Origin: Pedobacter arcticus A12
GTDB taxonomy: Bacteria > Bacteroidota > Bacteroidia > Sphingobacteriales > Sphingobacteriaceae
Direction of reading: 5' to 3'
Length of the DNA stretch: 64,000 nt
Assembly (NCBI RefSeq): GCF_000302595.1
Contig: NZ_JH947126.1
Location: 94,454 to 158,453 of the forward strand
Shown here: one piece after another, positions 1-64,000 of the stretch
Numbering within the stretch: position 1 is the stretch's first letter
Layout of the letters: each line of letters opens with the position of its first letter
Made by a program: the position numbers and the translations under genes
The notes under the pieces: model-generated
Database searches by the model: none
What the model saw: only the letters and a program-made list of their open reading frames with translations
What the model was told of the DNA's origin: nothing

Positions 1-1
1 T

Positions 2-115
2 AATGCCTATAAAGACCAGAAATGGTTCAGCACCTGGAAAAGTCTGGAGCACCAACCTAAGGTTGAAGAAGTAATTAGAAATTTACCGATCAAATATCCG
101 TTACTGTACCTGTAA
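2..115 (+). CDS. C-terminal end of a probable alginate-lyase-family protein (partial)
   Basis: An open frame enters from the left edge and ends at a TAA followed by TGA, giving the last 37 residues of a protein. The tail has the shape WKSLEHQP, then EEVIRNLPIKYPLLYL. I recall this 'dP..eEVxRNxPxRxPLLW' ending from Bacteroidota alginate-lyase-domain (PF05426, PL5-like) proteins. That assignment rests on a short tail and on the neighbours: a GH88 hydrolase and a PL6 lyase follow on the same strand, so the three probably form one uronic-acid polysaccharide degradation unit. The catalytic part lies outside the window, so substrate and even family are uncertain. Confidence 0.45.
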   Translation, partial: NAYKDQKWFSTWKSLEHQPKVEEVIRNLPIKYPLLYL

Positions 116-180
116 TGAATCAGATGATGACCACATAGCAAACAAAGGAAAAACTAAACAAAAAGATACAACCAGCCCAG

Positions 181-210
181 CTCTGTGACCTCCGCGTCCT
201 CTGTGGTTAA
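181..210. repeat. CACAGAGG-type dispersed repeat in the leader of the GH88 gene
   Basis: Read on the minus strand this stretch contains CCACAGAGG and CACAGAG about 20 bases apart. I recognise this as a kind of short intergenic repeat common in many bacterial genomes, including Bacteroidota. It lies between the first (partial) gene and the GH88 ATG at 224. A GTG-started reading of the GH88 gene from 185 would translate this repeat, which argues for the ATG. No second copy was noticed in this window. Confidence 0.4.
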
Positions 211-223
211 AAAAAACAATACT

Positions 224-1423
224 ATGAGAAATACAATCCTATCCTTACTAACATTAATAGCAATAACCCTCAGCAGTTGCTCCCAAAAACTCCACTTCAA
301 AAAAGAAGTAAATCAGGCAGAAAAACAGACCACGCTGATGCTCCAGGAAATTGCAAAAGCCAACAACAAAAACGGCACCTTGGTTTCTCCACGGACTTTA
401 GAAGATGGTAAACTAAAACTGGTCGCCTCCAAAGACTGGACCAGCGGTTTCTTTCCCGGAGAATTATGGTATCTGTACGAGTTGACGAAAAATGATAAAT
501 GGAAACAAGAAGCTATTAAGTTTACTTCAAAGATTGAGCAGGAGAAATTCAACGGAAAGACCCACGATATGGGCTTTAAGGTGTACTGCAGTTTCGGCAA
601 TGCCTACCGCCTGAACAAAAACCAGCATGACAAAGCAGTGGTTATACAGGCTGCAAGAACACTGTCAACACGGTTCAGCCCAAAGGTAGGAGCGATCCGC
701 AGCTGGGACCACAACAGTGATAAATGGGATTTTCCGGTGATCATCGACAATATGCTGAACCTGGAACTGCTGTTTGAGGCCACAAAACTGTCCGGTGATT
801 CCAGTTTCTACAAAATAGCCGTTGCACATGCGAACACCACCATGAAGAACCACTTCCGAAAAGATTTCAGTACCTGGCATGTGGTAGATTATGACCCGGA
901 AACTGGAGCGGTGGAAAAGAAGAATACCCATCAGGGCTATAGCGATGCATCCGCCTGGGCTAGGGGACAGGCCTGGGCAATTTATGGCTATACCATGTGC
1001 TACCGCGAGACAAAAGATCCAAAGTACCTTCTGCAGGCGCAGAATATTGCTAAATTTCTGTTCAATAACAGAAATATGCCATCAGACTTAGTACCCTACT
1101 GGGATTTTGATGCGCCGAACATTCCAGACGAGCCCCGTGATGCATCCGCGGCAGCGCTGATTTCATCGGCCCTGTTTGAGCTGAGCACCTACACAGAAGA
1201 GAAGAACGATTATCTTGAAAAAGCAGAGAAAATCCTGTATAGCCTGAGTACATCCTATACCTCGCCGATAGGAGCGAACAGAGGCTTTATCCTGCTGCAC
1301 AGCACCGGTTCCAAGCCCCATAACTCCGAAGTTGACGAGCCGTTGAGCTATGCTGATTACTATTATCTGGAAGCACTGACCAGGTCAAACCGATTAAAGA
1401 ACAACCAACCCGTAATCCAATAG
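224..1423 (+). CDS. GH88 unsaturated glucuronyl hydrolase, lipoprotein
   Basis: The 399-residue product belongs to glycoside hydrolase family 88, which removes the 4,5-unsaturated uronic acid left at the non-reducing end of oligosaccharides by polysaccharide lyases. Visible signatures are an (alpha/alpha)6-barrel pattern, HDMGF (probable first catalytic Asp), DNMLNLELL (second conserved Asp) and the stretch GYSDASAWARGQAWAIYGY. The N-terminus MRNTILSLLTL..LSSC is a lipoprotein signal with the lipobox Cys at residue 19, so the enzyme is probably membrane-anchored and periplasmic. The ATG at 224 is preferred to a GTG at 185, because the extra 13 residues would precede the signal peptide and come from a repeat. 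The gene lies 5 bases before the PL6 gene and is presumably co-transcribed. Sampled G+C here is near 50%, above the rest of the window. Confidence 0.88.
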   Translation: MRNTILSLLTLIAITLSSCSQKLHFKKEVNQAEKQTTLMLQEIAKANNKNGTLVSPRTLEDGKLKLVASKDWTSGFFPGELWYLYELTKNDKWKQEAIKFTSKIEQEKFNGKTHDMGFKVYCSFGNAYRLNKNQHDKAVVIQAARTLSTRFSPKVGAIRSWDHNSDKWDFPVIIDNMLNLELLFEATKLSGDSSFYKIAVAHANTTMKNHFRKDFSTWHVVDYDPETGAVEKKNTHQGYSDASAWARGQAWAIYGYTMCYRETKDPKYLLQAQNIAKFLFNNRNMPSDLVPYWDFDAPNIPDEPRDASAAALISSALFELSTYTEEKNDYLEKAEKILYSLSTSYTSPIGANRGFILLHSTGSKPHNSEVDEPLSYADYYYLEALTRSNRLKNNQPVIQ

Positions 1424-1428
1424 AAGAT

Positions 1429-2742
1429 ATGAGACAGTTTTTAAAGAACACAAAACTTACAGCCTTAGGTATGCTGTTTGTAATCGGTGCAAACGCCAAA
1501 GATTACAGGGTTGCAAGCGCACAGGAAATCTCGGCCCTAAAGCTTGTTCCGGGTGATAAGGTGATTATGAAAGCAGGTGACTGGAAGAACCAGCAGATCG
1601 TTTTCAGGGGAAAAGGAACAGCACAACAACCGATCACGCTGACAACGGAGAACCCCGGTAAAGTGGTCTCTTCGGGGAACTCCACCCTAAAGATCGATGG
1701 TGATTATCTGATAGTGGACGGCCTGGCCTTTGCCGATGGTTATTCTGAGAAGGACGCAGTGGTTACGTTTACAAAAACCTCCAATAACTGCAGGCTCACC
1801 AATTCCAGTATTATTGATTATAATCATCCTGATAAAGATTTCCATTATACATGGGTCTCACTTTTTGGGACGCGTGGTCAAGTAGATCATTGCGCTTTTT
1901 CGGGTAAAGCACATCAAGAGCCTGTATTGGTAGTTTGGTTGTCTGACAAACCAAATTACACGCAGATAGACCATAATTATTTTGGTCCACGCCCAGATTT
2001 AAAAGCAAATGGGGGAGAAATTATCAGAATTGGAACCAGTGAATGGTCTATGCATGATTCATACGCCACGGTAGAAAATAATATTTTTGATAGTTGCAAT
2101 GGTGAAACAGAAACTGTTTCTATTAAATCTTGTTATAATAAGGTTTTAAATAACTTGTTTTATGAGTGTGTAGGTACGCTAACCTTCCGCCACGGCAACA
2201 ATTCTGAAGCTTCGAACAATTATTTCATAGGTAACTATATCAAAAACACCGGCGGTATTAGGGTTATTGGTGAGAATCACAAAGTATATAACAATTATTT
2301 ATACGGTATAAAAGGCACCGGGCTAAGAGCTGCTATTTCTTTGATGAACGCTTATAAAAACCCCGAACTGATTAAATATTGGCAGGTGAAAAATGCTGTT
2401 ATTACCGACAACGTGATTGTAAATTGCGCAGTAGCGATTGAAATAGGTTCTGGTAAAGACAGTATAAGAGTAATGCCTCCAATAGGTGTTATCTTAGAAG
2501 AAAATATTGTTGTAAACACACCCAAGCTTATTGTTTATAACGAAAAACTAGAAAATAGTATCGTAAAAAACAATAAGGAAAAAGGAACGGATTTAATAGC
2601 AGGCTTTGAGAGTCTTAAAGAAGATTTGGTCAAATCAGATGGAATTTATCAGGTAAGGGGGAAAGAAAAAACTCCGTTTTGGATGATTGAAAAAATTGGT
2701 CCAAACTGGCGTAAGGAAAATTTTGAGGTACAGGTTAAGTAA
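1429..2742 (+). CDS. PL6-family polysaccharide lyase (chondroitinase B / alginate lyase type)
   Basis: The 437-residue secreted protein resembles polysaccharide lyase family 6, a parallel beta-helix family that includes Pedobacter heparinus chondroitinase B and poly-mannuronate lyases. Evidence is the many NNY/NNxF/NNLF turn repeats of a beta-helix, and the catalytic region NGETETVSIKS followed by FRHGNN. These match the family's calcium-binding acidic residues, the catalytic Lys and the catalytic Arg. It begins with a hydrophobic signal (ALGMLFVIGANA). Chondroitin and alginate activity cannot be separated by eye. It is somewhat shorter than chondroitinase B (about 500 residues). G+C falls from about 50% to about 37% near position 1800, inside the gene (see findings). 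Confidence 0.85.
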   Translation: MRQFLKNTKLTALGMLFVIGANAKDYRVASAQEISALKLVPGDKVIMKAGDWKNQQIVFRGKGTAQQPITLTTENPGKVVSSGNSTLKIDGDYLIVDGLAFADGYSEKDAVVTFTKTSNNCRLTNSSIIDYNHPDKDFHYTWVSLFGTRGQVDHCAFSGKAHQEPVLVVWLSDKPNYTQIDHNYFGPRPDLKANGGEIIRIGTSEWSMHDSYATVENNIFDSCNGETETVSIKSCYNKVLNNLFYECVGTLTFRHGNNSEASNNYFIGNYIKNTGGIRVIGENHKVYNNYLYGIKGTGLRAAISLMNAYKNPELIKYWQVKNAVITDNVIVNCAVAIEIGSGKDSIRVMPPIGVILEENIVVNTPKLIVYNEKLENSIVKNNKEKGTDLIAGFESLKEDLVKSDGIYQVRGKEKTPFWMIEKIGPNWRKENFEVQVK

Positions 2743-2766
2743 TATGGTTTTTATGAGGTAAAACTG

Positions 2767-2774
2767 TATTTTTG
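2767..2774 (+). promoter_or_regulatory. Orphan TAnnTTTG promoter box
   Basis: TATTTTTG matches the Bacteroidota -7 element TAnnTTTG and lies 24 bases after the PL6 stop. A T-run at about 2747-2750 could serve as a weak -33 element, but the 16-base spacing is short. It points into the decayed IS/ArsR region where no intact plus-strand gene starts before 3.6 kb. It may be a leftover promoter or a chance match. Confidence 0.3.
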
Positions 2775-2800
2775 CGCTTGATCCGAGAATACTTGAACAA

Positions 2801-2830
2801 TTTGACCATACATCTAAAAAAAAGCCTGCA
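2801..2830. repeat. Left copy of an imperfect direct repeat shared with 8100-8132
   Basis: This 30-base stretch matches 8100-8132 at 28 positions, with two substitutions and one 3-base gap. The shared core includes TACATCTAAAA and AAAAGCCTGCA. At the right copy this is the distal arm of the tRNA-Ser terminator. Here the other arm (TGCAGGCTTTT) is missing and sequence resembling an IS end follows directly. The low-complexity A-run contributes to the match, so the true informative length is shorter. Confidence 0.5.
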
Positions 2831-2835
2831 TTTTT

Positions 2836-3180
2836 AGACTGCCCCCAAAAAATTAGACACTATTTGGGGCATTTTTATGGCAAAAAACAGGAATCAAAAC
2901 GCAGAATTTGGGTTATAGATTATAAAGGATAATCTACATGGAAACTCTATCGGTTCCTTATCAAGAAAATGGGATTTATCAACATCGCTGATAAGGAAAT
3001 GGGTTGACCAAAATCATTTATCAAGGCGCAAAGGGATTGTTGCCCGGGCGAACATGAAGTTGCCAAGAAAGATATAAATGACATATACAATGCGCATAAG
3101 GGACGCTACGGGTATAGCGGGATTACACTTGAAATGAAAAACAGAGGCTGTCAGAGTGTAACAATTAATCAATCAAATGA
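2836..3180 (+). mobile_element. Relic of an IS3-family insertion sequence
   Basis: No frame is intact, but two transposase fragments are readable. From about 2916 to 3055 one frame gives GNSIGSLSRKW, DLSTSLIRKWVDQ, the helix-turn-helix of an IS3-type OrfA. A different frame from about 3035 gives DIYNAHKGRYGYSGITLEM then KNRGC, the HxGRYGYRRIT region of OrfB. Most of OrfB, including the second part of the DDE catalytic core, is absent. At 2840-2871 TGCCCCCAAA and TTTGGGGCA form an inverted repeat resembling an IS3 end. The element cannot move and is old or heavily deleted. Confidence 0.7.
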
Positions 3181-3241
3181 ATCCATAAACAATTATACTC
3201 AGTTAGATATGGCTATTCCGGTATCTCGAATTGCTTTGCTT

Positions 3242-3382
3242 TCATCCGGAGAATTTGTTCCTGCCGGAATCAAAATTTTCTGCTATCACATTTGGTGTCA
3301 TTGAACCAACAATTAATAGCAAGATAATTGCCCGCCTTTTAGAATCGGCAATTGCCTGAAATACATTCCGCCTCGTCTTCAT
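3242..3382 (-). pseudogene. Truncated ArsR-family transcriptional regulator
   Basis: On the minus strand an ATG at 3380-3382 opens 46 codons and stops at TGA (3242-3244). The product begins [13 protein letters not shown], then [13 protein letters not shown], then [11 protein letters not shown]. This is clearly the first half of the winged helix of an ArsR regulator of the Bacteroidota 'VFQAIADPTRRAII..LTPNAIAENFD' type. It ends where the recognition helix (SRQAVSKH) should be. Family members are about 100 residues, so DNA binding is lost. The SRPBCC/AHSA1 partner gene often found beside such regulators is absent. It lies between the IS3 relic and the glycan-export cassette. Confidence 0.72.
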
Positions 3383-3636
3383 ATTTTCTTATTTGCTGTC
3401 ATTTGGTTTCAAAAAAAAATATGAAAATATGTGATTGCGCAAATATTTTTCGATTACATTTTCGGATCGTCTTAGAAAGAACCCAAAAAGGCTAAATACT
3501 AACCAAGGCAGGTTATTTTTAAGAGGAAAAACTGAATTACGGATAATCGAACTATTGATACAAAGTTTTTTTTAAAACTTTGTATCAATTTAGTAAGAAA
3601 CACAGTATGGGGCTTATAAAAAGAGTGTGGATGATT
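3383..3636. other. Non-coding stretch before the first GT4 gene
   Basis: This AT-rich stretch holds the former upstream region of the ArsR relic and the leader of the following glycosyltransferase gene. A run TTTTTTTTAAAACTTTGTATC lies just before 3590, but I see no clean TAnnTTTG promoter box. A longer reading of the glycosyltransferase from ATG 3580 would use part of it. That reading is disfavoured because the Rossmann-like first strand starts only at ATG 3637. Confidence 0.4.
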
Positions 3637-4695
3637 ATGAGTAATATTTTAATAGACCTTGAACGTTTAAAATACCCCAATACTGGTTTACATACATTTT
3701 GTTCCAAACTTGGCTCAACACTGTTGAAAAGAAAATCTGACGCTCAGGATTTAACTTTTTATGTGCCAGCAAAAGATGAATATATCTTTGGCCATAATCC
3801 AAAATATTTTATACAAAAAACGTGGCATAAGCTACTGAAACCTAATTTCAAACAATTCGATATTTGTCATACAACCAACCAAGTATCTCGATATATACCA
3901 TCCTCAAATAAACCAAAATTGATTTTAACCATTCATGATCTTAATTTTTTGATTGAGAAAAAAGATCAGGCTGATAAAATTAAGATGGAGATTTCTAAAA
4001 TTCAGAATAATATAACCCGAGCCCAGGTGGTAACAACCATTTCAGAATATGTAAAGAGGGATATAGAAAATAATTTTGATTTAAAGGGCAAAACCATTAA
4101 GGTAATTTATAACGGAGGGGCTTTAGATTTAAGCTTACCCGCTAATTTTGAAAACGCAAGAGACGTTAAAAGGCCTTTTCTTTTTACAATAGGAACCGTA
4201 CTGCCCAAGAAAAATTTCCATGTGTTGGTACCTATGATGAGATATAATGATTTTGATCTGGTCATTGCAGGAAATTTTTCTTGTAAAAAATACGTGAGTT
4301 TAATTTTAGAATTGGCGCAGAAATGGGGTGTTGCAGATCGGGTAAAACTTTTAGGCCCAGTTTCTGAAGAGGAGAAAATATGGTTGTATAAGAACTGCAG
4401 TGCTTTCTTTTTTCCTTCACTTGCAGAAGGTTTTGGCTTACCTGTGATCGAAGCAATGAGCTTCAGTAAGCCAGTATTTTTATCTAAACATACTTCACTA
4501 CCAGAAATTGGAGGAGAGGTGGCTTATTATCTTGACTCTTTTGACCCACAAGAAATGGCACATACTTTAGATACCGGTTTAAATGATTTTGAGAACTCTA
4601 ATCTGCATGATGAAATTTTTAAGCAAGCCAATAAATTTACATGGGAAAAAGCAGCCGATGAGTACTTAAAAGTTTATAATGAACTTATCCACTAA
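3637..4695 (+). CDS. Glycosyltransferase family 4 (GT-B fold), first of two flanking an ABC exporter
   Basis: The 352-residue protein is a GT-B glycosyltransferase of the GT4 / 'glycosyl transferases group 1' type. The N-terminal domain has NILIDLERLKYPNTGLHTF and HTTNQ...LTIHDLNFL. The C-terminal domain has FTIGTVLPKKNFHVL (start of the donor-binding domain) and EGFGLPVIEA, the E(x)7E donor motif. No signal or membrane segment is seen, so it is cytosolic. Starting at ATG 3637 makes it almost the same length as its paralogue at 6585-7646 (353 residues), and the two align over their whole length. It lies 39 bases before the ABC exporter. Sugar and acceptor cannot be told from sequence. Confidence 0.88.
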   Translation: MSNILIDLERLKYPNTGLHTFCSKLGSTLLKRKSDAQDLTFYVPAKDEYIFGHNPKYFIQKTWHKLLKPNFKQFDICHTTNQVSRYIPSSNKPKLILTIHDLNFLIEKKDQADKIKMEISKIQNNITRAQVVTTISEYVKRDIENNFDLKGKTIKVIYNGGALDLSLPANFENARDVKRPFLFTIGTVLPKKNFHVLVPMMRYNDFDLVIAGNFSCKKYVSLILELAQKWGVADRVKLLGPVSEEEKIWLYKNCSAFFFPSLAEGFGLPVIEAMSFSKPVFLSKHTSLPEIGGEVAYYLDSFDPQEMAHTLDTGLNDFENSNLHDEIFKQANKFTWEKAADEYLKVYNELIH

Positions 4696-4734
4696 TTAAA
4701 ATTACCTTATTTATTTTTATCCTTTTTCAAGTTA

Positions 4735-6555
4735 ATGAAAACTTATTTCCGCTTATTATCTTTTGCCAAACCAATTGAAAAATTTGCTATACCCTATATC
4801 ATCACCACATTTTTAGCAGTTGTTTTTAATACCTTAAACCTAGCTCTTCTTGTACCACTGTTAACTTTTTTATTCAATGCCACAGACGCTAAGGTCATTG
4901 AAGAAAAACCGGAAAGCTTTTGGAACCTTTTAGATAACTTTAATTATTATGCACAGCAGATAAATCAGGTTTATGGTACTTATGGTGCCTTAAAGTTCAT
5001 ATGTGTCATCATCATTATTTCTGTTTTGCTCAGTAATGTTTTCAAGTATTTCTCGCAAAGAATAATGGAAAACCTGCGGATCCATACCCTTTTAAATATT
5101 AGAAAAGCGGTGTTTGAAAACGTGATGGATATGCACCTTGGTTTTTTTAATAGCGAGCGGAAAGGAGATATTATCTCAAAAATCACTAACGATGTACAAG
5201 TTGTACAATTTACCGTTACAGGAACTTTACAGGTAGTTTTTAGAGAACCGTTTCAGTTAATCGCTTATTTAGTAGCATTATTTAGTATTTCTCGTGAACT
5301 TACATTTTTTTCCATTCTATTTATTCCTATTTCGGCTTTGTTTATTGCAAGGTTGGTGAAGAGTTTGAAAGCACAAGCGTCAGGATCTCAGGCTTCTTTT
5401 GGTGTAATGGTGAGTTACCTTGAAGAGGCATTGTCTGGGGTTAAAATAATTAAGGCTTTTAATGCAACCCCTTTCATCAAACAGAAGTTTAATCAGGAAA
5501 ATGAAAACTTTTCGGAGTTTGGTAAAAAGATTGCCAGAAAGCAACAATTAGCCTCACCGGTTTCCGAGTTTTTAGGGGTTTTAATGGTGACTTTTATAGT
5601 GCTTTACGGCGGAGGAATGGTATTAAACGGTACTTCGGAACTAACAGCAGCAGAGTTTATCGCATATATTGGTATCTTTTCTCAGTTAACCAGACCTGCA
5701 AAAGCTATTTCTGATTCATTTACCGGGATAAATATAGGACTTGCGGCCGGTGAGCGTATCCTTGATCTGATCAGTATGAAACCCGAAATTAAAGACGAGG
5801 CAAACGCAGTTACGCTCAATTCTTTTGACACCGCTATAGAATTAAAAAATGTTTCTTTCAGCTATGGAGAGCGGTTGATTTTAGATGATATCAATTTAGT
5901 GATTCCAAGGGGTAAAACTATTGCACTTGTTGGTCCTTCTGGAGGTGGGAAATCTACTTTAATGGATTTAATACCTCGTTTTATAGTGCCTCAAAAAGGT
6001 GAGGTTTTAATAGATGGCATTCCTATCCATCATTTAACTATGGATTCTTTGAGAGCACATTTGGGCTTTGTTAATCAAGAGTCAATTCTTTTTAATGATA
6101 CTATCTTCAACAATATTGCTTTTGGCAAAACAGATGCCTCTCATTCAGCAGTAGAAACCGCTGCTAAAATTGCAAACGCTCATGAGTTTATAATGAGTTC
6201 GGACGATGGTTATCAAACAAATACGGGAGATAGGGGAGTGAGGTTATCGGGAGGCCAGAAGCAAAGAATTAGCATCGCAAGAGCGGTACTTAATAATCCT
6301 CCGATTATGCTTTTAGACGAAGCCACATCTGCCTTAGATACGGAATCGGAAAAGTTGGTGCAAGATGCCTTAAACAACCTTATGAAAAATAGAACTACGC
6401 TTATTATTGCACATAGACTGAGTACGATACAGAAAGCAGATCAGATTATTGTGTTAGAATCGGGAAAAATTTTAGAGCGTGGGTCGCACATTGAGCTGAT
6501 TAAGCGTAATGGGCTTTATAAGAAGTTGATTGACATGCAAACATTCAGCGATTAA
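4735..6555 (+). CDS. MsbA-like ABC exporter (fused membrane and ATPase domains)
   Basis: This 606-residue half-transporter has an N-terminal six-helix exporter domain (first helix about residues 17-45) and a C-terminal ATPase. Walker A GPSGGGKST is near residue 400, the signature LSGGQKQR near 505 and Walker B IMLLDEATSALD near 525, followed by the H-loop IIAHRLSTI. It would act as a homodimer in the inner membrane. Its position between two paralogous GT4 genes suggests it flips a glycolipid or lipid-linked glycan made by those enzymes. The family also includes lipid A flippases and peptide exporters, so the substrate is an inference. Gaps of 39 and 29 bases to its neighbours are consistent with an operon. 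Confidence 0.9.
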   Translation: MKTYFRLLSFAKPIEKFAIPYIITTFLAVVFNTLNLALLVPLLTFLFNATDAKVIEEKPESFWNLLDNFNYYAQQINQVYGTYGALKFICVIIIISVLLSNVFKYFSQRIMENLRIHTLLNIRKAVFENVMDMHLGFFNSERKGDIISKITNDVQVVQFTVTGTLQVVFREPFQLIAYLVALFSISRELTFFSILFIPISALFIARLVKSLKAQASGSQASFGVMVSYLEEALSGVKIIKAFNATPFIKQKFNQENENFSEFGKKIARKQQLASPVSEFLGVLMVTFIVLYGGGMVLNGTSELTAAEFIAYIGIFSQLTRPAKAISDSFTGINIGLAAGERILDLISMKPEIKDEANAVTLNSFDTAIELKNVSFSYGERLILDDINLVIPRGKTIALVGPSGGGKSTLMDLIPRFIVPQKGEVLIDGIPIHHLTMDSLRAHLGFVNQESILFNDTIFNNIAFGKTDASHSAVETAAKIANAHEFIMSSDDGYQTNTGDRGVRLSGGQKQRISIARAVLNNPPIMLLDEATSALDTESEKLVQDALNNLMKNRTTLIIAHRLSTIQKADQIIVLESGKILERGSHIELIKRNGLYKKLIDMQTFSD

Positions 6556-6584
6556 AATTCAGCTAAAATATTTTCTATCTTAAT

Positions 6585-7646
6585 ATGATTAAAATAAATA
6601 AATCCGTTTTAATTGATTTATCTGCTTTACAGAATGTCCACTGCGGGTTGGGACAAGTTTCTTTAAATTTTGCACTCGAACTGGTTAAAAGAGAGCTGCA
6701 AAATGAACCTTTTACTTTCTATTTTTTAGTGCCAAATAATTTTGAAGGCTATTTTGGCGATAAGGTTAAGTATGTAACCATGTCCAAGTGGCGGAAAAAG
6801 TTTTATAAGCTATACTCTAACTATGATTTGTGGCATTCTATACATCAACATTCTCCTTATAAAATCAGTCGCTTCCAAAAGCAGTTATTAACCATCCATG
6901 ATCTTAACTTTGTATATGAAAAAGATGTGCATGAGGCTCGAGTAGATCTAAATCGGATTAATAAGAAAGTAAGAAGGGCGCATACCATTTCTACAATTTC
7001 TTATTATGTATTAGACGATCTGGAAAAACATCTAAACATTGATAAAGAAGTAGTTAAGGTAATCTATAACGGCGTTGAATATTTACCTTCGATATCGTCT
7101 AAAGCACCCTATTTTGTCAATAAAAAACGTCCGTTCTTTTTTACAATTGGCGAGGTGTTAAAAAAGAAAAACTTTCATGTTTTACTTGATATGATGGAGC
7201 TGATGCCGGAGTATGATCTTTATATCTGTGGCAATTATTCAGGAGAATACGGGCAATATATGAAGAAGAGGTCAGAAGAATTGCAAAATGTATTTGTTTC
7301 TGGGGTTATTGATAATAGCGAAAAAGCATGGCTATACAAAAACTGTGAGACATTTTTTTTCCCTTCTATATGTGAAGGTTTTGGACTGCCTGTAATTGAA
7401 GCTTTACAGTATGGTAAGCATGTTGTTGTTTCAACCTTAACCTGTTTGCCGGAAATTGGCGGTGAACATGTTTCTTATTGGGATGATTTTACTCCAGAGT
7501 TGATGAAAGACGTTGTTTTAAACGGTATCAAACAACATAACGAAGAAAAATCTATACGGGCAATGGAATATTCATCGAAATTTAACTATCAAAAGAATGT
7601 GGATGAGTATTTGGATTTGTATAGAAAAACAATGGACTTGACTTAG
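6585..7646 (+). CDS. Glycosyltransferase family 4, paralogue of the 3637 gene
   Basis: The 353-residue protein is a second GT-B enzyme with the same plan as the gene upstream of the ABC exporter: SVLIDLSALQN at the start, LLTIHDLNFVYEKD in the N-domain, FTIGEVLKKKNFHVLLDMM at the domain junction, and EGFGLPVIEA followed by LPEIGGEHV. The two enzymes probably add sugars to the same carrier-linked product. It is the last gene of the cassette; the following 530 bases are non-coding up to tRNA-Ser. Confidence 0.88.
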   Translation: MIKINKSVLIDLSALQNVHCGLGQVSLNFALELVKRELQNEPFTFYFLVPNNFEGYFGDKVKYVTMSKWRKKFYKLYSNYDLWHSIHQHSPYKISRFQKQLLTIHDLNFVYEKDVHEARVDLNRINKKVRRAHTISTISYYVLDDLEKHLNIDKEVVKVIYNGVEYLPSISSKAPYFVNKKRPFFFTIGEVLKKKNFHVLLDMMELMPEYDLYICGNYSGEYGQYMKKRSEELQNVFVSGVIDNSEKAWLYKNCETFFFPSICEGFGLPVIEALQYGKHVVVSTLTCLPEIGGEHVSYWDDFTPELMKDVVLNGIKQHNEEKSIRAMEYSSKFNYQKNVDEYLDLYRKTMDLT

Positions 7647-8099
7647 TATCGTTCAAAGGGAAATAGAATATGTTTTGTGGTGGATTTGTAACGGAGCTTA
7701 TTTCAAGTTTTTTTTCTTCGGACGGAGTCCTGATTTTCTAACCCAAGATTTAATTTAAAAGTTTTTTTTTGTGAACTCTTAAATTAGATGCTAGACGATA
7801 TTTGGATACCATGATGTGAATTGTGAAATAGAAAAATTGAAAATAGTTTTATTTTCGATATTCTCCCAAACCAGATGGTATCGATTTCTTCTAGCCATTC
7901 CGAGTCAGATTTATTGTCTACTAACTTTTCAAGAATGCTGTATCCCAATTAAAGTTCAAAAAAAATAGTTTTGCAACTAACCAAAATCAAGCTACTCATT
8001 AATTGAACGGGTTTATATTCAATCTCTTGACTGTTCAATCAAGAGTCATTTTTTCCAGAAAAAAATACTCTCGATTAAGCTCATTTAAGATGAGAATAA
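7647..8099. other. Non-coding stretch downstream of the glycan-export cassette
   Basis: I see no gene here with a recognisable product. The minus strand has an open stretch of about 51 codons from a TTG after an in-frame stop (about 7760-7930, reading LGYSILEKLVDNKSD...), which matches nothing I know. A hairpin at 8024-8045 is listed separately. The region is AT-rich like the cassette before it and may be scar sequence left by whatever placed the cassette here. Confidence 0.4.
8024..8054 (+). terminator. Possible rho-independent terminator after the cassette
   Basis: CTCTTGA (8024-8030) and TCAAGAG (8039-8045) form a 7-bp stem with an 8-base loop, followed by TCATTTTTT. It would stop plus-strand transcription, although it is about 380 bases beyond the last cassette gene. 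Confidence 0.45.
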
Positions 8100-8132
8100 T
8101 TTGATCGTACATCTAAAACAGAAAAGCCTGCA
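8100..8132. repeat. Right copy of the imperfect direct repeat shared with 2801-2830
   Basis: This 33-base copy overlaps the distal arm of the tRNA-Ser terminator and matches 2801-2830 except for two substitutions and three extra bases (CAG). Both copies are also preceded by GAGAAT a few bases upstream. Confidence 0.5.
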
Positions 8133-8154
8133 ATCATTTGATCTGCAGGCTTTT
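8122..8154 (-). terminator. Rho-independent terminator downstream of tRNA-Ser
   Basis: AAAAGCCTGCA (8122-8132) pairs perfectly with TGCAGGCTTTT (8144-8154) around an 11-base loop. On the minus strand, the direction of the tRNA, the stem is followed by a T-rich tail. It starts 25 bases after the tRNA 3' end. Confidence 0.75.
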
Positions 8155-8178
8155 GATAAAGTATGATATGAATATCTG

Positions 8179-8265
8179 CGGAGAGACTGGGATTCGAACC
8201 CAGGGTACCGTTGCCAGTACGACAGTTTAGCAAACTGTTCCTTTCGGCCACTCAGGCATCTCTCC
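8179..8265 (-). tRNA. tRNA-Ser (anticodon GCT)
   Basis: The 87-base minus-strand sequence folds as a class II tRNA. The acceptor stem is GGAGAGA/TCTCTCC with discriminator G. The D-arm contains CCTGAGTGGCCGAAAGG, the anticodon arm ACAGT-TTGCTAA-ACTGT gives anticodon GCT, the long variable arm is typical of serine tRNAs, and the T-arm contains GGGTTCGAATCCC. CCA is not encoded. GCT reads AGC/AGU serine codons. Confidence 0.95.
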
Positions 8266-8347
8266 AATCCTTAATTATCGGCTAACCGATTGTCTAAGGG
8301 TCTGCAAATATAGTAATCCTTTGCAGCTACGAAAATAAATTTTCAAA

Positions 8348-10423
8348 CTATTTTAAATATTCCACACGCACATGATAGATGCCCATCAGCATCGTCTTAA
8401 AAATCAGCTTGATAGTCTCGATTTCTTTCAAAGTAATATTACTATCATTTAATTGGTTCTGCTCCAATTTATAGTCAATTATGCGTTCAACTAGGCTATT
8501 TATACTTTCTGCGTCAGGTTCTTTTAAACTTCTTGAGGCTGCTTCTACAGAATCGGCAAGCATTAAAACTGCGGTTTCTTTAGTAAAAGGAATAGGGCCC
8601 GGGTATCTAAAAGTATTCTCGTCTACAATTTTTTCGGGGAAATTTTTTAAAAACGACTGGTAAAAATAATCAACTCGGGTGTTCCCGTGGTGCGTACGTA
8701 AAAAATCGATAATTACCTCTGGTAAATTGTTTCTACGAGCCATTTCAATCCCGTTAATCACATGGCGAATAATAATCTGTGCACTTTCCTCGTAAGGTAA
8801 TTTATCATGCGGATTTAAGCCCTTATTTTGATTCTCAATAAAAAACTGGGGATTATCCATTTTACCGATATCATGATACAGTGCGCCAGCTCTCACTAAT
8901 AAAGCATTTCCACCGATTTTAAAAATAGCAGATTCTGCCAAATTTGCAACCTGTAAAGAATGTTGGAAAGTACCGGGTGCTTTAAATGCAAGTTCACGCA
9001 ATAGCGGAGAGTTGGTATTGGTAAGCTCTATCAAGCTGATATCAGAAGTAATTCCAAACAGTTTCTCAAACAAATAAATTAAGGGATAAGCCAATAAACT
9101 TAACAGAACACTAAAAACAAAAGGCCAAAATTTAGCCCATTCTATGGCAGCAATAGTTCCTTCTCTAATCAACGAAATGCCCAAATATGCCACAAAATAA
9201 TTCACCAATATCAATAGTGCCGATATTAAAAACTGTTCTCTACGCACCAAATTTTTAATGCTATAAATAGCAACCATACCGGCTGTAATCTGTAAAAAAG
9301 CAAACTCAAAACTGTTTGGTAAAAAGAAACTCGCAATCAGCACCACCAATAAATGGATGTTCATTGCCAAACGCGTATCAAATAAAATCCTAATGATAAT
9401 AGGGACAATACAGAACGGAATATAATATAAGCTGGGCAATTTGATGTTTATAGCCCATGATAAAGACACCAACATCCCTGTTACCACCATTAAAATCAAA
9501 GAAATCTGGCGGTTATCGTTAAAAATATCTTTCCTAAAAAGATTCAAGAACACCATCAAAAGACAAATCACCATTCCCACCAAAATAAACTGACCAAATA
9601 AGGTCAGCTTGCGGTCACTTGGTGTAGTAATGCTTTCCTCATAAGTAAGCCGTAACGACTCCAGTTTCTGGTATATTTCCTCAGAAACCGTACTTTCTTT
9701 ACTTACAATCAACTCGCCTTTTTGCACCATTCCTCGGGTAGAAGACAAGTTTTCCAGCGCCTGCTTTTCAATTTTCTCAGTAAATGATTCGTTATAAATT
9801 ATGTTCGGGGTAATCCGATCTTTAAGTACAGCAAGCAATAGGTCCGACTGAATGTTTTTATCATTCACCAGTTCATCTGCTACCTTAGCTACCGCCGTGG
9901 TTTGCGTTAACAGTGTAGTGGTACTTACTTGGGTTTCTACGCCTCCTCTTAATAATGAAATTATATACTGCTCACCATCTCGCTGGTATCTTTTATTTAA
10001 TCCTATAACGCCCTGCTTGTAAACACTTTCCAATACTTTAAATCCAACGTCGAAATTCTTAGCTTTTAGCGCATCATCTTTTAAACCAGTATTTCGCCAT
10101 TTGGCCTCAAAATCTGTCTGATATTGTAGAGATTGATCATCAAAAACCTTTTCATTCAACTCATAAACTGGTAAAATGGATTTTAAAATACTTTCTTTAT
10201 CCTTCTTGATCTCATCGGTAGTTTTTCTTATCGGGAAATTAAAGGGCGATACTAAATCTTCATGTAACCAAACGTTTCCCTTCTCAAATTCATATTTAAA
10301 CTTGGCATGTTTAGGCAATACTGCGGTTATAATAACAACGCAGAGCGCCATCAGGACATATTTAATCACAGAAGTGTATTTTCTGTAAATAATTTTATGG
10401 GAATTTCTGTTGATATCAGCCAC
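8348..10423 (-). CDS. PgpH-like HD-domain phosphodiesterase with 7TM region (7TMR-HDED type)
   Basis: The 691-residue protein has an N-terminal membrane anchor (about residues 18-38), an extracytoplasmic region of roughly 230 residues, a block of seven or so hydrophobic helices (about 275-460), and a cytosolic HD domain with QHSLQVA and ALYHDIGKMDNP, then HHGNTRVDYFY. This order is that of the 7TMR-HD family. Characterised members such as Listeria PgpH hydrolyse cyclic di-AMP. The metal ligands H...HD are present, so it is probably active. Substrate specificity is inferred from the family. It is transcribed toward tRNA-Ser and has no obvious operon partner. Confidence 0.85.
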   Translation of the reverse strand: MADINRNSHKIIYRKYTSVIKYVLMALCVVIITAVLPKHAKFKYEFEKGNVWLHEDLVSPFNFPIRKTTDEIKKDKESILKSILPVYELNEKVFDDQSLQYQTDFEAKWRNTGLKDDALKAKNFDVGFKVLESVYKQGVIGLNKRYQRDGEQYIISLLRGGVETQVSTTTLLTQTTAVAKVADELVNDKNIQSDLLLAVLKDRITPNIIYNESFTEKIEKQALENLSSTRGMVQKGELIVSKESTVSEEIYQKLESLRLTYEESITTPSDRKLTLFGQFILVGMVICLLMVFLNLFRKDIFNDNRQISLILMVVTGMLVSLSWAINIKLPSLYYIPFCIVPIIIRILFDTRLAMNIHLLVVLIASFFLPNSFEFAFLQITAGMVAIYSIKNLVRREQFLISALLILVNYFVAYLGISLIREGTIAAIEWAKFWPFVFSVLLSLLAYPLIYLFEKLFGITSDISLIELTNTNSPLLRELAFKAPGTFQHSLQVANLAESAIFKIGGNALLVRAGALYHDIGKMDNPQFFIENQNKGLNPHDKLPYEESAQIIIRHVINGIEMARRNNLPEVIIDFLRTHHGNTRVDYFYQSFLKNFPEKIVDENTFRYPGPIPFTKETAVLMLADSVEAASRSLKEPDAESINSLVERIIDYKLEQNQLNDSNITLKEIETIKLIFKTMLMGIYHVRVEYLK

Positions 10424-10750
10424 TTAATAAATCTAAAATTTTATTCAAATTTAAAGATAAATTATTTATCGAGTGTTTTACGTTTTACAACTTATTAAAA
10501 AGGCTTTATTAGTTTGGGCGTTTAAACACGCTGTACGTTGTATCTTTTTTAACCTTAAACACAAAGCCGAAGCAAAAAAAGGATGCCACTTCCATCGTTA
10601 ACGCAAAAAAGATCGAAGTAAAACAGGTTCCTGCTACTTATCATAATTTATGCGCTTCCACAAAATAATGTTAAATTCGAAGTCAATAAAAATTTCAATG
10701 CTAATTATACGGCGTTGAACTGTAATTGAAAACCTGTGTTAATACCCCGA
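10424..10750. other. Intergenic region between divergent genes
   Basis: This roughly 330-base stretch separates the PgpH-like gene (minus) from a hypothetical secreted protein (plus), and should hold both promoters. I found no clear TAnnTTTG box on either strand. A stretch around 10560-10670 looks faintly coding (AEAKKG..., IEVKQVPATYH in another frame) but is broken by stops and could be a decayed gene or chance. Confidence 0.35.
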
Positions 10751-11656
10751 ATGAAAAAAAACATCATCCTATTAATATTTGTATTACAAGCAAGTTATTC
10801 TTTCGCCCAAAATAAGCTCTCGGTTTACGAAGATTCTCTAAAAAACCTCGGGATTGTAATTGCCCGAGATTCTGTGGAAGAAAATAGGATACAAGCCAAT
10901 TACAAGTTCATTAAAACCTTGGTAGAGGCTTTAAAAGAGAAAAACTCTTTCTATTATTCTTTTAAAAATCTAAGCGATTTTGTTGCAATAAAAAAAGCCG
11001 ACGATAACAAATTCAGAATAATCACCTGGTTTACACAATCAGACGATGGCAGTTACCGGTATTTTGGAGCCATCCAAGTTAACAACCCGAACCAATTAGA
11101 ACTTTATCCTTTGTTAGATAATACACAAAGCTTAACTAAACTTACTGGTTTGGAAGATGCCACTCTTGAAACGAAGAAATGGTTGGGTGCTGTTTATTAT
11201 CAGATTATACCAGTTGCCGGTATAAAAGACCCTTATTTTATATTGCTAGGCTGGAAAGGGAAAAACAGTCTGTCTTCAAGTAAAGTAATAGAAACCCTGA
11301 AATTTATCGATGGTAAGCCGATTTTTGGCTCGGCAGTATTAGAATCAAAACCTAAATCCAAGCAGTTTGTAAACCGGATGACCTTTGATTATGTGAAAAA
11401 TGCATCCATGTTACTTAGGTACGTAAAAGACGAAAATATGATTGTTTTTGATCATCTGGTTGCACCAGATAAAAAATCAGAAGGTATGACAGAATTTTAC
11501 GCCCCAGATTTATCTTATGACGGTTTAAAGTTTAAGCAAGGAAAATGGATTTTTCAGGACAACCTAAAGCTCACCAATTTGCCAGACGAGGCCGACGAAT
11601 TTTTTATTGATCCTTCTAAAGACAAGCAAAATACAGCACCGGCTCTCAACAATTAA
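10751..11656 (+). CDS. Secreted protein of unknown function
   Basis: The 301-residue product starts MKKNIILLIFVLQASYSFAQ, a classic signal peptide ending at AQ, and is predicted to be exported. I do not recognise a named domain. The body is mixed alpha/beta with aromatic stretches (FRIITWFTQSDDGSYRYFG, YFILLGWKGKN) and a Pro/Asn-rich tail. The pattern is familiar from conserved hypothetical proteins of Sphingobacteriia. The ATG at 10751 is preferred to a TTG five codons earlier because the signal peptide begins at MKKN. It stands alone, followed by the POT transporter pair after about 130 bases. Confidence 0.7.
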   Translation: MKKNIILLIFVLQASYSFAQNKLSVYEDSLKNLGIVIARDSVEENRIQANYKFIKTLVEALKEKNSFYYSFKNLSDFVAIKKADDNKFRIITWFTQSDDGSYRYFGAIQVNNPNQLELYPLLDNTQSLTKLTGLEDATLETKKWLGAVYYQIIPVAGIKDPYFILLGWKGKNSLSSSKVIETLKFIDGKPIFGSAVLESKPKSKQFVNRMTFDYVKNASMLLRYVKDENMIVFDHLVAPDKKSEGMTEFYAPDLSYDGLKFKQGKWIFQDNLKLTNLPDEADEFFIDPSKDKQNTAPALNN

Positions 11657-11790
11657 AACGTTTTATTTTTTGTAATAAATCCATAACAAATAATATAAAT
11701 TTACTTGATGATATTTAATTAAAAGAAAAAATATCTATTATTGATATTAAGAAAATCTAACCTCAATCAATAAAAACTAATTATAAATAT

Positions 11791-13170
11791 ATGGATAATA
11801 GAAAAGAGCTATTTGGGCATCCTATGGGCTTGTATATTTTGTTTTTCACCGAACTTTGGGAAAGGTTTAGTTACTACGGAATGCGGGCTTTACTGGTTTT
11901 GTTTTTAGTAGCCTCTGCAAGTGGTGTAAATCCAGGTTTCGGCTGGTCAAAAGTTGAAGCTTTAAGTTTATATGGTACTTATACGGCATTGGTCTACATC
12001 GCGTCTATCCCCGGTGGAATTTTAGCCGATAAGCTTTTAGGTCAAAAAAAGACCGTGATGTTAGGTGGTTGGTTATTGGTAGCGGGTCATGGAATTTTGG
12101 CCATTCGGGCCGAGTGGGCATTTTACCTAGGTTTGTGTTTAATTGTTGCTGGCGTTGGTTGCTTAAAACCAAACATATCTACCATGGTTGGTGGTTTGTA
12201 TGCGCAAAATGATGACAGAAGAGATAAAGCTTTTACCATATTTTATATAGGGATAAATATTGGCGCCTTAATAGCAGGTGTTTTAGTAGGCTCGGTAGGT
12301 GTAAATTTCGGATGGCATTTTGGTTTCGGTTTAGCCGGAATTGGAATGGCAATTGGTCAATTGGTTTTTATGCTTGGCCAAAAACATTTGGTCGGCGTAG
12401 GAGAAGCTACCGCGTCTTTACCAGAATCTGAAAGGTTAGCGGCTAAAAATCCACTTACAAAAATCGAAAAAGACCGTATGATTGTGATGTTTCTATCATT
12501 TATCATGATTATTGTGTTTTGGGGCGCTTTTGAACAGGCAGGCGGTTTAATGAACTTATATGCCGATGAAAAAACAAACCGCATGCTCTCGTTTATTAAT
12601 TTCGAAATTCCCGCACCTTGGTTTCAATCTGTTAATTCTTTTTTCATCATTACTTTAGGGTCTGCAGTAGCCGCATTCTGGTACAAACGTAAAAAGAAAG
12701 GTAAAGAATCATCATCGATATTTAAAATGGCAATAGGTACCATTATTATGGGATGGGGTTTCTTTTTTATGAGTGCGGCATCTATGCAGTTTCAAGCTGA
12801 TGGCTCGTCTGCCATGTATTGGTTGGTTTTAGCTTATATGTTCCACACCATTGGCGAACTTTGCGCTTCTCCGGTTGCATTGTCTTTTATTACCAAGCTG
12901 GCACCGCTAAAGTATGCTTCGTTAATGATGGGTGCCTATTTTGCAGCAACCGGAATGGGAAATTATGTTTCGGGCTGGGTAGGTGAGTATTCACAAACTG
13001 CGGGCGAATTAGAGATATTTACTGGTATTGCTATTTTCTGTACCATTTTTGGATTATTGGTGTTATTGATCATAAAGCCTTTGAAAAGATTGGCCCACGG
13101 TGCAGAAGACGCAGTTCCAGATCAAATAAACAATCCTTTAAAAAATACCGAACAAATAGAAACCGTATAA
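11791..13170 (+). CDS. POT-family proton-dependent oligopeptide transporter
   Basis: The 459-residue integral membrane protein belongs to the PTR2/POT family of the major facilitator superfamily, which imports di- and tripeptides with protons. The signature ELWERFSYYGMRALL lies in the first helix (ExxERFxYY) and the second signature FTIFYIGINIGALIAG is in helix 5. Helix 7 has FWGAFEQAGG. About 12-14 hydrophobic segments are seen. It ends 9 bases before a second POT gene with the same motifs, so the two are probably one transcription unit that arose by tandem duplication. Confidence 0.9.
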   Translation: MDNRKELFGHPMGLYILFFTELWERFSYYGMRALLVLFLVASASGVNPGFGWSKVEALSLYGTYTALVYIASIPGGILADKLLGQKKTVMLGGWLLVAGHGILAIRAEWAFYLGLCLIVAGVGCLKPNISTMVGGLYAQNDDRRDKAFTIFYIGINIGALIAGVLVGSVGVNFGWHFGFGLAGIGMAIGQLVFMLGQKHLVGVGEATASLPESERLAAKNPLTKIEKDRMIVMFLSFIMIIVFWGAFEQAGGLMNLYADEKTNRMLSFINFEIPAPWFQSVNSFFIITLGSAVAAFWYKRKKKGKESSSIFKMAIGTIIMGWGFFFMSAASMQFQADGSSAMYWLVLAYMFHTIGELCASPVALSFITKLAPLKYASLMMGAYFAATGMGNYVSGWVGEYSQTAGELEIFTGIAIFCTIFGLLVLLIIKPLKRLAHGAEDAVPDQINNPLKNTEQIETV

Positions 13171-13179
13171 TTTTACACT

Positions 13180-14736
13180 ATGGATATCGCAAAATGGACC
13201 TTAATCATTGGCTGGATTTTCGTTTTAATCTGGGTTCCCTTTGTCATCATTTCAAACAGAAAAACGCACCCTAAAGCACTTTTTATATTGTTTTTTGCCG
13301 AAATGTGGGAGCGCTTCAGCTACTACGGAATGCGGGCTTTATTAACGCTTTATATGGTTAAAGTACTTTTTAAAGGCATGGAAGGTGCTGATATTAAAGC
13401 TTTAAGCATCTACGGTTCTTATACAGCAATGGTCTACCTATTCCCAGTAATTGGAGGCTTAGTAGCCGATAAAATCTTCGGTTTTAGAAAAGCCATTGTA
13501 CTAGGCGGTATATTAATGATGCTGGGGCATTTTACCCTAGCTTTTGAAGGCAGTAACACTTTGTTCTTTATGTCTTTAGCCTTGATTATTGTGGGTAACA
13601 GTTTCTTTAAACCAAATATCTCTAGTTTTTTAGGTACTTTTTACGATGCAAATGATCCCCGTAAAGATGGTGCTTTCACCATTTTTTACATGGGTGTTAA
13701 CATTGGTGCCTTCTTAGCAACTTTAACCTGCGGATACGTTGGTGAGCAGATTAGTTGGCATTATGGTTTCGGCTTGGCTGGCATTGGAATGGCTGTTGGA
13801 GTAATTGTTTTTATATTGAGTGGTAAAGTGTTTAAAGGCACTGGTTTAAAGCCAGAAGTAATTACCTTAAAACCTGCCAAACCCTTGGGTTTATCTTGGG
13901 AAGCCATTGTTTACATAGGTACATTAATTATGATCCCTGTTTGTGCTTTATTGCTGAATCAAAATGAGTTAATGAGTACGTTAATGCTTTCCATTAGTGC
14001 TATAATCGTGGGTTATTTGCTATATGAAGCCCTAAGAAATCCCGATAAGGTGGAAGGTCAGCGTTTGTTGGTTGTTATTGTCCTGTTCTTTTTCCATGCT
14101 ATTTTCTGGGCATTGTTTGAGCAAGCAGGTGGTTCATTAACCCTTTTTGCAGAAAGAAATATCGACCGTAGTATTGGCGGCGGAATTATTCCTTCTTCTT
14201 TATTTACCAGTTTTAACCCATTTTATATCATGGTATTGGCACCATTGTTTTCTTGGATTTGGATTAAACTGCGCAGTAAAGGTAAAGAACCACGTACCTC
14301 TATGAAATTTGTTTTGGGTTTGGCTTTTTTAGCAGCTGGTTTTTTGGTAATTGTATTAGGCGCTAAATTTTTCGCTAATGCGGATGGACTGGTGCCAATG
14401 GTATTTTTAGCCTTACTTTACCTTTTAGTAACCATTGGAGAGCTTTGTTTATCACCGGTAGGTTTATCAATGATCACCAAGTTATCGCCAGTTAAAATTG
14501 TTGGTTTTGTAATGGGAGCTTGGTTTTTATCTATTTCATTAGGAAATAAACTAGCCGGAATTATTGGCACATTAACCGCAGCAGAAGGCAACGGAAAAGT
14601 GTTAAGCGCACAAGAAACTTTGCTCAATTACACACAAACCTATTTAATTTGGGGCGTATTTGTGGTGGGTGCGTTTGCTGCTGTACTATTGTTGTTAACT
14701 CCAAAATTGAATAAATGGATGCATGGTATTCACTAA
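13180..14736 (+). CDS. Second POT-family oligopeptide transporter (tandem paralogue)
   Basis: The 518-residue transporter carries the same POT signatures as the preceding gene: EMWERFSYYGMRALL, FTIFYMGVNIGAF and FWALFEQAGGS. It differs in having an extra hydrophobic N-terminal segment (WTLIIGWIFVLIWVPFVII) before the first canonical helix and a longer central region. Adjacent paralogues of different length suggest different peptide preferences, but nothing visible defines the substrate. Confidence 0.9.
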   Translation: MDIAKWTLIIGWIFVLIWVPFVIISNRKTHPKALFILFFAEMWERFSYYGMRALLTLYMVKVLFKGMEGADIKALSIYGSYTAMVYLFPVIGGLVADKIFGFRKAIVLGGILMMLGHFTLAFEGSNTLFFMSLALIIVGNSFFKPNISSFLGTFYDANDPRKDGAFTIFYMGVNIGAFLATLTCGYVGEQISWHYGFGLAGIGMAVGVIVFILSGKVFKGTGLKPEVITLKPAKPLGLSWEAIVYIGTLIMIPVCALLLNQNELMSTLMLSISAIIVGYLLYEALRNPDKVEGQRLLVVIVLFFFHAIFWALFEQAGGSLTLFAERNIDRSIGGGIIPSSLFTSFNPFYIMVLAPLFSWIWIKLRSKGKEPRTSMKFVLGLAFLAAGFLVIVLGAKFFANADGLVPMVFLALLYLLVTIGELCLSPVGLSMITKLSPVKIVGFVMGAWFLSISLGNKLAGIIGTLTAAEGNGKVLSAQETLLNYTQTYLIWGVFVVGAFAAVLLLLTPKLNKWMHGIH

Positions 14737-14772
14737 AAACACTACCTTGCACCCTCATAAAAAAATCATCAA

Positions 14773-15507
14773 GTGCCGGATAGCTTAGTCATCATTCCAA
14801 CCTATAACGAGAAAGAAAACATAGAGAAAATTATACGTAAAGTATTCTCTCTACATCACGCTTTCCATATTTTAATCATTGATGATGGATCGCCCGATGG
14901 AACTGCTTCGATTGTCAAAAAACTCCAGGGAGAATACGACGGTCACCTTTATATAGAAGAACGTAAGGGCAAACTTGGTTTAGGTACTGCTTATATTCAC
15001 GGGTTTAAATGGGCTTTAGCGCATAATTACGCCTATATTTTTGAGATGGATGCGGATTTCTCACATAATCCAGAAGATTTATTGAAGCTTCGACAAGCTT
15101 GCGCAGATGGCGCTGATTTAGCTATTGGCTCTCGTTATATTAAAGGCGTAAATGTGGTTAACTGGCCAATGGGAAGGGTATTGATGTCTTATTTCGCCTC
15201 GGTTTACGTAAGGTTTATTACCGGAATTGATATTCAGGATGCAACAGCAGGTTTTAAATGCTACAGAAGTATGGTATTACAGACCATCCGCTTGGATAAA
15301 ATAAAATTTGTTGGTTATGCCTTTCAAATCGAAATGAAGTTTACCGCTATTAAACATGGTTTTAAAGTGGTAGAAGTTCCCATCATTTTTACCGATAGAA
15401 CCGAGGGAACATCCAAAATGAGTACAAGTATTTTTAGAGAAGCTTTTTTAGGTGTTATTGAACTTAAGATGAGAAGCTGGTTTCGGAAGTACGAAAAGCC
15501 TACCTAA
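14773..15507 (+). CDS. GT2 polyprenyl/dolichyl-phosphate mannose synthase-like glycosyltransferase
   Basis: The 244-residue protein is a GT-A fold family 2 enzyme of the Dpm1 type, which moves a sugar from a nucleotide donor to a polyprenyl phosphate. It begins with GTG and reads MPDSLVIIPTYNEKENI. It has IIDDGSPDGTASIV and the metal-binding DMDADFSHNPEDL, then GSRYIKGV. It ends with an amphipathic stretch but lacks the C-terminal membrane helices of some relatives. The GTG start is well supported because the first beta-strand (VIIPTYNE) follows at once. The GH113 gene follows after 16 bases. Confidence 0.88.
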   Translation: MPDSLVIIPTYNEKENIEKIIRKVFSLHHAFHILIIDDGSPDGTASIVKKLQGEYDGHLYIEERKGKLGLGTAYIHGFKWALAHNYAYIFEMDADFSHNPEDLLKLRQACADGADLAIGSRYIKGVNVVNWPMGRVLMSYFASVYVRFITGIDIQDATAGFKCYRSMVLQTIRLDKIKFVGYAFQIEMKFTAIKHGFKVVEVPIIFTDRTEGTSKMSTSIFREAFLGVIELKMRSWFRKYEKPT

Positions 15508-15523
15508 TAATTCTTTTTACAAC

Positions 15524-16600
15524 ATGAAGAGCCTTTTCAACTTATTGTTTCTCAATTTTTTGTTGTTCGGACTCACTTGTTTTACCGCTTGTAATTATTC
15601 CGAATCTAGCGCTAGAAATAAAAGACTTCCGATAAAAAAAATTAAAATACAAGCTTCCGATAAAGTAAACGGAGTAAACTTTGTTGCGCCACCAAAAGCA
15701 ATAAGTAATGAATGGACCAATGATTTAATAAGCGTGAACTGTAATTGGGTAGCATTGGTGCCTTATGCGTTTACAAAAGCAGGGAGCAATAAAGTAACTT
15801 ATGATTATGGGTATCAATATTGGGGAGAATCACCTGCTGGAATTAAAGAAAATGCCAAACAAGCCCACCAAGCTGGATTAAAAGTAATGCTTAAGCCACA
15901 TGTTTGGCTACAGAACGGATGGATTGGCGATTTTAACCTACAATCTGAAGCCGAGTGGAAAACTTGGGAAAACGATTACAGAAACTACATTTTGTTGCTT
16001 ACACAGATTGCTATCGACGAAAAAATTGAAATGATTTGTTTAGGTACAGAGTATAGAACAGCTGTTAAAAATCGTCCGGTTTTCTGGAAAAGCCTAATCA
16101 AAGAAGTACGTGAGATTTACAAAGGAAAATTAACCTACTGTGCAAATTGGGATGATTATGAAGCAGTTTCTTTTTGGGAGGATCTGGATTTTATCGGCAT
16201 AAGCGCTTATTTTCCACTTTCTGATTCAAAAAGCCCAACAGTTGATGAGTTGCTAAAATCGTGGAAACCAATTAGAAAAAGCTTAAGTGCATTTAGTGCC
16301 GAAAAAGGAAAACCTATTCTTTTTACCGAATATGGTTACAGAAGTATGGATCAAGCTGCATGGCGTTCTTGGGAAAAAGAAAATGAGCAGGCGCCAATCA
16401 ATAATCAGGCGCAAGCCATTGCTTATGATGCTTTGTACCAAACCTTTTGGAAAGAGGACTGGTTTGCCGGAGGCTTTGCTTGGAAGTGGTACAGCTCGTT
16501 CAGAAGAATGGATTCCACAAAAAACCATGACTGGACTCCGCAAAACAAAGCAGCCGAGTTAATGATGAAAAAATATTATGAAACTACCATTAACCGGTAA
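15524..16600 (+). CDS. GH113-like glycoside hydrolase, lipoprotein
   Basis: The 358-residue product looks like glycoside hydrolase family 113, a clan A (beta/alpha)8 family whose characterised members are endo-beta-1,4-mannanases. Two motifs mark the paired catalytic glutamates: CLGTEYRT (acid/base) and LFTEYGYRS (nucleophile). Others are MLKPHVWLQNGWIGD and FAWKWYSS. The N-terminus MKSLFNLLFLNFLLFGLTCFTAC is a lipoprotein signal, so it is probably anchored in the periplasm or outer membrane. No binding module is present. The substrate is inferred. Its neighbour is a mannosyl-phosphoprenol-synthase-like gene, but a functional link between the two is speculative. Confidence 0.8.
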   Translation: MKSLFNLLFLNFLLFGLTCFTACNYSESSARNKRLPIKKIKIQASDKVNGVNFVAPPKAISNEWTNDLISVNCNWVALVPYAFTKAGSNKVTYDYGYQYWGESPAGIKENAKQAHQAGLKVMLKPHVWLQNGWIGDFNLQSEAEWKTWENDYRNYILLLTQIAIDEKIEMICLGTEYRTAVKNRPVFWKSLIKEVREIYKGKLTYCANWDDYEAVSFWEDLDFIGISAYFPLSDSKSPTVDELLKSWKPIRKSLSAFSAEKGKPILFTEYGYRSMDQAAWRSWEKENEQAPINNQAQAIAYDALYQTFWKEDWFAGGFAWKWYSSFRRMDSTKNHDWTPQNKAAELMMKKYYETTINR

Positions 16601-16639
16601 TAGCTACAAACGAAGTGGCCCTTTAAATCACATATCCTA

Positions 16640-16735
16640 ATAACCTATATTCGGTAGTTGACACTTTCTACTTTATACTTATTACCTATTACTTTCTACT
16701 TATTACTTGACACTTTTTACTTATTTACTTCCCAA
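16640..16735. repeat. Degenerate tandem TTACTT / TTGACACTTTYTACTT repeat
   Basis: TTGACACTTTCTACTT (16658-16673) recurs at 16707-16722 with one change, and the space between is built of TATACTT, TTACCTATTACTT and TTACTT variants. It lies between convergent genes. I have seen similar low-complexity tracts between genes in Bacteroidota; no function is known to me. Confidence 0.55.
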
Positions 16736-16743
16736 AATCACTC

Positions 16744-18000
16744 CTAAGTCTTCTGTTTTTTCTTTTTAGCGGCCGGAAACAAAATATTGTTCAAGATCAA
16801 GCGATAACCTGGCGAGTTTGGGTACAGACTTAAATCGGTAGGAGGGTCGCCCACCAAATGTTGATAATCCTCTGGATCGTGGCCACCATAAAAAGTCCAT
16901 TGCCCTTTGCCGTATTGTCCATGAATGTATCTTGCTTCACTTGCAGATTTTAGTTCGCCCATCACCAAAACGTCGGGTTTTAATAAGGGAGATGCAAAAG
17001 CGGTTGTTTGCCCCATAAAGCCTTTAATTACCTTTTCGTGGTTTTGGGTAAGCATGGTAGGTACCACATCCCATTTTGCAGAAAAATCAAAAAGTGTAAA
17101 ATAATCTCGGGTTCTATCTACTTGTCTGGTCTGTGTAACATCAATATCCGAAAACTCGTAATTCATGGGGTTTAAATCCAGTTTAAAATTTTGAAAGGCA
17201 AAGGATTTTGTATAATCCAACTTAGATTGCGCTTGTGGGTCTGCGGCGTCACCATCAAACATACGTTCGCATATGTCAATTCCGGCTGCGGTCAAAGCGA
17301 TATCAAAACTATCCGTACCCGAACACATGGCAAACAAAAAACCGCCACCCGCACAAAAATCCCGCATTTTTTGAGCTACCGCCAGTTTCATTAAAGAAAC
17401 CTTATTAAAACCTAGCTTTTTTGCCATAGCTTCTTGGTTACGCACATCTTCTTGGTACCAGCTGGCGTTTCTATAATTGGCCCAAAACCTACCGTATTGA
17501 CCAGTGAAATCTTCGTGGTGCAAATGCAACCAATCATACTCTGGCAGTTTTCCGCTAATTACTTCTTCATCGTAAACTACATCGTATGGGATTTCGGCGT
17601 AAGTTAGTACCAATGTCACGGCATCATCCCATGGTAATTTGCTCTTTGGCGAATAAACCGCAATTTTAGGTGCTTTCTCCAGCTTTACAATATCCATATT
17701 CACTTCTGCCTGGCTAATCTGGGTAAGGATGGCGTTAACCTTTGCATCTGGTAACACGTCGTAGCTAACACCTCTTATTTTAAGTTCCGATTCTATTTTT
17801 TGATTATATGCAATCAAAAAGCTTCCACCTTTGTAATTTAAAAGCCAATCGACTTCTAAATTGTTTTTTAAGGTGTAAAATGCAATTCCGTAGGCCTTTA
17901 AATGATTCCTTTGTTCTTCATCCATTGGTATTAAAATGGAGGATGCAAAGGTTTTTATCGATAAAAAAAAGAGGAATAATAATATATATTTTGCTTTCAT
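16744..18000 (-). CDS. Secreted conserved protein (often labelled asparagine synthetase B in databases)
   Basis: The 418-residue product starts MKAKYILLFLFFLSIKTFAS, a signal peptide, and ends in a basic tail (AKKKKQKT). Recognisable local features are PKIAVYSPKSKLPWDDAV, LHLHHEDFTGQYGRFW, GGGFLFAMCSGTDSFD and FYGGHDPEDYQH. The CSGT turn resembles a glutamine-amidotransferase-like fold. As I recall, relatives carry the name asparagine synthetase B, but no N-terminal nucleophile Cys or AsnB ATP domain is visible and the protein is exported, so that name looks wrong. Function unknown; the family is conserved in Bacteroidota. Confidence 0.7.
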   Translation of the reverse strand: MKAKYILLFLFFLSIKTFASSILIPMDEEQRNHLKAYGIAFYTLKNNLEVDWLLNYKGGSFLIAYNQKIESELKIRGVSYDVLPDAKVNAILTQISQAEVNMDIVKLEKAPKIAVYSPKSKLPWDDAVTLVLTYAEIPYDVVYDEEVISGKLPEYDWLHLHHEDFTGQYGRFWANYRNASWYQEDVRNQEAMAKKLGFNKVSLMKLAVAQKMRDFCAGGGFLFAMCSGTDSFDIALTAAGIDICERMFDGDAADPQAQSKLDYTKSFAFQNFKLDLNPMNYEFSDIDVTQTRQVDRTRDYFTLFDFSAKWDVVPTMLTQNHEKVIKGFMGQTTAFASPLLKPDVLVMGELKSASEARYIHGQYGKGQWTFYGGHDPEDYQHLVGDPPTDLSLYPNSPGYRLILNNILFPAAKKKKQKT

Positions 18001-18032
18001 TTTTTTAAAAATAAGGATAAAGCATGAAAACG

Positions 18033-18063
18033 TTTAGCTGGGCAAAAAATTTTGTTAATTTTG
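18033..18063 (+). promoter_or_regulatory. Bacteroidota-type promoter of the cyclophilin gene
   Basis: TAATTTTG (18056-18063) matches the -7 element TAnnTTTG, and TTTA (18033-18036) lies 19 bases upstream as a one-mismatch -33 TTTG. Transcription would begin about 18070, leaving a leader of roughly 20 bases before the ATG at 18088. Confidence 0.6.
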
Positions 18064-18087
18064 CACCTCTTAACAAAATAATTAAAG

Positions 18088-18549
18088 ATGAGCAAAGCAA
18101 TAATAAAAACTGCAAAAGGCGACATGACTGTTGAGTTTTACGATAATGACGCCCCTAAAACTGTTGAAAATTTTAAAAAACTAGCTAAAGAAGGTTTTTA
18201 TAATGGTTTAACTTTTCACCGTGTTATTCCTGATTTTGTGATTCAAGGTGGTTGTCCTTTTTCTAAAGAAGAAGCTACAGCTTATAAAGCAGGTTCTGGT
18301 GGCCCAGGTTACCAAATTGACTGCGAATTAGATGGCGAAAACCAATACCATGATAGAGGAGTTTTATCAATGGCACATGCAGGTAGAAATACTGGCGGTT
18401 CACAGTTTTTTGTTTGCCACAGCAGATCAAACACTGCACATTTAGACAGAAACCATACTTGCTTTGGTAAAGTAGTTGAAAACGTTGACGTTGTTGATGC
18501 GATTAAACAAGGCGATAAAATTATCAGTATTGACCTAATTGAAGATTAA
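18088..18549 (+). CDS. Cyclophilin-type peptidyl-prolyl cis-trans isomerase
   Basis: The 153-residue cytosolic protein is a single-domain cyclophilin that speeds cis-trans isomerisation of prolyl bonds. Conserved active-site stretches are present: FHRVIPDFVIQGGCP (with the catalytic Arg), YHDRGVLSMAHAGRNTGGSQFFV and NHTCFGKVVE. There is no signal peptide. Length is typical for bacterial PpiB-like enzymes. A TAnnTTTG promoter stands 24 bases upstream. The DUF5606 gene starts 10 bases after the stop, so the two form an operon ended by a strong terminator. Confidence 0.95.
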   Translation: MSKAIIKTAKGDMTVEFYDNDAPKTVENFKKLAKEGFYNGLTFHRVIPDFVIQGGCPFSKEEATAYKAGSGGPGYQIDCELDGENQYHDRGVLSMAHAGRNTGGSQFFVCHSRSNTAHLDRNHTCFGKVVENVDVVDAIKQGDKIISIDLIED

Positions 18550-18559
18550 TAAATAACAT

Positions 18560-19102
18560 ATGAATTTAACAGGAATTGTTGCGGTATCTGGTAAGCCCGG
18601 ATTGCACAAATTAATTGGCCAAAATAAATCTGGTTATATCTTAGAAAGCTTAGACGATCAAAAAACTAAAACGATTGTGAATATTTCTACTGCTAAACTA
18701 GCTTCTTTAGAAGATATTACTGTTTACGGCGAGAATGACGATTTAAGGCTTAAAGATGTTTTTGCTAAGATGGCAGATGCTAAAAACGTTCCTGATGCTA
18801 AAGCTGATGGTAAAGTTTTAAGAACTTTCTTTTTTGAAGTTGCTCCAGATCACGATGAGCAAAAGGTTTACTCTTCTGATATTAAAAAGATTGTAAGCTG
18901 GTTTCATATTATAAAAGATTTACCGATCTTTACAGAAGCAGAACCAAAAACTGAAGAAGCTACTGACGAAAAAGGTGAGACTAAAAAGGAAGCTCCAAGA
19001 GTATCAAAACAGGATACGGTTCAAACAGCAAAGCCTAAAAATGTTAAAACCAACACTAAATCAGTAGCAACTAAAAAGGCTGGTGGAAGCAAAAATCCAT
19101 AA
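18560..19102 (+). CDS. DUF5606 family protein
   Basis: The 180-residue cytosolic protein begins NLTGIVAVSGKPGLHKLIGQ, then SGYILESLDD, which I recognise as the DUF5606 N-terminus found across Bacteroidota, with an LKDVFAKM motif. The last 60 residues are a low-complexity tail rich in Glu, Lys and Thr. Function is unknown. Co-transcription with cyclophilin may point to a folding-related or ribosome-associated role, but that is only context. Confidence 0.85.
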   Translation: MNLTGIVAVSGKPGLHKLIGQNKSGYILESLDDQKTKTIVNISTAKLASLEDITVYGENDDLRLKDVFAKMADAKNVPDAKADGKVLRTFFFEVAPDHDEQKVYSSDIKKIVSWFHIIKDLPIFTEAEPKTEEATDEKGETKKEAPRVSKQDTVQTAKPKNVKTNTKSVATKKAGGSKNP

Positions 19103-19121
19103 GTAAAAACATAACCACATA

Positions 19122-19159
19122 AAAAAAGCTTCCTAGCGTAAATTCTAGGAAGCTTTTTT
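19122..19159 (+). terminator. Strong rho-independent terminator
   Basis: AAAAAAGCTTCCTAG pairs with CTAGGAAGCTTTTTT over 15 bp around an 8-base loop. The symmetric A/T tails allow it to work in both directions, between the convergent DUF5606 and GNAT genes. Confidence 0.9.
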
Positions 19160-19180
19160 GTTTTTAACACCATTATAGTT

Positions 19181-20299
19181 TTAAAACATACATTTTAAAG
19201 TTGCGTGTCTTTTACCAAAAACAGAACCGGTGGCGCTGTGGATAGCTAGCATTTTATCGTTAAAATCGCCAACCCATGAAAGCTCCAATTCATTGTATTG
19301 GTTTTTTGGTATAACATATTCTTTAAGTTTTATAAATATCGCCGACTCTAAACCATGTTTCTGGAATTTTTCTTTGGTTCCCATCACAATGGCCCGCATC
19401 CGATTTACGCCCCTTATTTTTCTATACATAAACTTTAGCTTTCCTATTAAATCAAGCTTTCCGTTTAAAGGTTTAATCATCAGGTTAGCATCGGGCAACA
19501 TCACCACAAATGATGCTGGTTCACCGTTTATATAAGCAAACCAAATCAATTTGGGATCCATGATCAACTTCATCTGCTCAAAGCTCTCCATAACAGTAGC
19601 TAGCTTAATAGGTACAAAGTTCGCGAAGTTCTTCCAGCCGTCGTTATAAATTTCCATAAAATCCTCAGCAAACTTGGCAAAGTTCTTTGGATCTAAAGGT
19701 TCAAAAGTATAACCTGGTTTGTTAGAAACCCAGTTGGCAATTTTAGTGAAGCGTTCTGGAAACTCTTTATGCAGATCCAAATGGTTGGTCATCTGTTCGT
19801 AGTCGGTCTCAAAACCGTAATCCTTAAAATGTTGGTGATAATAAGGCTTGTTATAATTCATTCCGTATGATGGATGCGTGTAGCCTTCAATCAGTAATCC
19901 CCAAAAAGTATCGTTCTCACCAAAGTTTATCGGTCCTTGCATGGCTTGCATACCGTTCTGCTTTAGCCAATCTTTTGCGGTATCAAATAGTGATTTAAAA
20001 GCTTCGCCATTATCTATACATTCCACAAAACCAATTCCTCCGGTAGGTACATCAAAAGTATTTGCTTTTTTATCATTTATAAAGGCAGCAATCCTTCCTA
20101 TTAGCTTTTTGTTATCGTCTAATAAAATCCATCTTTTAGCTTTTCCATGGCTGTGGAAACTGTTTTTAGATGGATCAAATACAGCGTTTATATCTTTATC
20201 TAATGGGCAAACCCAAACATCATCATTCTTATAAATTATGCGGGCAACATCTAAAAAATCTTTTTTTGTTTTTGGAGAATCAACCTCTAAAATTGTCAT
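19181..20299 (-). CDS. GNAT-like N-acetyltransferase family protein (YghO type)
   Basis: The 372-residue protein shows the layout of the large GNAT-related family often labelled YghO. The N-terminal segment includes KRWILLDDNKKLIGRIAAF. The centre has MQGPINFGENDTFWGLLIEGY and MNYNKPYYHQHFKDYGFE. The C-terminal half has ASFVVMLPDANLMIKPLNGKL. I see acetyl-CoA-fold hallmarks but no clear Q/RxxGxG/A loop, so the activity is a family inference. No signal peptide. It lies downstream of the small acidic-protein gene, separated by a terminator. Confidence 0.7.
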   Translation of the reverse strand: MTILEVDSPKTKKDFLDVARIIYKNDDVWVCPLDKDINAVFDPSKNSFHSHGKAKRWILLDDNKKLIGRIAAFINDKKANTFDVPTGGIGFVECIDNGEAFKSLFDTAKDWLKQNGMQAMQGPINFGENDTFWGLLIEGYTHPSYGMNYNKPYYHQHFKDYGFETDYEQMTNHLDLHKEFPERFTKIANWVSNKPGYTFEPLDPKNFAKFAEDFMEIYNDGWKNFANFVPIKLATVMESFEQMKLIMDPKLIWFAYINGEPASFVVMLPDANLMIKPLNGKLDLIGKLKFMYRKIRGVNRMRAIVMGTKEKFQKHGLESAIFIKLKEYVIPKNQYNELELSWVGDFNDKMLAIHSATGSVFGKRHATLKCMF

Positions 20300-20322
20300 A
20301 TATATTATAATGTTTTGGATAT

Positions 20323-20353
20323 AAAAAAAGCATCCAATTGTTTTTGAATGCTT
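20323..20353 (-). terminator. Rho-independent terminator of the small acidic-protein gene
   Basis: On the minus strand AAGCATTCAA pairs with TTGGATGCTT (one G-U pair) around a 6-base loop, followed by TTTTTT. It ends the 20379-20555 transcript and separates it from the GNAT gene. Confidence 0.8.
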
Positions 20354-20378
20354 CTAAATTAGCTATATTAATAATGAT

Positions 20379-20555
20379 TTAAAAATCATCATCGTCATCG
20401 TAACTTAATTCGTCAAGATCATCCATTGGCAAATCGAAATCGTCTTCATCCTCCTCAGAAAACTTACTTTTTAATTTTGGATCATCAAAAGACGCATCAT
20501 CTTCATCTGTATCTACAGGCTTAGTGCTTTTGGTTGGTTTAGTTTGTTTTGCCAT
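20379..20555 (-). CDS. Small acidic protein of 58 residues
   Basis: A short minus-strand gene encodes 58 residues: a basic, Thr/Lys-rich head (MAKQTKPTKSTKP) followed by a strongly acidic body rich in Asp and ending in DDDDDF. The reading is supported by its own terminator just downstream, an A/T-rich promoter region upstream, and steady codon use without rare codons. I do not recognise a named family. Such short basic-to-acidic proteins may be intrinsically disordered and bind a basic partner, which is only a guess from composition. Confidence 0.7.
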   Translation of the reverse strand: MAKQTKPTKSTKPVDTDEDDASFDDPKLKSKFSEEDEDDFDLPMDDLDELSYDDDDDF

Positions 20556-21092
20556 TTTGGTTACTTTTATGTTCCTAATTTAATGCTTTTTAGAATCTAA
20601 TAAAAAATATTTTTTTGTGTGTTGCTGTAAGACAAAAATATAAGGAAATTTTAATTTCAAAAAATTCCTTTTGAATTATTTTGTTTTTTTTACAATCTAC
20701 AATTTCGTGTTTTCTTCAATGTGTTTTAACTGAGGTAAATCTGTAAAGCAACTGCATAAAAATTAATCAAAAAGAAACCGAATAAAGCTATGTTTAACAT
20801 CATTTTGCCTTATTAAAGGTGCTAATCTACTTTTGATTTTACAGATTTTATGCTGTGTAATCATAATTAACGCCCCTAGTTCACATTATTATTAGCTCGT
20901 TGAGTAAGTTAATAATGATTTTTTGGAGCTTTAAAGTTACGCCAGACGTAAAAATTAAGTTGTTACAATATTGTTTGAACACGTTTGTGAAATTAAAATC
21001 GCAAAAGTCATTTATTTAATAAAAACAAAGTTGCTGTTACTCTATAGAGCGAAATTTATAATCAAAGTTGTAAAAGCAGGAGCGTTCATTTC
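20556..21092. other. Long intergenic region between divergent genes
   Basis: About 540 bases without a gene lie between the small acidic protein (minus) and the TonB-dependent receptor (plus). I see no RNA gene. A weak hairpin CATTATTA...TTAATAATG (about 20884-20919) followed by TTTTTT is present, with a long loop. The end nearest the receptor carries the palindrome and promoter listed next. Confidence 0.4.
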
Positions 21093-21136
21093 TTAACTTA
21101 AGGTAATTATTTGAGTACCGTATCTGCCTAAATTTG
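21093..21136 (+). promoter_or_regulatory. Palindromic operator plus TAnnTTTG promoter of the TonB receptor gene
   Basis: TTAACTTAAGGTAA (21093-21106) is a one-mismatch version of the perfect palindrome found at 32767. TAAATTTG (21129-21136) is a -7 element, exactly 22 bases downstream of the palindrome. TTTG at 21110-21113 could be a -33 element but at only 15 bases. The ATG is 24 bases further on. The same order and spacing occur before the OmpX-like gene at 32874, which supports a real control site. Confidence 0.55.
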
Positions 21137-21160
21137 TCGCATCAAAAACAAAGATAATCA

Positions 21161-23542
21161 ATGACACAAATTTCAGTAAAATTTAAACTAGTCGTTTTTC
21201 TGCTGCTTTTATCTAGCGCTTTATTGGCCCAAGAAAAAGTAACAGTAAGCGGTATAATAACAGATAAGTCCTCGTCAGAATCTTTAATAGGCGTAAGCGT
21301 TTATATTAAAGAAATTAAAAGTGGAACCACTACCAACGAATATGGGTTTTACTCTTTAACCGTACCAAAAGGCAACTATACACTCAATATCGGGTATATA
21401 GGTTTCGTAAGCCAAGAGTTTTCGCTTCCACTTGCACAGAGTGTGAAAAAGGATTTCTCATTGGTAGCTAACCAACAAACTTTAGCAGAAGTGGTGGTAA
21501 ATAGCGATAAAAGTATCGCAGAAATACGAAGACCGGAAATGAGCATCAACAAACTATCCGCCAGGGAAATTAAACAGATGCCCGTGGTTTTAGGCGAGGT
21601 TGATGTGATAAAATCTATCCTACAATTGCCCGGAGTTACCAATGCAGGCGAGGGACAATCGGGTTTTAATGTGAGAGGCGGAGGAGCAGATCAAAATCTG
21701 ATTCTTTTAGATGAAGCCACCATTTACAACTCATCGCACCTATTCGGCTTCTTTTCTGTTTTTAATGCCGATGCCATTAATGATATCAAACTTTACAAGG
21801 GTGGTATCCCTGCTCGCTTCGGTGGGCGCTTATCATCGGTTTTAGATATTTACCAGAAAGAAGGTAACAAAAACGATTTAAAATTTAGTGGCGGCATTGG
21901 ATTGGTTTCTAGCAGGTTAATGGCAGAAGGGCCAGTTAACCAAGGAAAAGGTTCTTTTCTGATTGCCGGAAGGAGCTCTTATGCCCACTTGTTTTTAAAG
22001 CTTACAGATATTAAAAGTTCTGCCTATTTTTATGATTTAAATACAAAGATCAGCTATAAAATCAATCTAAAAAACAGTCTTTATTTATCAGGATACTTTG
22101 GACGCGATGTTTTTAACCTGAACAAAGATTTTGTAAATATTTACGGCAACTCTGTATTTAATGTTCGTTGGAACAGGCTTTTTAACAACAAGTTATTCTC
22201 TAACCTTTCGGTGATTTATAGCGATTACTATTTCGGTTTAGAGATTGGCCTTGCCGAGTTTAAATGGTCTAGCGGCATTAAGAATCTAAATTTAAAGTAC
22301 GATTTTAAACATTACATCAATAATAATTTAAAACTCACCTACGGACTTAACGCTCAGCATTATAATTTTAACCCCCGAACTATAGATCCAACAACATCAA
22401 CATCACAATTTAATAAAGAGCAGTTGGCTAAAAAGTATGCTATAGAACCAGCTGTTTACTTGGATGTTGAGCAAAATGTATCTAAGAAACTATCTGTAAA
22501 TTACGGACTGCGCTATAGTTTATTTTACCGAATGGGACAAAAAGATGTATTGACTTATGCCAATAATGAAGCTGTTAAGTTTAATAACGACTTAAAAATC
22601 TACGAAAAAGCCACACCTACAGGCGTAAAAAATTATAAAAATAATGAAACCATAGCCAGTTTCAACAACTTGGAACCTCGGCTAGCAATTTCTTACGCTT
22701 TAGATGATGACCATTCTATAAAAACCAGTTATAACCGGATGACGCAGTATTTGCATTTGATCAGCAATACGCAATCGCCCACTCCTTTAGATATTTGGGC
22801 ACCAAGCGATCAGTTTTTAAAACCTCAAACATTAGATCAATATGCCATCGGTTATTTTCAAAATTTCAAAGAAGATGATTATTCTTTAGAGGTAGAGAGT
22901 TTTTATAAACACATAAACAACAAGGTAGATTATATTGACGGAACGGATTTTATAGCCAACAAAGCGATAGAGCAAGTAGTTTTAAACGGAATTGCAAGAT
23001 CGTACGGCTTGGAACTGATGTTGCGGAAAAACGTAGGTAGATTAACAGGTTGGGTTTCCTACACCTTATCTAGATCTGAACAACAAACACCAGGCAGAAC
23101 AGCATTAGAAATAGGAATTAATAACGGAGCTTGGTACAAATCAGCATCAGATAAACTGCATAATGTAGCCATTACAACCACTTATAAATGGAATGATAGA
23201 TGGCGTTTTGGATCGATTTTCAGCCTGCAATCTGGGCAACCGGTTACGTATCCACAAAGTAAATATAAATATCAAGACATAGATATTCCAAATTACGGTT
23301 TACGTAATAAAAATAATTTGCCTTTATACCATCATTTGGATGTTTCTGGAACTTATACCCCAAAACCAAAAAAACAAAGGAACTGGCAAGGCGAGTGGGT
23401 TTTTAGTATTTATAATATCTACAACCGACAAAACGCTTCAGCAATTGCTTTTGCACAGAACGTTGAAACTGGCAAAAACGAAGCAAAACGACTGTCTATT
23501 TTCGGCGCTGTACCCAGTTTTACATATAATTTCAAATTCTAA
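21161..23542 (+). CDS. TonB-dependent outer-membrane receptor with carboxypeptidase-like N-domain
   Basis: The 793-residue protein has a signal peptide ending ALLAQ, a CarboxypepD_reg-like domain (about residues 27-110: VSGIITDKSSSESLIGVSVYI), a plug domain (PGVTNAGEGQSGFNVRGGGADQNLILLDEATIYN) and a 22-strand barrel ending in FTYNFKF with a terminal Phe. Such receptors import large substrates through the outer membrane using TonB energy. It is shorter than SusC proteins and has no SusD partner. A DUF4249 lipoprotein follows after 4 bases, a pairing I know from Bacteroidota. The substrate is unknown. Confidence 0.9.
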   Translation: MTQISVKFKLVVFLLLLSSALLAQEKVTVSGIITDKSSSESLIGVSVYIKEIKSGTTTNEYGFYSLTVPKGNYTLNIGYIGFVSQEFSLPLAQSVKKDFSLVANQQTLAEVVVNSDKSIAEIRRPEMSINKLSAREIKQMPVVLGEVDVIKSILQLPGVTNAGEGQSGFNVRGGGADQNLILLDEATIYNSSHLFGFFSVFNADAINDIKLYKGGIPARFGGRLSSVLDIYQKEGNKNDLKFSGGIGLVSSRLMAEGPVNQGKGSFLIAGRSSYAHLFLKLTDIKSSAYFYDLNTKISYKINLKNSLYLSGYFGRDVFNLNKDFVNIYGNSVFNVRWNRLFNNKLFSNLSVIYSDYYFGLEIGLAEFKWSSGIKNLNLKYDFKHYINNNLKLTYGLNAQHYNFNPRTIDPTTSTSQFNKEQLAKKYAIEPAVYLDVEQNVSKKLSVNYGLRYSLFYRMGQKDVLTYANNEAVKFNNDLKIYEKATPTGVKNYKNNETIASFNNLEPRLAISYALDDDHSIKTSYNRMTQYLHLISNTQSPTPLDIWAPSDQFLKPQTLDQYAIGYFQNFKEDDYSLEVESFYKHINNKVDYIDGTDFIANKAIEQVVLNGIARSYGLELMLRKNVGRLTGWVSYTLSRSEQQTPGRTALEIGINNGAWYKSASDKLHNVAITTTYKWNDRWRFGSIFSLQSGQPVTYPQSKYKYQDIDIPNYGLRNKNNLPLYHHLDVSGTYTPKPKKQRNWQGEWVFSIYNIYNRQNASAIAFAQNVETGKNEAKRLSIFGAVPSFTYNFKF

Positions 23543-23546
23543 GATT

Positions 23547-24374
23547 ATGAAAAATAAATATTTTTTGTTGATGTTGTTTTGCATTTTAATATTTAGCAGT
23601 TGCGAAAAAGTAATTGATGTTAAATTAAGCACAGAACCATCTCGTTTAGTTGTTGACGCTACTTTAAGTTGGGTAAAAGGCACTAACGGCAAAAGCCAAT
23701 CAGTTTTTTTAAGCACTACTACTAGTTATTATAGTCAAGAAATTCCCAAAGTATCTGATGCAATAGTTTATATTAACAACAGCACCAATACCAAATTTGA
23801 GTTTTTGGAAGAAACTGCTACAAAAGGGAAATACACTTGTGCCAATTTTTCACCCGTAATTGGCGAAAATTATACACTTACCATTGTTTATAAGGGAGAA
23901 ACTTATAAAGCTCAAGAAAAACTAACGTCGGTTAGCCCGATTGAAAATGTAGAGCAAAGGTCAGATTTGGGAATAAATAGAGACGAATATGGGATAAAAG
24001 TGAACTTTCAAGACCCTATTGCTCAAAATAATTTTTATTTAGTGAGGTTTGTAACTTCGACCTCTGCTTTTCCGAGTTTCGAGGTATTTCATGACCAGTT
24101 TTTTGATGGAAAGAAAGGGTTTGGACTCTATGGAAGTGATAAGCTTAAAAAAGATGACGCTATTGAAATTAAACTGAACGGAATTTCTGAAAGATATTTC
24201 GACTATATGAAAAAACTTACAGCTACTGCCAGTGGTGGCGGAGGTGGACCTTTCCAGCCAACACCATCATCTGCTATAAGAGGAAACGTGGTTAACCAAA
24301 GTAATGAAAGCAATTTCTGCTTAGGATATTTTAGTGTATCAGAAACGGATATTTTAACGTATACCGTGAAATAG
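23547..24374 (+). CDS. DUF4249 family lipoprotein
   Basis: The 275-residue product begins with MKNKYFLLMLFCILIFSSCEK, a lipoprotein signal (lipobox FSSC), and shows the DUF4249 pattern VIDVKLSTEPSRLVVDATLSW, SDAIVYINN, GENYTLTIVYKGETYKA and a distal NFYLVRF. It has a Gly-rich stretch near residues 230-240. The ATG at 23547 is the correct start; a longer in-frame reading from 23340 would overlap the receptor gene by 200 bases. DUF4249 proteins are coded next to TonB receptors and probably act with them at the outer membrane, perhaps as a surface-exposed partner. Confidence 0.88.
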   Translation: MKNKYFLLMLFCILIFSSCEKVIDVKLSTEPSRLVVDATLSWVKGTNGKSQSVFLSTTTSYYSQEIPKVSDAIVYINNSTNTKFEFLEETATKGKYTCANFSPVIGENYTLTIVYKGETYKAQEKLTSVSPIENVEQRSDLGINRDEYGIKVNFQDPIAQNNFYLVRFVTSTSAFPSFEVFHDQFFDGKKGFGLYGSDKLKKDDAIEIKLNGISERYFDYMKKLTATASGGGGGPFQPTPSSAIRGNVVNQSNESNFCLGYFSVSETDILTYTVK

Positions 24375-24449
24375 GTGCTTGTGAATTAAAAATATTGATT
24401 AAAAGTGCAAGAAATATCGATAATCGCTTGTGCTAAATAAAACTAAATA

Positions 24450-25421
24450 ATGAAAGCCATTATCCATAAAAAATACGGTCCACCTAATGTTGCAAGCCTT
24501 GCAGAAGTTTCTAAACCCCAACCCAATGATGAAGAGCTACTGTTAAAAGTTTATGCATCAACCGTAAACAGAACAGATTCTGGCTTTAGAAGTGCCGAAT
24601 ATTTTGTTTCCCGTTTTTTTAGTGGCTTGTTAAAACCTAAAAACCAAATTTTGGGTTGTGAGTTTTCTGGTGTGGTAGAAAGTATCGGAAAAAACGTTTT
24701 GGGTTTTAAAATAGGAGATAAGGTCTTTGGCTATAACGATAAAACCTTCGGCGGTCATGCAGAGTATGCTACTATTTCTTACAAAGCAGCGGTAGCCGTT
24801 GCGCCAAAAAATATTAGTTTACACGATGCGGCGGCCATAACAGAAGGTGCCCATTACGCTTTAAATATTATTAGAGTTGCAAAGGTAAAACCCGGTCAAA
24901 ATGTATTGGTTTATGGTGCTACGGGTGCTATTGGCTCTTCGGCAGTACAGCTTTTAAACTATTTTGGTGCTAATATTAACGCAGTTTGTGACACTAAAAA
25001 CGTGGAACTTGTAAAAACATTAGGTGCTACAAAAGTGATAGATTACCAGCAGTCAGACTTTACAAAATTCAAGGATACCTATGATTTTGTTTTTGATGCG
25101 GTTGGTAAAACTTCATTTGGAGCTTGCAAACCTCTTCTCAATAAAAACGGGATTTACATTTCTACTGAATTGGGGAAAAACGGACAAAATATATTTTTGG
25201 CTTTAAAACATTGGGCGTTGAAAAGTAGAAAAAAAGTATTGTTTCCAATTCCTCCAGACTTATCGAAAGAAGATATCGGCTTTTTAAAAGATTTGGTAGA
25301 AAACGGAATGTTTAAACCAGTGATTGATAGCTACCGAAACCTTGATGATATTGTAGAGATTTACACTTATGTCGATAGCGGACAAAAAGTTGGCAACGTG
25401 GTTTTGGAAATTTTAAATTAG
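24450..25421 (+). CDS. Zinc-independent MDR-superfamily NAD(P)-dependent oxidoreductase
   Basis: The 323-residue protein is a medium-chain dehydrogenase/reductase of the quinone-oxidoreductase type. The N-terminal GroES-like domain has NRTDSGFRSAEYFV and LGCEFSGVVESIGKNV. The Rossmann domain has VLVYGATGAIGSSAVQLLNYFGA, the dinucleotide-binding Gly-rich loop. The catalytic zinc ligands of alcohol dehydrogenases are not evident. Likely substrates are quinones or enones. It lies just upstream of a Crp/Fnr regulator gene on the same strand (31 bases). Confidence 0.85.
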   Translation: MKAIIHKKYGPPNVASLAEVSKPQPNDEELLLKVYASTVNRTDSGFRSAEYFVSRFFSGLLKPKNQILGCEFSGVVESIGKNVLGFKIGDKVFGYNDKTFGGHAEYATISYKAAVAVAPKNISLHDAAAITEGAHYALNIIRVAKVKPGQNVLVYGATGAIGSSAVQLLNYFGANINAVCDTKNVELVKTLGATKVIDYQQSDFTKFKDTYDFVFDAVGKTSFGACKPLLNKNGIYISTELGKNGQNIFLALKHWALKSRKKVLFPIPPDLSKEDIGFLKDLVENGMFKPVIDSYRNLDDIVEIYTYVDSGQKVGNVVLEILN

Positions 25422-25452
25422 TGGATATATTTACACACGCTGTTTTAATTCT

Positions 25453-26124
25453 ATGTATAAGATACAGCTAAATACCAATTTATATGGAACCGTTTGTTCG
25501 ATGAATTTAAAAGACGTAGAACTTCTAAAAAATCAATACCTAAACGAAATGTTTAGTGTGATGAACTTTTCCGAAGAAGAATGGCAAGTAATTACTGATT
25601 TACACGTTTTTCGCCAATATAAAAAAGGCGCCATATTGTTAAAAAAAGGTCAACTCTCGAAAGTGAGTTATTATGTTGTTAAGGGCTGTTTGCGCAGTTA
25701 TTATTTGGTAGATGGAGAAGAGAAGGTAAATGCTTTTTACACAGAGAAAGATTATTTTACACCAAGTTGTTTGGTAACCAATAAACCAGCGGAACATTAT
25801 TTAGATTGTTTGGAGGATTGTTTAGTAAATGTGAGCACTGCCGAAGATGAAGCGATTATCATGAAGAAGTTTCCGCGTTTCGAAAAACTATGTAGGGCTT
25901 ATTCTGAAGAATTAGTGGTAAAGCAAAAAGCTGAATTTGATGATTTTAAAATTGCTTCGCCAGAACAACGCTATATTAATTTCGCTACAAATCGGCCAGA
26001 TTTGTTACAGCGTGTTCCACAGTATCAAATTGCAAGCTATCTCGGGTTAACACCGCAGTCTTTAAGCCGCATCCGTAAAAGATTATCGAAAAATGACTTT
26101 AGTGCAAATAAAGTTGCAGTTTAG
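25453..26124 (+). CDS. Crp/Fnr-family transcriptional regulator
   Basis: The 223-residue protein has a cyclic-nucleotide-binding-like beta-roll (QYKKGAILLKKGQLSKVSYYVVKGCLRSYY) and a short C-terminal helix-turn-helix (YQIASYLGLTPQSLSRIRKRL). No cysteine cluster for an Fnr iron-sulfur centre is seen. The first Met may be the second in-frame ATG at 25501 (MNLKDVELL), because residues 1-16 look unstructured. Relatives of this type in Bacteroidota often control a neighbouring oxidoreductase, which fits the gene just upstream, but no binding site could be read. Confidence 0.85.
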   Translation: MYKIQLNTNLYGTVCSMNLKDVELLKNQYLNEMFSVMNFSEEEWQVITDLHVFRQYKKGAILLKKGQLSKVSYYVVKGCLRSYYLVDGEEKVNAFYTEKDYFTPSCLVTNKPAEHYLDCLEDCLVNVSTAEDEAIIMKKFPRFEKLCRAYSEELVVKQKAEFDDFKIASPEQRYINFATNRPDLLQRVPQYQIASYLGLTPQSLSRIRKRLSKNDFSANKVAV

Positions 26125-26312
26125 ATAAGGAAGTTTATCGATTAGCGATATGGTGAATGAAGTATTTTTCTGAAACCTTTCTGCTGAAATTTAGGCAAAT
26201 TTCCAACCCGAAAACCCCCTTGGGATTGAAAAAAATGACCAACAATAAACTAACCATTTCCAAAGTATCTTATAAACTGTAAAAGATTTAAAATAAATAA
26301 ACAAATTAAACC

Positions 26313-26759
26313 ATGGTTATCAGAGAAGCTAAAACAGAAGATATAAAGCAAATTCAAATCATAAGAAATTCTGTTAACCAAAACACATTATCTAATCCTA
26401 ATTTGGTAACTGATGTTGATTGCGAAAACTTTATAACAGTAAAAGGAAAAGGCTGGGTATCTGAAATTGATAGTCAAATTGTGGGTTTTGCAATTGTTGA
26501 TTTAAAAGAAAATAACATTTGGGCATTATTTTTACATCCAAAATTTGAAGGAAAAGGTATTGGAAAACAATTACATAAAACGATGTTAGATTGGTATTTT
26601 ACACAGACTAAAGCCACAGTTTGGTTAGGGACAGAGTTTGACACACGGGCAGAGCAGTTCTACAGCAAAGCGGGGTGGACAAAAGTTGGCACAAACGGAC
26701 AAAAGGAAATTAAATTTGAAATGACATATGAAGCTTGGACAGCAAGTCAGATGTGTTAA
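26313..26759 (+). CDS. GNAT-family N-acetyltransferase
   Basis: The 148-residue protein starts MVIREAKTEDIKQIQIIRNSV and carries the acetyl-CoA loop FLHPKFEGKGIGKQLHKTMLDW (V/L-x-P-x-x-x-G-x-G-x-G) and the C-terminal strand ..FYSKAGWTKVG. It is a complete single-domain GNAT. The acceptor is unknown. It stands alone, with about 190 bases of non-coding sequence before it and 130 after. Confidence 0.9.
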   Translation: MVIREAKTEDIKQIQIIRNSVNQNTLSNPNLVTDVDCENFITVKGKGWVSEIDSQIVGFAIVDLKENNIWALFLHPKFEGKGIGKQLHKTMLDWYFTQTKATVWLGTEFDTRAEQFYSKAGWTKVGTNGQKEIKFEMTYEAWTASQMC

Positions 26760-26892
26760 ATGTTGTTTCAAAGCGTAAATGGTCTTTTTTTTTAAATCAA
26801 TAAAATAAATTGAACTGAAGGTAGGGGTAAAATGAACTAAGCGTGTTATCAATTAAAAGAAGGATAAAAATCTTTTAAACCATTGATAACAA

Positions 26893-29253
26893 ATGAAACA
26901 TTTTAAACTTTTATTATTTTTTTGGATATTCTTTGCGTCAAAGCTTGTTGCGCAAAACCATACCATCATCAAAGGAATCATCACAGATAAACAGTCTAAA
27001 CTACCCTTGCCTGGTGTTACTGTGAGCATTAATTCTTTAAATCCACCTAAATACACCGTTACAGATGCCGACGGTCGCTTTCGTTTTGTGGATGTAACTG
27101 TTGGAAGACACAACTTAGAAGCTGCAATTATTGGCTACCAAAAAACGGTAATAGCAGAAGTGCTGCTGAGTTCTGGAAAAGATTTAGAAATCAATATCGA
27201 ATTGGAAGAACAGTTAAACAGTTTAAGCGAAGTTGTGGTTTACAGTGCAAAAAACAAAAGTGCATTAAACCCGATGGCTAGTGTTAGTTCGCGGTCTTTT
27301 TCTGTGGAAGAAACCAGTAGATATGCTGCCGCTTTGTTCGATCCTGCCCGTATGGCGCAAAGTTTCGCCGGAGTTGCCGCTGCCGAAGATGACAATAATA
27401 TTGTGATTAGGGGAAATGCCCCCAAGTCTGTTTTGTGGCGATTAGAAGGCATAGAGATTTTCAACCCCAATCATTTTGCAGATGAAGGTGCCGCAGGAGG
27501 AGCCATCAGCATGATAAATTCGAACGTGATTGGTACTTCTGATTTTTATACCGGAGGCACTCCGTCTGAGTTTGGAAATACCATTTCTGGTGCATTTGAT
27601 TTACAGTTTAGAAAAGGAAATACCGACAAAAGCGAATATTCTTTGATGCTAGGCGTACTTGGGGCAGCAACATCATTAGAAGGTCCATTTAAAAAAGGCG
27701 GAAAATCTTCTTACTTATTCAGCTACCGCTACTCTTCTTTAGCTTTGTTAGATAAGATAGGGCTTTCTCTTTCCGATGTGGGCATCCCCATTTATCAAGA
27801 TGTTTCCTACAACTTTGTTTTTCCAACTAAAAAGGTAGGTACTTTCTCTTTATTTGGAATAGGAGGGAACAGCAAAGTTGAGGATAAAGCAATAAGAGAC
27901 CATACAAAATGGAAGGAAAGAAATGATTATGCCGATCAGAAATTCACCTTTAATTCGGGAAACGCAGGTTTAAAACATGTATTAATCTTGAACGATAAAA
28001 TGTTTTTAAAAAACACCGTGGTTTATTCAAAAAGCCAGAATACGGATAAAGTTGACACCCTTAGACAAAATTATGACACCGATATTTACAGCAGAAACGA
28101 TTATAAAAATGGTGCAATCCGTTATAGTGGTCAGTTAAATTATAACCCTAACGCCAATAATACCATCCGCAGCGGGGTAACAGCTTCTTTTTTGGATTAT
28201 AATTTGAAAGGTTTAGAATATAATTACCAAAAACAGGCTTTAAATGAGGTATTAAACAAAAAGGGCAATGCCAGTTCAATAGATGCGTATAGCCAGTGGA
28301 AACATAATGTTAGCGAGCAATTGAGTTTTAACGTAGGTGTGCATACCAATTACTTTAGCTACAGCAGTAATTTTTACGTTGAACCACGCTTAAGCTTAAA
28401 TTGGTGGGTAAAACCCGATCAGCAAATTTCTTTAGGTGTGGGGGCTTACAGCCGATTAGAACCTTTAGCCTATTATTTTGCAAATGATGAATTAACATCA
28501 TCAGCTTACTACAGCGCCAAAAAATTAAAACCGACACGTTCTGCCGAGGTTGTTCTGGCTTACGAGAAGATTTTGGGCGAGACTTTGAAATTTAAGGCAG
28601 AAACTTACTATCAACACCTTTATAAAGTGCCGGTTTCAAACAACCCAAACTATAATTTCTCTACGATAAATGCGTCTAGCATAGGTGCAATTTTCGCCAC
28701 AGATTACAGCCCTTTGGTAAACCAAGGAACCGGCAGAAACTATGGTTTAGAGTTAACTTTAGAAAGGTCGCTAAACAAAGGTTATTACTTCCTAATCACC
28801 ACTTCAATTTTCGACTCCAAGTATAAAAACTTAGCTGGAAAGGAATTCAACACCACTTTTAACAGCCATATCATGGGTAATTTTGTAGCAGGAAAAGAAT
28901 GGCAGGCCGGTAAAAACGGAAAGAATATTTTTGGTGTAAACGGAAAAGTGATCTATACCGGAGGAAGAAAGTACACCCCAATTTTATTGGAAGCGTCAAG
29001 AGCCCGACAAGAACAGGTAAATGACGAAAAGAAAGTAAATACGCTTACCGCTGATCCTTACTTTAGAGTCGATTTTTCTAGTAGTTATCGAATAAACAGA
29101 GCCAAAGTTTCGCATACTTTTTTTATTGATGCACAGAACCTGTTAAACCGGGTAAACAATCTGGGTTACTATTATGATTTAGATACCAAAAATTTAAAAA
29201 AGAACAATTTAGGAGGTGTTATTCCCGTATTGAACTATCGCTTAGAGTTTTAG
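26893..29253 (+). CDS. TonB-dependent receptor at the head of a FecI/FecR cluster
   Basis: The 786-residue outer-membrane protein has a signal peptide ending LVAQ, a CarboxypepD_reg-like domain (IIKGIITDKQSKLPLPGVTVSI, about residues 25-105), a plug (about 125-230: FAGVAAAEDDNNIVIRGNAPKSVLWRLEGIEI) and a barrel ending YRLEF. It has no STN domain at the N-terminus, although sigma/anti-sigma genes follow directly. In canonical Fec-type systems the receptor itself carries that signalling domain. Here STN sits in the protein coded at 30888. No SusD follows. Confidence 0.9.
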   Translation: MKHFKLLLFFWIFFASKLVAQNHTIIKGIITDKQSKLPLPGVTVSINSLNPPKYTVTDADGRFRFVDVTVGRHNLEAAIIGYQKTVIAEVLLSSGKDLEINIELEEQLNSLSEVVVYSAKNKSALNPMASVSSRSFSVEETSRYAAALFDPARMAQSFAGVAAAEDDNNIVIRGNAPKSVLWRLEGIEIFNPNHFADEGAAGGAISMINSNVIGTSDFYTGGTPSEFGNTISGAFDLQFRKGNTDKSEYSLMLGVLGAATSLEGPFKKGGKSSYLFSYRYSSLALLDKIGLSLSDVGIPIYQDVSYNFVFPTKKVGTFSLFGIGGNSKVEDKAIRDHTKWKERNDYADQKFTFNSGNAGLKHVLILNDKMFLKNTVVYSKSQNTDKVDTLRQNYDTDIYSRNDYKNGAIRYSGQLNYNPNANNTIRSGVTASFLDYNLKGLEYNYQKQALNEVLNKKGNASSIDAYSQWKHNVSEQLSFNVGVHTNYFSYSSNFYVEPRLSLNWWVKPDQQISLGVGAYSRLEPLAYYFANDELTSSAYYSAKKLKPTRSAEVVLAYEKILGETLKFKAETYYQHLYKVPVSNNPNYNFSTINASSIGAIFATDYSPLVNQGTGRNYGLELTLERSLNKGYYFLITTSIFDSKYKNLAGKEFNTTFNSHIMGNFVAGKEWQAGKNGKNIFGVNGKVIYTGGRKYTPILLEASRARQEQVNDEKKVNTLTADPYFRVDFSSSYRINRAKVSHTFFIDAQNLLNRVNNLGYYYDLDTKNLKKNNLGGVIPVLNYRLEF

Positions 29254-29292
29254 GAGGTAAAAAATTATATTTGAAACTTAAAAGCAAAATTT

Positions 29293-29874
29293 TTGAAAGC
29301 TGAAATAAACCTAATCTATCAAATTAATACTGGTAACGAGCTGGTATTTGAGAAAGTATTTAAGCAATATTTTAAGGCATTGCAAAACTATGCATATACT
29401 ATTTTGAACGATTTAGATATTGCCGAAGAAATGGTACAAAATGTTTTTCTAAAAATTTGGGAGAAGAGAGAAAAATTACCACAAGATGCTCTCATCGGCA
29501 GTTACCTATATAAATCAGTTTACCACGAAAGCTTAAACTGGTTAAGGCATGAAAAAGTTAAGCGTTCACATCAACAGCACACTTTGTACAGCATGAAAGA
29601 TGAAACCGACAATGCCGAAAATCACATCAAAATGAAACAGTTAGAGGAACAGCTACAAAAAGCATTGAACAAATTGCCTCAACAATGCCGTACTATTTTT
29701 CAGATGAGCCGTTTTGACGAATTGCGTTACCGCGAAATAGCAGCAGAATTGGGTATATCCATTAAAACGGTAGAAAACCAGATGGGGAAAGCGCTTCGCT
29801 TAATGCGCTTAAAATTGGTGGAGTTTTTACCCGTAATGATAGGCCTCATCAACTCAATTTTTATATTAAAATAA
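29293..29874 (+). CDS. ECF-type RNA polymerase sigma factor (FecI-like)
   Basis: The 193-residue protein has region 2 (VFEKVFKQYFKALQNYAYTIL, then DIAEEMVQNVFLKIWEKRE) and region 4 (LPQQCRTIFQMSRFDELRYREIAAELGISIKTVENQM), typical of Bacteroidota ECF sigma-70 factors. The start is a TTG: no ATG occurs before region 2, and region 2 begins right after it. A hydrophobic tail (FLPVMIGLINSIFILK) follows region 4. TATATTTG at 29266-29273 matches a -7 promoter box 19 bases upstream of the TTG. FecR follows 8 bases after the stop. Confidence 0.9.
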   Translation: MKAEINLIYQINTGNELVFEKVFKQYFKALQNYAYTILNDLDIAEEMVQNVFLKIWEKREKLPQDALIGSYLYKSVYHESLNWLRHEKVKRSHQQHTLYSMKDETDNAENHIKMKQLEEQLQKALNKLPQQCRTIFQMSRFDELRYREIAAELGISIKTVENQMGKALRLMRLKLVEFLPVMIGLINSIFILK

Positions 29875-29882
29875 CCACGGAG

Positions 29883-30830
29883 ATGACAGACGAAAAGATA
29901 ATTAAATTTTTATTGGGAGAAAGCTCTGAGGCTGAAAATATAGAGATTAAGAATTGGCTAGCTGCTGATGCAAAACATCAAAAGTATTTTGAAGAAATGC
30001 AATTGATTTGGGATACCAGCAAAAACTTAGACGCACAACATTTAGAAGATGAAGACCTAGCTTGGGAAAAATTTAAAGCTAAAGCTGATGAAAGAAAAGC
30101 AGTTCAATCAAAAATAAATAGATTCAATTGGCTTAAAATTGCCGCTTCATTGGTTTTGGTAAGTACAAGTTGCTGGTTTGGCTACCAACATTTCAAAACC
30201 CCAGAAATGATGACTATAACAACTGCCACAGCAACAGATACCGTTATTTTGCCAGATGGGTCTGAAGTTAAACTTAATAAATATTCTACTTTAAGGTATC
30301 CGGAACAGTTTAAGGGAGAAAAAAGAGAAATTTTTCTCACTAAGGGAGAAGCGTTTTTTACGGTAACTCCTAATAAAGAAAAACCCTTTATCATCCAAAC
30401 CAAAGACATTACGGTTAGGGTAGTGGGGACTTCTTTTAATGTGAAATGCGGAGCAGAAGAAACGGAAGTAATTGTGGCTACCGGAACAGTGAAGGTGAAC
30501 CAGAAAAATGACGAAATCAGCTTGCAACCAGGGGAAAGAGTCACCGCACATCATCAAAATTTAAAACTAAAAAAAGAACCAGTTCCCGACCAGTTGTATA
30601 ACTATTATTTCACTAAAACCTTTGTAGCTAACGGAACACCTTTATGGCGAGTTGTAGAGGTTTTAAACGAAGCGTACGCGGTTAAAATTGTGATTGAGAA
30701 TGATGAATTAAAGAATCTACAACTCACTAGCACCTTTAAAAATGAATCTTTGGATCAAATCCTAAGGGTTTTAGAAGAAACTTTTCATCTTCAAATCGTC
30801 AAGGAAAACAATCTCATTATCATAAAATAA
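29883..30830 (+). CDS. FecR-family anti-sigma factor
   Basis: The 315-residue protein has an N-terminal cytosolic anti-sigma segment with a conserved IKNWLAADAKHQKYFEEMQLIW, one membrane helix (WLKIAASLVLVSTSCWFGY, about residues 82-100), the periplasmic FecR domain (TVILPDGSEVKLNKYSTLRYP, then FIIQTKDITVRVVGTSFNV) and a C-terminal DUF4974 domain (LTSTFKNESLDQILRVLEETF). It would hold the sigma factor inactive until signalled through its periplasmic part. Its partner is most likely the STN-bearing protein at 30888. Confidence 0.92.
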   Translation: MTDEKIIKFLLGESSEAENIEIKNWLAADAKHQKYFEEMQLIWDTSKNLDAQHLEDEDLAWEKFKAKADERKAVQSKINRFNWLKIAASLVLVSTSCWFGYQHFKTPEMMTITTATATDTVILPDGSEVKLNKYSTLRYPEQFKGEKREIFLTKGEAFFTVTPNKEKPFIIQTKDITVRVVGTSFNVKCGAEETEVIVATGTVKVNQKNDEISLQPGERVTAHHQNLKLKKEPVPDQLYNYYFTKTFVANGTPLWRVVEVLNEAYAVKIVIENDELKNLQLTSTFKNESLDQILRVLEETFHLQIVKENNLIIIK

Positions 30831-30887
30831 ACTAAAAAATCAGTTCAAACCTTAATCCTTCTGCCTAATACCTTAAACCTTAAGAAG

Positions 30888-32699
30888 ATGTTAAAAAATA
30901 TATTATTATTAGTAGCAATTTATAGCGTTACTCCAGCCACTTATGCCCAAAATAATTTAGCAAAACGTATCACTATCAATGCGCAAAACGAACATTTACA
31001 AAACGTTTTACAAGAACTCAGTAAAAAGGGCGAATTTACTTTCTCATACAACACCAGCATTTTACCAAAAGACAGCTTGGTAAGCTTAAAAGCATATAAT
31101 ATGATGGTACAAGATATTTTAGACTCCTTACTAAACGGAAATTTCGAATATAAAGAGGCTTCTAATTATGTGGTTTTAAGGCCCTGTCCCAATAGTTTAT
31201 CGTTAATTCCAGAAAAATCAGAACCACTAGGTCGTAAATACGTGGTTTCGGGTTATATTATTGACAATGCAAATGGGCTTAAAATAAAAGATGCCAGTGT
31301 ATATGATAAGCAATTGTTAAAAAGCACACTAACGGATCATCAAGGTTATTTTAAGCTCAAAATAAAAACAAATAACCAAGCCATTAGGTTAACCGTAACT
31401 AAGGATCAGTATAAAGAAATTACAGTTACCATGTTACCTGCAGTAACAGTCGGCAGAAACGACTCAGCCCAATATGGCTTTCAGCCGGGCAACGGAGTTA
31501 TCGCTACTTATTTCGGAAAAGTATTTGTTTCCTCTAGGCAAAGAGTGCAAAATATAAACTTAGCCGGTTTTTTTAGTCAAAGCCCGGTTCAGGTTTCTTT
31601 TATTCCGGGTTTAAGTACGCATGGTTTTTACAACTCACAAATGGTGAATACGGTTTCTTTAAATGCTTTGGCAGGATATTCTGCCGGAGTTAACGGGGTA
31701 GAATTGGCCGGGTTGTTTAACGTGAATAAATATAATGTAAAGAATTTTCAGGGAGCTGGCTTAATCAATACGGTAGGAGGGACGGTTGATGGTGTGCAAT
31801 TGGCCGGTATTGGAAATGTGGTGTTAGATAGCGTTCAGGCTTTTCAAGGAGCGGGCATATTTAATGCGGTAAAATCTAATTTTTCGGGAGTGCAAATGGC
31901 AGGTATTGTGAATGCCAATAAAGGGACGCTGAATGGGACACAGATGGCAGGTATCGCAAATTTAAGTGGTAAACAAGTCAAAGGGACGCAACTGGCAGGT
32001 ATTGTTAATGTAAGTGTTAAAGGATTAAAAGGAGCTCAATTTGCAGGAATTGGCAATACCACTATTAAACCAGTAAATGGCTGGCAAATGGCAGGAATCT
32101 ACAATGTATCTGTGGATAGTTTAAAAGGTGGTCAATTGGCTGGAATTGTAAATTATACAAAGAAGTTAAAGGGCTTTCAGATGGGTTTAGTGAATATTGC
32201 TGACACATTAGAAGGAGTAAGTTTGGGATTGCTGAATTTATCTAAAAACGGCTATCACAAATTAGCAATTTCAAGCAATGAGGTTACCAACGTTAATCTT
32301 GCTTTAATTACGGGAAATGCAAAACTATATACTGCAATTAGGGCTGGGTACAACCTATCTGATACGGCAAAAGTTTTTAGTTTTGGAGTAGCCATGGGCC
32401 ATGATTTTGTATTGAGCAAAAAGTTGGCAATAGGTGCGCAGATGAGTTATGATCAGCTTTATTTAGGTTCATGGAAGCATAGCAGTTCATTAGTTAAGGC
32501 AGGAACTAATGTACAATTACAGTTAATTAAAGGTTTAGCGCTGTTTGCTGGCCCTTATTATAACGTTTATTTTACCAACCAAACCAATAAGTTTAAAAAC
32601 TACAGCTATCCAATATTAAACAGGGGTTTAGCTTACCACAGTTATAGCAACAAGGTAAAAGGATGGATAGGATTTGAAGCTGGGATTAGGCTTTTTTAA
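30888..32699 (+). CDS. STN-domain protein with LA_2272-like GxQxAGIxN surface repeats
   Basis: The 603-residue exported protein has an unusual domain order. A signal peptide (MLKNILLLVAIYSVTPATYAQ) comes first. An STN domain (about 25-110: ITINAQNEHLQNVLQELSKK) is the part that FecR proteins sense in Fec systems. Next is a carboxypeptidase-like domain (about 120-185). From about residue 268 to 455 come roughly 12 repeats of 14-17 residues with consensus GxQxAGIxN. A C-terminal part (about 465-603) of amphipathic strands could be a small barrel. The repeats resemble those of LA_2272-type Leptospira surface proteins. There is no TonB-receptor plug. It follows FecR by 57 bases and ends the sigma-factor cluster. 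I infer it is the sensor or a surface partner of the receptor; nothing shows its ligand. Confidence 0.78.
   Translation: MLKNILLLVAIYSVTPATYAQNNLAKRITINAQNEHLQNVLQELSKKGEFTFSYNTSILPKDSLVSLKAYNMMVQDILDSLLNGNFEYKEASNYVVLRPCPNSLSLIPEKSEPLGRKYVVSGYIIDNANGLKIKDASVYDKQLLKSTLTDHQGYFKLKIKTNNQAIRLTVTKDQYKEITVTMLPAVTVGRNDSAQYGFQPGNGVIATYFGKVFVSSRQRVQNINLAGFFSQSPVQVSFIPGLSTHGFYNSQMVNTVSLNALAGYSAGVNGVELAGLFNVNKYNVKNFQGAGLINTVGGTVDGVQLAGIGNVVLDSVQAFQGAGIFNAVKSNFSGVQMAGIVNANKGTLNGTQMAGIANLSGKQVKGTQLAGIVNVSVKGLKGAQFAGIGNTTIKPVNGWQMAGIYNVSVDSLKGGQLAGIVNYTKKLKGFQMGLVNIADTLEGVSLGLLNLSKNGYHKLAISSNEVTNVNLALITGNAKLYTAIRAGYNLSDTAKVFSFGVAMGHDFVLSKKLAIGAQMSYDQLYLGSWKHSSSLVKAGTNVQLQLIKGLALFAGPYYNVYFTNQTNKFKNYSYPILNRGLAYHSYSNKVKGWIGFEAGIRLF
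31691..32250 (+). repeat. Array of about 12 diverged 42-51-base repeats coding GxQxAGIxN
   Basis: Within the STN protein gene the successive units read GVELAGLFN, NFQGAGLIN, GVQLAGIGN, AFQGAGIFN, GVQMAGIVN, GTQMAGIAN, GTQLAGIVN, GAQFAGIGN, GWQMAGIYN, GGQLAGIVN, GFQMGLVN and GVSLGLLN. Spacing is 14-17 residues. DNA identity between units is only moderate (GGAGTGCAAATGGCAGGTATT-like cores), so the array is old rather than freshly amplified. The geometry suits a beta-solenoid or stacked beta-hairpins. Confidence 0.85.
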
Positions 32700-32766
32700 T
32701 AGCTGCTTTATTTCTTAACACAAGTTCATCAAGTTTATGGTGTTTAACTCGTTACCAGCTCATTTC

Positions 32767-32810
32767 TTAACTTAAGTTAATGGATTTCTATATTTCAGAA
32801 CATAGCTTTG
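32767..32810 (+). promoter_or_regulatory. Palindromic operator plus TAnnTTTG promoter of the OmpX-like gene
   Basis: TTAACTTAAGTTAA (32767-32780) is a perfect 14-bp palindrome. TAGCTTTG (32803-32810) is a -7 element exactly 22 bases after it, the same spacing as at 21093-21136. The flanking TCATTTC before the palindrome is also shared by both sites. Transcription would start near 32817, leaving a leader of about 57 bases. Confidence 0.6.
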
Positions 32811-32873
32811 TATCTGTTAATTAAACATCGACACACCATAATTTCAACCTCAAAACAATAATTAAAATATCCA

Positions 32874-33401
32874 ATGAAAAAACAATTAAAAATTTCACTT
32901 GTATTACTATTTTTCGCATTCAACGTTCAAGCCCAAAATGGAGGGTTTAACAAAACTGATAACTTATTAAATATTGGGATTGGTATTAACTCCTTTTATG
33001 ACAGCGGTGTTCCTTTTGGAGTGTCGTTTGAAAAGGGCATTCATGAAAACATCAGTGTAGGTGCAAATTTCGATTATCTGGCTACAGATTTTAGTTCGAG
33101 CGGAACAGATTTGAAATTCACCGCAATTTATCTAGCGCTGAGAGGTTCTTATTATTTCAATAATTTATTAAAAATTTCAAGTCAAAAAATAGATCTATAT
33201 GGCGGTCCGTCCGTTGGATATCGTATATTTTCTTGGAAAGACGATTTCAGTGGCTCTTTAAGTAGCAAGTATGGAAGTGGCCTTTTTATCGGTGTTCACA
33301 TTGGTGGCAAATATTATTTCACTGACAAAATTGGTGGTTTTTTAGAACTGGGAGACATTGGCTCTACCAATGCAAGGTTAGGGGTGGCTTTCAAGTTTTA
33401 G
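32874..33401 (+). CDS. OmpX-like outer-membrane beta-barrel protein
   Basis: The 175-residue product has a signal peptide (MKKQLKISLVLLFFAFNVQAQ) followed by about eight alternating amphipathic strands (LLNIGIGINSFYDSGVPFGVSFEKGI, ISVGANFDYLA) and a C-terminal strand ending in Phe (ARLGVAFKF), the usual outer-membrane assembly signal. Size and pattern fit a small eight-stranded porin-like barrel. No transported solute can be proposed. It has its own promoter with the palindrome described above and precedes a lipoprotein gene by 38 bases. Confidence 0.82.
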   Translation: MKKQLKISLVLLFFAFNVQAQNGGFNKTDNLLNIGIGINSFYDSGVPFGVSFEKGIHENISVGANFDYLATDFSSSGTDLKFTAIYLALRGSYYFNNLLKISSQKIDLYGGPSVGYRIFSWKDDFSGSLSSKYGSGLFIGVHIGGKYYFTDKIGGFLELGDIGSTNARLGVAFKF

Positions 33402-33439
33402 ATTTAAAATTTTCACTTATTAACATAAAATAAACACCT

Positions 33440-33832
33440 ATGAAAAATTCAATTGTAAAATTAGCCTTATTCTGTACCGTTGGTTTAAGCACCCTAAATT
33501 CCTGCAGTAAAGATGATGATTCAAATAGTGACAGCCGGAATGTGAAGTACGAAATAACCGGAAATGCAACAGGTACTTTTGATGCTACGTATATTACCGG
33601 TTCTGGTTCTGGAGCAAACGAAGCACCAACCGCTTTACCTTGGTCAAAAGAAATTGTGGTACAAGCGGGAATTGCGAAAGTAATAATCAATTCGGCCGTA
33701 ATCGGCGCAACTCCAGGTAAAACAATTACCACCAAAATTTTTATTGGTGGAGTTGTAAAAAAAGAACAATCGGCAGTAGTACAATCTAATGGATCTGCTA
33801 TTATTGCCGGATTGGATTATACTTTTAAGTAG
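33440..33832 (+). CDS. Small lipoprotein with a beta-sandwich-like C-terminal domain
   Basis: The 130-residue product has a lipoprotein signal ending LSTLNSCSKDDD. Asp/Ser after the lipidated Cys resembles the surface-export signal described for Bacteroidota lipoproteins. The remainder (VKYEITGNATGTFDATYITG..., then KIFIGGVVKKEQSAVV) looks like an MmpS-type or transthyretin-like beta-sandwich. I cannot name the family with certainty. It is likely co-transcribed with the barrel gene 38 bases upstream, so a role at the outer membrane is plausible. Confidence 0.7.
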   Translation: MKNSIVKLALFCTVGLSTLNSCSKDDDSNSDSRNVKYEITGNATGTFDATYITGSGSGANEAPTALPWSKEIVVQAGIAKVIINSAVIGATPGKTITTKIFIGGVVKKEQSAVVQSNGSAIIAGLDYTFK

Positions 33833-33869
33833 CTATTAAAACTAACCACTTAACTAAAAACCAACTAGC

Positions 33870-34319
33870 CTAAACCTCGTTAAGCCAGATATTGTCGTAA
33901 TTTTTCATTAAATCACGTTCATTTTTTGGAATTGGGGTTGGCTTGTTGGTTTCGTAATTAATTGCAACCTGTACGGTTTTACCCATCGTTCGTAAAGAAA
34001 GTGAGCCATCTTCTTTTTCGCAAACCAAAATATATTCAATATCCCAACTGCTGTTTCCCAAGCGACTAGTTTTTACGTAAGCAAAAATCTTTTCTTCCAA
34101 CACAATTGGACGTACATAATCTACCTGGGCTTTTGCTACAATAATTCCTGTTTTTTTCCAGTCCCAATTGATGATTTCTCGCCAATAATTCGAGCGGGCC
34201 TGTTCGAAATAAGTAAGGTAAACAGCATTGTTTGCATGCCCAAACATATCCATATCCGAAAATCTAATCGGAATCTCAACTTTATACTTGTAATGCTTAA
34301 TTATATCATTTAAATCCAT
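33870..34319 (-). CDS. Hotdog-fold acyl-CoA thioesterase (4HBT/YbgC type)
   Basis: The 149-residue cytosolic protein shows the 4-hydroxybenzoyl-CoA-thioesterase pattern: IPIRFSDMDMFGHANNAVYLTYFEQAR, with the catalytic Asp (SDMDMFGHANN), then AKAQVDYVRPIVLEEKIFAYVK. Relatives hydrolyse short- or medium-chain acyl-CoAs. There is no partner gene. It faces the Hsp20 gene across a shared intergenic region of about 130 bases. Confidence 0.88.
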   Translation of the reverse strand: MDLNDIIKHYKYKVEIPIRFSDMDMFGHANNAVYLTYFEQARSNYWREIINWDWKKTGIIVAKAQVDYVRPIVLEEKIFAYVKTSRLGNSSWDIEYILVCEKEDGSLSLRTMGKTVQVAINYETNKPTPIPKNERDLMKNYDNIWLNEV

Positions 34320-34438
34320 AAATCGGAAATTTTGTCGTTATTTTTTTATAAATCAAGACATAAAGTCATCTAAAACATCCTTTTTATGTATTGGTATTCT
34401 CCTTGTTCAATAGCAAATATCAAGTAAAATTAACAAAT

Positions 34439-34444
34439 AGGAGG
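34439..34444 (+). promoter_or_regulatory. Strong Shine-Dalgarno site of the Hsp20 gene
   Basis: AGGAGG lies 8 bases before the ATG at 34453. Such a full anti-16S match is rare in Bacteroidota and I see no equally well-placed one elsewhere in this window. It may reflect a need for efficient translation of a stress protein. Confidence 0.65.
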
Positions 34445-34452
34445 ATATAAAA

Positions 34453-34890
34453 ATGACTTTAGTGAAATTTAACGACCAAAAGAGAGCAAACGGCTACTCA
34501 ACTTTTAATGAACTGTTTGATTCGTTTTTTAACGATGGATATCCAGCTCACAAACCATCGCACCAAGTACCTGCGGTAAACGTTTCCGAAACTGAACATG
34601 CTTACACGTTAGACTTGGCAGCACCTGGTTTAAAGAAAGAAGATTTTAAAATAGCTTTAGAAAAAGATGTTTTAACTATTTCTGCCGAGGTGAATAATGA
34701 GGTTAAAGAAGATGGTAAAAAGTTCAATAAACGAGAGTTTAGTTACCACGCTTTTTCTAGATCTTTTAACTTACCCGAATTAGTGGATTATGGTAAAATT
34801 GAAGCGACTTATGAAAGTGGTGTTTTGCAAGTGAACATCCCTAAAAAAGAAGAAGCCAAAGTTTTAACAAGACAAATTGAAATTAAGTAA
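34453..34890 (+). CDS. Hsp20/alpha-crystallin small heat-shock protein
   Basis: The 145-residue protein has a short N-terminal arm (FDSFFNDG), an alpha-crystallin domain (VPAVNVSETEHAYTLDLAAPGLKKEDFKIALEKDVLTISAEV) and the C-terminal GVLQVNIPKKEE. It is a cytosolic holdase chaperone that prevents aggregation. The IxI tail motif is only approximate (RQIEIK). It is preceded by a strong Shine-Dalgarno and followed by a terminator, so it is monocistronic. Confidence 0.94.
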   Translation: MTLVKFNDQKRANGYSTFNELFDSFFNDGYPAHKPSHQVPAVNVSETEHAYTLDLAAPGLKKEDFKIALEKDVLTISAEVNNEVKEDGKKFNKREFSYHAFSRSFNLPELVDYGKIEATYESGVLQVNIPKKEEAKVLTRQIEIK

Positions 34891-34915
34891 GTTTTTTTTT
34901 TGAGTGTTTGATAAG

Positions 34916-34945
34916 AGCCTGAAAGTAAAATTTCAGGCTTTTTTT
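34916..34945 (+). terminator. Rho-independent terminator of the Hsp20 gene
   Basis: AGCCTGAAA (34916-34924) pairs with TTTCAGGCT (34931-34939) around GTAAAA, followed by TTTTTT. Confidence 0.88.
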
Positions 34946-35014
34946 ATAATCCATAAATTAGGCTTCAATTTATTTTTACTAATTTATTTAGTTTTAATTA
35001 GCTAATTATTTTAG

Positions 35015-35022
35015 TAATTTTG
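35015..35022 (+). promoter_or_regulatory. TAnnTTTG box four bases before the radical-SAM gene (possible leaderless start)
   Basis: TAATTTTG lies at 35015-35022 and the ATG at 35027. With the usual distance from this element to the start of transcription (about 5-7 bases), the mRNA would begin at or next to the ATG. A TTG at 35024 is less likely for the same reason. Confidence 0.5.
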
Positions 35023-35026
35023 TTTG

Positions 35027-36286
35027 ATGAATTTTGAAAGAATAAATGAGAAGCTCTCTATTTTGGCCGATGCCGCAAAGTACGATGTTTCCTGTTCGTC
35101 AAGCGGAAGCAACCGTAAAAATAAAAACAAAGGCCTTGGTGATGCAAGCGGGATGGGCATTTGCCATTCCTATACAGAAGACGGCCGTTGTGTTTCGCTC
35201 TTGAAAATTCTGTTGACCAACGTTTGTATTTACGATTGTGCTTATTGTGTAACTAGAAAAAGCAATGATATTAAAAGAGCGGCTTTTACTGTGCAAGAAG
35301 TTGTTGACCTCACCATTAATTTTTACCGCCGTAATTATATTGAAGGCTTGTTTTTGAGTTCGGGGATTTTTAAAGATGCCAATACCACGATGGAGCGTTT
35401 GGTAGCTGTAGCCAAAAAACTGCGATTAGAGCAAAATTTCAACGGTTATATTCACCTAAAAAGTATCCCGGGTGCAACAGACGAGCTGATGAAAGAAGCC
35501 GGTTTATATGCAGACCGACTGAGTGTTAACTTAGAACTACCGACCGTTGAAGGCTTAAAGTTACTTGCTCCGGATAAAAACAGGCAGGATATGATTAATC
35601 CGATGACCTTTGTGAAAAACGAAATCATTCTATATCAGGATGAAAAGAGGCGTTTTAAAAAATCACCAAAGTTTGCCCCCGGCGGACAGAGTACACAGAT
35701 GATTATCGGGGCTACACCAGAAACTGATTTACAAATTATTCACACGGCTAACGATTTTTATAAAGATTTTAATTTAAAAAGGGTTTATTATTCGGGCTAT
35801 ATTCCTGTTTCGCAGGATGCTCGTTTACCATCTTTACAATCTCAAGTGCCAATGCTTAGAGAAAACAGGCTTTACCAAGCAGATTGGTTGATGCGATTTT
35901 ACGGCTTTAGAGCAGATGAGATCCTAGATGTTAAAAAACCATTTTTGGAACTGGACGTAGATCCAAAACTGGGCTGGGCCTTGAGAAACCTTGATTTTTT
36001 TCCGCTTAATATACAAACTGCGGATTTCCATGCCATATTAAGAATTCCTGGAGTAGGAGTGAAGTCGGCGTGGAAAATTGTGGAAGGACGGAAGTTTACT
36101 AAGCTTAATTTACAGCATTTACAGAAAATGGGGGTAGCTGTAAACCGGGCACAGCACTTCATCAGCTTTGCAAATTCATTCATCAAGACCAATTTATTGC
36201 AGCAACATAATTTAAAAGATATTATCCTAGGAACGGTAAAAAGCAAATATCAGACACATTATTCGGCACAATTAAGCCTTTTTTAA
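35027..36286 (+). CDS. Putative DNA modification/repair radical SAM protein (TIGR03916 type)
   Basis: The 419-residue protein is a radical-SAM enzyme with the iron-sulfur cluster motif CIYDCAYC (CxxxCxxC, near residue 70) and an SAM-domain GLFLSSGIF. Near the C-terminus lies a helix-hairpin-helix (LRIPGVGVKSAWKIV), which suggests DNA binding. I recognise it as the TIGR03916 family (rSAM_link_UDG), whose members are coded next to uracil-DNA-glycosylase-linked proteins. The next gene overlaps it by one base (TAATG) and is the usual partner. The reaction is unknown; a role in DNA lesion repair is inferred from the helix-hairpin-helix and the partner family. Confidence 0.88.
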   Translation: MNFERINEKLSILADAAKYDVSCSSSGSNRKNKNKGLGDASGMGICHSYTEDGRCVSLLKILLTNVCIYDCAYCVTRKSNDIKRAAFTVQEVVDLTINFYRRNYIEGLFLSSGIFKDANTTMERLVAVAKKLRLEQNFNGYIHLKSIPGATDELMKEAGLYADRLSVNLELPTVEGLKLLAPDKNRQDMINPMTFVKNEIILYQDEKRRFKKSPKFAPGGQSTQMIIGATPETDLQIIHTANDFYKDFNLKRVYYSGYIPVSQDARLPSLQSQVPMLRENRLYQADWLMRFYGFRADEILDVKKPFLELDVDPKLGWALRNLDFFPLNIQTADFHAILRIPGVGVKSAWKIVEGRKFTKLNLQHLQKMGVAVNRAQHFISFANSFIKTNLLQQHNLKDIILGTVKSKYQTHYSAQLSLF

Positions 36287-37047
36287 TGATTACACTTTTA
36301 ACTTATGACCATAGTTTAGATGGTTTTTTCACTGCTGTTTTCGAAGTGTATGAGTACAAAATAGAAAAAGCCGAAATCAGGAAGGAAGCGCTAGAAAAGC
36401 CTGCACTTTTTTATGGTTTGCACCGTGTAATTACGGACCCTAAAAAAGCTGAACGGGTATTTAAAAAACTAAAAATGCTATTGGGTGAAAAGGGAATTCA
36501 TCAAATTATTTATAGTCTTTTAACAGAAGATGAGCATTGTGAGCGACCAATTTTAGAGGTAATTAAATATGCTATAGCAAATCCCGAAAAGAAGGTTTTA
36601 AGTAATATGACAAACCAATCTGTGCTGAAGCTAGAAAGATACACCAAGCAGGTAGGCAGAGAAAAGCATCGTATGGAAGCTTTTGTACGCTTTAGGCTAA
36701 TTACCGACCAGATTTACTTTGCAGAAATAGAACCTGATTTTAATGTAATGCCAATTATTGCTAAGCATTTTGCACAACGCTATCAGGATCAAAAATGGTT
36801 GATTTTTGATCAAAAAAGACAATATGGCCTGTTTTATAATCTCCAAACAGTAGAAACTGTTGAGATGGACTTTAGTGATAAAACCAAAGATTTAGAAATG
36901 CTGGGTAACGATGAAGATTTATATCAAAACCTGTGGCGTACTTATTTTGATAAAACAAATATTAAAGCCCGCAAAAATACGCGATTGCATATTCAGCATG
37001 TGCCAAAACGATATTGGAAGTATTTAACTGAAAAACAACCTTTTTAA
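36286..37047 (+). CDS. TIGR03915-family putative DNA repair protein (partner of the radical SAM gene)
   Basis: The 253-residue protein matches the partner family of the radical-SAM protein: it begins MITLLTYDHSLDGFFTAVFE, and has VGREKHRMEAFVRFRL, then YFAEIEPDFNVMPIIAKHFAQRY, and ends with HVPKRYWKYLTEKQP. In some bacteria this domain is fused to a C-terminal uracil-DNA glycosylase. Here it ends before any such domain, so this is the short form and the glycosylase must be elsewhere or absent. Translational coupling to the radical-SAM gene is likely. Confidence 0.88.
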   Translation: MITLLTYDHSLDGFFTAVFEVYEYKIEKAEIRKEALEKPALFYGLHRVITDPKKAERVFKKLKMLLGEKGIHQIIYSLLTEDEHCERPILEVIKYAIANPEKKVLSNMTNQSVLKLERYTKQVGREKHRMEAFVRFRLITDQIYFAEIEPDFNVMPIIAKHFAQRYQDQKWLIFDQKRQYGLFYNLQTVETVEMDFSDKTKDLEMLGNDEDLYQNLWRTYFDKTNIKARKNTRLHIQHVPKRYWKYLTEKQPF

Positions 37048-38021
37048 AGACTTTTTACTTTTCTCCACATGGTTTCGTCAACCGGAATTCCTTGAAGCAT
37101 ATTTTCTTCTCTAACTTTCAAAGTCTGCTCTCCCGGATACCTAACCCCTTGTTTATGTTGCTTAGTGTACGTTAGTATTTCATCTGCTATATTTCCCGCA
37201 TTCGGGTACAAATTCATATCTAAACATATATAAACCTGAGAAATGTTTTTTTCTTTTCCGCTTTCCGTTATTGCGGCTGTAGTTTTTCCGCCACTTAAAA
37301 TACTAGCTAACAAATCTAACATGATTGCTAAACCAGATCCTTTCCACATACCGGCGGGTAACGGGCGTTTGGTTTCTCTAATACTTTTTGGATTTTTAGT
37401 TAGGTTCCCTTCGGTGTCATAGCCGCCATAAAACGGAAGTTCATTGCCCTTTAATTCATATTCCTGTAATTTTCCATAAGAAAACTGCGCCATAGCCATA
37501 TCCAAAACGATATGTCCGTTTTTATGTGGCACCGCAATAATTAAAGGATTGTTTCCGATAGTAGCAACATCAGAACCCCAAGGAGGCATAATACCGATGG
37601 TATTTGTGAAATTAATGCCGATACAGTTTGCTTCTGCCGCTTGCCAGCCGTAAGCACCACCACGCATCCAGTGATTGGTGTTTTTTAAAGCAACGCAACC
37701 CATACCGTTCTTTTTTGCCAGCTCAATAGCTCTTTGCATGCAAAATTGAGCGTTTAAAACTCCTGGGCCTAAATTTCCATCCCACTGTTCAATTACGCCA
37801 AAGCTATTTACCAAGGTCGGCTGGGCATCAATATTAATAAAACCATCATCAATATAATTTACAAATACAGGGAATCTGTTTAAACCATGCGAATAAACCC
37901 CATCTCTACTGTTATTAGTGAAAATTTCGGCGCAAGCTTTTGCCTTGTCTTTGGCAAAACCACGATTTAATAAAACTCGTTCTAATTCAACAAATAGTGT
38001 TTGATAGTTTATTCTCTGCAT
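37044..38021 (-). CDS. YiaK-like 2,3-diketo-L-gulonate reductase (Ldh family)
   Basis: The 325-residue protein belongs to the malate/L-lactate/ureidoglycolate dehydrogenase family with its own NAD(P) fold. Stretches such as GVYSHGLNRFPVFV, NTNHWMRGGAYGWQAAE, GIMPPWGSDVATIGNNPL and MWKGSGLAIMLDLLASILSGG match what I remember of E. coli YiaK closely. YiaK reduces 2,3-diketo-L-gulonate (3-dehydro-L-gulonate 2-dehydrogenase). The ATG at 38021 is chosen over an upstream one at 38099 because the family N-terminus begins at MQRINYQTLF. Its 3' end overlaps the TIGR03915 gene by 4 bases. No other ascorbate or gulonate genes are adjacent, so the in vivo substrate is uncertain. Confidence 0.86.
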   Translation of the reverse strand: MQRINYQTLFVELERVLLNRGFAKDKAKACAEIFTNNSRDGVYSHGLNRFPVFVNYIDDGFINIDAQPTLVNSFGVIEQWDGNLGPGVLNAQFCMQRAIELAKKNGMGCVALKNTNHWMRGGAYGWQAAEANCIGINFTNTIGIMPPWGSDVATIGNNPLIIAVPHKNGHIVLDMAMAQFSYGKLQEYELKGNELPFYGGYDTEGNLTKNPKSIRETKRPLPAGMWKGSGLAIMLDLLASILSGGKTTAAITESGKEKNISQVYICLDMNLYPNAGNIADEILTYTKQHKQGVRYPGEQTLKVREENMLQGIPVDETMWRKVKSL

Positions 38022-38161
38022 TTTCCTAGTAGATATGTTTAGGGAACTCAAATATAATAATTGTTTAACTAATGGGCATTGTGTGGAGAAACTCCACAAT
38101 TGGAAATAAATGAAAAATCATTAACCAGCTGATTTATAAATGAATGTGTTTTTGCTCTCGG

Positions 38162-38190
38162 TTTGGCACTGTTATCCTTAATAGGGATAA
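38162..38190 (+). promoter_or_regulatory. Possible control region of the PepSY-like pair (TTGGCAC plus pseudo-palindrome)
   Basis: TTGGCAC (38163-38169) is identical to the -24 half of a sigma-54 promoter, but the -12 half (TTGC) is missing at the expected position. TATCCTTAATAGGGATA (38173-38189) is a 17-base pseudo-palindrome with 14 symmetric positions. No TAnnTTTG box lies upstream of the ATG at 38231. A sigma-54 regulator gene lies about 800 bases downstream, which makes the half-site worth noting; it is unproven. Confidence 0.25.
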
Positions 38191-38230
38191 TATAATTCAA
38201 TAAATAATTTAAAATTAAAAGCACATCATT

Positions 38231-38545
38231 ATGAAAAAGTTCATTTTATCAGCAGCAATAATAGCCTTAACAACTGTAGCATTTGCTCAAACCAATGAAA
38301 CACAAGCTCCAGAACAGGCAACAGCAACCGCGGCACAAGATAGTACAACATCAACAAAAGTTGAATTAACCGCACTGCCAGAAGCGGTAAAAACAACCTT
38401 AACATCTGATGCCTACAAAGCATGGACAGCTACTGAAGCTTACCTAGTAAAAGAAAATGGTAAAGAATATTACCAGATCAATGTTACTAAAGAAGAAGAA
38501 AAGGGATCTGTAAAAATTAATGTAGACGGAACTCCAGCTTCTTAA
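38231..38545 (+). CDS. Small secreted PepSY-like protein, first copy
   Basis: The 104-residue product has a signal peptide (MKKFILSAAIIALTTVAFAQ), a Thr/Ala/Gln-rich spacer (about residues 21-46) and a compact C-terminal domain (VELTALPEAVKTTLTSD, then EAYLVKENGKEYYQINVTKEE). That pattern resembles single-domain PepSY-like periplasmic proteins. The downstream gene encodes an almost identical protein; differences lie mainly in the spacer. The two copies are 54 bases apart and face the sigma-54 response regulator. Function unknown. Confidence 0.78.
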   Translation: MKKFILSAAIIALTTVAFAQTNETQAPEQATATAAQDSTTSTKVELTALPEAVKTTLTSDAYKAWTATEAYLVKENGKEYYQINVTKEEEKGSVKINVDGTPAS

Positions 38546-38599
38546 CAATTAAATCAAAAATCAATTTACTTAATATCTATTAATTTAAAAACACATATC

Positions 38600-38920
38600 A
38601 TGAAAAAGTTCATTTTATCAGCAGCCATAGCTGCGTTATCAACAGTAGCATTTGCACAAAACAGCGAGCCAACAAATAGCGAAGCTCCGGCACAAGCAAC
38701 AGAAGCTCCAGCGCAAGATAGTTCATCAACAAAAGTTGAACTAACAGCATTACCAGATGCGGTAAAAACAACCTTAACATCGGATGCTTATAAAGCTTGG
38801 ACTGCTACCGAAGCATTTTTAGTGAAAGAAAACGGAAAAGAATATTATCAGATCAATGTTACTAAAGAAGAAGAAAAAGGATCTGTAAAAATCAATGCAG
38901 ACGGAACTCCAGCTTCTTAA
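38600..38920 (+). CDS. Small secreted PepSY-like protein, second copy
   Basis: The 106-residue product is a tandem paralogue of the preceding gene. The signal peptide (MKKFILSAAIAALSTVAFAQ) and the last 55 residues are nearly identical, also at DNA level (the first 24 bases of the two genes agree). The spacer after the signal peptide has diverged and carries several Glu-Ala-Pro-Ala units. This suggests recent duplication with relaxed constraint on the linker. A terminator follows before the response-regulator gene. Confidence 0.78.
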   Translation: MKKFILSAAIAALSTVAFAQNSEPTNSEAPAQATEAPAQDSSSTKVELTALPDAVKTTLTSDAYKAWTATEAFLVKENGKEYYQINVTKEEEKGSVKINADGTPAS

Positions 38921-38970
38921 TCAGAAAATACAGTAAAGATTAACCTTAAAATTTCTTTATTAGTGTGCGA

Positions 38971-38997
38971 AAAGCCAGATTTTATCTGGCTTTTTTT
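38971..38997 (+). terminator. Rho-independent terminator after the PepSY-like pair
   Basis: AAAGCCAGAT (38971-38980) pairs with ATCTGGCTTT (38984-38993) around TTT, followed by more T. The T-tract runs into the -7 box of the next gene. Confidence 0.88.
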
Positions 38998-39004
38998 ATG
39001 TTTG
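38997..39004 (+). promoter_or_regulatory. TAnnTTTG box four bases before the response-regulator ATG (possible leaderless start)
   Basis: TATGTTTG ends at 39004 and the ATG begins at 39009, the same spacing as at 35015-35027. The box starts in the T-tract of the preceding terminator. No good -33 element is seen because that space is occupied by the terminator stem. Confidence 0.45.
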
Positions 39005-39008
39005 TAAT

Positions 39009-40334
39009 ATGCTCAAAACTTTAATTATTGAAGACGATACTTCGTTTTCGGAACTTTTGGAAGGATTTTTAGCCAAGCATAACTATGCAGTTACTTGCCA
39101 GGCTAAAGTCCAACCTGCGCTTAAAGTTTTAGCTCAAAATAATTTTCAGTTGGTATTAGTTGATTACAGACTGCCAGACGGTACAGGTTTAGAGGTTTTG
39201 AAGTATTTGCGGGAAAATGCCATAAACGTTCCTGTAATTATGATGACGAGCTTTAACGATGTTAAAACCGCTGTAAAATCAATTCAACTGGGCGCTTTTG
39301 ATTATATTTTAAAACCCGTAAACCCTGATGAATTATTATTGACGATAAAGAATGCTTTAGCACAGAAGGAACGACAAAAAAATCCTTCAATTGAGAAAGA
39401 TTATATTAAAGGAGAAAGTGAGGCCTCCAAAAAGATTTACCAGCATTTGGATTTGGTAGCACCAACAGAGATGTCGGTAATTATTCAAGGCGAAAGCGGA
39501 ACAGGAAAAGAACACATCGCCCGATTGCTTCATCTGCAAAGCAAAAGAAAAGATAAACCATTTATAGCGATTGATTGCGGTTCGTTATCTAAAGACTTAG
39601 CCATTAGCGAGTTATTCGGACATGTAAAAGGTGCGTTTACAGGGGCTTTGGCGGATAAGAAAGGACAGTTTGAACTTGCGAAAGGCGGAACTTTATTTTT
39701 AGATGAAGTTGGAAACTTAAGCTATGAAGTACAAGTAAAACTACTTAGGGCTTTGCAGGAACGCATTATACAGCCTTTAGGCGCTATTAAAACAATCGAA
39801 ATTGATGTACGGATTATTACGGCTACCAACGACGATTTGCAGAATAGTATCATTAACGGAGATTTTAGAGATGATTTATACCACCGCTTAAACCAGTTTA
39901 AAATACAATTGCCCGCCTTACGCGAGCGTGGTGATGACCTAAAGCTTTTTATCAATTATTTTATACAACAATCTAACAAAGAGTTGGATAGGAGTGTGAA
40001 ACACTTATCTAAGGAAGTAAAAAAGGTTTTGTTTGATTATGAATGGCCAGGTAATTTACGTGAACTTTCTAACGTAATTAAAAGAATGGTTTTACTAAGC
40101 CCCACAGAAACTGCAGAAATTGAGGCGCTACCAGATGAAATGGTGTTTGCTGTTAATGAACCCTCAATTATTGCTTCCGGGTCTGATTTAAAGGCGATAA
40201 ATGAAGTGAACGAAAAGGCACTGATTGAGGAAACTTTAAAAAAGACAAAATACAACAAATCTAAAACGGCCAAATTGCTGAATATCGATAGAAAAACGCT
40301 TTACGCTAAAATGGAACGCTATCAGATCGAATAA
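39009..40334 (+). CDS. Sigma-54-dependent response regulator (NtrC type, Fis HTH)
   Basis: The 441-residue protein has a receiver domain (acidic pair E8/D9-D10, phosphoacceptor D52 in [10 protein letters not shown]), an AAA+ domain (Walker A GESGTGKE near 160, the sigma-54 contact loop GAFTGA near 200, Walker [11 protein letters not shown]) and a C-terminal Fis-type helix-turn-helix ([21 protein letters not shown]). It activates RpoN-dependent promoters on phosphorylation. The hybrid kinase coded convergently (overlapping by 13 bases at the 3' ends) is its probable partner. Its targets may include the two small secreted proteins just upstream. Confidence 0.94.
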
Positions 40335-42793
40335 TTGTTTTCTTTCAGATAATCTGTAAACTGTTTTAATTGCTGTACCTGTTCTGTAATTATTGCAATT
40401 AAATCTTCTGTAAAAGATTGTTCGTTCTGCAGCATTTGCTCGGTTTTTCTGAATTGATGAGCCAGCCCTTTATAACCAATTTGTCCCGTTCTGCCAGCTA
40501 ATCGGTGTACAATCAACCTACAAAGATTAAAGTCGCGGTTGATGATTTCCGCTTGTAATAATTCAATATCGCTCGAAGAGTCTTCTACAAAACGTTTTAG
40601 TATTTTTATCAATTGATTTTGATCTCCAAAGGTCATTTTTCTAAGGCTTTCGGTATTGAAGTTTTCAAACTCGGCAGTGCAGTCTATCAGAATGTTTAAC
40701 AGGTTTTCTGAAGTAAACGGTTTGTTAATAATACCATTAAAACCCGTGTTTAATATTTGTTGTTGCTCCGCAGGCAGAACTTGGGCTGTAATAGCATAAA
40801 ACTTAACATTGCTAGGTACTTTTTCTTTAACGAGTTTAAAAAGAGCCAAGCCATCTATTTCGGGCATTCGCATATCCATTAAAACATAACCTAAATCGGG
40901 CGGTAATGGATTTTCCAACAAATCTTTAGGTTTGTTAAAGGTTTGATAAACAACATGGTTCTGCGTTAATATTAGACCGCATAAATCTAAAATCAACTGA
41001 TCATCGTCAACAATCCAAACCTTTTTGTTGGTATATTTCTTTATCGATGCTATTGGTGGGCTAATAAGCTTAACGTTGTCCATTGCAACAGCTTCATAAT
41101 TAAGCCGAAGCTCAAAAGTAGAACCTTGTCCAAGTTTACTTTCTACAGTTATTTCGCCATCATGCAAATCAACCAATTGTTTCACAATACTTAAACCTAA
41201 ACCGGTACTGTTAAAATTTAAGTTTTCGGTATGGTTTCCGTTATCAAACTCCTCAAAAATACTGGCTAAATTAACTTCGTTGATACCAATTCCTGTATCA
41301 ATAATTTTTAAATTCAACACTGCTTTTTCTAAAGTTTTCACAACATCAACAGATAGTTTTACACTCCCAGCATTGGTAAACTTGATGGCATTTCCCAAAA
41401 GGTTGTATAAAATCTGTTTGAGCCTAAAAGCATCGCCTTTGAGCCATAGTTGCTTGTTGAGGTTAACTTCTGCTATTAAAGCTAAGTTTTTTTCTAAAGC
41501 AAGAGGCTTTAAGATAAGCAACACCTCGTTAATTAAATCCTCGGGGTCAAATACTTCGCTTTTAAGATTAAATTTCCCCGACGCAATTCTGCTATAATCT
41601 AATATCTCGTTAATAATATACAGTAGGTGAGTAGCAGAAAAATGGATGGCGTCCACTGCTTTTTTATCTGGTTCAGCTGTTTTTTGAATAATTTCCGAAT
41701 AACCAACTATTGACTGTAAAGGAGTGCGGATTTCGTGACTCATGTTTGATAAAAAACGCTGCTTAGCTCTGGCATTATAATCCGCAAGCTCTTTAGCTTT
41801 CTCTAATGCTTGTCTATATCGATTGCTTTTGCCAATATCTCTTAAAATAAAATAACTCAAAAAAACCGTCAGTATAAAAAACACAATCAAAATAATAGTG
41901 ATTTGGTTAATCCCTTTATTTACTATAGTTCTGGCAGTAATACCTTTTTTAGTTACCTGCATTAATGCTTCGTTGCGTACTTCTTCCAAAACCTGAAGCA
42001 TTTGCTGCGTAAGCGTATTAGATGCATTGGCAAGGCTACGTTCTTTTGCTATAAATTTATTGCTCTTTAGCTTTTGCTTATTTTTAATTTTGTTGAGCGA
42101 GCTTTCCATATTCCGTAAAATACTATCCTCAACAAATTGATCCAGGGTGTCTTTTTTTATCTTTAATTCTTCGCTAACAACTTTGTACGAATCTGATTTT
42201 CTTTTACCAAATATTTTATTGAAAAAGCCCGATTTTCCGTCGTCTTTTAATGTAGTAGTTGAAGTTTTACTTTCGGTAGTGTAAATGGCGCTATCAGAAA
42301 GGAAGGCTCTTTCTGCAAAAATTGAGTTTAATTTTTCAATTTCTTTAGAAAAAGAATTGGTATTGAGCAAGCTATCTCTAACGGTTAAATAAAGTATAAA
42401 CTGCTGGTCTCTTTTACCCAATAGTTTTTCAATAGATTTTATACGTTGTAGCTGTGCACTATCCCTTGCATATAATCTCCTTAAAGTATCCAAACTCAGT
42501 TTTATTGCTCTTGTTTCGCTGATAAAGGCATTGTCGCCATCTTTTTCAATGGCTAAATACTTTTGCTTTTGGTCCAGTCTGGATACACTGTTGAAGATAC
42601 GGTTTACCAAAACTAATTTACTATCGGGCTTGGAAACTTGGTCTACAGTTTCAATAATCTCATCAAATACAAGTTTACTTACTCCCCAGGCAGCAATTAG
42701 TGCTAAAATCGCCATCAGAAAACCGAAAATAATTTTTCCCTTTGTGGCTCTTAATAAATCGCCCTTTATATTAAACCGATAACGATTCCGCAT
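40322..42793 (-). CDS. Hybrid sensor histidine kinase with receiver and Hpt domains
   Basis: The 823-residue inner-membrane protein has two membrane helices (about 14-38 and 296-318) enclosing a long, coiled-coil-rich periplasmic sensor. It then has HisKA (FLSNMSHEIRTPLQSIVGY), an ATPase domain (NLLGNAIKFTNAG, DTGIGI, STGLGLSIVKQLV), a receiver (YVLMDMRMPEIDG) and a C-terminal Hpt domain with its phosphoryl His in LIVHRLAGRTGQIGY. This order gives an internal His-Asp-His relay ending on the response regulator, presumably the one at 39009. The signal sensed is unknown. Confidence 0.92.
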   Translation of the reverse strand: MRNRYRFNIKGDLLRATKGKIIFGFLMAILALIAAWGVSKLVFDEIIETVDQVSKPDSKLVLVNRIFNSVSRLDQKQKYLAIEKDGDNAFISETRAIKLSLDTLRRLYARDSAQLQRIKSIEKLLGKRDQQFILYLTVRDSLLNTNSFSKEIEKLNSIFAERAFLSDSAIYTTESKTSTTTLKDDGKSGFFNKIFGKRKSDSYKVVSEELKIKKDTLDQFVEDSILRNMESSLNKIKNKQKLKSNKFIAKERSLANASNTLTQQMLQVLEEVRNEALMQVTKKGITARTIVNKGINQITIILIVFFILTVFLSYFILRDIGKSNRYRQALEKAKELADYNARAKQRFLSNMSHEIRTPLQSIVGYSEIIQKTAEPDKKAVDAIHFSATHLLYIINEILDYSRIASGKFNLKSEVFDPEDLINEVLLILKPLALEKNLALIAEVNLNKQLWLKGDAFRLKQILYNLLGNAIKFTNAGSVKLSVDVVKTLEKAVLNLKIIDTGIGINEVNLASIFEEFDNGNHTENLNFNSTGLGLSIVKQLVDLHDGEITVESKLGQGSTFELRLNYEAVAMDNVKLISPPIASIKKYTNKKVWIVDDDQLILDLCGLILTQNHVVYQTFNKPKDLLENPLPPDLGYVLMDMRMPEIDGLALFKLVKEKVPSNVKFYAITAQVLPAEQQQILNTGFNGIINKPFTSENLLNILIDCTAEFENFNTESLRKMTFGDQNQLIKILKRFVEDSSSDIELLQAEIINRDFNLCRLIVHRLAGRTGQIGYKGLAHQFRKTEQMLQNEQSFTEDLIAIITEQVQQLKQFTDYLKENNYSI

Positions 42794-43039
42794 CTTAAAA
42801 TAATAAAACCTCTTTTTAGGTGCTTAACAGAAATTATCATACCAAAGTTTGCCCTGTCGATAAACCGGGGAAATAACTATTGATTTTCAGCAGGTTAAAT
42901 AATCCAAAATTTAAAGGTTGATAATTGTTAGTTCTTTTAGCAGATTTTGGGATGTGTTACGCGAAAAAATAGCCTAATTTAGAAGTCGTTTCAACTAAAA
43001 ATAGCTTTATAAAATTAAGAATATCCTATTTAAATATAA

Positions 43040-44875
43040 ATGAAAGTAATTATTGCCGAAAAGCCATCAGTTGCTCGTGAGTTAGCCAAAGTGTTTGGAG
43101 CAACTAATAAGAAAGTAGGTTATATCGAAGGAAAAGGTTATTCGTTTACCTGGGCCTTTGGTCATTTACTACAGTTAGCACCACCGCAAGATTATGGTTT
43201 CTACGGCTGGAAAAAGCAAAATTTACCCATGCTACCGCAAAAGTTTAAGCTGGCTGTTAGAAAAATAAAAACAAAAGATGGTGTGGTTGAGGACCCTGCG
43301 GTTAGGAAACAGTTAGATGTAATTAAATATCTTTTTGATGAATGTACAGAGATTATTGTAGCAACCGATGCGGGGCGGGAGGGAGAGCTTATTTTTAGGT
43401 ATATCTACTATTATTTGAAATGTAAAAAGCCATTTCGCCGACTTTGGATCTCTTCGCAAACGGATCAAGCCATTAAAGAAGGCTTCAGGAATTTAAAACC
43501 AGGTACCGATTATGATACGCTATTCAATTCTGCGCATTGCAGATCAGAATCTGATTGGTTGGTTGGGATGAATGCCACGCAGGCTTTAAGTATTTCTGCA
43601 GGAAATAGATCGGTTCTATCTTTAGGCAGAGTGCAAACACCCACTTTAGCTATGATCTGCAGTCGTTATATAGAAACAAAAAATTTTATTCCTGAGATTT
43701 ATTTCCAAGTTGCTATCCAGTTAAAAAAAGAAGAAAGCTTATTCAGGGCAATTTCTCCCAAGAATTTTAAGAGTAGGGAAGCAGCAGAAGCCGTTTTATC
43801 GCAGGTTTTAGATTTGGCTAGCGGACATCAACAAGGTGGTTTGATTGTAAATGTAGAAGCGAAGGCAAAAAAAGAAACTCCACCTTTGTTACATGATTTA
43901 AGCAGTTTACAGCAAGAAGCAAATAAAAAGAAAGGCTACACTGCTGATCAAACACTTGGAATTTTACAAAATTTGTATGAAAGCAAATTAGTGACTTATC
44001 CGCGTACTGGTAGCCGTTTTATTGGTGACGATGTTTATGCGACCGTTCCTGGGTTGATTTCAAAATTTACCAATCATCCATTATTTGGGAAAGATGCAGC
44101 CTTTTTAATGGAGAATAAACTCAATAAAAGGAGTGTAAATGCAAAAAAGGTAACAGACCATCACGCCGTTTTACCTACCGGCGAGCCTGCAGGGCAATTA
44201 TCATCAGACCGACAAGCGGTTTACGATATGGTTGTAGGGCGAATGCTAGAAGCGTTTCATCAAGAGTGTTTAAAAGATACTACCAAAATCACCATCAACT
44301 CGGGTTCTGATTTTGTTGCCAACGGAACCGTGATTCGATCTGCTGGTTGGCGTTCTGTTTTTAACGATAACGACGAGGAGAAGAAAGACGATGATAATGC
44401 TACTTTGCCAAAAGTTACCAAAGGCGAAAGTTTAGCAATTACCAATAAAGCGGTATTAGAAAAACAAACCAAACCCAAACCATTATTTACGGAAGCAACT
44501 TTACTTAAAGCTTTAGAAACATGCGGAAAAGATATTGAAGATGAAGAACTTAGATACGCAATGAAAGAAAGTGGATTAGGAACTCCTGCAACCAGAGCGT
44601 CTATCATTGAAACCTTGATCAAACGAGAATATATTGGGCGAGAGAAGAAAAACCTTGTACCTAGCAAAAAAGGTTTAGCGGTTTATGATGTGGTTAAAAA
44701 CAAAAAAATTGCACAAGCTGAATTAACTGGGCAGTGGGAAAAAAGATTAGAAGAAATTCGATCGGGCGCATCGGTAAAAGATTTTAAAGCCGAAATTACA
44801 GAGTACACAAAGAACATTACGCAAGAATTATTAGCTGCCGGAAGCAGTTTGTATACTGTATTAAAGGAAGGTTAA
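43040..44875 (+). CDS. topB: DNA topoisomerase III
   Basis: The 611-residue type IA topoisomerase starts with the TOPRIM domain (VIIAEKPSVARELAKVFG) and has TDAGREGELIFR (the acidic DxD-type metal site and the following Glu) and ESKLVTYPRTGSRFIGDDV with the active-site Tyr. It lacks the long zinc-finger tails of TopA. It unlinks single-stranded DNA crossings during replication and recombination. Some Bacteroidota topB genes travel on conjugative elements, but no transfer genes are nearby, so this looks like the chromosomal copy. Confidence 0.94.
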   Translation: MKVIIAEKPSVARELAKVFGATNKKVGYIEGKGYSFTWAFGHLLQLAPPQDYGFYGWKKQNLPMLPQKFKLAVRKIKTKDGVVEDPAVRKQLDVIKYLFDECTEIIVATDAGREGELIFRYIYYYLKCKKPFRRLWISSQTDQAIKEGFRNLKPGTDYDTLFNSAHCRSESDWLVGMNATQALSISAGNRSVLSLGRVQTPTLAMICSRYIETKNFIPEIYFQVAIQLKKEESLFRAISPKNFKSREAAEAVLSQVLDLASGHQQGGLIVNVEAKAKKETPPLLHDLSSLQQEANKKKGYTADQTLGILQNLYESKLVTYPRTGSRFIGDDVYATVPGLISKFTNHPLFGKDAAFLMENKLNKRSVNAKKVTDHHAVLPTGEPAGQLSSDRQAVYDMVVGRMLEAFHQECLKDTTKITINSGSDFVANGTVIRSAGWRSVFNDNDEEKKDDDNATLPKVTKGESLAITNKAVLEKQTKPKPLFTEATLLKALETCGKDIEDEELRYAMKESGLGTPATRASIIETLIKREYIGREKKNLVPSKKGLAVYDVVKNKKIAQAELTGQWEKRLEEIRSGASVKDFKAEITEYTKNITQELLAAGSSLYTVLKEG

Positions 44876-44962
44876 CTGTAAATAATTAAAACTTTTAGTT
44901 TAACGTTAACGTAAAACATGGGTATTCATTTTTGGTTAAGTTAAAAGCCTATATTTTGTTTT

Positions 44963-46738
44963 ATGAAATCAAAGATTTCGTTGTTTAATTTTTCTTTAAA
45001 TGATTTATTTGAAGATCAGGAAGATTCTTTTTTAAAAGCTAAACACAAGATACTTTTCACCGTGTTTATATTGACCTTTATCAAAGGTACAATAGCCATT
45101 AGTGTGGCTGCTTATTTTGACCAGTATATTCAGTTTGTAAGGGGATTAGCATATGTATTTGTTTACATTATACTTTTCTATTGCTTTCTAAAAAAAATCA
45201 TACCTTTTAGACCCATAACACACACAATCATTGTAGTGGGGTTGGTATTGGTTTATACCAATTTGTTTTTAACTGCAAAGTCCGTTAATCTTATTACGGT
45301 ACAGTTTGTATTTACAATAATTTTATCCAGCTTTTATATACTCAACTCTCGGTTCGGGATTTTTTATTCTCTATTAGTAACCATCCCTGTTCTTGTTTCC
45401 TTGGCTCTCGGTTACGATTTTAGTAGTACGGGCGGTTTAGGTGCACTGGCCTCACCTGGCTACGAAATTATTGTGTTTATTAACTTTATAACCATAATTT
45501 ATATTCCATACTTATTTTACGAATCATTCGTGAAAACGTTAAGTGAAAAAGAAGATTTAAATATCCAACTCAAAATTGCAATTCAAAAAGCAAATGATGG
45601 AGCAAATGTTAAATCTAATTTTCTTTCTACGATGTCTCATGAGTTACGGACGCCTTTGAATACCGTAATTGGCACCACAGACTTATTACTCGCAGATCGT
45701 TACGAACCGCACCAAGCAGAGAATCTGAGAGATTTAAAGTTTTCTGCCAACACACTTCTAAATATCATCAATGACATTCTTGATTATAACAAACTAGAAT
45801 CTTCAAAACTATCTTTAGAAACCATTAACGTTGATTTATCTAAACTACTTCGTACTGCTTGTTCGGGCTTACATTTTCAAGCAGCAGATAAGCATATTGA
45901 TTTAAAATTGGAGATAGATGAAGAAATAGATAATTATGATGTTTTGACGGACCCAACACGGATCACTCAAATTGTTTATAATCTAGTAGGTAATGCGATA
46001 AAATTTACTTCCGTTGGCGAGGTAGTTTTAAAGTTAGAAATTCTCAAAAAACAAGCAGATAAAATAACCATCCGTTTCCTTATCAAAGACAGCGGAATAG
46101 GAATTAGTAAGGATAAACAGTCGGTTATTTTTGAGCCTTTTAGCCAAGCATCCAATAGCATTACCCGAGGTTTCGGAGGTACCGGCTTGGGTTTATCTAT
46201 AGTTAAACAATTGCTAACGCTTTTTAAAAGTCAAATTAATTTGCAGAGCGAGATGCAACAAGGCTCAACATTTTGGTTTGACATAGCCTTTAAATACCAT
46301 CCAAAACTAGAGAAGGTAACTACAAGACCTAGTTTAGAAATTATTGTTGATAAGGATATTAGCGACCTGAAAATTTTGGTTGCAGAAGATAACTTGATGA
46401 ATAGGGTATTGGTCAAAAAGGTTTTTTCTAAGTGGAAAAATGAACCGGCCTTTGCCGAAAACGGACAGCAAGCTATTGAGATGGCCAGTGAACGTAAGTT
46501 TGATATTATATTGATGGATTTACATATGCCTCTTGTAGATGGCTATTTGGCTTCTAAAACAATCAAAAACGATAAAGAAAGTGTAAATAAGGATACAGTT
46601 ATTATCGCGTTCACAGCATCAATTTCTAAGGAGATTTTAGCAGAAGTTAACGCTTGTGGAATGGCAGATTATATTTACAAACCTTTTGATGCAAATGAAA
46701 TGTACCATAAAATAAGAGGCTTTTACCCACTTAAATAA
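44963..46738 (+). CDS. Multi-span hybrid histidine kinase with C-terminal receiver
   Basis: The 591-residue protein has an N-terminal membrane domain of about six helices (residues 28-190) without a large periplasmic loop, then HisKA (FLSTMSHELRTPLNTVIGTTDLL), HATPase (YNLVGNAIKFTSVGEV, DSGIGI, GGTGLGLSIVKQLL) and a receiver (ILMDLHMPLVDG). Sensing probably occurs in the membrane or through the helices. No response regulator with an output domain lies next to it. It is not obviously co-transcribed with topB, 87 bases upstream. Confidence 0.9.
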   Translation: MKSKISLFNFSLNDLFEDQEDSFLKAKHKILFTVFILTFIKGTIAISVAAYFDQYIQFVRGLAYVFVYIILFYCFLKKIIPFRPITHTIIVVGLVLVYTNLFLTAKSVNLITVQFVFTIILSSFYILNSRFGIFYSLLVTIPVLVSLALGYDFSSTGGLGALASPGYEIIVFINFITIIYIPYLFYESFVKTLSEKEDLNIQLKIAIQKANDGANVKSNFLSTMSHELRTPLNTVIGTTDLLLADRYEPHQAENLRDLKFSANTLLNIINDILDYNKLESSKLSLETINVDLSKLLRTACSGLHFQAADKHIDLKLEIDEEIDNYDVLTDPTRITQIVYNLVGNAIKFTSVGEVVLKLEILKKQADKITIRFLIKDSGIGISKDKQSVIFEPFSQASNSITRGFGGTGLGLSIVKQLLTLFKSQINLQSEMQQGSTFWFDIAFKYHPKLEKVTTRPSLEIIVDKDISDLKILVAEDNLMNRVLVKKVFSKWKNEPAFAENGQQAIEMASERKFDIILMDLHMPLVDGYLASKTIKNDKESVNKDTVIIAFTASISKEILAEVNACGMADYIYKPFDANEMYHKIRGFYPLK

Positions 46739-46806
46739 CTGGATTTTGATTCGCCAAACTATTTTTTTTGGCACATACTCCATTAAACCTTTTACAATGT
46801 TTCTAA

Positions 46807-48927
46807 TTATATCTTCTCACTTATTTTTGATATCTCTGCAGATAAATTGGTGATCAATTCTAGCTGTTCAGTAACCTGTGAGTCGTTTTCTTTATCAGAT
46901 AAATGAATGTGCAATTTCGTTTGCGTACTGCCATCAGTTTTGCTATCTATCTTTTCTATCGCTTCCTCCAAATAAAAACGTGTTTTTCTAATCAGTTTTA
47001 ATTGTTCAGAATTTATTGTGGACGAGCTTTCATTGAAATTTGCAGAAAGATTTGCCAAATAAGAAGACAAAATATGGTTAAGTACCACAAACTTGTGAAT
47101 TTCTTTGATATGGTGTTGTTTGCTTTTGGGTTCCTGCATCATCCGCTGAAAAGCACCAGCTAAATTGGCTGTATTTACGTAAACGTTTTTGCGGGCTAGT
47201 TTATATTCGGTAACACTGGTTGGTAATAAAGACTGCCGCAAAATAATATGTTCGAAATAGTTAAGATTAGCTTTAATCATTTTAGGTAAAAACTGCTTAA
47301 ACTGTGTTGATTCCCAATCTGGAAACAAAATATAGCTAGATACAATCGCTAAAAATGAACCAATCAAAGTATCAATGATACGCTCACTGGCAATTTCTGT
47401 AGTGTTATTTGCAGCATTAAGAAAACTGAAGAGAATGAGTATAAACGGTGTCATAAATATTACACCTAACACATACTTTATTCTAATAATGCTATATGTT
47501 GCTAACATAAATGCAAGCAAAATCACAAATCTTGCAGTTTCATCTTTTACAATCATCAGAATTAGGGCGCCTAAAATACCGCCTATAACGGTTCCAATTA
47601 CCCGTTCGTAATTCCGTTGCTTTGTGCTACTAAAACCAGGTTTCATAATCACTAGAATGGTTAAAATAATCCAATAGCTGTGATGTCCTAAAGAAAATAG
47701 CTTACCAACAAAAAAACCTACTAAACATATAATAGCAAGTCTTAAAGAGTATTTAAAAATGCCAGAATCGAAATTTAAATTATTTTTAAAAATCTTCCAA
47801 TCAAAGCTTTGGTGACTTACAAACCGTGATAGCTCTGCAGTATTTCGCTTTGTTACCATCGTTTCCTTATCAAAGTAATTAGCAATATCTGCTGTTTTAT
47901 TGTAGATATTTCTAAGATTGATTAAAATCTTTTTCAGAATCAACATCGAATTGCCTTGCTGTTCCAATTCATCGATCTTTGCTTTAAGTTTATCTAAATC
48001 ACTTATTGAAAGATACCTCTCAGTAGGTTTCTGTTGATGAATAAGGCAGAAGCCAATGTATTCAATTTCATCTGCAACTTTTTCTATCGTAATGGCAAAT
48101 GCCGGTAATATATCTAAACCACTAAACCTATCTCTAATCGAGTTGTAATCGTTATGGGTAGCCATAGTCTGCTCAAAAATATCTACCGTATCCACAAACA
48201 TCTGAACCATTAAACGCCCAGCATTTGTTGATTCGTTCATCAGTTCTCGCGTTTTAAACAAAGCATCCCTAACGTTATCCTGCAGTTCGCTCACTTTAAC
48301 CTGCTGGTCAACCAAAGCTTTAAAGTTATCTTCCACAGAAACTTCATTGCCGTAAAACCTTGCTCTTAAGCGCATATACTTACCAACTTCGCTAATACTT
48401 TCGCCCAATGTGTGCTGGGCATAGCGATAAGGCCTAAGGGTAGAGAAAAGTGTACTCAATAAAAAATACCAGATACCACCACCTAATACTAAAAACGAAT
48501 GTTCAAAAGGTTTTATAGACGTTTTTCCAGGGATGATACCCAAAGCCATAATCAATAAGGCGGCCGTACCAACAGATGCGGCCCTGCTTCCGTAGAGGTA
48601 AAACATCGAAAACAAAAAACACAAGAGAAAAATCTCTACGGCTACAAAATAAACGTTGGTATTTATAGATACCGTTAAAAGTGCAGTAAAAAAAATAAAA
48701 AGACTGCATACCAGCATCCCATTTTTACGGTGCAACCACGGCCCAGGTGTATCGGCAATACTTACACAGAGCGCACCTAAAGAAAGTGTGATGCCTGTTT
48801 CAATCATGCCGAATTGAAAAAAAGCCAAAGAGGGGAGAAGTACGCCTAAAGTGACTTTAACGCCATCAGAAAAGTACTGGGTGAACATGAAATTTCTAAA
48901 ATCATCAATAGGGTTTGTTTTTTTCAT
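46807..48927 (-). CDS. FUSC-family inner-membrane protein (YccS/AaeB-like)
   Basis: The 706-residue protein has two blocks of about five to six membrane helices (roughly residues 25-150 and 385-510), separated by a large cytosolic region. This is the FUSC architecture seen in YccS and in aromatic-acid efflux proteins such as AaeB. In the second block NYERVIGTVIGGILGALIL is characteristic. It may export aromatic acids or help with envelope stress. No membrane-fusion partner gene is adjacent, unlike aaeA-aaeB. Confidence 0.82.
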   Translation of the reverse strand: MKKTNPIDDFRNFMFTQYFSDGVKVTLGVLLPSLAFFQFGMIETGITLSLGALCVSIADTPGPWLHRKNGMLVCSLFIFFTALLTVSINTNVYFVAVEIFLLCFLFSMFYLYGSRAASVGTAALLIMALGIIPGKTSIKPFEHSFLVLGGGIWYFLLSTLFSTLRPYRYAQHTLGESISEVGKYMRLRARFYGNEVSVEDNFKALVDQQVKVSELQDNVRDALFKTRELMNESTNAGRLMVQMFVDTVDIFEQTMATHNDYNSIRDRFSGLDILPAFAITIEKVADEIEYIGFCLIHQQKPTERYLSISDLDKLKAKIDELEQQGNSMLILKKILINLRNIYNKTADIANYFDKETMVTKRNTAELSRFVSHQSFDWKIFKNNLNFDSGIFKYSLRLAIICLVGFFVGKLFSLGHHSYWIILTILVIMKPGFSSTKQRNYERVIGTVIGGILGALILMIVKDETARFVILLAFMLATYSIIRIKYVLGVIFMTPFILILFSFLNAANNTTEIASERIIDTLIGSFLAIVSSYILFPDWESTQFKQFLPKMIKANLNYFEHIILRQSLLPTSVTEYKLARKNVYVNTANLAGAFQRMMQEPKSKQHHIKEIHKFVVLNHILSSYLANLSANFNESSSTINSEQLKLIRKTRFYLEEAIEKIDSKTDGSTQTKLHIHLSDKENDSQVTEQLELITNLSAEISKISEKI

Positions 48928-49005
48928 AAACTAATGTAAAAATAAGCCATTTTTATAATAAAGCCCTGTTCGATTTTAATTAAAAACTAAGCTATTTTTA
49001 TTTAA

Positions 49006-49013
49006 TACCTTTG
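49006..49013 (+). promoter_or_regulatory. TAnnTTTG box of the DEAD-box helicase gene
   Basis: TACCTTTG matches the -7 element; the TTG start codon is 19 bases downstream. The -33 region (TTTTTATTT) is only A/T-rich. Confidence 0.45.
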
Positions 49014-49032
49014 TGTTTTAAAATATATAACA

Positions 49033-50160
49033 TTGAGTAATTTCCAAGAACTGGGCATTGATGAGCAATTCATCAAAGCGTTAACAGAAAACAACATACA
49101 AATACCTACTGAGATTCAGCAAAAAGCGATTCCTTTTTTATTACAGGCAGAAGGAAAAGACTTTATTGGACAGGCACAGACAGGTACCGGTAAAACTGTA
49201 GCATTCGGTTTACCTATTTTACAACAAGTAAATCCAGATTTAAAGCAAATACAGGCTTTAATTATCAGCCCAACTAGAGAACTTGCCCAACAGATTGCAA
49301 AACAGCTTTTTAAATTCACCAAATATGCTGATAAAAAGATTTTTACAGAAGCAGTTTACGGCGGAGAAAAAATTGATTTACAGATCAGTAGGTTACGCAG
49401 AGCAACACACATTGTAGTATCTACGCCAGGTAGATTGATAGATTTGTTAGAGCGTAACGCCATCAATTTAGAAAACGTAAAAACCGTTGTGTTAGACGAG
49501 GCCGATGAGATGCTAAGTATGGGATTTAAAGCCGATGTCGACAAGATTTTAGGCTATACAAATTCTAAAAAGAGCAATACGTGGTTGTTTTCTGCCACAA
49601 TGCCTATCGCTTTAAAAGAAATTATCGATGAATTTATGGACGATGATGCTTTTACAGTAACGGTTTCAAAAGATAATGTTGTTAACGAGGCTATTTCGCA
49701 TAAATATCTAATCGCTGATATTAAGGATAAAGTTGATGTGCTGTCTAGATTTCTGAAAGCGCAAGGGGAGAAGCGAGGAATTATTTTTTGTAGAACCAAA
49801 GCTGGGACACAAACTTTAGAAAAGCAATTACAAACCAAAAATATTAAAGCCGAAGCTATTCATGGTGATTTGGGTCAGCGAGACAGGGATCGTGTGATGC
49901 GTTTGTTTAAATCTAAAAGATTACAGATTTTAATAGCTACGGATATCTCTGCTAGAGGTATTGATGTTGATAATCTGGCTTACGTATTGCATTATCAATT
50001 ACCAGATCAGCTGGAGTATTATACACACAGAAGTGGTAGAACTGCAAGGGCAGGGCGAGAAGGTTTCTCAATTGCCTTTGTTGCGCCATCAGAGCTTAAT
50101 AAGATTGCTGATTTGGAACGTGATTTGAAAATTAATTTTGAAAAGATAGAGTCCATATAA
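49033..50160 (+). CDS. DEAD-box RNA helicase
   Basis: The 375-residue protein has all core helicase motifs: the Q motif (FQELGIDEQFIKAL..IPTEIQ), motif I AQTGTGKT, Ia PTRELAQQ, II LDEADEML, III SATMP, V ATDISARGID and VI HRSGRTARAG. It has essentially no C-terminal extension, so it is a minimal core helicase. The start is TTG at 49033, which places the Q-motif Phe at the expected distance from the N-terminus; no ATG precedes it. Likely roles are ribosome assembly or mRNA decay, especially at low temperature, and a cold-shock-domain gene lies 1 kb downstream. Confidence 0.92.
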   Translation: MSNFQELGIDEQFIKALTENNIQIPTEIQQKAIPFLLQAEGKDFIGQAQTGTGKTVAFGLPILQQVNPDLKQIQALIISPTRELAQQIAKQLFKFTKYADKKIFTEAVYGGEKIDLQISRLRRATHIVVSTPGRLIDLLERNAINLENVKTVVLDEADEMLSMGFKADVDKILGYTNSKKSNTWLFSATMPIALKEIIDEFMDDDAFTVTVSKDNVVNEAISHKYLIADIKDKVDVLSRFLKAQGEKRGIIFCRTKAGTQTLEKQLQTKNIKAEAIHGDLGQRDRDRVMRLFKSKRLQILIATDISARGIDVDNLAYVLHYQLPDQLEYYTHRSGRTARAGREGFSIAFVAPSELNKIADLERDLKINFEKIESI

Positions 50161-50174
50161 ATACCGCTTTTTAT

Positions 50175-50891
50175 TTGAAAAAATACAGAGAACTTTTTAA
50201 AACCTATATTAACGATTACAAGTTAGTTCCGGAATTCAGTACTATTATTATAGCATCTGTATTGATGATGGCTGCAATAATTTGTTTTTATGGGTTAACG
50301 GAAGAGCTTGCTGAAGATGACTTAAAGGTTTTTGATAACGTTATAATCAATAATATCGTAGCTTTTAGAAGTCCAGTGATAAGTCAGATTATGCTGAGCG
50401 CCACTTTTATAGGTAATTTAGTCGGCTATTTATTAATTATCCCAATCTTAACGATTTTTTTCGTTATCAGAAAAAACTGGCGTTTATCGTTAGAGATTAC
50501 GATTGTTCTTTTGTTATCATCGGGTTTAAATATAATATTAAAAAACACGATTGAAAGGCAACGTCCGCCAGAAGCTGGGCATTTGGTATTCGCGGAATTT
50601 TACAGTTTCCCGAGTGGCCACGCCATGAGCGCCATTACTTTTTATGGATTTATTGTTTACTTAAGTTTTATCCTGATTAAAAAAACATGGTTAAAGTATG
50701 GAATCATTTTGCTTTGTATACTTATTACGGGGTTAATTGGCGTTAGTAGGGTTTACTTAGGTGTGCATTACCCATCTGATATTTTAGCGGGTTATATTGC
50801 AGGCTTGGGCTGGTTAATGTTCTGTATACTAATTTTGAACCTTATTACCCTGAGTAAAATCAAATTAACGGAAAGCAATAATTTACCATGA
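50175..50891 (+). CDS. PAP2-family membrane phosphatase
   Basis: The 238-residue protein has about six membrane helices and the three PAP2 acid-phosphatase motifs: KNTIERQRP, the central FPSGHAMSAIT and SRVYLGVHYPSDILAGY. Family members dephosphorylate phosphatidate, undecaprenyl diphosphate or related lipids on the outer face of the inner membrane. The start is TTG at 50175, 14 bases after the helicase stop, suggesting co-transcription. The substrate is not clear. Confidence 0.9.
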   Translation: MKKYRELFKTYINDYKLVPEFSTIIIASVLMMAAIICFYGLTEELAEDDLKVFDNVIINNIVAFRSPVISQIMLSATFIGNLVGYLLIIPILTIFFVIRKNWRLSLEITIVLLLSSGLNIILKNTIERQRPPEAGHLVFAEFYSFPSGHAMSAITFYGFIVYLSFILIKKTWLKYGIILLCILITGLIGVSRVYLGVHYPSDILAGYIAGLGWLMFCILILNLITLSKIKLTESNNLP

Positions 50892-50919
50892 CAATATTAT
50901 TAATATCGTGTTAAAATGC

Positions 50920-51132
50920 TATCTTTGTAAAATTCAAAAGCATTTCAAATCCTTTAGCGAAATTTTTAAATCGGTTGAAGCAACCAAAACCATGATTATT
51001 GGTGTTTTAAATCTCGCTTATTTGCAATTCCTTTCAATTTCATTATTGACAATATCAATAGACAAATTGAATTTCATTAGCTTGATTTTATGCTTTGATG
51101 GAAAATAGATTTTAAAAAAACAAAAATAATCA
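50920..51132 (+). promoter_or_regulatory. Promoter and long leader of the cold-shock-domain gene
   Basis: TATCTTTG (50920-50927) is a good -7 element. Transcription from it would start near 50934 and leave a leader of about 200 bases before the ATG at 51133. A 66-codon open frame (50908-51108) covers the leader but encodes a composition unlike the neighbouring genes and begins upstream of the predicted start. Long leaders are typical of cold-shock genes that regulate translation through RNA structure; I could not fold it by hand. Confidence 0.4.
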
Positions 51133-51582
51133 ATGGGTAGATCACAAGAAACTTTCAGTAAAAAAGAGAATGAAAAAAAGCGTTTAAAAAAGAGACAAGA
51201 AAAACAGCAAAAGAAAGAAGAGCGTAAGGAAAGTTCTCCGGGCGGTAGTTTAGAAAACATGATGGCTTATGTGGATGAATATGGCAACATCACAGATACA
51301 CCACCAGATCCAATTCGTAAGAAAAAAGAGATTGACGCAAGTACAATTGAAATTGGTGTTCCAAAGCAAGAAGCTGAAGATTTAACACTTCCTAAAAAAG
51401 GAAAAATAGATTTCTTTAACGACCAAAAAGGCTTTGGATTTATCCGTGAAGACGGTACACAAGAAAAATACTTTGTGCATGTTAACGGTTTAACCGAAGA
51501 AGTTCGTGAAGGTGATAAAGTGAGCTTTGAGCTTGAAAAAGGTCTTAAAGGAATGAACGCAGTCAACGTTAAAAGAATATAA
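51133..51582 (+). CDS. Cold-shock-domain protein with a basic N-terminal extension
   Basis: The 149-residue protein has a lysine/glutamate-rich N-terminal region (about 1-35, KKENEKKRLKKRQEKQQKK), an acidic linker and a C-terminal cold-shock domain (KKGKIDFFNDQKGFGFIRED, with the RNP1-like KGFGFI and RNP2-like KYFVHV). It probably binds single-stranded RNA or DNA as a chaperone. The extension distinguishes it from minimal 65-70-residue Csp proteins; similar long forms occur in Bacteroidota. A perfect 14-bp terminator follows. Confidence 0.88.
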   Translation: MGRSQETFSKKENEKKRLKKRQEKQQKKEERKESSPGGSLENMMAYVDEYGNITDTPPDPIRKKKEIDASTIEIGVPKQEAEDLTLPKKGKIDFFNDQKGFGFIREDGTQEKYFVHVNGLTEEVREGDKVSFELEKGLKGMNAVNVKRI

Positions 51583-51590
51583 TATTATTA

Positions 51591-51630
51591 TAAATCTTCC
51601 TAGAACAAACTTTCTAGGAAGATTTATTTT
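51591..51630 (+). terminator. Rho-independent terminator after the cold-shock gene
   Basis: TAAATCTTCCTAGA (51591-51604) pairs perfectly with TCTAGGAAGATTTA (51613-51626) around 8 bases, followed by TTTT. The core CTTCCTAG/CTAGGAAG is the same as in the terminator at 19122. Confidence 0.85.
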
Positions 51631-51818
51631 ACCACCCGTATTTCTGCGCAAATCTGTCTGGGAATAACTTATAAAAAACATTCAAGTTCTCTAAATAGCC
51701 ATAATATCTTATATGTAATACTTGTCTTATAATTAATATTATGTTAAGTAAGATTTGAGATAACATCCTCTTTTGCTTTATTGGACGTAAATAATATTGA
51801 GATTTAAAGCAACCGACT

Positions 51819-52556
51819 TTAAAGTTCTTTCATCAACTTGTGAAATAAAGTCAGTGCTTCTTTCTTGCTTGCCGTCAAACGATAATCAATTTTGTGCATC
51901 AGATAATCAACCAAATCAAAATCCGAGCGCATTTCCATGTTTTCGAAAATCTTTAAACGATTATCCAAACCAAACTTTAAGGCTTCATTTAGTTGACTGA
52001 TAAAAGTCTCGTTGAGTTTTTTATTGCTTACCCAGGCCGCAAAAACAAATTCTAAGCCTGTAAAATCTTTCCAAACCTTGGCTAAGTCATATACATAAGA
52101 ATGCTTATCGATTTTACCAAAAGTACGGTCGCCAATTTGTACAAAAGCTGTTTTAGGATGCGGAGAACGTCCGTATTCTTTTGCTTTATAAACAAACTCA
52201 GGCTCTACTTTCCAATGGTTTTTCAATAAAACCATTGCTAAGTTGTTTGATGATTTAGATTGTGGATCTAACTGTAGATATTTAATATCTTTAATTGGGC
52301 AATTGCTAAAAATAAAAACGGAATTTACCGCTCCATTCGCACCAATGCAATAATCGGAAATGATATGAGCTTCTGGTAAATCTAAAATAGCCGCAACGGG
52401 AATTAAACCAATATCTACTTTATCTTCTATCAATTTCTCTGCACAAACTGCAGGGATATCTAAACTTAAATCAATACTTTTTTTAACATTATGGTGCTGT
52501 AAACCATATATAAACGGAATGGTGTTGGTATAGCTTACTGCCGAAATCTTAATCAT
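51819..52556 (-). CDS. mqnA: Menaquinone biosynthesis chorismate dehydratase MqnA
   Basis: The 245-residue protein begins IKISAVSYTNTIPFIYGL and has DIPAVCAEKLIEDKVDIGLIPVAA and SVFIFSNCPI, followed by LDPQSKSSNNLA. This is the periplasmic-binding-protein-like fold of MqnA, which dehydrates chorismate to 3-(1-carboxyvinyl)benzoate, the first step of the futalosine pathway. It is the last gene of a minus-strand operon whose first gene encodes MqnE. Its ATG overlaps the stop of the phosphatase gene (ATGA). The other pathway genes (mqnB, mqnC, mqnD) are not in the window. Confidence 0.93.
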   Translation of the reverse strand: MIKISAVSYTNTIPFIYGLQHHNVKKSIDLSLDIPAVCAEKLIEDKVDIGLIPVAAILDLPEAHIISDYCIGANGAVNSVFIFSNCPIKDIKYLQLDPQSKSSNNLAMVLLKNHWKVEPEFVYKAKEYGRSPHPKTAFVQIGDRTFGKIDKHSYVYDLAKVWKDFTGLEFVFAAWVSNKKLNETFISQLNEALKFGLDNRLKIFENMEMRSDFDLVDYLMHKIDYRLTASKKEALTLFHKLMKEL

Positions 52557-53185
52557 AATTGTTGTTGTAAATGCGCTAAGCTGTTGAACTCTTCTATTGC
52601 GAAATCTTTACCATTATAATCTAAAACATACAAAGATGTATTTTGATGTGGAAACTCGTCCATGTTTTTGAACGGTTGGTTAATTAAGCCACACATTAAT
52701 AATCGTAAAGCTCTGCCATGCATACAGATAAGCACAGTTTTTTCGTTTTGATGTGATAGAATTTTATCCATTGCCTCCACTTGCCTAACGTGAACCTCAT
52801 TTGGGCTCTCCCCTCCTACAGCTTTATTGTCATAATCTCCAGATGCCCACGATGTAATAAGTTTTGTGAAGTTTATATCCAATTCTGGCGAATGTTTCTC
52901 ACCTTCATAATTTCCCCAAGCAACCTCATCCAAACCTGCTAATTGCTCCCAAGGAAGCCCGCTTTTTATAAATTTAATTACGGTCTGGTGGGTTCTTTTC
53001 AGTTTGGAGGTATACACTTTATCAAACGGAACATCCTTGTAATATTGATAAAATGCTTCGGCTTGTGCCCTTCCTGTATCGTTTAAATCTGCATCTATCC
53101 CGCGTCCCTGTACAATTTTTTGTTTGTTTAATTCTGTTTCACCGTGTCTGATGATGTATAATCTTTTAATCTGTGTGTCGCTCAT
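52553..53185 (-). CDS. Histidine phosphatase family protein between mqnE and mqnA
   Basis: The 210-residue protein starts with the phosphoglycerate-mutase-like motif LYIIRHGETELNKQKIVQGRG (catalytic His in RHGE) and has VYTSKLKRTHQTV and CMHGRALRLLMCGL, the second catalytic His. It removes phosphate from small molecules. It lies 3 bases after mqnE and overlaps mqnA by 4 bases, so it is translated with the menaquinone genes. A role in the pathway is suggested only by this context; no dephosphorylation step is known to me in the MqnA/E part. Confidence 0.88.
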   Translation of the reverse strand: MSDTQIKRLYIIRHGETELNKQKIVQGRGIDADLNDTGRAQAEAFYQYYKDVPFDKVYTSKLKRTHQTVIKFIKSGLPWEQLAGLDEVAWGNYEGEKHSPELDINFTKLITSWASGDYDNKAVGGESPNEVHVRQVEAMDKILSHQNEKTVLICMHGRALRLLMCGLINQPFKNMDEFPHQNTSLYVLDYNGKDFAIEEFNSLAHLQQQL

Positions 53186-53188
53186 GAA

Positions 53189-54382
53189 TTATTTTAAGAC
53201 AGGTAATGCGTAATATCTCGGTTTTATATCGTCTTCAAACTCCACATCCTGAAAATCTGTAACTACATTATAAAGTGTATCTCGTTCAATCGGTCTTCTG
53301 CCAACTGCTTTTATCAGTTTCACCAAATCCTTTGTGCTCATTGCGGGATGCTGTTCTTCGGCCCCAGCCATGCTATAAATCTTGGTGGTATCGTCTAAAG
53401 TACCATCAATATCATCCACACCAAAACTTAAGGACAGCTGTGCGGTGTTACGACTGATCATTGCCCAATAAGCCTTAATATGATCGAAATTGTCAAGGTA
53501 AATACGTGATATGGCATAATTTCTTAAATCTTCCACCACAGATGATTCTGGCACATCAGACATTTGGTTGTCTTTGTTTCTGAACTTTAAAGGAATAAAA
53601 GTTTGGAAACCACCAGTTTTATCCTGCAGTTGCCTTAATTGTTCCAAATGATCTACACGATGCGTAAAGTTTTCGATATGACCGTAAAGCATGGTTGCGT
53701 TTGAGCGCATTCCTAACTTATGCCATTCTTCATGTATCTGTAGCCATTGCTCGGCATTACACTTGTCTTTGGCTATTTTATTTCTAATTTCTGGATCAAA
53801 AATTTCTGCGCCTCCGCCTGGCATAGATTCTAAGCCCGCTTCCTTCATCATTTTCATCCCGGTTGCGTAATCAACTTTCGCCTTTTTAAATATGTAATGA
53901 TACTCTACAGGCGTCAAAGCTTTTACATGCAACTCGGGGCGATGTTTTTTAATTGCAGAGAACAAGCTGGAATAAAATTCTAAATCGTATTGTGGTAAAA
54001 CTCCACCAACAATATGCGCTTCTGTTACGGGTTGATTATCATAAGATTTTACAATGTTAAGCATCTCATCTATAGAGTATTCCCAGCCATCACTTCGTTC
54101 TTTGATTAAAACAGAATACGAGCAAAATTTGCAATCGTAAACGCAAAGATTGGTAGGTTCTATGTGGAAATTTCTATTGAAATACGTATGATCTCCATGA
54201 CGTTTTTCTCTGATGTAATTTGCTAAAACACCAAGGTATGAGAGCTCTCCCTTTTCGAATAAATAAACACCTTCGTCGAAAGTGATACGTTCTCCGTTTT
54301 TTACCTTTTGGGCGATGGCTCTATGGTTATCACTTAAATTTTTATCGGCTAATAAAGTCTCAATCTGATGGGTTGAATTCAT
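53189..54382 (-). CDS. mqnE: Aminofutalosine synthase MqnE (radical SAM)
   Basis: The 397-residue protein has the cluster motif CVYDCKFC (CxxxCxxC), EAHIVGGVLPQYDLEFY, and GLESMPGGGAEIFDPEIRNKI, which distinguishes MqnE from the related MqnC. It adds the S-adenosylmethionine-derived adenosyl radical to the MqnA product, giving aminofutalosine in menaquinone synthesis. It heads the mqnE-phosphatase-mqnA operon. Confidence 0.92.
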   Translation of the reverse strand: MNSTHQIETLLADKNLSDNHRAIAQKVKNGERITFDEGVYLFEKGELSYLGVLANYIREKRHGDHTYFNRNFHIEPTNLCVYDCKFCSYSVLIKERSDGWEYSIDEMLNIVKSYDNQPVTEAHIVGGVLPQYDLEFYSSLFSAIKKHRPELHVKALTPVEYHYIFKKAKVDYATGMKMMKEAGLESMPGGGAEIFDPEIRNKIAKDKCNAEQWLQIHEEWHKLGMRSNATMLYGHIENFTHRVDHLEQLRQLQDKTGGFQTFIPLKFRNKDNQMSDVPESSVVEDLRNYAISRIYLDNFDHIKAYWAMISRNTAQLSLSFGVDDIDGTLDDTTKIYSMAGAEEQHPAMSTKDLVKLIKAVGRRPIERDTLYNVVTDFQDVEFEDDIKPRYYALPVLK

Positions 54383-54461
54383 TATCTATTAGAATTTTGT
54401 CAAAAATAGCAAAAAGCCCATTTAATTAGGTTTAAATAATGTAAAACAAGTGTGAATGTAT

Positions 54462-54469
54462 TAGTTTTG
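54462..54469 (+). promoter_or_regulatory. TAnnTTTG box of the trans-sulfuration gene
   Basis: TAGTTTTG matches the -7 element. A GTG at 54452 that could extend the reading frame lies upstream of it and so would not be in the transcript. This supports ATG 54485 as the start. Confidence 0.45.
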
Positions 54470-54484
54470 GATAAATCAAAAAAA

Positions 54485-55597
54485 ATGAAAATTGAAACAT
54501 TAGCCATCCACGCCGGAAATGAATCTGACAAAAGCACTGGCGCTGTTGTACAACCTATAACCCTTTCGACCACGTTTTTACGAGGGCCGCAAGGCGATTA
54601 TCCGGGTGGCTATATGTATTCAAGAGCAGAAAACCCTAATAGACAAGCGCTTGAGTCGGTATTAACGAAGTTAGAAAACGGAGTTGATGCTTGTGCGTTT
54701 GCGTCTGGTAATGCCGCGGGGATGTCGGTTTTTCAAGCTTTAGAACCAGGTAGTCATATCATTTGCCCAGATGATATGTACCATGGATTACGCAATCAAT
54801 TAAAATTAATGTTCAAAGGTATTTTAACTTTTGATTTTATTGATTTTACAGACGTTGAACTCATTTTTAACACGATTAAACGCGAAACAAAACTGATTTG
54901 GGCGGAAACGCCATCGAATCCATTAATGAAACTTTGCGATATCGGGGCCATAGCTCATATCGCTAAGGAACATCAAATTACTTTTGTAATTGATAATACT
55001 TTTGCTTCTCCTATTTGCCAGAAACCTTTGGATTTAGGTGCTGATATGGTAATGCATTCTACGACGAAATTTTTAAATGGCCACAGCGATGTGTCTGGAG
55101 GCGCTTTAATCACCAAAGAAGATACTGATTTATGGAAAAAGATAAGAATTGTACAAAGTTATGGTGGTGCAATCCCCTCTCCTTTTGATTGTTATTTGGT
55201 GACCAGAGGAATTAAAACTTTGCCTTACCGTATGCGTGGCCATGTTGAAAATGCTACAATGCTAGCTAATTATTTAGAAAATCATCCGGCTGTGGAAGCT
55301 GTTTTTTATCCAGGTTTAAAATCACATCCACAACATGAACTAGCACAAAAGCAGATGCTTTCTTTTGGCGGGATGTTATCCTTTTTATTGAAAGATGGTG
55401 AAGAAAAAGCGCACAGCGTAGTTAATTCGTTAAAGATATTTACGCAGGCTACCAGTTTAGGCGGTGTAGAGAGTTTGATTGAACACCGTTACTCGGTTGA
55501 AGGACCCGATACGAAAACGCCTAAGAATTTATTAAGGGTTTCTGTTGGCTTAGAGCATATTGATGATTTAATTGCTGATTTAGACGCGGTTCTATAA
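54485..55597 (+). CDS. Trans-sulfuration PLP enzyme (cystathionine gamma-synthase/lyase type)
   Basis: The 370-residue cytosolic enzyme is a Cys/Met-metabolism PLP-dependent lyase. It begins MKIETLAIHAGNESDKSTGA and has YSRAENPNRQALE, VIDNTFASPICQKPL and the PLP-binding STTKFLNGHSDVSGG with the Schiff-base Lys. Near the end comes SLGGVESLIEHR, typical of the family. It forms or cleaves cystathionine, or acts as methionine gamma-lyase; these cannot be told apart by eye. It stands alone between divergent and convergent minus-strand operons. Confidence 0.9.
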   Translation: MKIETLAIHAGNESDKSTGAVVQPITLSTTFLRGPQGDYPGGYMYSRAENPNRQALESVLTKLENGVDACAFASGNAAGMSVFQALEPGSHIICPDDMYHGLRNQLKLMFKGILTFDFIDFTDVELIFNTIKRETKLIWAETPSNPLMKLCDIGAIAHIAKEHQITFVIDNTFASPICQKPLDLGADMVMHSTTKFLNGHSDVSGGALITKEDTDLWKKIRIVQSYGGAIPSPFDCYLVTRGIKTLPYRMRGHVENATMLANYLENHPAVEAVFYPGLKSHPQHELAQKQMLSFGGMLSFLLKDGEEKAHSVVNSLKIFTQATSLGGVESLIEHRYSVEGPDTKTPKNLLRVSVGLEHIDDLIADLDAVL

Positions 55598-55605
55598 TCT
55601 TTTAT

Positions 55606-55646
55606 AAATCAATCAGTTGGATGTTTTTAATCCGCCTGATTGATTT
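55606..55646. terminator. Bidirectional hairpin between convergent genes
   Basis: AAATCAATCAG (55606-55616) pairs with CTGATTGATTT (55636-55646), with an inner GGAT/ATCC extension. A/T tails on both sides suit termination from both directions, for the trans-sulfuration gene and the ppk1-ppx operon. Confidence 0.8.
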
Positions 55647-55651
55647 TAAAC

Positions 55652-56533
55652 CTAATCCTTAAAATTCTTTTCTATCAACAGGTTGATGATTCCATCTACC
55701 ATACCAACTTTAGGAACGTGAATTTGTTTGATACCAGCTGTTTTCATCACGGTTAAAAAGATATGACAAGCTGGGATAATTACGTCTGCCCTGTCTTGGT
55801 TTAAACCTAATTTAACAATACGTTCTTCTAAGGAGTGTGCATTTAAAAAATCGGACTGAGCCTCGAGTTTTTGAATACTCATTGGTTTACCTTCTTTTTC
55901 TCCAGCTAATCTAAAAAGCTTATTGATGTTTCCGCCGGTGCCAATTCCAATTAAATGCTTGTAATTTTTGGTTTCTGTATTAATCCAATGCCTTAAATCC
56001 TCCCAAGTCTCCGCTTTATCCTGATGATCTAAGATTCTAATGGTTCCTAAATTAAATGATTTAGAAGCTACGGGTTTGCCTTCATGAAAAATAGATAATT
56101 CGGTACTACCACCACCAACATCTATATAAAGATAGTCTTTATCGTAATCAAAAGACTGGTCTATATGGCTAGAGTAAATGATATTTGCTTCTCTTTGTCC
56201 CTCAACAATCTCCAAGTTTATTCCAACTTTTTCTTTGATAATTTTCACCAGATCTGGACCATTTTGTGCCTCACGCAAAGCTGATGTTGCGCAGGCCATA
56301 TAATCCTCCACATGGTAAACATCCATCAGGTTTTTAAAAGCGCTCATGGTTTTGATTAGCTCTTCCGATTTTTGTTCGGATATTCTGTGTTCCACAAAAG
56401 CATTATCTCCTAATCTCAAAGGAACTCGAATTAGCGTAGTTTTTTTGAAAGTGGTTTTCCCATTATCATTTAAAATAGATGCAATTAGTAGTCGGATGGC
56501 GTTAGAACCAATATCTATGGCTGCGTATGTCAA
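55652..56533 (-). CDS. Ppx/GppA-family exopolyphosphatase (short form)
   Basis: The 293-residue protein is an ASKHA-fold phosphatase: TYAAIDIGSNAIRLLIASI (phosphate-1 loop) and YLYIDVGGGSTELSIF (phosphate-2 loop), then GTGGNINKLFRLAG. It hydrolyses polyphosphate from its ends or (p)ppGpp. It is only the N-terminal catalytic unit, without the C-terminal HD-like domains of E. coli Ppx (about 500 residues). Its start overlaps the stop of the polyphosphate kinase gene by 4 bases (ATGA), so synthesis and breakdown enzymes are translationally coupled. Confidence 0.9.
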   Translation of the reverse strand: MTYAAIDIGSNAIRLLIASILNDNGKTTFKKTTLIRVPLRLGDNAFVEHRISEQKSEELIKTMSAFKNLMDVYHVEDYMACATSALREAQNGPDLVKIIKEKVGINLEIVEGQREANIIYSSHIDQSFDYDKDYLYIDVGGGSTELSIFHEGKPVASKSFNLGTIRILDHQDKAETWEDLRHWINTETKNYKHLIGIGTGGNINKLFRLAGEKEGKPMSIQKLEAQSDFLNAHSLEERIVKLGLNQDRADVIIPACHIFLTVMKTAGIKQIHVPKVGMVDGIINLLIEKNFKD

Positions 56534-58590
56534 TTTTGTTGAATTTTGTTTTTTAAATAATTATAGGTGTCAATCTGTGTACGGTACGGCACTTTTACTC
56601 CGGTTTTATGGTATTTATTATTATTCAGGCTATTGACCTCTCTAGCTTTGGTATTATCCATCAACTGAATTTCCATCATTTCCTTAATTTCTTGTCTGAT
56701 AACTGGATCATAAATCGGGAAACCAACCTCAATTCGGTGATCAAGGTTACGGGTCATCAAATCCGCGGAAAGCAAATACACTTCTTCTTTGCCATTGTTA
56801 CCAAAAATCCAGATACGGGCGTGTTCTAAAAACTTATCGATGATAGAAATCACTTGTATATTTTCGCTAAAACCTTTCTGAGAGGGTATTAAACAGCACA
56901 TTCCTCTAATAATCAATTTAATTTGAACCCCTGCATTACTGGCATCATACAGCTTTTTAATGGTTTTTTCATCCGCCAAAGAATTCATTTTCAAAATCAT
57001 GTACGCATTCTTTTTAGCTTTAGCGTTTTTAATTTCTCGGTCGATAAAAGCGAACAGTTTTTCACGGGTTTCTGTTGGCGAAACAATTAAATGCTCATAA
57101 TCTTTGGATATTTTTTTGTTTTCAATATTGCGGAATAGCTTGCTTAAATCTTTGGTAATACCAGGATGTGCCGTAAATAAACTATGGTCACAATAGAGCT
57201 TTGCCGTTTTTTCATTGTAATTACCCGTTGCTAAATTTGCATAATAGGTATTTTTTCCTTTTTCTGTACGGGTAACCATGCATATTTTGGTATGCACTTT
57301 ATAACCTGTGATTCCGTAATTTACGTTAACACCCTCTTCTTCTAACTTACCTGTCCAGTAAATATTAGCCTGTTCATCAAATCTTGCTTTCAGTTCTACT
57401 AAACAAACCACTTTTTTACCGTTTCTAGCTGCATTTATCAAGGCATTGATAATTCTTGAGTTTTCTGCTAAACGATAGAGTGTAATGTGTATGGTAGTTA
57501 CGTGAGGGTCAATTGCCGCTTCTCTAAGAAAATGGATAATGTAGTCGAAAGACTGATAAGGTAAGTTTACCAGGTAATCTTTCTTCTTAATCAACTCCAG
57601 CATTCCTTTATTTACACTCAGTTCTTTTACCGGAAGCGGTACAATGGTTTTATACCGCAACAAATCTGACCCTATGCTGGGGAAAGCAATAAAATCTTTG
57701 AAATTGTGATATTTATTGCCTGGAATTAGACTTTCTGAATGCAGGTTAAGCTTGTTGACAACTAAATTTAGTAACTCAATAGGCATGCTGCTATCATAAA
57801 GCAGACGCATTGGCTTTCCCTTTTTACGCTTCTGTAAACTTTTGGAGAGCGCCTCTATAAATCTATCGCTAACGTTGGTATCTAAATCTAATTCGGCATC
57901 ACGCGTTACCTGTAAAGAGTATGCTTCTACCCTATTATAATCGAAAACGAAAAATATTTCGTCTAAACAATAGCGGATTACATCATCTAAAAGAATAATG
58001 AATTTTAAGTCGTGAGTATCGGGTAAAATCAAAAAACGTTCGAGCGTGGCCGGTATTTCTATCAGCGCATATTTGCATTTCTTTTTACTATCGATTTGGC
58101 TCAGTTTAACCAAAAAATAGATTACACGGTCTCGGAGTTCTGGAAAAGGTTTATGGTCATCTATAATAATCGGAACAATTGCAGGCAGTATTTTATCGCG
58201 AAAGTGTTTTTTTACAAACATACCTCTGCTTACATTAAGCTGCTGGTCGTTCAAAATAAAAATCTTGTTTTCTGCAAGTTCTTTAATAATCTGCTCGTAT
58301 AAGAGATTGAATTTTTTTTCTTGCTTTACAACGATGTTTTTGATTTGGTTAAGGATTTTCTTGGGATTAAAACCTAACTCATCTTTGGTTTTGCTCACTA
58401 CCGTAACCAGCCGGTTCAATGTCGCAACTCTTACACGGTAAAACTCATCGAGGTTTGAGGAGAAAATTGCCAAGAACTTTATACGCTCAATTAAGGGTAC
58501 AGATTGATCAGCAGCTTCTTGCAAAACTCGAGCATTAAAATACAACCAACTGATTTCTCTGTTAAGTAAAGGCGGTTTTTCTTTATTCAT
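56530..58590 (-). CDS. ppk1: Polyphosphate kinase 1
   Basis: The 686-residue enzyme makes polyphosphate from ATP. It has the N-terminal helical domain (NREISWLYFNARVLQEA), the head domain, and two PLD-like catalytic domains. YGITGYKVHTKICMVTR holds the autophosphorylated His, and EHARIWIFGNNG and LMTRNLDHRIEVGFPI mark the second. Length is normal for PPK1. The ppx gene follows directly. The shared transcript ends in the bidirectional hairpin at 55606-55646. Confidence 0.94.
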   Translation of the reverse strand: MNKEKPPLLNREISWLYFNARVLQEAADQSVPLIERIKFLAIFSSNLDEFYRVRVATLNRLVTVVSKTKDELGFNPKKILNQIKNIVVKQEKKFNLLYEQIIKELAENKIFILNDQQLNVSRGMFVKKHFRDKILPAIVPIIIDDHKPFPELRDRVIYFLVKLSQIDSKKKCKYALIEIPATLERFLILPDTHDLKFIILLDDVIRYCLDEIFFVFDYNRVEAYSLQVTRDAELDLDTNVSDRFIEALSKSLQKRKKGKPMRLLYDSSMPIELLNLVVNKLNLHSESLIPGNKYHNFKDFIAFPSIGSDLLRYKTIVPLPVKELSVNKGMLELIKKKDYLVNLPYQSFDYIIHFLREAAIDPHVTTIHITLYRLAENSRIINALINAARNGKKVVCLVELKARFDEQANIYWTGKLEEEGVNVNYGITGYKVHTKICMVTRTEKGKNTYYANLATGNYNEKTAKLYCDHSLFTAHPGITKDLSKLFRNIENKKISKDYEHLIVSPTETREKLFAFIDREIKNAKAKKNAYMILKMNSLADEKTIKKLYDASNAGVQIKLIIRGMCCLIPSQKGFSENIQVISIIDKFLEHARIWIFGNNGKEEVYLLSADLMTRNLDHRIEVGFPIYDPVIRQEIKEMMEIQLMDNTKAREVNSLNNNKYHKTGVKVPYRTQIDTYNYLKNKIQQN

Positions 58591-58592
58591 CT

Positions 58593-58627
58593 AAATAAAA
58601 AGAAGTTCCGGATAATTGATCCGGAAC
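58593..58627 (-). terminator. Rho-independent terminator of the H1-like gene
   Basis: GTTCCGGAT (58605-58613) pairs perfectly with ATCCGGAAC (58619-58627) around 5 bases. On the minus strand a T-rich tail (CTTTTTATTT) follows, between the H1-like gene and ppk1. Confidence 0.82.
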
Positions 58628-58684
58628 ATCAAAAGTGGTAAAATACGACCAATTAATTATTAACTTAATATTAACAATTGAAAT

Positions 58685-59335
58685 TTATCCTCTTTTGTAC
58701 TTATTTCTTGGTCCAGCTTCTAACGGTAAATCCGTGTTGTGTGGTTTAGGGTCAGATTTTGGAGTTCTATTAACCACCGGTTGACGCTTTTTAGGAGCTG
58801 GCGTTTCTGGATGTGGATTTTGCTGGTTATCAACTGGTGTTTCTTTAGCAGCAACCTTCTTTTTTGCAACAGGAGGTTTAACGATGCTAGCTTTTACTGG
58901 CGCTTTTTTTTTAGCAACAGTTTTAGCAGTAGCAGTGGCTTTCTTAACCTCTTTCTTTATTTCTTTCTTTAAAGCAGGTAAAACATCAATAGTTTTAACA
59001 GACGCTGCTTTTCTAGCTAACTTTTTATTTTCTTTTTTTGCTTTTTCAACAACTTTATCTGCTTTCGAATCTGCTTTTTTAATAAGCTCTTTTTTGGTTG
59101 TTTTAACTTTATCAACTTTTTTATTGATGGTGCTTTTTGCTTCTTTTAACTTTCGGTTTAATCTTTTCGCTAAAACTTTACTAGTTTTTTTGATTTCATC
59201 GCCAATTTCTTCAGCATCATGTCCTAAGCTAAGTACAAAATCTTTTATTTTTTTTCTTAAACTGATTTCGAGTTTCTCGGTTGCTTTTCTAACTCCTTTT
59301 TCTGGTGCTTTTGTTTTCTGAGATTTGGTTGCCAT
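58685..59335 (-). CDS. Lysine/alanine-rich histone-H1-like protein
   Basis: The 216-residue protein is very rich in Lys, Ala and Thr, with runs such as KKEIKKEVKKATATAKTVAKKK and a Pro-rich tail (PHPETPAPKKRQPVV). The N-terminal 60 residues have a more regular amphipathic pattern (ISLRKKIKDFVLSLGHDAEEIGDEI). It resembles eukaryotic H1-tail-like proteins found in several bacteria and may bind DNA, polyphosphate or other polyanions; function is inferred from composition. The last ORF before ppk1-ppx on the same strand, it has its own terminator. Confidence 0.7.
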   Translation of the reverse strand: MATKSQKTKAPEKGVRKATEKLEISLRKKIKDFVLSLGHDAEEIGDEIKKTSKVLAKRLNRKLKEAKSTINKKVDKVKTTKKELIKKADSKADKVVEKAKKENKKLARKAASVKTIDVLPALKKEIKKEVKKATATAKTVAKKKAPVKASIVKPPVAKKKVAAKETPVDNQQNPHPETPAPKKRQPVVNRTPKSDPKPHNTDLPLEAGPRNKYKRG

Positions 59336-59393
59336 GGTTTAAAATTTTAGATTTATCTTTATTTTTTTTAATATAACAAATAACATTCCAAAC

Positions 59394-59888
59394 ATGCCTT
59401 CTTTTGATATCGTAAGTAAAATAGACGCCCAAACGTTAGATAATGCCGTTAATAACGCTAAAAAAGAAATTTTGAACCGTTATGATTTTAGTACTTCTAA
59501 AAGTACGGTAGAATTAGACAAAAAAACAAACGTGTTAACGATTGTTACCGAAGATGATATGCGGTTGAAAGCTATTACAGATTCAATTATCTCCAGGTTT
59601 GTAAAGCAGAATTTAGACCCAAAAGCTTTAGATTTTGAAAAACCTTATATCTCTGTTACTGGCAACATGATTAAAAAAGATATTGTGGTTAAAGAAGGAA
59701 TTGATCAAACAGCGGCCAAAAAAGTAGTGAAGAAAATTAAGGATTCTGGTTTAAAGGTGCAGGCTTCCATTATGGAAGATCAAGTTCGGGTTACCGGTAA
59801 AAAACTAGATGATTTACAGGCTGTGATTGCCTTGTGTAGAACGGAAGATTTTGGACAGCCTTTGCAGTATATTAATATGAGAAACTAG
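59394..59888 (+). CDS. YajQ-family nucleotide-binding protein
   Basis: The 164-residue protein begins PSFDIVSKIDAQTLDNAVN and has YDFSTSKSTVELDKKTN, followed by EDDMRLKAI, and ends in GQPLQYINMRN. This is the complete YajQ (DUF520) pattern of two ferredoxin-like folds. Some YajQ proteins bind cyclic di-GMP. No cyclic di-GMP enzymes are evident in this window, so the ligand here is unknown. It is divergent from the H1-like gene. Confidence 0.93.
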   Translation: MPSFDIVSKIDAQTLDNAVNNAKKEILNRYDFSTSKSTVELDKKTNVLTIVTEDDMRLKAITDSIISRFVKQNLDPKALDFEKPYISVTGNMIKKDIVVKEGIDQTAAKKVVKKIKDSGLKVQASIMEDQVRVTGKKLDDLQAVIALCRTEDFGQPLQYINMRN

Positions 59889-59913
59889 TTTGTTAGGTTT
59901 TTAGTTTGTTAGG
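59886..59913. repeat. Short direct repeat TAGTTTGTTAGG
   Basis: TAGTTTGTTAGG occurs at 59886-59897 (overlapping the YajQ stop) and again at 59902-59913, followed by TGGTTAGG and further TTAGTTAATTAGG-like text up to about 59940. It is low-complexity intergenic sequence with no evident role. Confidence 0.6.
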
Positions 59914-60021
59914 TGGTTAGGCTTGTTTAGTTAATTAGGGATTTGATTGAGGATTAAATAGTGAGTTTTGGAACAAACTTTATTTCGATAGCCATTCATT
60001 CAAAACTCTGTCATTCACTCA

Positions 60022-61239
60022 TTAAAGTTTATTTAAGAGTAATTTCGTATAAAAGGCTATTCCAATAATGATTCCAGCGATGCCTTCTATAAAAAGTGTA
60101 TGCGTTGTTCCGATGATAGGTTCAATATAGCCAACAAACAAACTACCTAAGGGCAACATTCCGAATAATGCCATCGCTACAAAACTGATCATTCTTCCTC
60201 GGTATTTTGGTTCACTTTCGCTTTGGATAATAGTCATCACGGTAGAAGACTGCATAATTGCACTAAACCCACTTATCAATATAAAAAACAACGATACATA
60301 AAGATTGCTTGAATATGCAAAACAGAGTAAACTGATGCCTAGAATAATGGAGTTAACCAATAGAATTCTTCTGAAATTAGCTACATTAGTTAAGGAAGCC
60401 AAGTAAAAAGCACCCACAAAAGCTCCAATACCTATTGCGCTGTTTAGCCATCCAAATATGGAAGCACCTCCTTTAAAAATATCTTTTGCATAAACAGGCA
60501 AAAGTGTGATATAAGGAAGCACCAATAAGCTGGATAAAGCTGCAATCATTAAAGGATAGGAGATTTCTGGATGTTTTAATAGATAATTCCATCCATCTTT
60601 AAAATTAGTTTTGGCGGTAGTTTCGTTTTTTAAAGCCTGGTTTTTATATTGAGGTAAATGCATGGCCATAATTGCTCCTATTACAGCGATAAAGCTCACC
60701 GAGTTGGCTAAAAAGCAATAATCTGCGCCAAATTTAGCCAACACAAACCCAGCTAAAGCCGGGCCAGCCAGTCGGGCAAGGTTATTTAATGTGGAGTTTA
60801 AAGCCACTGCATTAGATAAATCTTCCCGATTATCAATAATATCGTTAATCATAGATTGCCTCACTGGGATATCGTAAGCGTTTACAACTCCTAAAAAAGC
60901 ACTTAACAAAAGAATAAGTGTAATGTTATAATTGCCAGAAAATGCCAGAATAGTTAACACCACCGCTTGCAGTGCAGATAGAATCTGCGTAATCATTAAA
61001 ACTTTGTACTTATTGTATTTATCTGCTATTATTCCTCCGCGTATTGAAAACAAAAAGGAAGGAAATTGCTCTGCAAAAGTAGCAACGCCTACCATAAACA
61101 CACTGTCAGTAATACTGTAAATCAACCAAATAACAGCTGTTCGTTGCATCCACATCCCAATTCTAGAAACGAGCTGACCAGAAAAAAACAACGTAAAATT
61201 ATGGTTGGAAAATGATCTGAAAGCGCTTTTAATCTGCAT
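60022..61239 (-). CDS. MFS transporter (MFS_3 / enterobactin-exporter-like)
   Basis: The 405-residue protein has about 12 membrane helices and the loop-2/3 motif GGIIADKYNKYKVLMI (GxxxDxxxRr type), with VNAYDIPVRQSMINDIID typical of the MFS_3 (EntS-like) group. It begins FRSFSNHNFTLFFSGQLVSRIGMWMQRTAV. Group members are exporters of siderophores or drugs. No siderophore genes are adjacent. The substrate is unknown. Confidence 0.88.
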   Translation of the reverse strand: MQIKSAFRSFSNHNFTLFFSGQLVSRIGMWMQRTAVIWLIYSITDSVFMVGVATFAEQFPSFLFSIRGGIIADKYNKYKVLMITQILSALQAVVLTILAFSGNYNITLILLLSAFLGVVNAYDIPVRQSMINDIIDNREDLSNAVALNSTLNNLARLAGPALAGFVLAKFGADYCFLANSVSFIAVIGAIMAMHLPQYKNQALKNETTAKTNFKDGWNYLLKHPEISYPLMIAALSSLLVLPYITLLPVYAKDIFKGGASIFGWLNSAIGIGAFVGAFYLASLTNVANFRRILLVNSIILGISLLCFAYSSNLYVSLFFILISGFSAIMQSSTVMTIIQSESEPKYRGRMISFVAMALFGMLPLGSLFVGYIEPIIGTTHTLFIEGIAGIIIGIAFYTKLLLNKL

Positions 61240-61340
61240 GCTGGATTTTGTTGTGCAAAGTTAAAAAGATTGAGCTTCTTGGATTTGTATAGAATGTAAA
61301 AAAATGACGATCCAAATGGTTTGATTTTATTATCGAAATC

Positions 61341-61877
61341 TCAAAACGTCCACCCTACCCGTACATTTAGAGGCATACTTAATACGGTGTATTTCCCTTC
61401 GCGGCTGTAGTTGTAAAACATATTGAAATATCGTGGTTCTCGATCATCGCTGCCGTTGGTGATGGTTGTGCTTAAGTGCTTAACGTTCTTGTATCGCAGT
61501 CCAAACCCCATAAAACAATCAAAAGAAAGTCGGTTAATTATTAATTGATAACCAAACTTAAAATTTAGACTATAATTTTCTTTTTTTATGCTTACTTGGT
61601 CTGGGTGAGAGTAACTAGTGCTAAAGGTTCTGATATCGTCGTACCTGCTCGTTAAATAATCAAATTCTAAACCGAGGTACGGTCCAAACGGTGCCGATTT
61701 TTTAAAGTATAATTTTTCTTCTAACGCAGTTCTAAACCCGTTCATGTTTATAATAGTTGGTCTGTTAAAGTCCCAAACTGTTCGCGGTAGCAAGTAAGAG
61801 ACCATAAGTTGTGTAGAAAAACTTTGCCCAGTTCTTCGTTCATAACTTAGCTCAAAAGCAGGATTAGTTATTCCCAA
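61341..61877 (-). pseudogene. Outer-membrane barrel portion separated from its N-terminal part by a frameshift
   Basis: The 178-residue reading starts at a TTG with GITNPAFELSYERRTGQSF, already inside the first beta-strand, and has no signal peptide although it is clearly an outer-membrane barrel (alternating strands, ending VLSMPLNVRVGWTF). The next gene upstream ends ..HDNYLNILKFTP, and the -1 frame across the junction (61883-61890) continues LKLLGITNPAF. Together they make one plausible lipoprotein-barrel protein. A one-base insertion in the GCCTT stretch would explain the break; a sequencing error is also possible. No classical slippery heptamer is present. Confidence 0.6.
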
Positions 61878-61882
61878 CAGTT

Positions 61883-62332
61883 TTAAGGCGTGAATTTTAA
61901 AATGTTCAAATAATTATCATGTACGCTGTTGATGGGTATATAAATTAAGTACTCGTTTCTATTGTCTTCGAGATCTACATACACCATTTTGGGATATCCG
62001 TAACGCTTTGGGTTGTTTCGGTCTATCAGCATTCCGATTCCGTAATAAAAGCCGAGGTTGGCCCAATAAGCCAAAGAACTGAACGGTTTTATATTTAAAG
62101 TTTTCTGCAAGCTATCGTTGAAAATCACCATTTTTAACTCGTTTTTGTTTCTGTCAACGGTTATCGTTCGGCTGGTAATGGTGTTTTTTAAAGTGTCGTT
62201 AGCAACAATTAGTTGTGTGGGTTGGTTTGTATATACGTTGAGTGTTGTTTTTCGGGAGTTAAGAATAGTTGCACAAGAACTTAAAACCAGCGCTAATGTC
62301 ACTAAATACAAGACCGTAAGGTGTATTTTCAT
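61883..62332 (-). CDS. Lipoprotein, probable N-terminal part of a frameshifted lipoprotein-barrel gene
   Basis: The 149-residue product starts MKIHLTVLYLVTLALVLSSCATIL, a lipoprotein signal with lipobox SSC, followed by TTLNVYTNQPTQLIVANDT and NPKRYGYPKMVYVDLED. Relatives I recall in Bacteroidota continue after this RYGYP segment into an outer-membrane barrel. Here the frame ends at TAA in the first barrel strand (NYLNILKFTP). It may therefore be the first half of a broken gene, or a short stand-alone lipoprotein. Confidence 0.65.
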   Translation of the reverse strand: MKIHLTVLYLVTLALVLSSCATILNSRKTTLNVYTNQPTQLIVANDTLKNTITSRTITVDRNKNELKMVIFNDSLQKTLNIKPFSSLAYWANLGFYYGIGMLIDRNNPKRYGYPKMVYVDLEDNRNEYLIYIPINSVHDNYLNILKFTP

Positions 62333-62493
62333 AAGTGGTTAGCATTGTTTTTTATCAAATGCGTGGCTTAAATTACTGTTTTTTTTAAGTGGTAAGTTGT
62401 ATTGTTAAACTGATGTTTTTAACGGTTTTTTGTTTGCCATTAATCCACCTCTTTCATTAAAAAACCTTTATCTACACTTTCGTTTATCAAGCT

Positions 62494-63039
62494 TTATTCA
62501 TAGTTCCAAATTGTGGTAGAGCCCTCTTTAATTGCTTTTTTCTTATCGTAAACTTTTTGATAGGGCACATTAAATTCTGCCCAAGTGCCCCCATTATTTG
62601 AAGTGTTTTGAAGCAAAGGTTCAAATCGATCCATTGACTTAGCAAACTTTGCATCATCTGTGATTCCTTCTTCAAACTCCTCCCAAATTGCTAAAAATTC
62701 GTCCGCTTGTTCTTTGGGTAAAAGTCCGAAAATTCGTTTTGCTGCGGTAAGTTCTTCTGCAGTATTTGTATGGTTTTTTACGGTATCATAAATAAAAGTA
62801 TCACCAGCATCAATTTCTACAATGTCATGGATGAGAACCATTTTCAAAACCTTAAGCACATCTATCTGTTTGTTTGAGTGTGTTGCCAATACAATCGTCA
62901 TCATGGCCAAATGCCAACTATGTTCAGCGTCATTCTCGTGTCTGTCGCTGTTGAACAACCTGGTTTTCCGTTGAATGTACTTTAACTTATCAATTTCTTT
63001 TATGAAAGCTAGTTGTTTTAAAAGGTTGTTATGTTGCAT
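62494..63039 (-). CDS. HD-domain hydrolase (YfbR/HDDC2-like)
   Basis: The 181-residue protein begins MQHNNLLKQLAFIKEIDKLKYIQRKT and carries the HD-phosphohydrolase metal motif: ENDAEHSWHLAMM with the first His, MVLIHDIVEIDAGDTFIYD with the HD pair, and the following Glu/Asp. It resembles 5'-deoxynucleotidases of the YfbR/HDDC2 type. The ATG at 63039 is chosen over a TTG at 63066 that would overlap the neighbouring gene. It lies 7 bases after the stop of the next upstream gene on the same strand. Confidence 0.88.
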   Translation of the reverse strand: MQHNNLLKQLAFIKEIDKLKYIQRKTRLFNSDRHENDAEHSWHLAMMTIVLATHSNKQIDVLKVLKMVLIHDIVEIDAGDTFIYDTVKNHTNTAEELTAAKRIFGLLPKEQADEFLAIWEEFEEGITDDAKFAKSMDRFEPLLQNTSNNGGTWAEFNVPYQKVYDKKKAIKEGSTTIWNYE

Positions 63040-63046
63040 TGGATTA

Positions 63047-64000
63047 TCAATTATACTCCCACTCAATATCCTCTATATCAACAATATACTTATTCAACAA
63101 TAAGAAATCAAAAAGCGGTTTAGCTTCGGGCGATACTTCTAGGTTTTTAGAAGTGACCATCTTTTTATTTTTAATGTCTCTGTAAGGAAAAGTTAGCAGT
63201 TTAACATTGCCACTAAACAGGTCGCTCACATAAGCCAAAAGCTCGTTGGTATAAGTGCTTCCGTAATTTTCGGAAAGGAAAATGTGTTTTAGATTTGCAA
63301 TACTGGTGGTAATCCCCACACTTTGTGGCTTGCATTTAGCCAAGTATTTGGCCAAGTTATTATGTCGGTTAAAGTTGGAGATAATTACCGCATGCCCCAT
63401 TTCTAATATATCTGATGCCCGTTTGGAAACCCGCTGCAACAACTCAGTGTCTTCCAAAGAAGCGGTTTCCATCATGTTGTTTAGCGTAAGTTCGGCCATA
63501 CTTAGCGAATCTACATCCTTAATCCCCATGTGAAACTTGTATTGCGTTACTGCATGAGTAAAAAGGTCGAAATCTGGTTTGGCTTTTTGATTAAAACGCG
63601 TACGCAGAATCATGATATGCTTTTTGTACATTAGATCTTTGGCTTGCACCACTCCTATTTCCGGGATAAAAACCGCCGCTGGGGAAAAACCTTTCTGTAT
63701 CAAATAAAGATTGACCAAAACCTCGCTCACGTTTCCAAAAGCAGGACCTTTCACGTTAATTAAATCAATCTCTACAGATCCCGGACTTAAATTATCAGCC
63801 AAAGATTCAATCATCATTTGGGTATTTCGATGATGGAAAAATGCTGTATAAACTAGGTTTACGCCCAAAATTCCTAGGATATTTTGTTGCAAAGTAGCAT
63901 CACTATCCAATAATCTAACGTGGAAAATAATCTCATTAGCTGGTCCGCCTGCTTCTAACTGAAATTTAATACCCAGCCAACCATGAGGATCATTAGACTT
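63047..64000 (-). CDS. Conserved protein of unknown function, 5' end beyond the window
   Basis: The frame is open from the right edge to the stop at 63047, giving 317 residues without a start. It begins within SNDPHGWLGIKFQLEAGG, then RLLDSDATLQQNILGILGVNLVY, and has SVEIDLINVKGPAFGN and AELTLNNMMETASLED. I recognise these blocks as a conserved bacterial family of about 450-500 residues. Database names I recall for it (such as nicotinate-nucleotide adenylyltransferase or TonB-dependent receptor) are not supported by any motif here. No signal peptide or membrane segment is visible in the part present. It is probably co-transcribed with the HD hydrolase gene downstream. Confidence 0.6.
   Translation of the reverse strand, partial: KSNDPHGWLGIKFQLEAGGPANEIIFHVRLLDSDATLQQNILGILGVNLVYTAFFHHRNTQMMIESLADNLSPGSVEIDLINVKGPAFGNVSEVLVNLYLIQKGFSPAAVFIPEIGVVQAKDLMYKKHIMILRTRFNQKAKPDFDLFTHAVTQYKFHMGIKDVDSLSMAELTLNNMMETASLEDTELLQRVSKRASDILEMGHAVIISNFNRHNNLAKYLAKCKPQSVGITTSIANLKHIFLSENYGSTYTNELLAYVSDLFSGNVKLLTFPYRDIKNKKMVTSKNLEVSPEAKPLFDFLLLNKYIVDIEDIEWEYN

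Follow-up and report, generated by a model that had tools for sequence, protein, structure and literature searches.

The locus described here lies within a stretch of 64,000 nucleotides of Pedobacter arcticus A12 DNA, here called the window. It comprises six reading frames on the forward strand, each of them where the initial annotation had placed it, preceded by a promoter-like site (Table 1). A sequence-based scan for sigma-70 promoters and terminators returned 28 promoter-like and 6 terminator-like sites, close to the 25.1 and 5.7 found in shuffled sequences, and is therefore uninformative.

Table 1. Features of the locus, in window coordinates
Feature	Position	Strand	Remarks
ECF-type promoter-like site TAGGGGTA-N13-GTGTT	26822..26847	+	45 bases 5' of receptor start codon
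TonB-dependent-receptor-type protein, 786 aa, N-terminal CarboxypepD_reg-like domain, without STN	26893..29253	+	
ECF sigma factor (TIGR02985, Sig70_bacteroi1)	29293..29874	+	39 bases after receptor
FecR anti-sigma regulator, FecR and FecR_C domains	29883..30830	+	8 bases after sigma
STN-repeat-barrel protein, proposed transducer, 603 aa	30888..32699	+	57 bases after FecR
STN domain, residues ~24-101	30957..31190	+	Pfam match 50-99; predicted strands and helices 27-99; profile comparison
Carboxypeptidase-regulatory-like beta-sandwich, residues ~117-182	31236..31433	+	domain match; 50/50 relatives
16-residue GxQxAGIxN repeats, predicted beta-solenoid-like stack, residues ~254-452	31647..32243	+	
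Predicted 8-strand outer-membrane barrel, residues ~456-602	32253..32693	+	
OmpX-like barrel, neighbor judged outside system	32874..33401	+	
Small lipoprotein-like protein, neighbor judged outside system	33440..33832	+	

The sigma factor scores 163 bits against Sig70_bacteroi1 (cut-off 126.4), and the protein encoded after it exceeds the cut-offs for both FecR (77.2 bits) and FecR_C (54.9 bits). The FecR family profile matches PDB 6ovk chain R with an E value of 3.8e-11 over profile positions 131-318, most of the periplasmic part; we take this chain to be PupR bound to the signaling domain of PupB. Each of the 13 FecR genes in the genome (13/13) adjoins one of 13 STN domains. Twelve of these domains lie in open frames of 1,099-1,196 residues, a length that suggests SusC-type receptors, and the thirteenth is that of the repeat protein in the window. 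Because every FecR in this genome pairs with an STN domain, we take the repeat protein to fill the transducer slot. Co-divergence was also considered as a sign of contact and was rejected, as the distance correlation between STN and the periplasmic part of FecR (0.79) does not stand out from those of other module pairs (0.66-0.83). The receptor carries its CarboxypepD_reg-like domain at residues 26-116 and a weak plug match that falls under the cut-off (E = 0.054). A domain search of the receptor found no STN, as the initial annotation had held, and a search of solved structures gave no match.

The STN domain was instead placed by that annotation in the repeat protein, and this is borne out. 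The match in the window protein itself (residues 50-99, E = 1e-5) reaches 25.7 bits, under the Pfam cut-off of 28.4, and the relatives are clear, with matches at E <= 0.01 in 41 of 50 aligned proteins (best 5.3e-14). Comparison by hhalign of 138 repeat-protein STN regions with six receptor STN regions gave a probability of 98.8 (E = 4.8e-17), against 0.2-3.7 in four control comparisons with the N-terminus of the STN-less twin of the repeat protein or with the carboxypeptidase-like domain. These profiles thus assign the repeat-protein STN to the type seen in receptor transducers. The structure model of the protein also matches the STN-like N0 domain of PilQ.

Between STN and the repeats lies the carboxypeptidase-regulatory-like domain, which the initial annotation had overlooked; it matches CarbopepD_reg_2 at residues 120-181 with 32.1 bits against a cut-off of 32.2, and it is universal among the aligned relatives (Table 1). 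The repeat region holds eight strict motifs spaced at 16 residues, where 1000 shuffles average 0.07, and the earlier estimate of about 12 is fair because four further degenerate repeats, judged by eye, lie in register with them. The same protein scores 28.8 bits for LA_2272_repeat, above the NCBIfam cut-off of 25. In the structure model the order is STN, carboxypeptidase-like domain, 16-residue repeats and eight barrel strands, with pLDDT values mostly of 95-98 from about residue 300 onwards. The C-terminal strands match the barrels of NspA, OprF and OmpA (best E = 0.003), so that the small barrel suspected earlier is now predicted as eight strands. As had also been noted, there is no plug: no Plug family turns up in the window protein, nor does any of the 50 relatives match one at E <= 0.01. 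With no plug and eight predicted C-terminal strands, the protein lies outside the definition of a TonB-dependent transducer, which comprises a plug, a 22-strand barrel and a TonB box. Neither a second copy nor an STN-less twin was found in the genome of P. arcticus, where the sole other match to the repeat protein (E = 1.3e-8) covers residues 3-180 and falls in a 1,186-residue frame.

Compared with FecI-FecR-FecA and PupI-PupR-PupB, the window has in common an ECF sigma factor, a FecR protein with FecR and FecR_C domains and an adjacent STN-bearing partner that is, or here is predicted to be, partly outer-membrane. In the window, however, the partner lacks the plug and the large receptor barrel; its STN is followed by a carboxypeptidase-like domain, a stack of repeats and a small barrel, and the receptor beside it is without STN. 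The putative SusC-type receptors beside FecR at 12 of the 13 FecR loci of the genome share with the repeat protein an N-terminal STN, a carboxypeptidase-like domain and the adjacent FecR; the repeat protein has no plug or receptor barrel, and its remainder belongs to another family. The GxQxAGIxN repeats are common to the LA_2272 and VC2662 repeat families (NF047436 and NF047437, matched by 47 and 35 of the 50 relatives), although these models consist of repeats only and their descriptions, as shown, mention neither STN nor signaling. In PUMA3 of Pseudomonas aeruginosa (VreA-VreI-VreR), too, the STN-bearing transducer is something other than a TonB-dependent receptor, but VreA (PMC2729926) is a mostly soluble protein of ~240 residues that ends in a TolA/TonB-like domain and lacks a barrel, whereas the window protein has 603 residues, a carboxypeptidase-like domain, repeats and a predicted outer-membrane barrel, and its module occurs in several Bacteroidota families. 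In a literature search that had most subscription journals outside its reach, we recognized no description of an STN-repeat transducer beside FecR.

A survey of gene order, of the kind the initial annotation had suggested, found the repeat protein next to FecR as a rule. In 58 of the 60 loci of a first set, which includes the window, sigma factor, FecR and repeat protein follow one another without interruption on the same strand, and sigma-FecR lies directly upstream of the repeat protein in 68 of 80 loci of a second; the two figures are not independent because the sets share some genomes. Over both sets FecR and the repeat protein are adjacent in 126 of 140 loci. Gene labels were assigned with profiles built in this analysis. 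L088, a 100-base dummy stretch, was dropped before counting, the repeat proteins of L077 and L078, which are split or cut by a contig end, were left out of the full-length and twin sets, and the row L155_17, labeled as a repeat protein, is a gene cut by the locus end that we took for a receptor. Of 201 genomes sampled from the family to which the window belongs, 75 contain a match to the repeat protein at E <= 1e-50, and the protein spans Pedobacter to Dyadobacter, Niastella and Flavobacterium. The module is widespread and recurs across several Bacteroidota families. Repeat proteins coded apart from FecR, which the initial annotation had named, if routine, as evidence against its reading, do occur in 9 of 11 Flavobacterium loci, where the STN positions are conserved and sigma-FecR is not linked, but elsewhere linkage prevails. 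No close FecR was found elsewhere in those nine genomes, the best having 34-38% identity; the FecRs of the two Flavobacterium that retain the gene are 64% identical.

We searched for motifs de novo upstream of related modules, using as input the upstream regions of twins and sigma factors and no receptor instances, and obtained an ECF-type consensus, TAGGGGTA-N12..14-KTGTY. Upstream regions shorter than 80 bases were excluded from motif discovery and those shorter than 150 bases from motif counts, and removal of 28 repeat proteins at >=90% identity reduced 138 loci to a non-redundant set of 110. The pattern matches once in the window, with 0.02 matches expected, and this site before the receptor is the sole strict match in the 4.23-Mb genome, where the reversed control pattern matches twice. 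Of the 110 non-redundant loci, 45 carry the motif no more than 300 bases from a gene on the same strand in the neighborhood of the module (0 and 0 for two control patterns), and 65 lack it. The genes behind it are STN-less twins (35), sigma factors (11), receptors (8) and other genes (3); of 2062 genes besides these, 12 are preceded by it. Because it also precedes FecR in three of six receptor-type modules, the motif does not name its sigma factor. As a genome-wide regulon finder it was discarded, since across 18 genomes it matched 33 times and its reversed control 47 times; among the 30 genome-wide matches with a locus, 11 precede a twin, a receptor or a FecR-receptor pair.

We consider it probable that the locus is a Fec-type module whose transducer is a protein other than a TonB-dependent receptor, and that the STN-less receptor is one of its outputs. 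The C-terminal barrel would anchor the repeat protein in the outer membrane with its STN domain reaching FecR in the periplasm, and a signal received by the barrel or by the stack of repeats would alter the STN-FecR contact. Cleavage or rearrangement of FecR might follow and release the ECF sigma factor to read promoters of the consensus above. In the window this promoter would head an operon of receptor, sigma factor, FecR and STN-repeat protein, so that the switch would turn on the STN-less receptor and the module would amplify itself; in relatives, the output would more often be the STN-less twin. The Fec-type switch in many Bacteroidota appears to be worked by the repeat-barrel protein and not by an import receptor, and the receptor or the twin looks like what the switch turns on.

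The initial annotation had suggested a split sensor, in which the receptor imports and the repeat protein signals through FecR. An STN-bearing repeat protein beside FecR and the recurrence of STN-less receptors of one family agree with that suggestion. We regard as unlikely, however, a split sensor in the strict sense, where the STN-less receptor binds the ligand and relays it sideways to the repeat protein and on to FecR, neither working alone. The receptor family is found in 15 of the 140 loci, in four arrangements that all place it within the module or next to it, with the motif in front at 10 of the 15. All seven close STN-less relatives (7/7, window included) reside in genomes with the repeat protein, compared with 75 of 201 genomes overall, and the receptor is present in 25 of 75 genomes with the repeat protein and 12 of 126 without it (Fisher p = 3.6e-5, ignoring relatedness). 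Yet most modules lack this family: 125 of the 140 loci have no member of it within ~10 kb, and a receptor lies within four genes of the module in 19 of 80 loci of the second set. For several close STN-less relatives (L194-L197, L199 and L200) the gene lies far from that of the repeat protein, and a shared promoter would account for the association without contact. Since most modules have no receptor nearby, we read the receptor as one possible output and not as half of a fixed sensor.

Somewhat less likely again is that the STN domain mainly oligomerizes or meets other partners, FecR being governed otherwise and the adjacency of the two genes reflecting co-regulation. Secretins provide the precedent, as their STN domains bind one another (PMC11637429), and the STN residues are conserved without a linked FecR in the nine Flavobacterium loci. 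Against this stand the complete pairing of FecR with STN in the genome of P. arcticus and the adjacency found across the 140 loci, the nine exceptions all belonging to one genus.

The initial annotation had further supposed that STN was moved from the receptor to the repeat protein. Six genomes, two of them of the same genus, do contain STN-bearing receptor relatives that come with a sigma-FecR of their own, and the receptor tree needs two changes in STN state and is compatible with one origin. In the FecR tree, from which 12 identical rows were removed (143 to 131) and in which many deep forks are weakly resolved, the window FecR nevertheless groups beside a repeat-type FecR (SH-aLRT 96), apart from those serving the STN-bearing receptor relatives, and genome G108 holds both kinds of module (L048 and L203). 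With the FecR tree contradicting such a transfer, and both G108 and the spread of the STN-repeat protein over the genera named above speaking against it, recent domain shuffling in which the receptor's STN was lost to its neighbor is very improbable.

Returning to the repeat-barrel protein as transducer, we put forward tentatively, at somewhat below even expectation, the wider proposal of a signaling class in which a TonB-independent repeat barrel reports on the outer membrane or the surroundings to FecR. Repeat number would vary by whole 16-residue coils, and outputs (STN-less twin barrel, head-GIN lipoprotein or STN-less receptor) would be exchanged between lineages through one promoter motif. 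One receptor family would switch between signaling for itself, with its own STN and sigma-FecR, and coming under the repeat-barrel switch, with no STN and the motif in front. In most described Fec-type signaling, one receptor serves both sensing and TonB-driven import. Sensing by a plug-less repeat-barrel protein, if real, would make signaling separable from import, and the signal would no longer have to be a ligand that is imported. Many FecR systems of Bacteroidota could then not have their ligand deduced from a receptor. Common among the sampled genomes, the module occurs in culturable genera, and because a predicted promoter comes with it, it can be tested by reporter.

The OmpX-like barrel and the lipoprotein, which the initial annotation had included in the cluster, are present as genes downstream of the repeat protein, but the other 139 loci contain no match to either and the conserved module excludes both. 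Relatives of the OmpX-like protein are paired with the lipoprotein, without sigma-FecR, in three of four loci (L210, L212 and L213; not L211).

The reading frames of the initial annotation were confirmed on the window sequence, as was, by domain search, the absence of an STN domain from the window receptor; this receptor has a CarboxypepD_reg-like domain and matches the plug weakly. In the 603-residue repeat protein the STN match (E 1e-5) fell below the Pfam cut-off and a carboxypeptidase-regulatory-like match slightly below it; the LA_2272-type repeats scored above cut-off. At E ≤ 0.01, STN was detected in 41 of 50 relatives and the carboxypeptidase-like domain in all 50. With that frequency of matches and a probability of 98.8 in a comparison of the repeat-protein STN profile with receptor STN domains, the STN assignment is, judged from sequence, firm at the level of the family. 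The window's genome contains 13 FecR domains and 13 STN matches (three below cut-off, the repeat protein among them), and, judged by position and strand, every FecR has one STN no more than about 1 kb away. Twelve of these STN domains are inside open frames of 1,099–1,196 residues and the 13th is that of the repeat protein, which, given the one-to-one pairing, fills the transducer's place. The gap sizes fit a single putative operon ending at 32699.

Genes of the cluster and a nearby receptor locus, with gaps to the next gene
Feature	Window positions	Strand	Gap to next gene (bases)
Second STN-less receptor (793 aa, good plug match), then DUF4249 lipoprotein	21161-24374		
Receptor	26893-29253	+	39
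Sigma factor	29293-29874	+	8
FecR	29883-30830	+	57
Repeat protein	30888-32699	+	174
OmpX-like protein	32874-33401		
Small lipoprotein	33440-33832		

The first-start frame of the DUF4249 lipoprotein (23340) overlaps the second receptor, and the true start is probably near 23547. The OmpX-like and small lipoprotein genes adjoin each other, away from any FecR, in further genomes of the family (L210, L212 and L213); the small lipoprotein matches Pfam Mycobact_memb with 31 bits (cut-off 21).

When 201 genomes of the window's family were searched at the protein level, 94 had matches at E ≤ 1e-10, 75 of them reaching 1e-50, the weaker matches being at least partly STN receptors. Of the gene order described in the initial annotation, the part comprising sigma, FecR and repeat protein was upheld, these genes lying directly side by side on the same strand at 58 of 60 loci (59 stretches around the matches, and the window); at L075 and L086 the repeat protein is nearby on the opposite strand. 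An alignment-based scan of public genome contigs returned 228 relatives, and in the best 80 of these (from Pedobacter, Mucilaginibacter, Niastella, Longitalea, Chitinophaga, Taibaiella, Dyadobacter, Flavobacterium and others) a sigma–FecR pair lies immediately upstream at 68 loci. The other 12 comprise two at contig ends, one with a small spurious intervening frame and nine without FecR there. Across the phylum, 60 of 395 sampled genomes matched the repeat protein at E ≤ 1e-30; 17 of the 60, all in the window's class, have a listed match extending into the STN region, and the other matches listed cover repeats and barrel only. Two Bacteroides plasmids (NZ_OY725937.1 and NZ_CP081918.1) encode a relative that has the repeats and barrel but lacks the STN part, annotated as hypothetical, with about 28% identity over query residues 268–603.

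The nine loci without FecR are all from Flavobacterium (L128, L132, L136, L142, L143, L145, L151, L152 and L162), where the STN-repeat gene stands by itself next to a divergent 472-residue gene; Flavobacterium loci L121 and L139 have sigma–FecR ahead of it. Speaking against signalling from this STN to FecR, STN positions stay conserved in the nine, whose genomes contain only distant FecRs (34–38% identity); either a distant FecR acts in trans or the STN is used otherwise. Nor did distance correlations single out STN and FecR among module pairs.

A search with the window receptor (E ≤ 1e-40) placed members of its family in 15 of 140 loci. It lies two genes 3' of the repeat protein in 12 of the 15, immediately upstream of sigma in the window and L097, and divergent from sigma in L051. 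The L097 receptor (6003-8383; Mucilaginibacter sp. Bleaf8), between a twin (a shorter STN-less paralogue of the repeat protein) and sigma, is broken into two frames, 51% and 56% identical to that of the window. The closest relatives of the window receptor fall into two groups, one lacking STN, 796–811 residues long and not near FecR (L194–L197, L199, L200; six genomes), the other STN-bearing and adjoining a sigma–FecR pair (L198, L201–L205; six genomes). In a FecR tree with many deep forks open, the window FecR groups with that of the repeat-type module L054 (SH-aLRT 96) and receptor-type FecRs form their own group (SH-aLRT 99); the window FecR is not of the kind paired with STN-bearing receptor relatives.

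An AlphaFold model of the repeat protein built from 50 aligned relatives (mean pLDDT 84.7, pTM 0.58) comprises an STN fold (residues 27–99), a beta-sandwich (about 117–182), a weakly predicted linker (pLDDT < 50 at 186–200 and 222–252), the repeats and eight strands at the C-terminus, of which the last five span 13–15 residues. Foldseek against the PDB returned small barrels (NspA, E 0.003; OprF, E 0.025) and the N0 domain of PilQ (E 0.047), none at E 0.001 or better, and no solenoid among the 50 matches listed. In the model each 16-residue repeat forms one 7-residue and one 4-residue strand, too short to cross a membrane, and we therefore read the repeats as a putative solenoid-like stack. 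Across 138 relatives, 479 of 713 intervals between repeat motifs measure 16 residues and 147 measure 32, so repeat number varies by whole coils. Both ends of an eight-strand barrel are normally periplasmic, which makes a periplasmic stack more likely than one on the surface.

In PupB–PupR and FoxA–FoxR, STN-type domains of transducer and anti-sigma factor are described as meeting in the periplasm and controlling proteolysis (PMC7186176, PMC11637429). By analogy, the STN of the repeat protein would hold or release FecR, and the sigma factor would then raise the twin, the head-GIN lipoprotein or the receptor. The missing plug speaks against TonB driving the protein directly. VreA of PUMA3, described as a transducer other than a TonB-dependent receptor (PMC2729926), offers a precedent, but without a barrel, whereas the repeat protein has a predicted one. 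We found no description of a repeat-barrel transducer in the literature searched, most subscription journals being outside its scope.

The twin (300–420 residues; 0 of 32 match Pfam STN at E 0.01) shares the locus in 48 of the best 80 of 228 relatives; none was found in the window's genome. Its model has the same repeats and barrel strands, with PDB matches of the same kind. Among recurrent neighbours, 51 of 138 loci have a gene of about 218 residues (the two members scanned are DUF2807 'head GIN'); others, each named from one scanned member, are a DUF6134 protein (30 loci), a fatty-acid-hydroxylase/DUF4833 protein (26) and a short-chain dehydrogenase (20).

Gapped-word counts upstream of twin and module sigma genes recovered the block pair GGGT-N15-TGTC from both sets (22 of 33 and 26 of 69 non-redundant regions; shuffled maxima 8 and 11). 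At 45 of 110 non-redundant loci, a same-strand gene near the module has a looser form of the pattern within the 300 bases before it; the reversed and complemented controls occur at 0 of 110 each. With another form, a site precedes twin genes in 42 of 80 cases, module sigma genes in 13 of 127, receptors in 11 of 70 and repeat proteins in 0 of 141, compared with 12 of 2062 other genes. The strict pattern has one match in the window (0.02 expected), the sole one in the genome, 45 bases before the receptor; genome-wide, a looser pattern gave three matches against seven for its control. Among the seven close STN-less receptors, five (window, L196, L197, L199, L200) keep 11–12 of 13 motif positions upstream; L194 and L195 have 10, no better than chance for L195, and the six STN-bearing receptors 8–9. 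Since three of six STN-bearing-receptor loci have an exact site before FecR, leading the FecR–receptor pair, the motif appears to be shared by a set of related sigma factors and not tied to the repeat type alone. L201, L203 and L204 carry a TAGGGGTA-N-TGTC site in the interval from sigma to FecR, so a unit of FecR and the STN-bearing receptor may be driven by the sigma factor, and sigma itself may not. Away from the module, L322 (genome G058) has an exact site 38 bases ahead of a 200-residue gene, a possible distant target; the next gene, of 265 residues, resembles the dehydrogenase neighbour of other modules.
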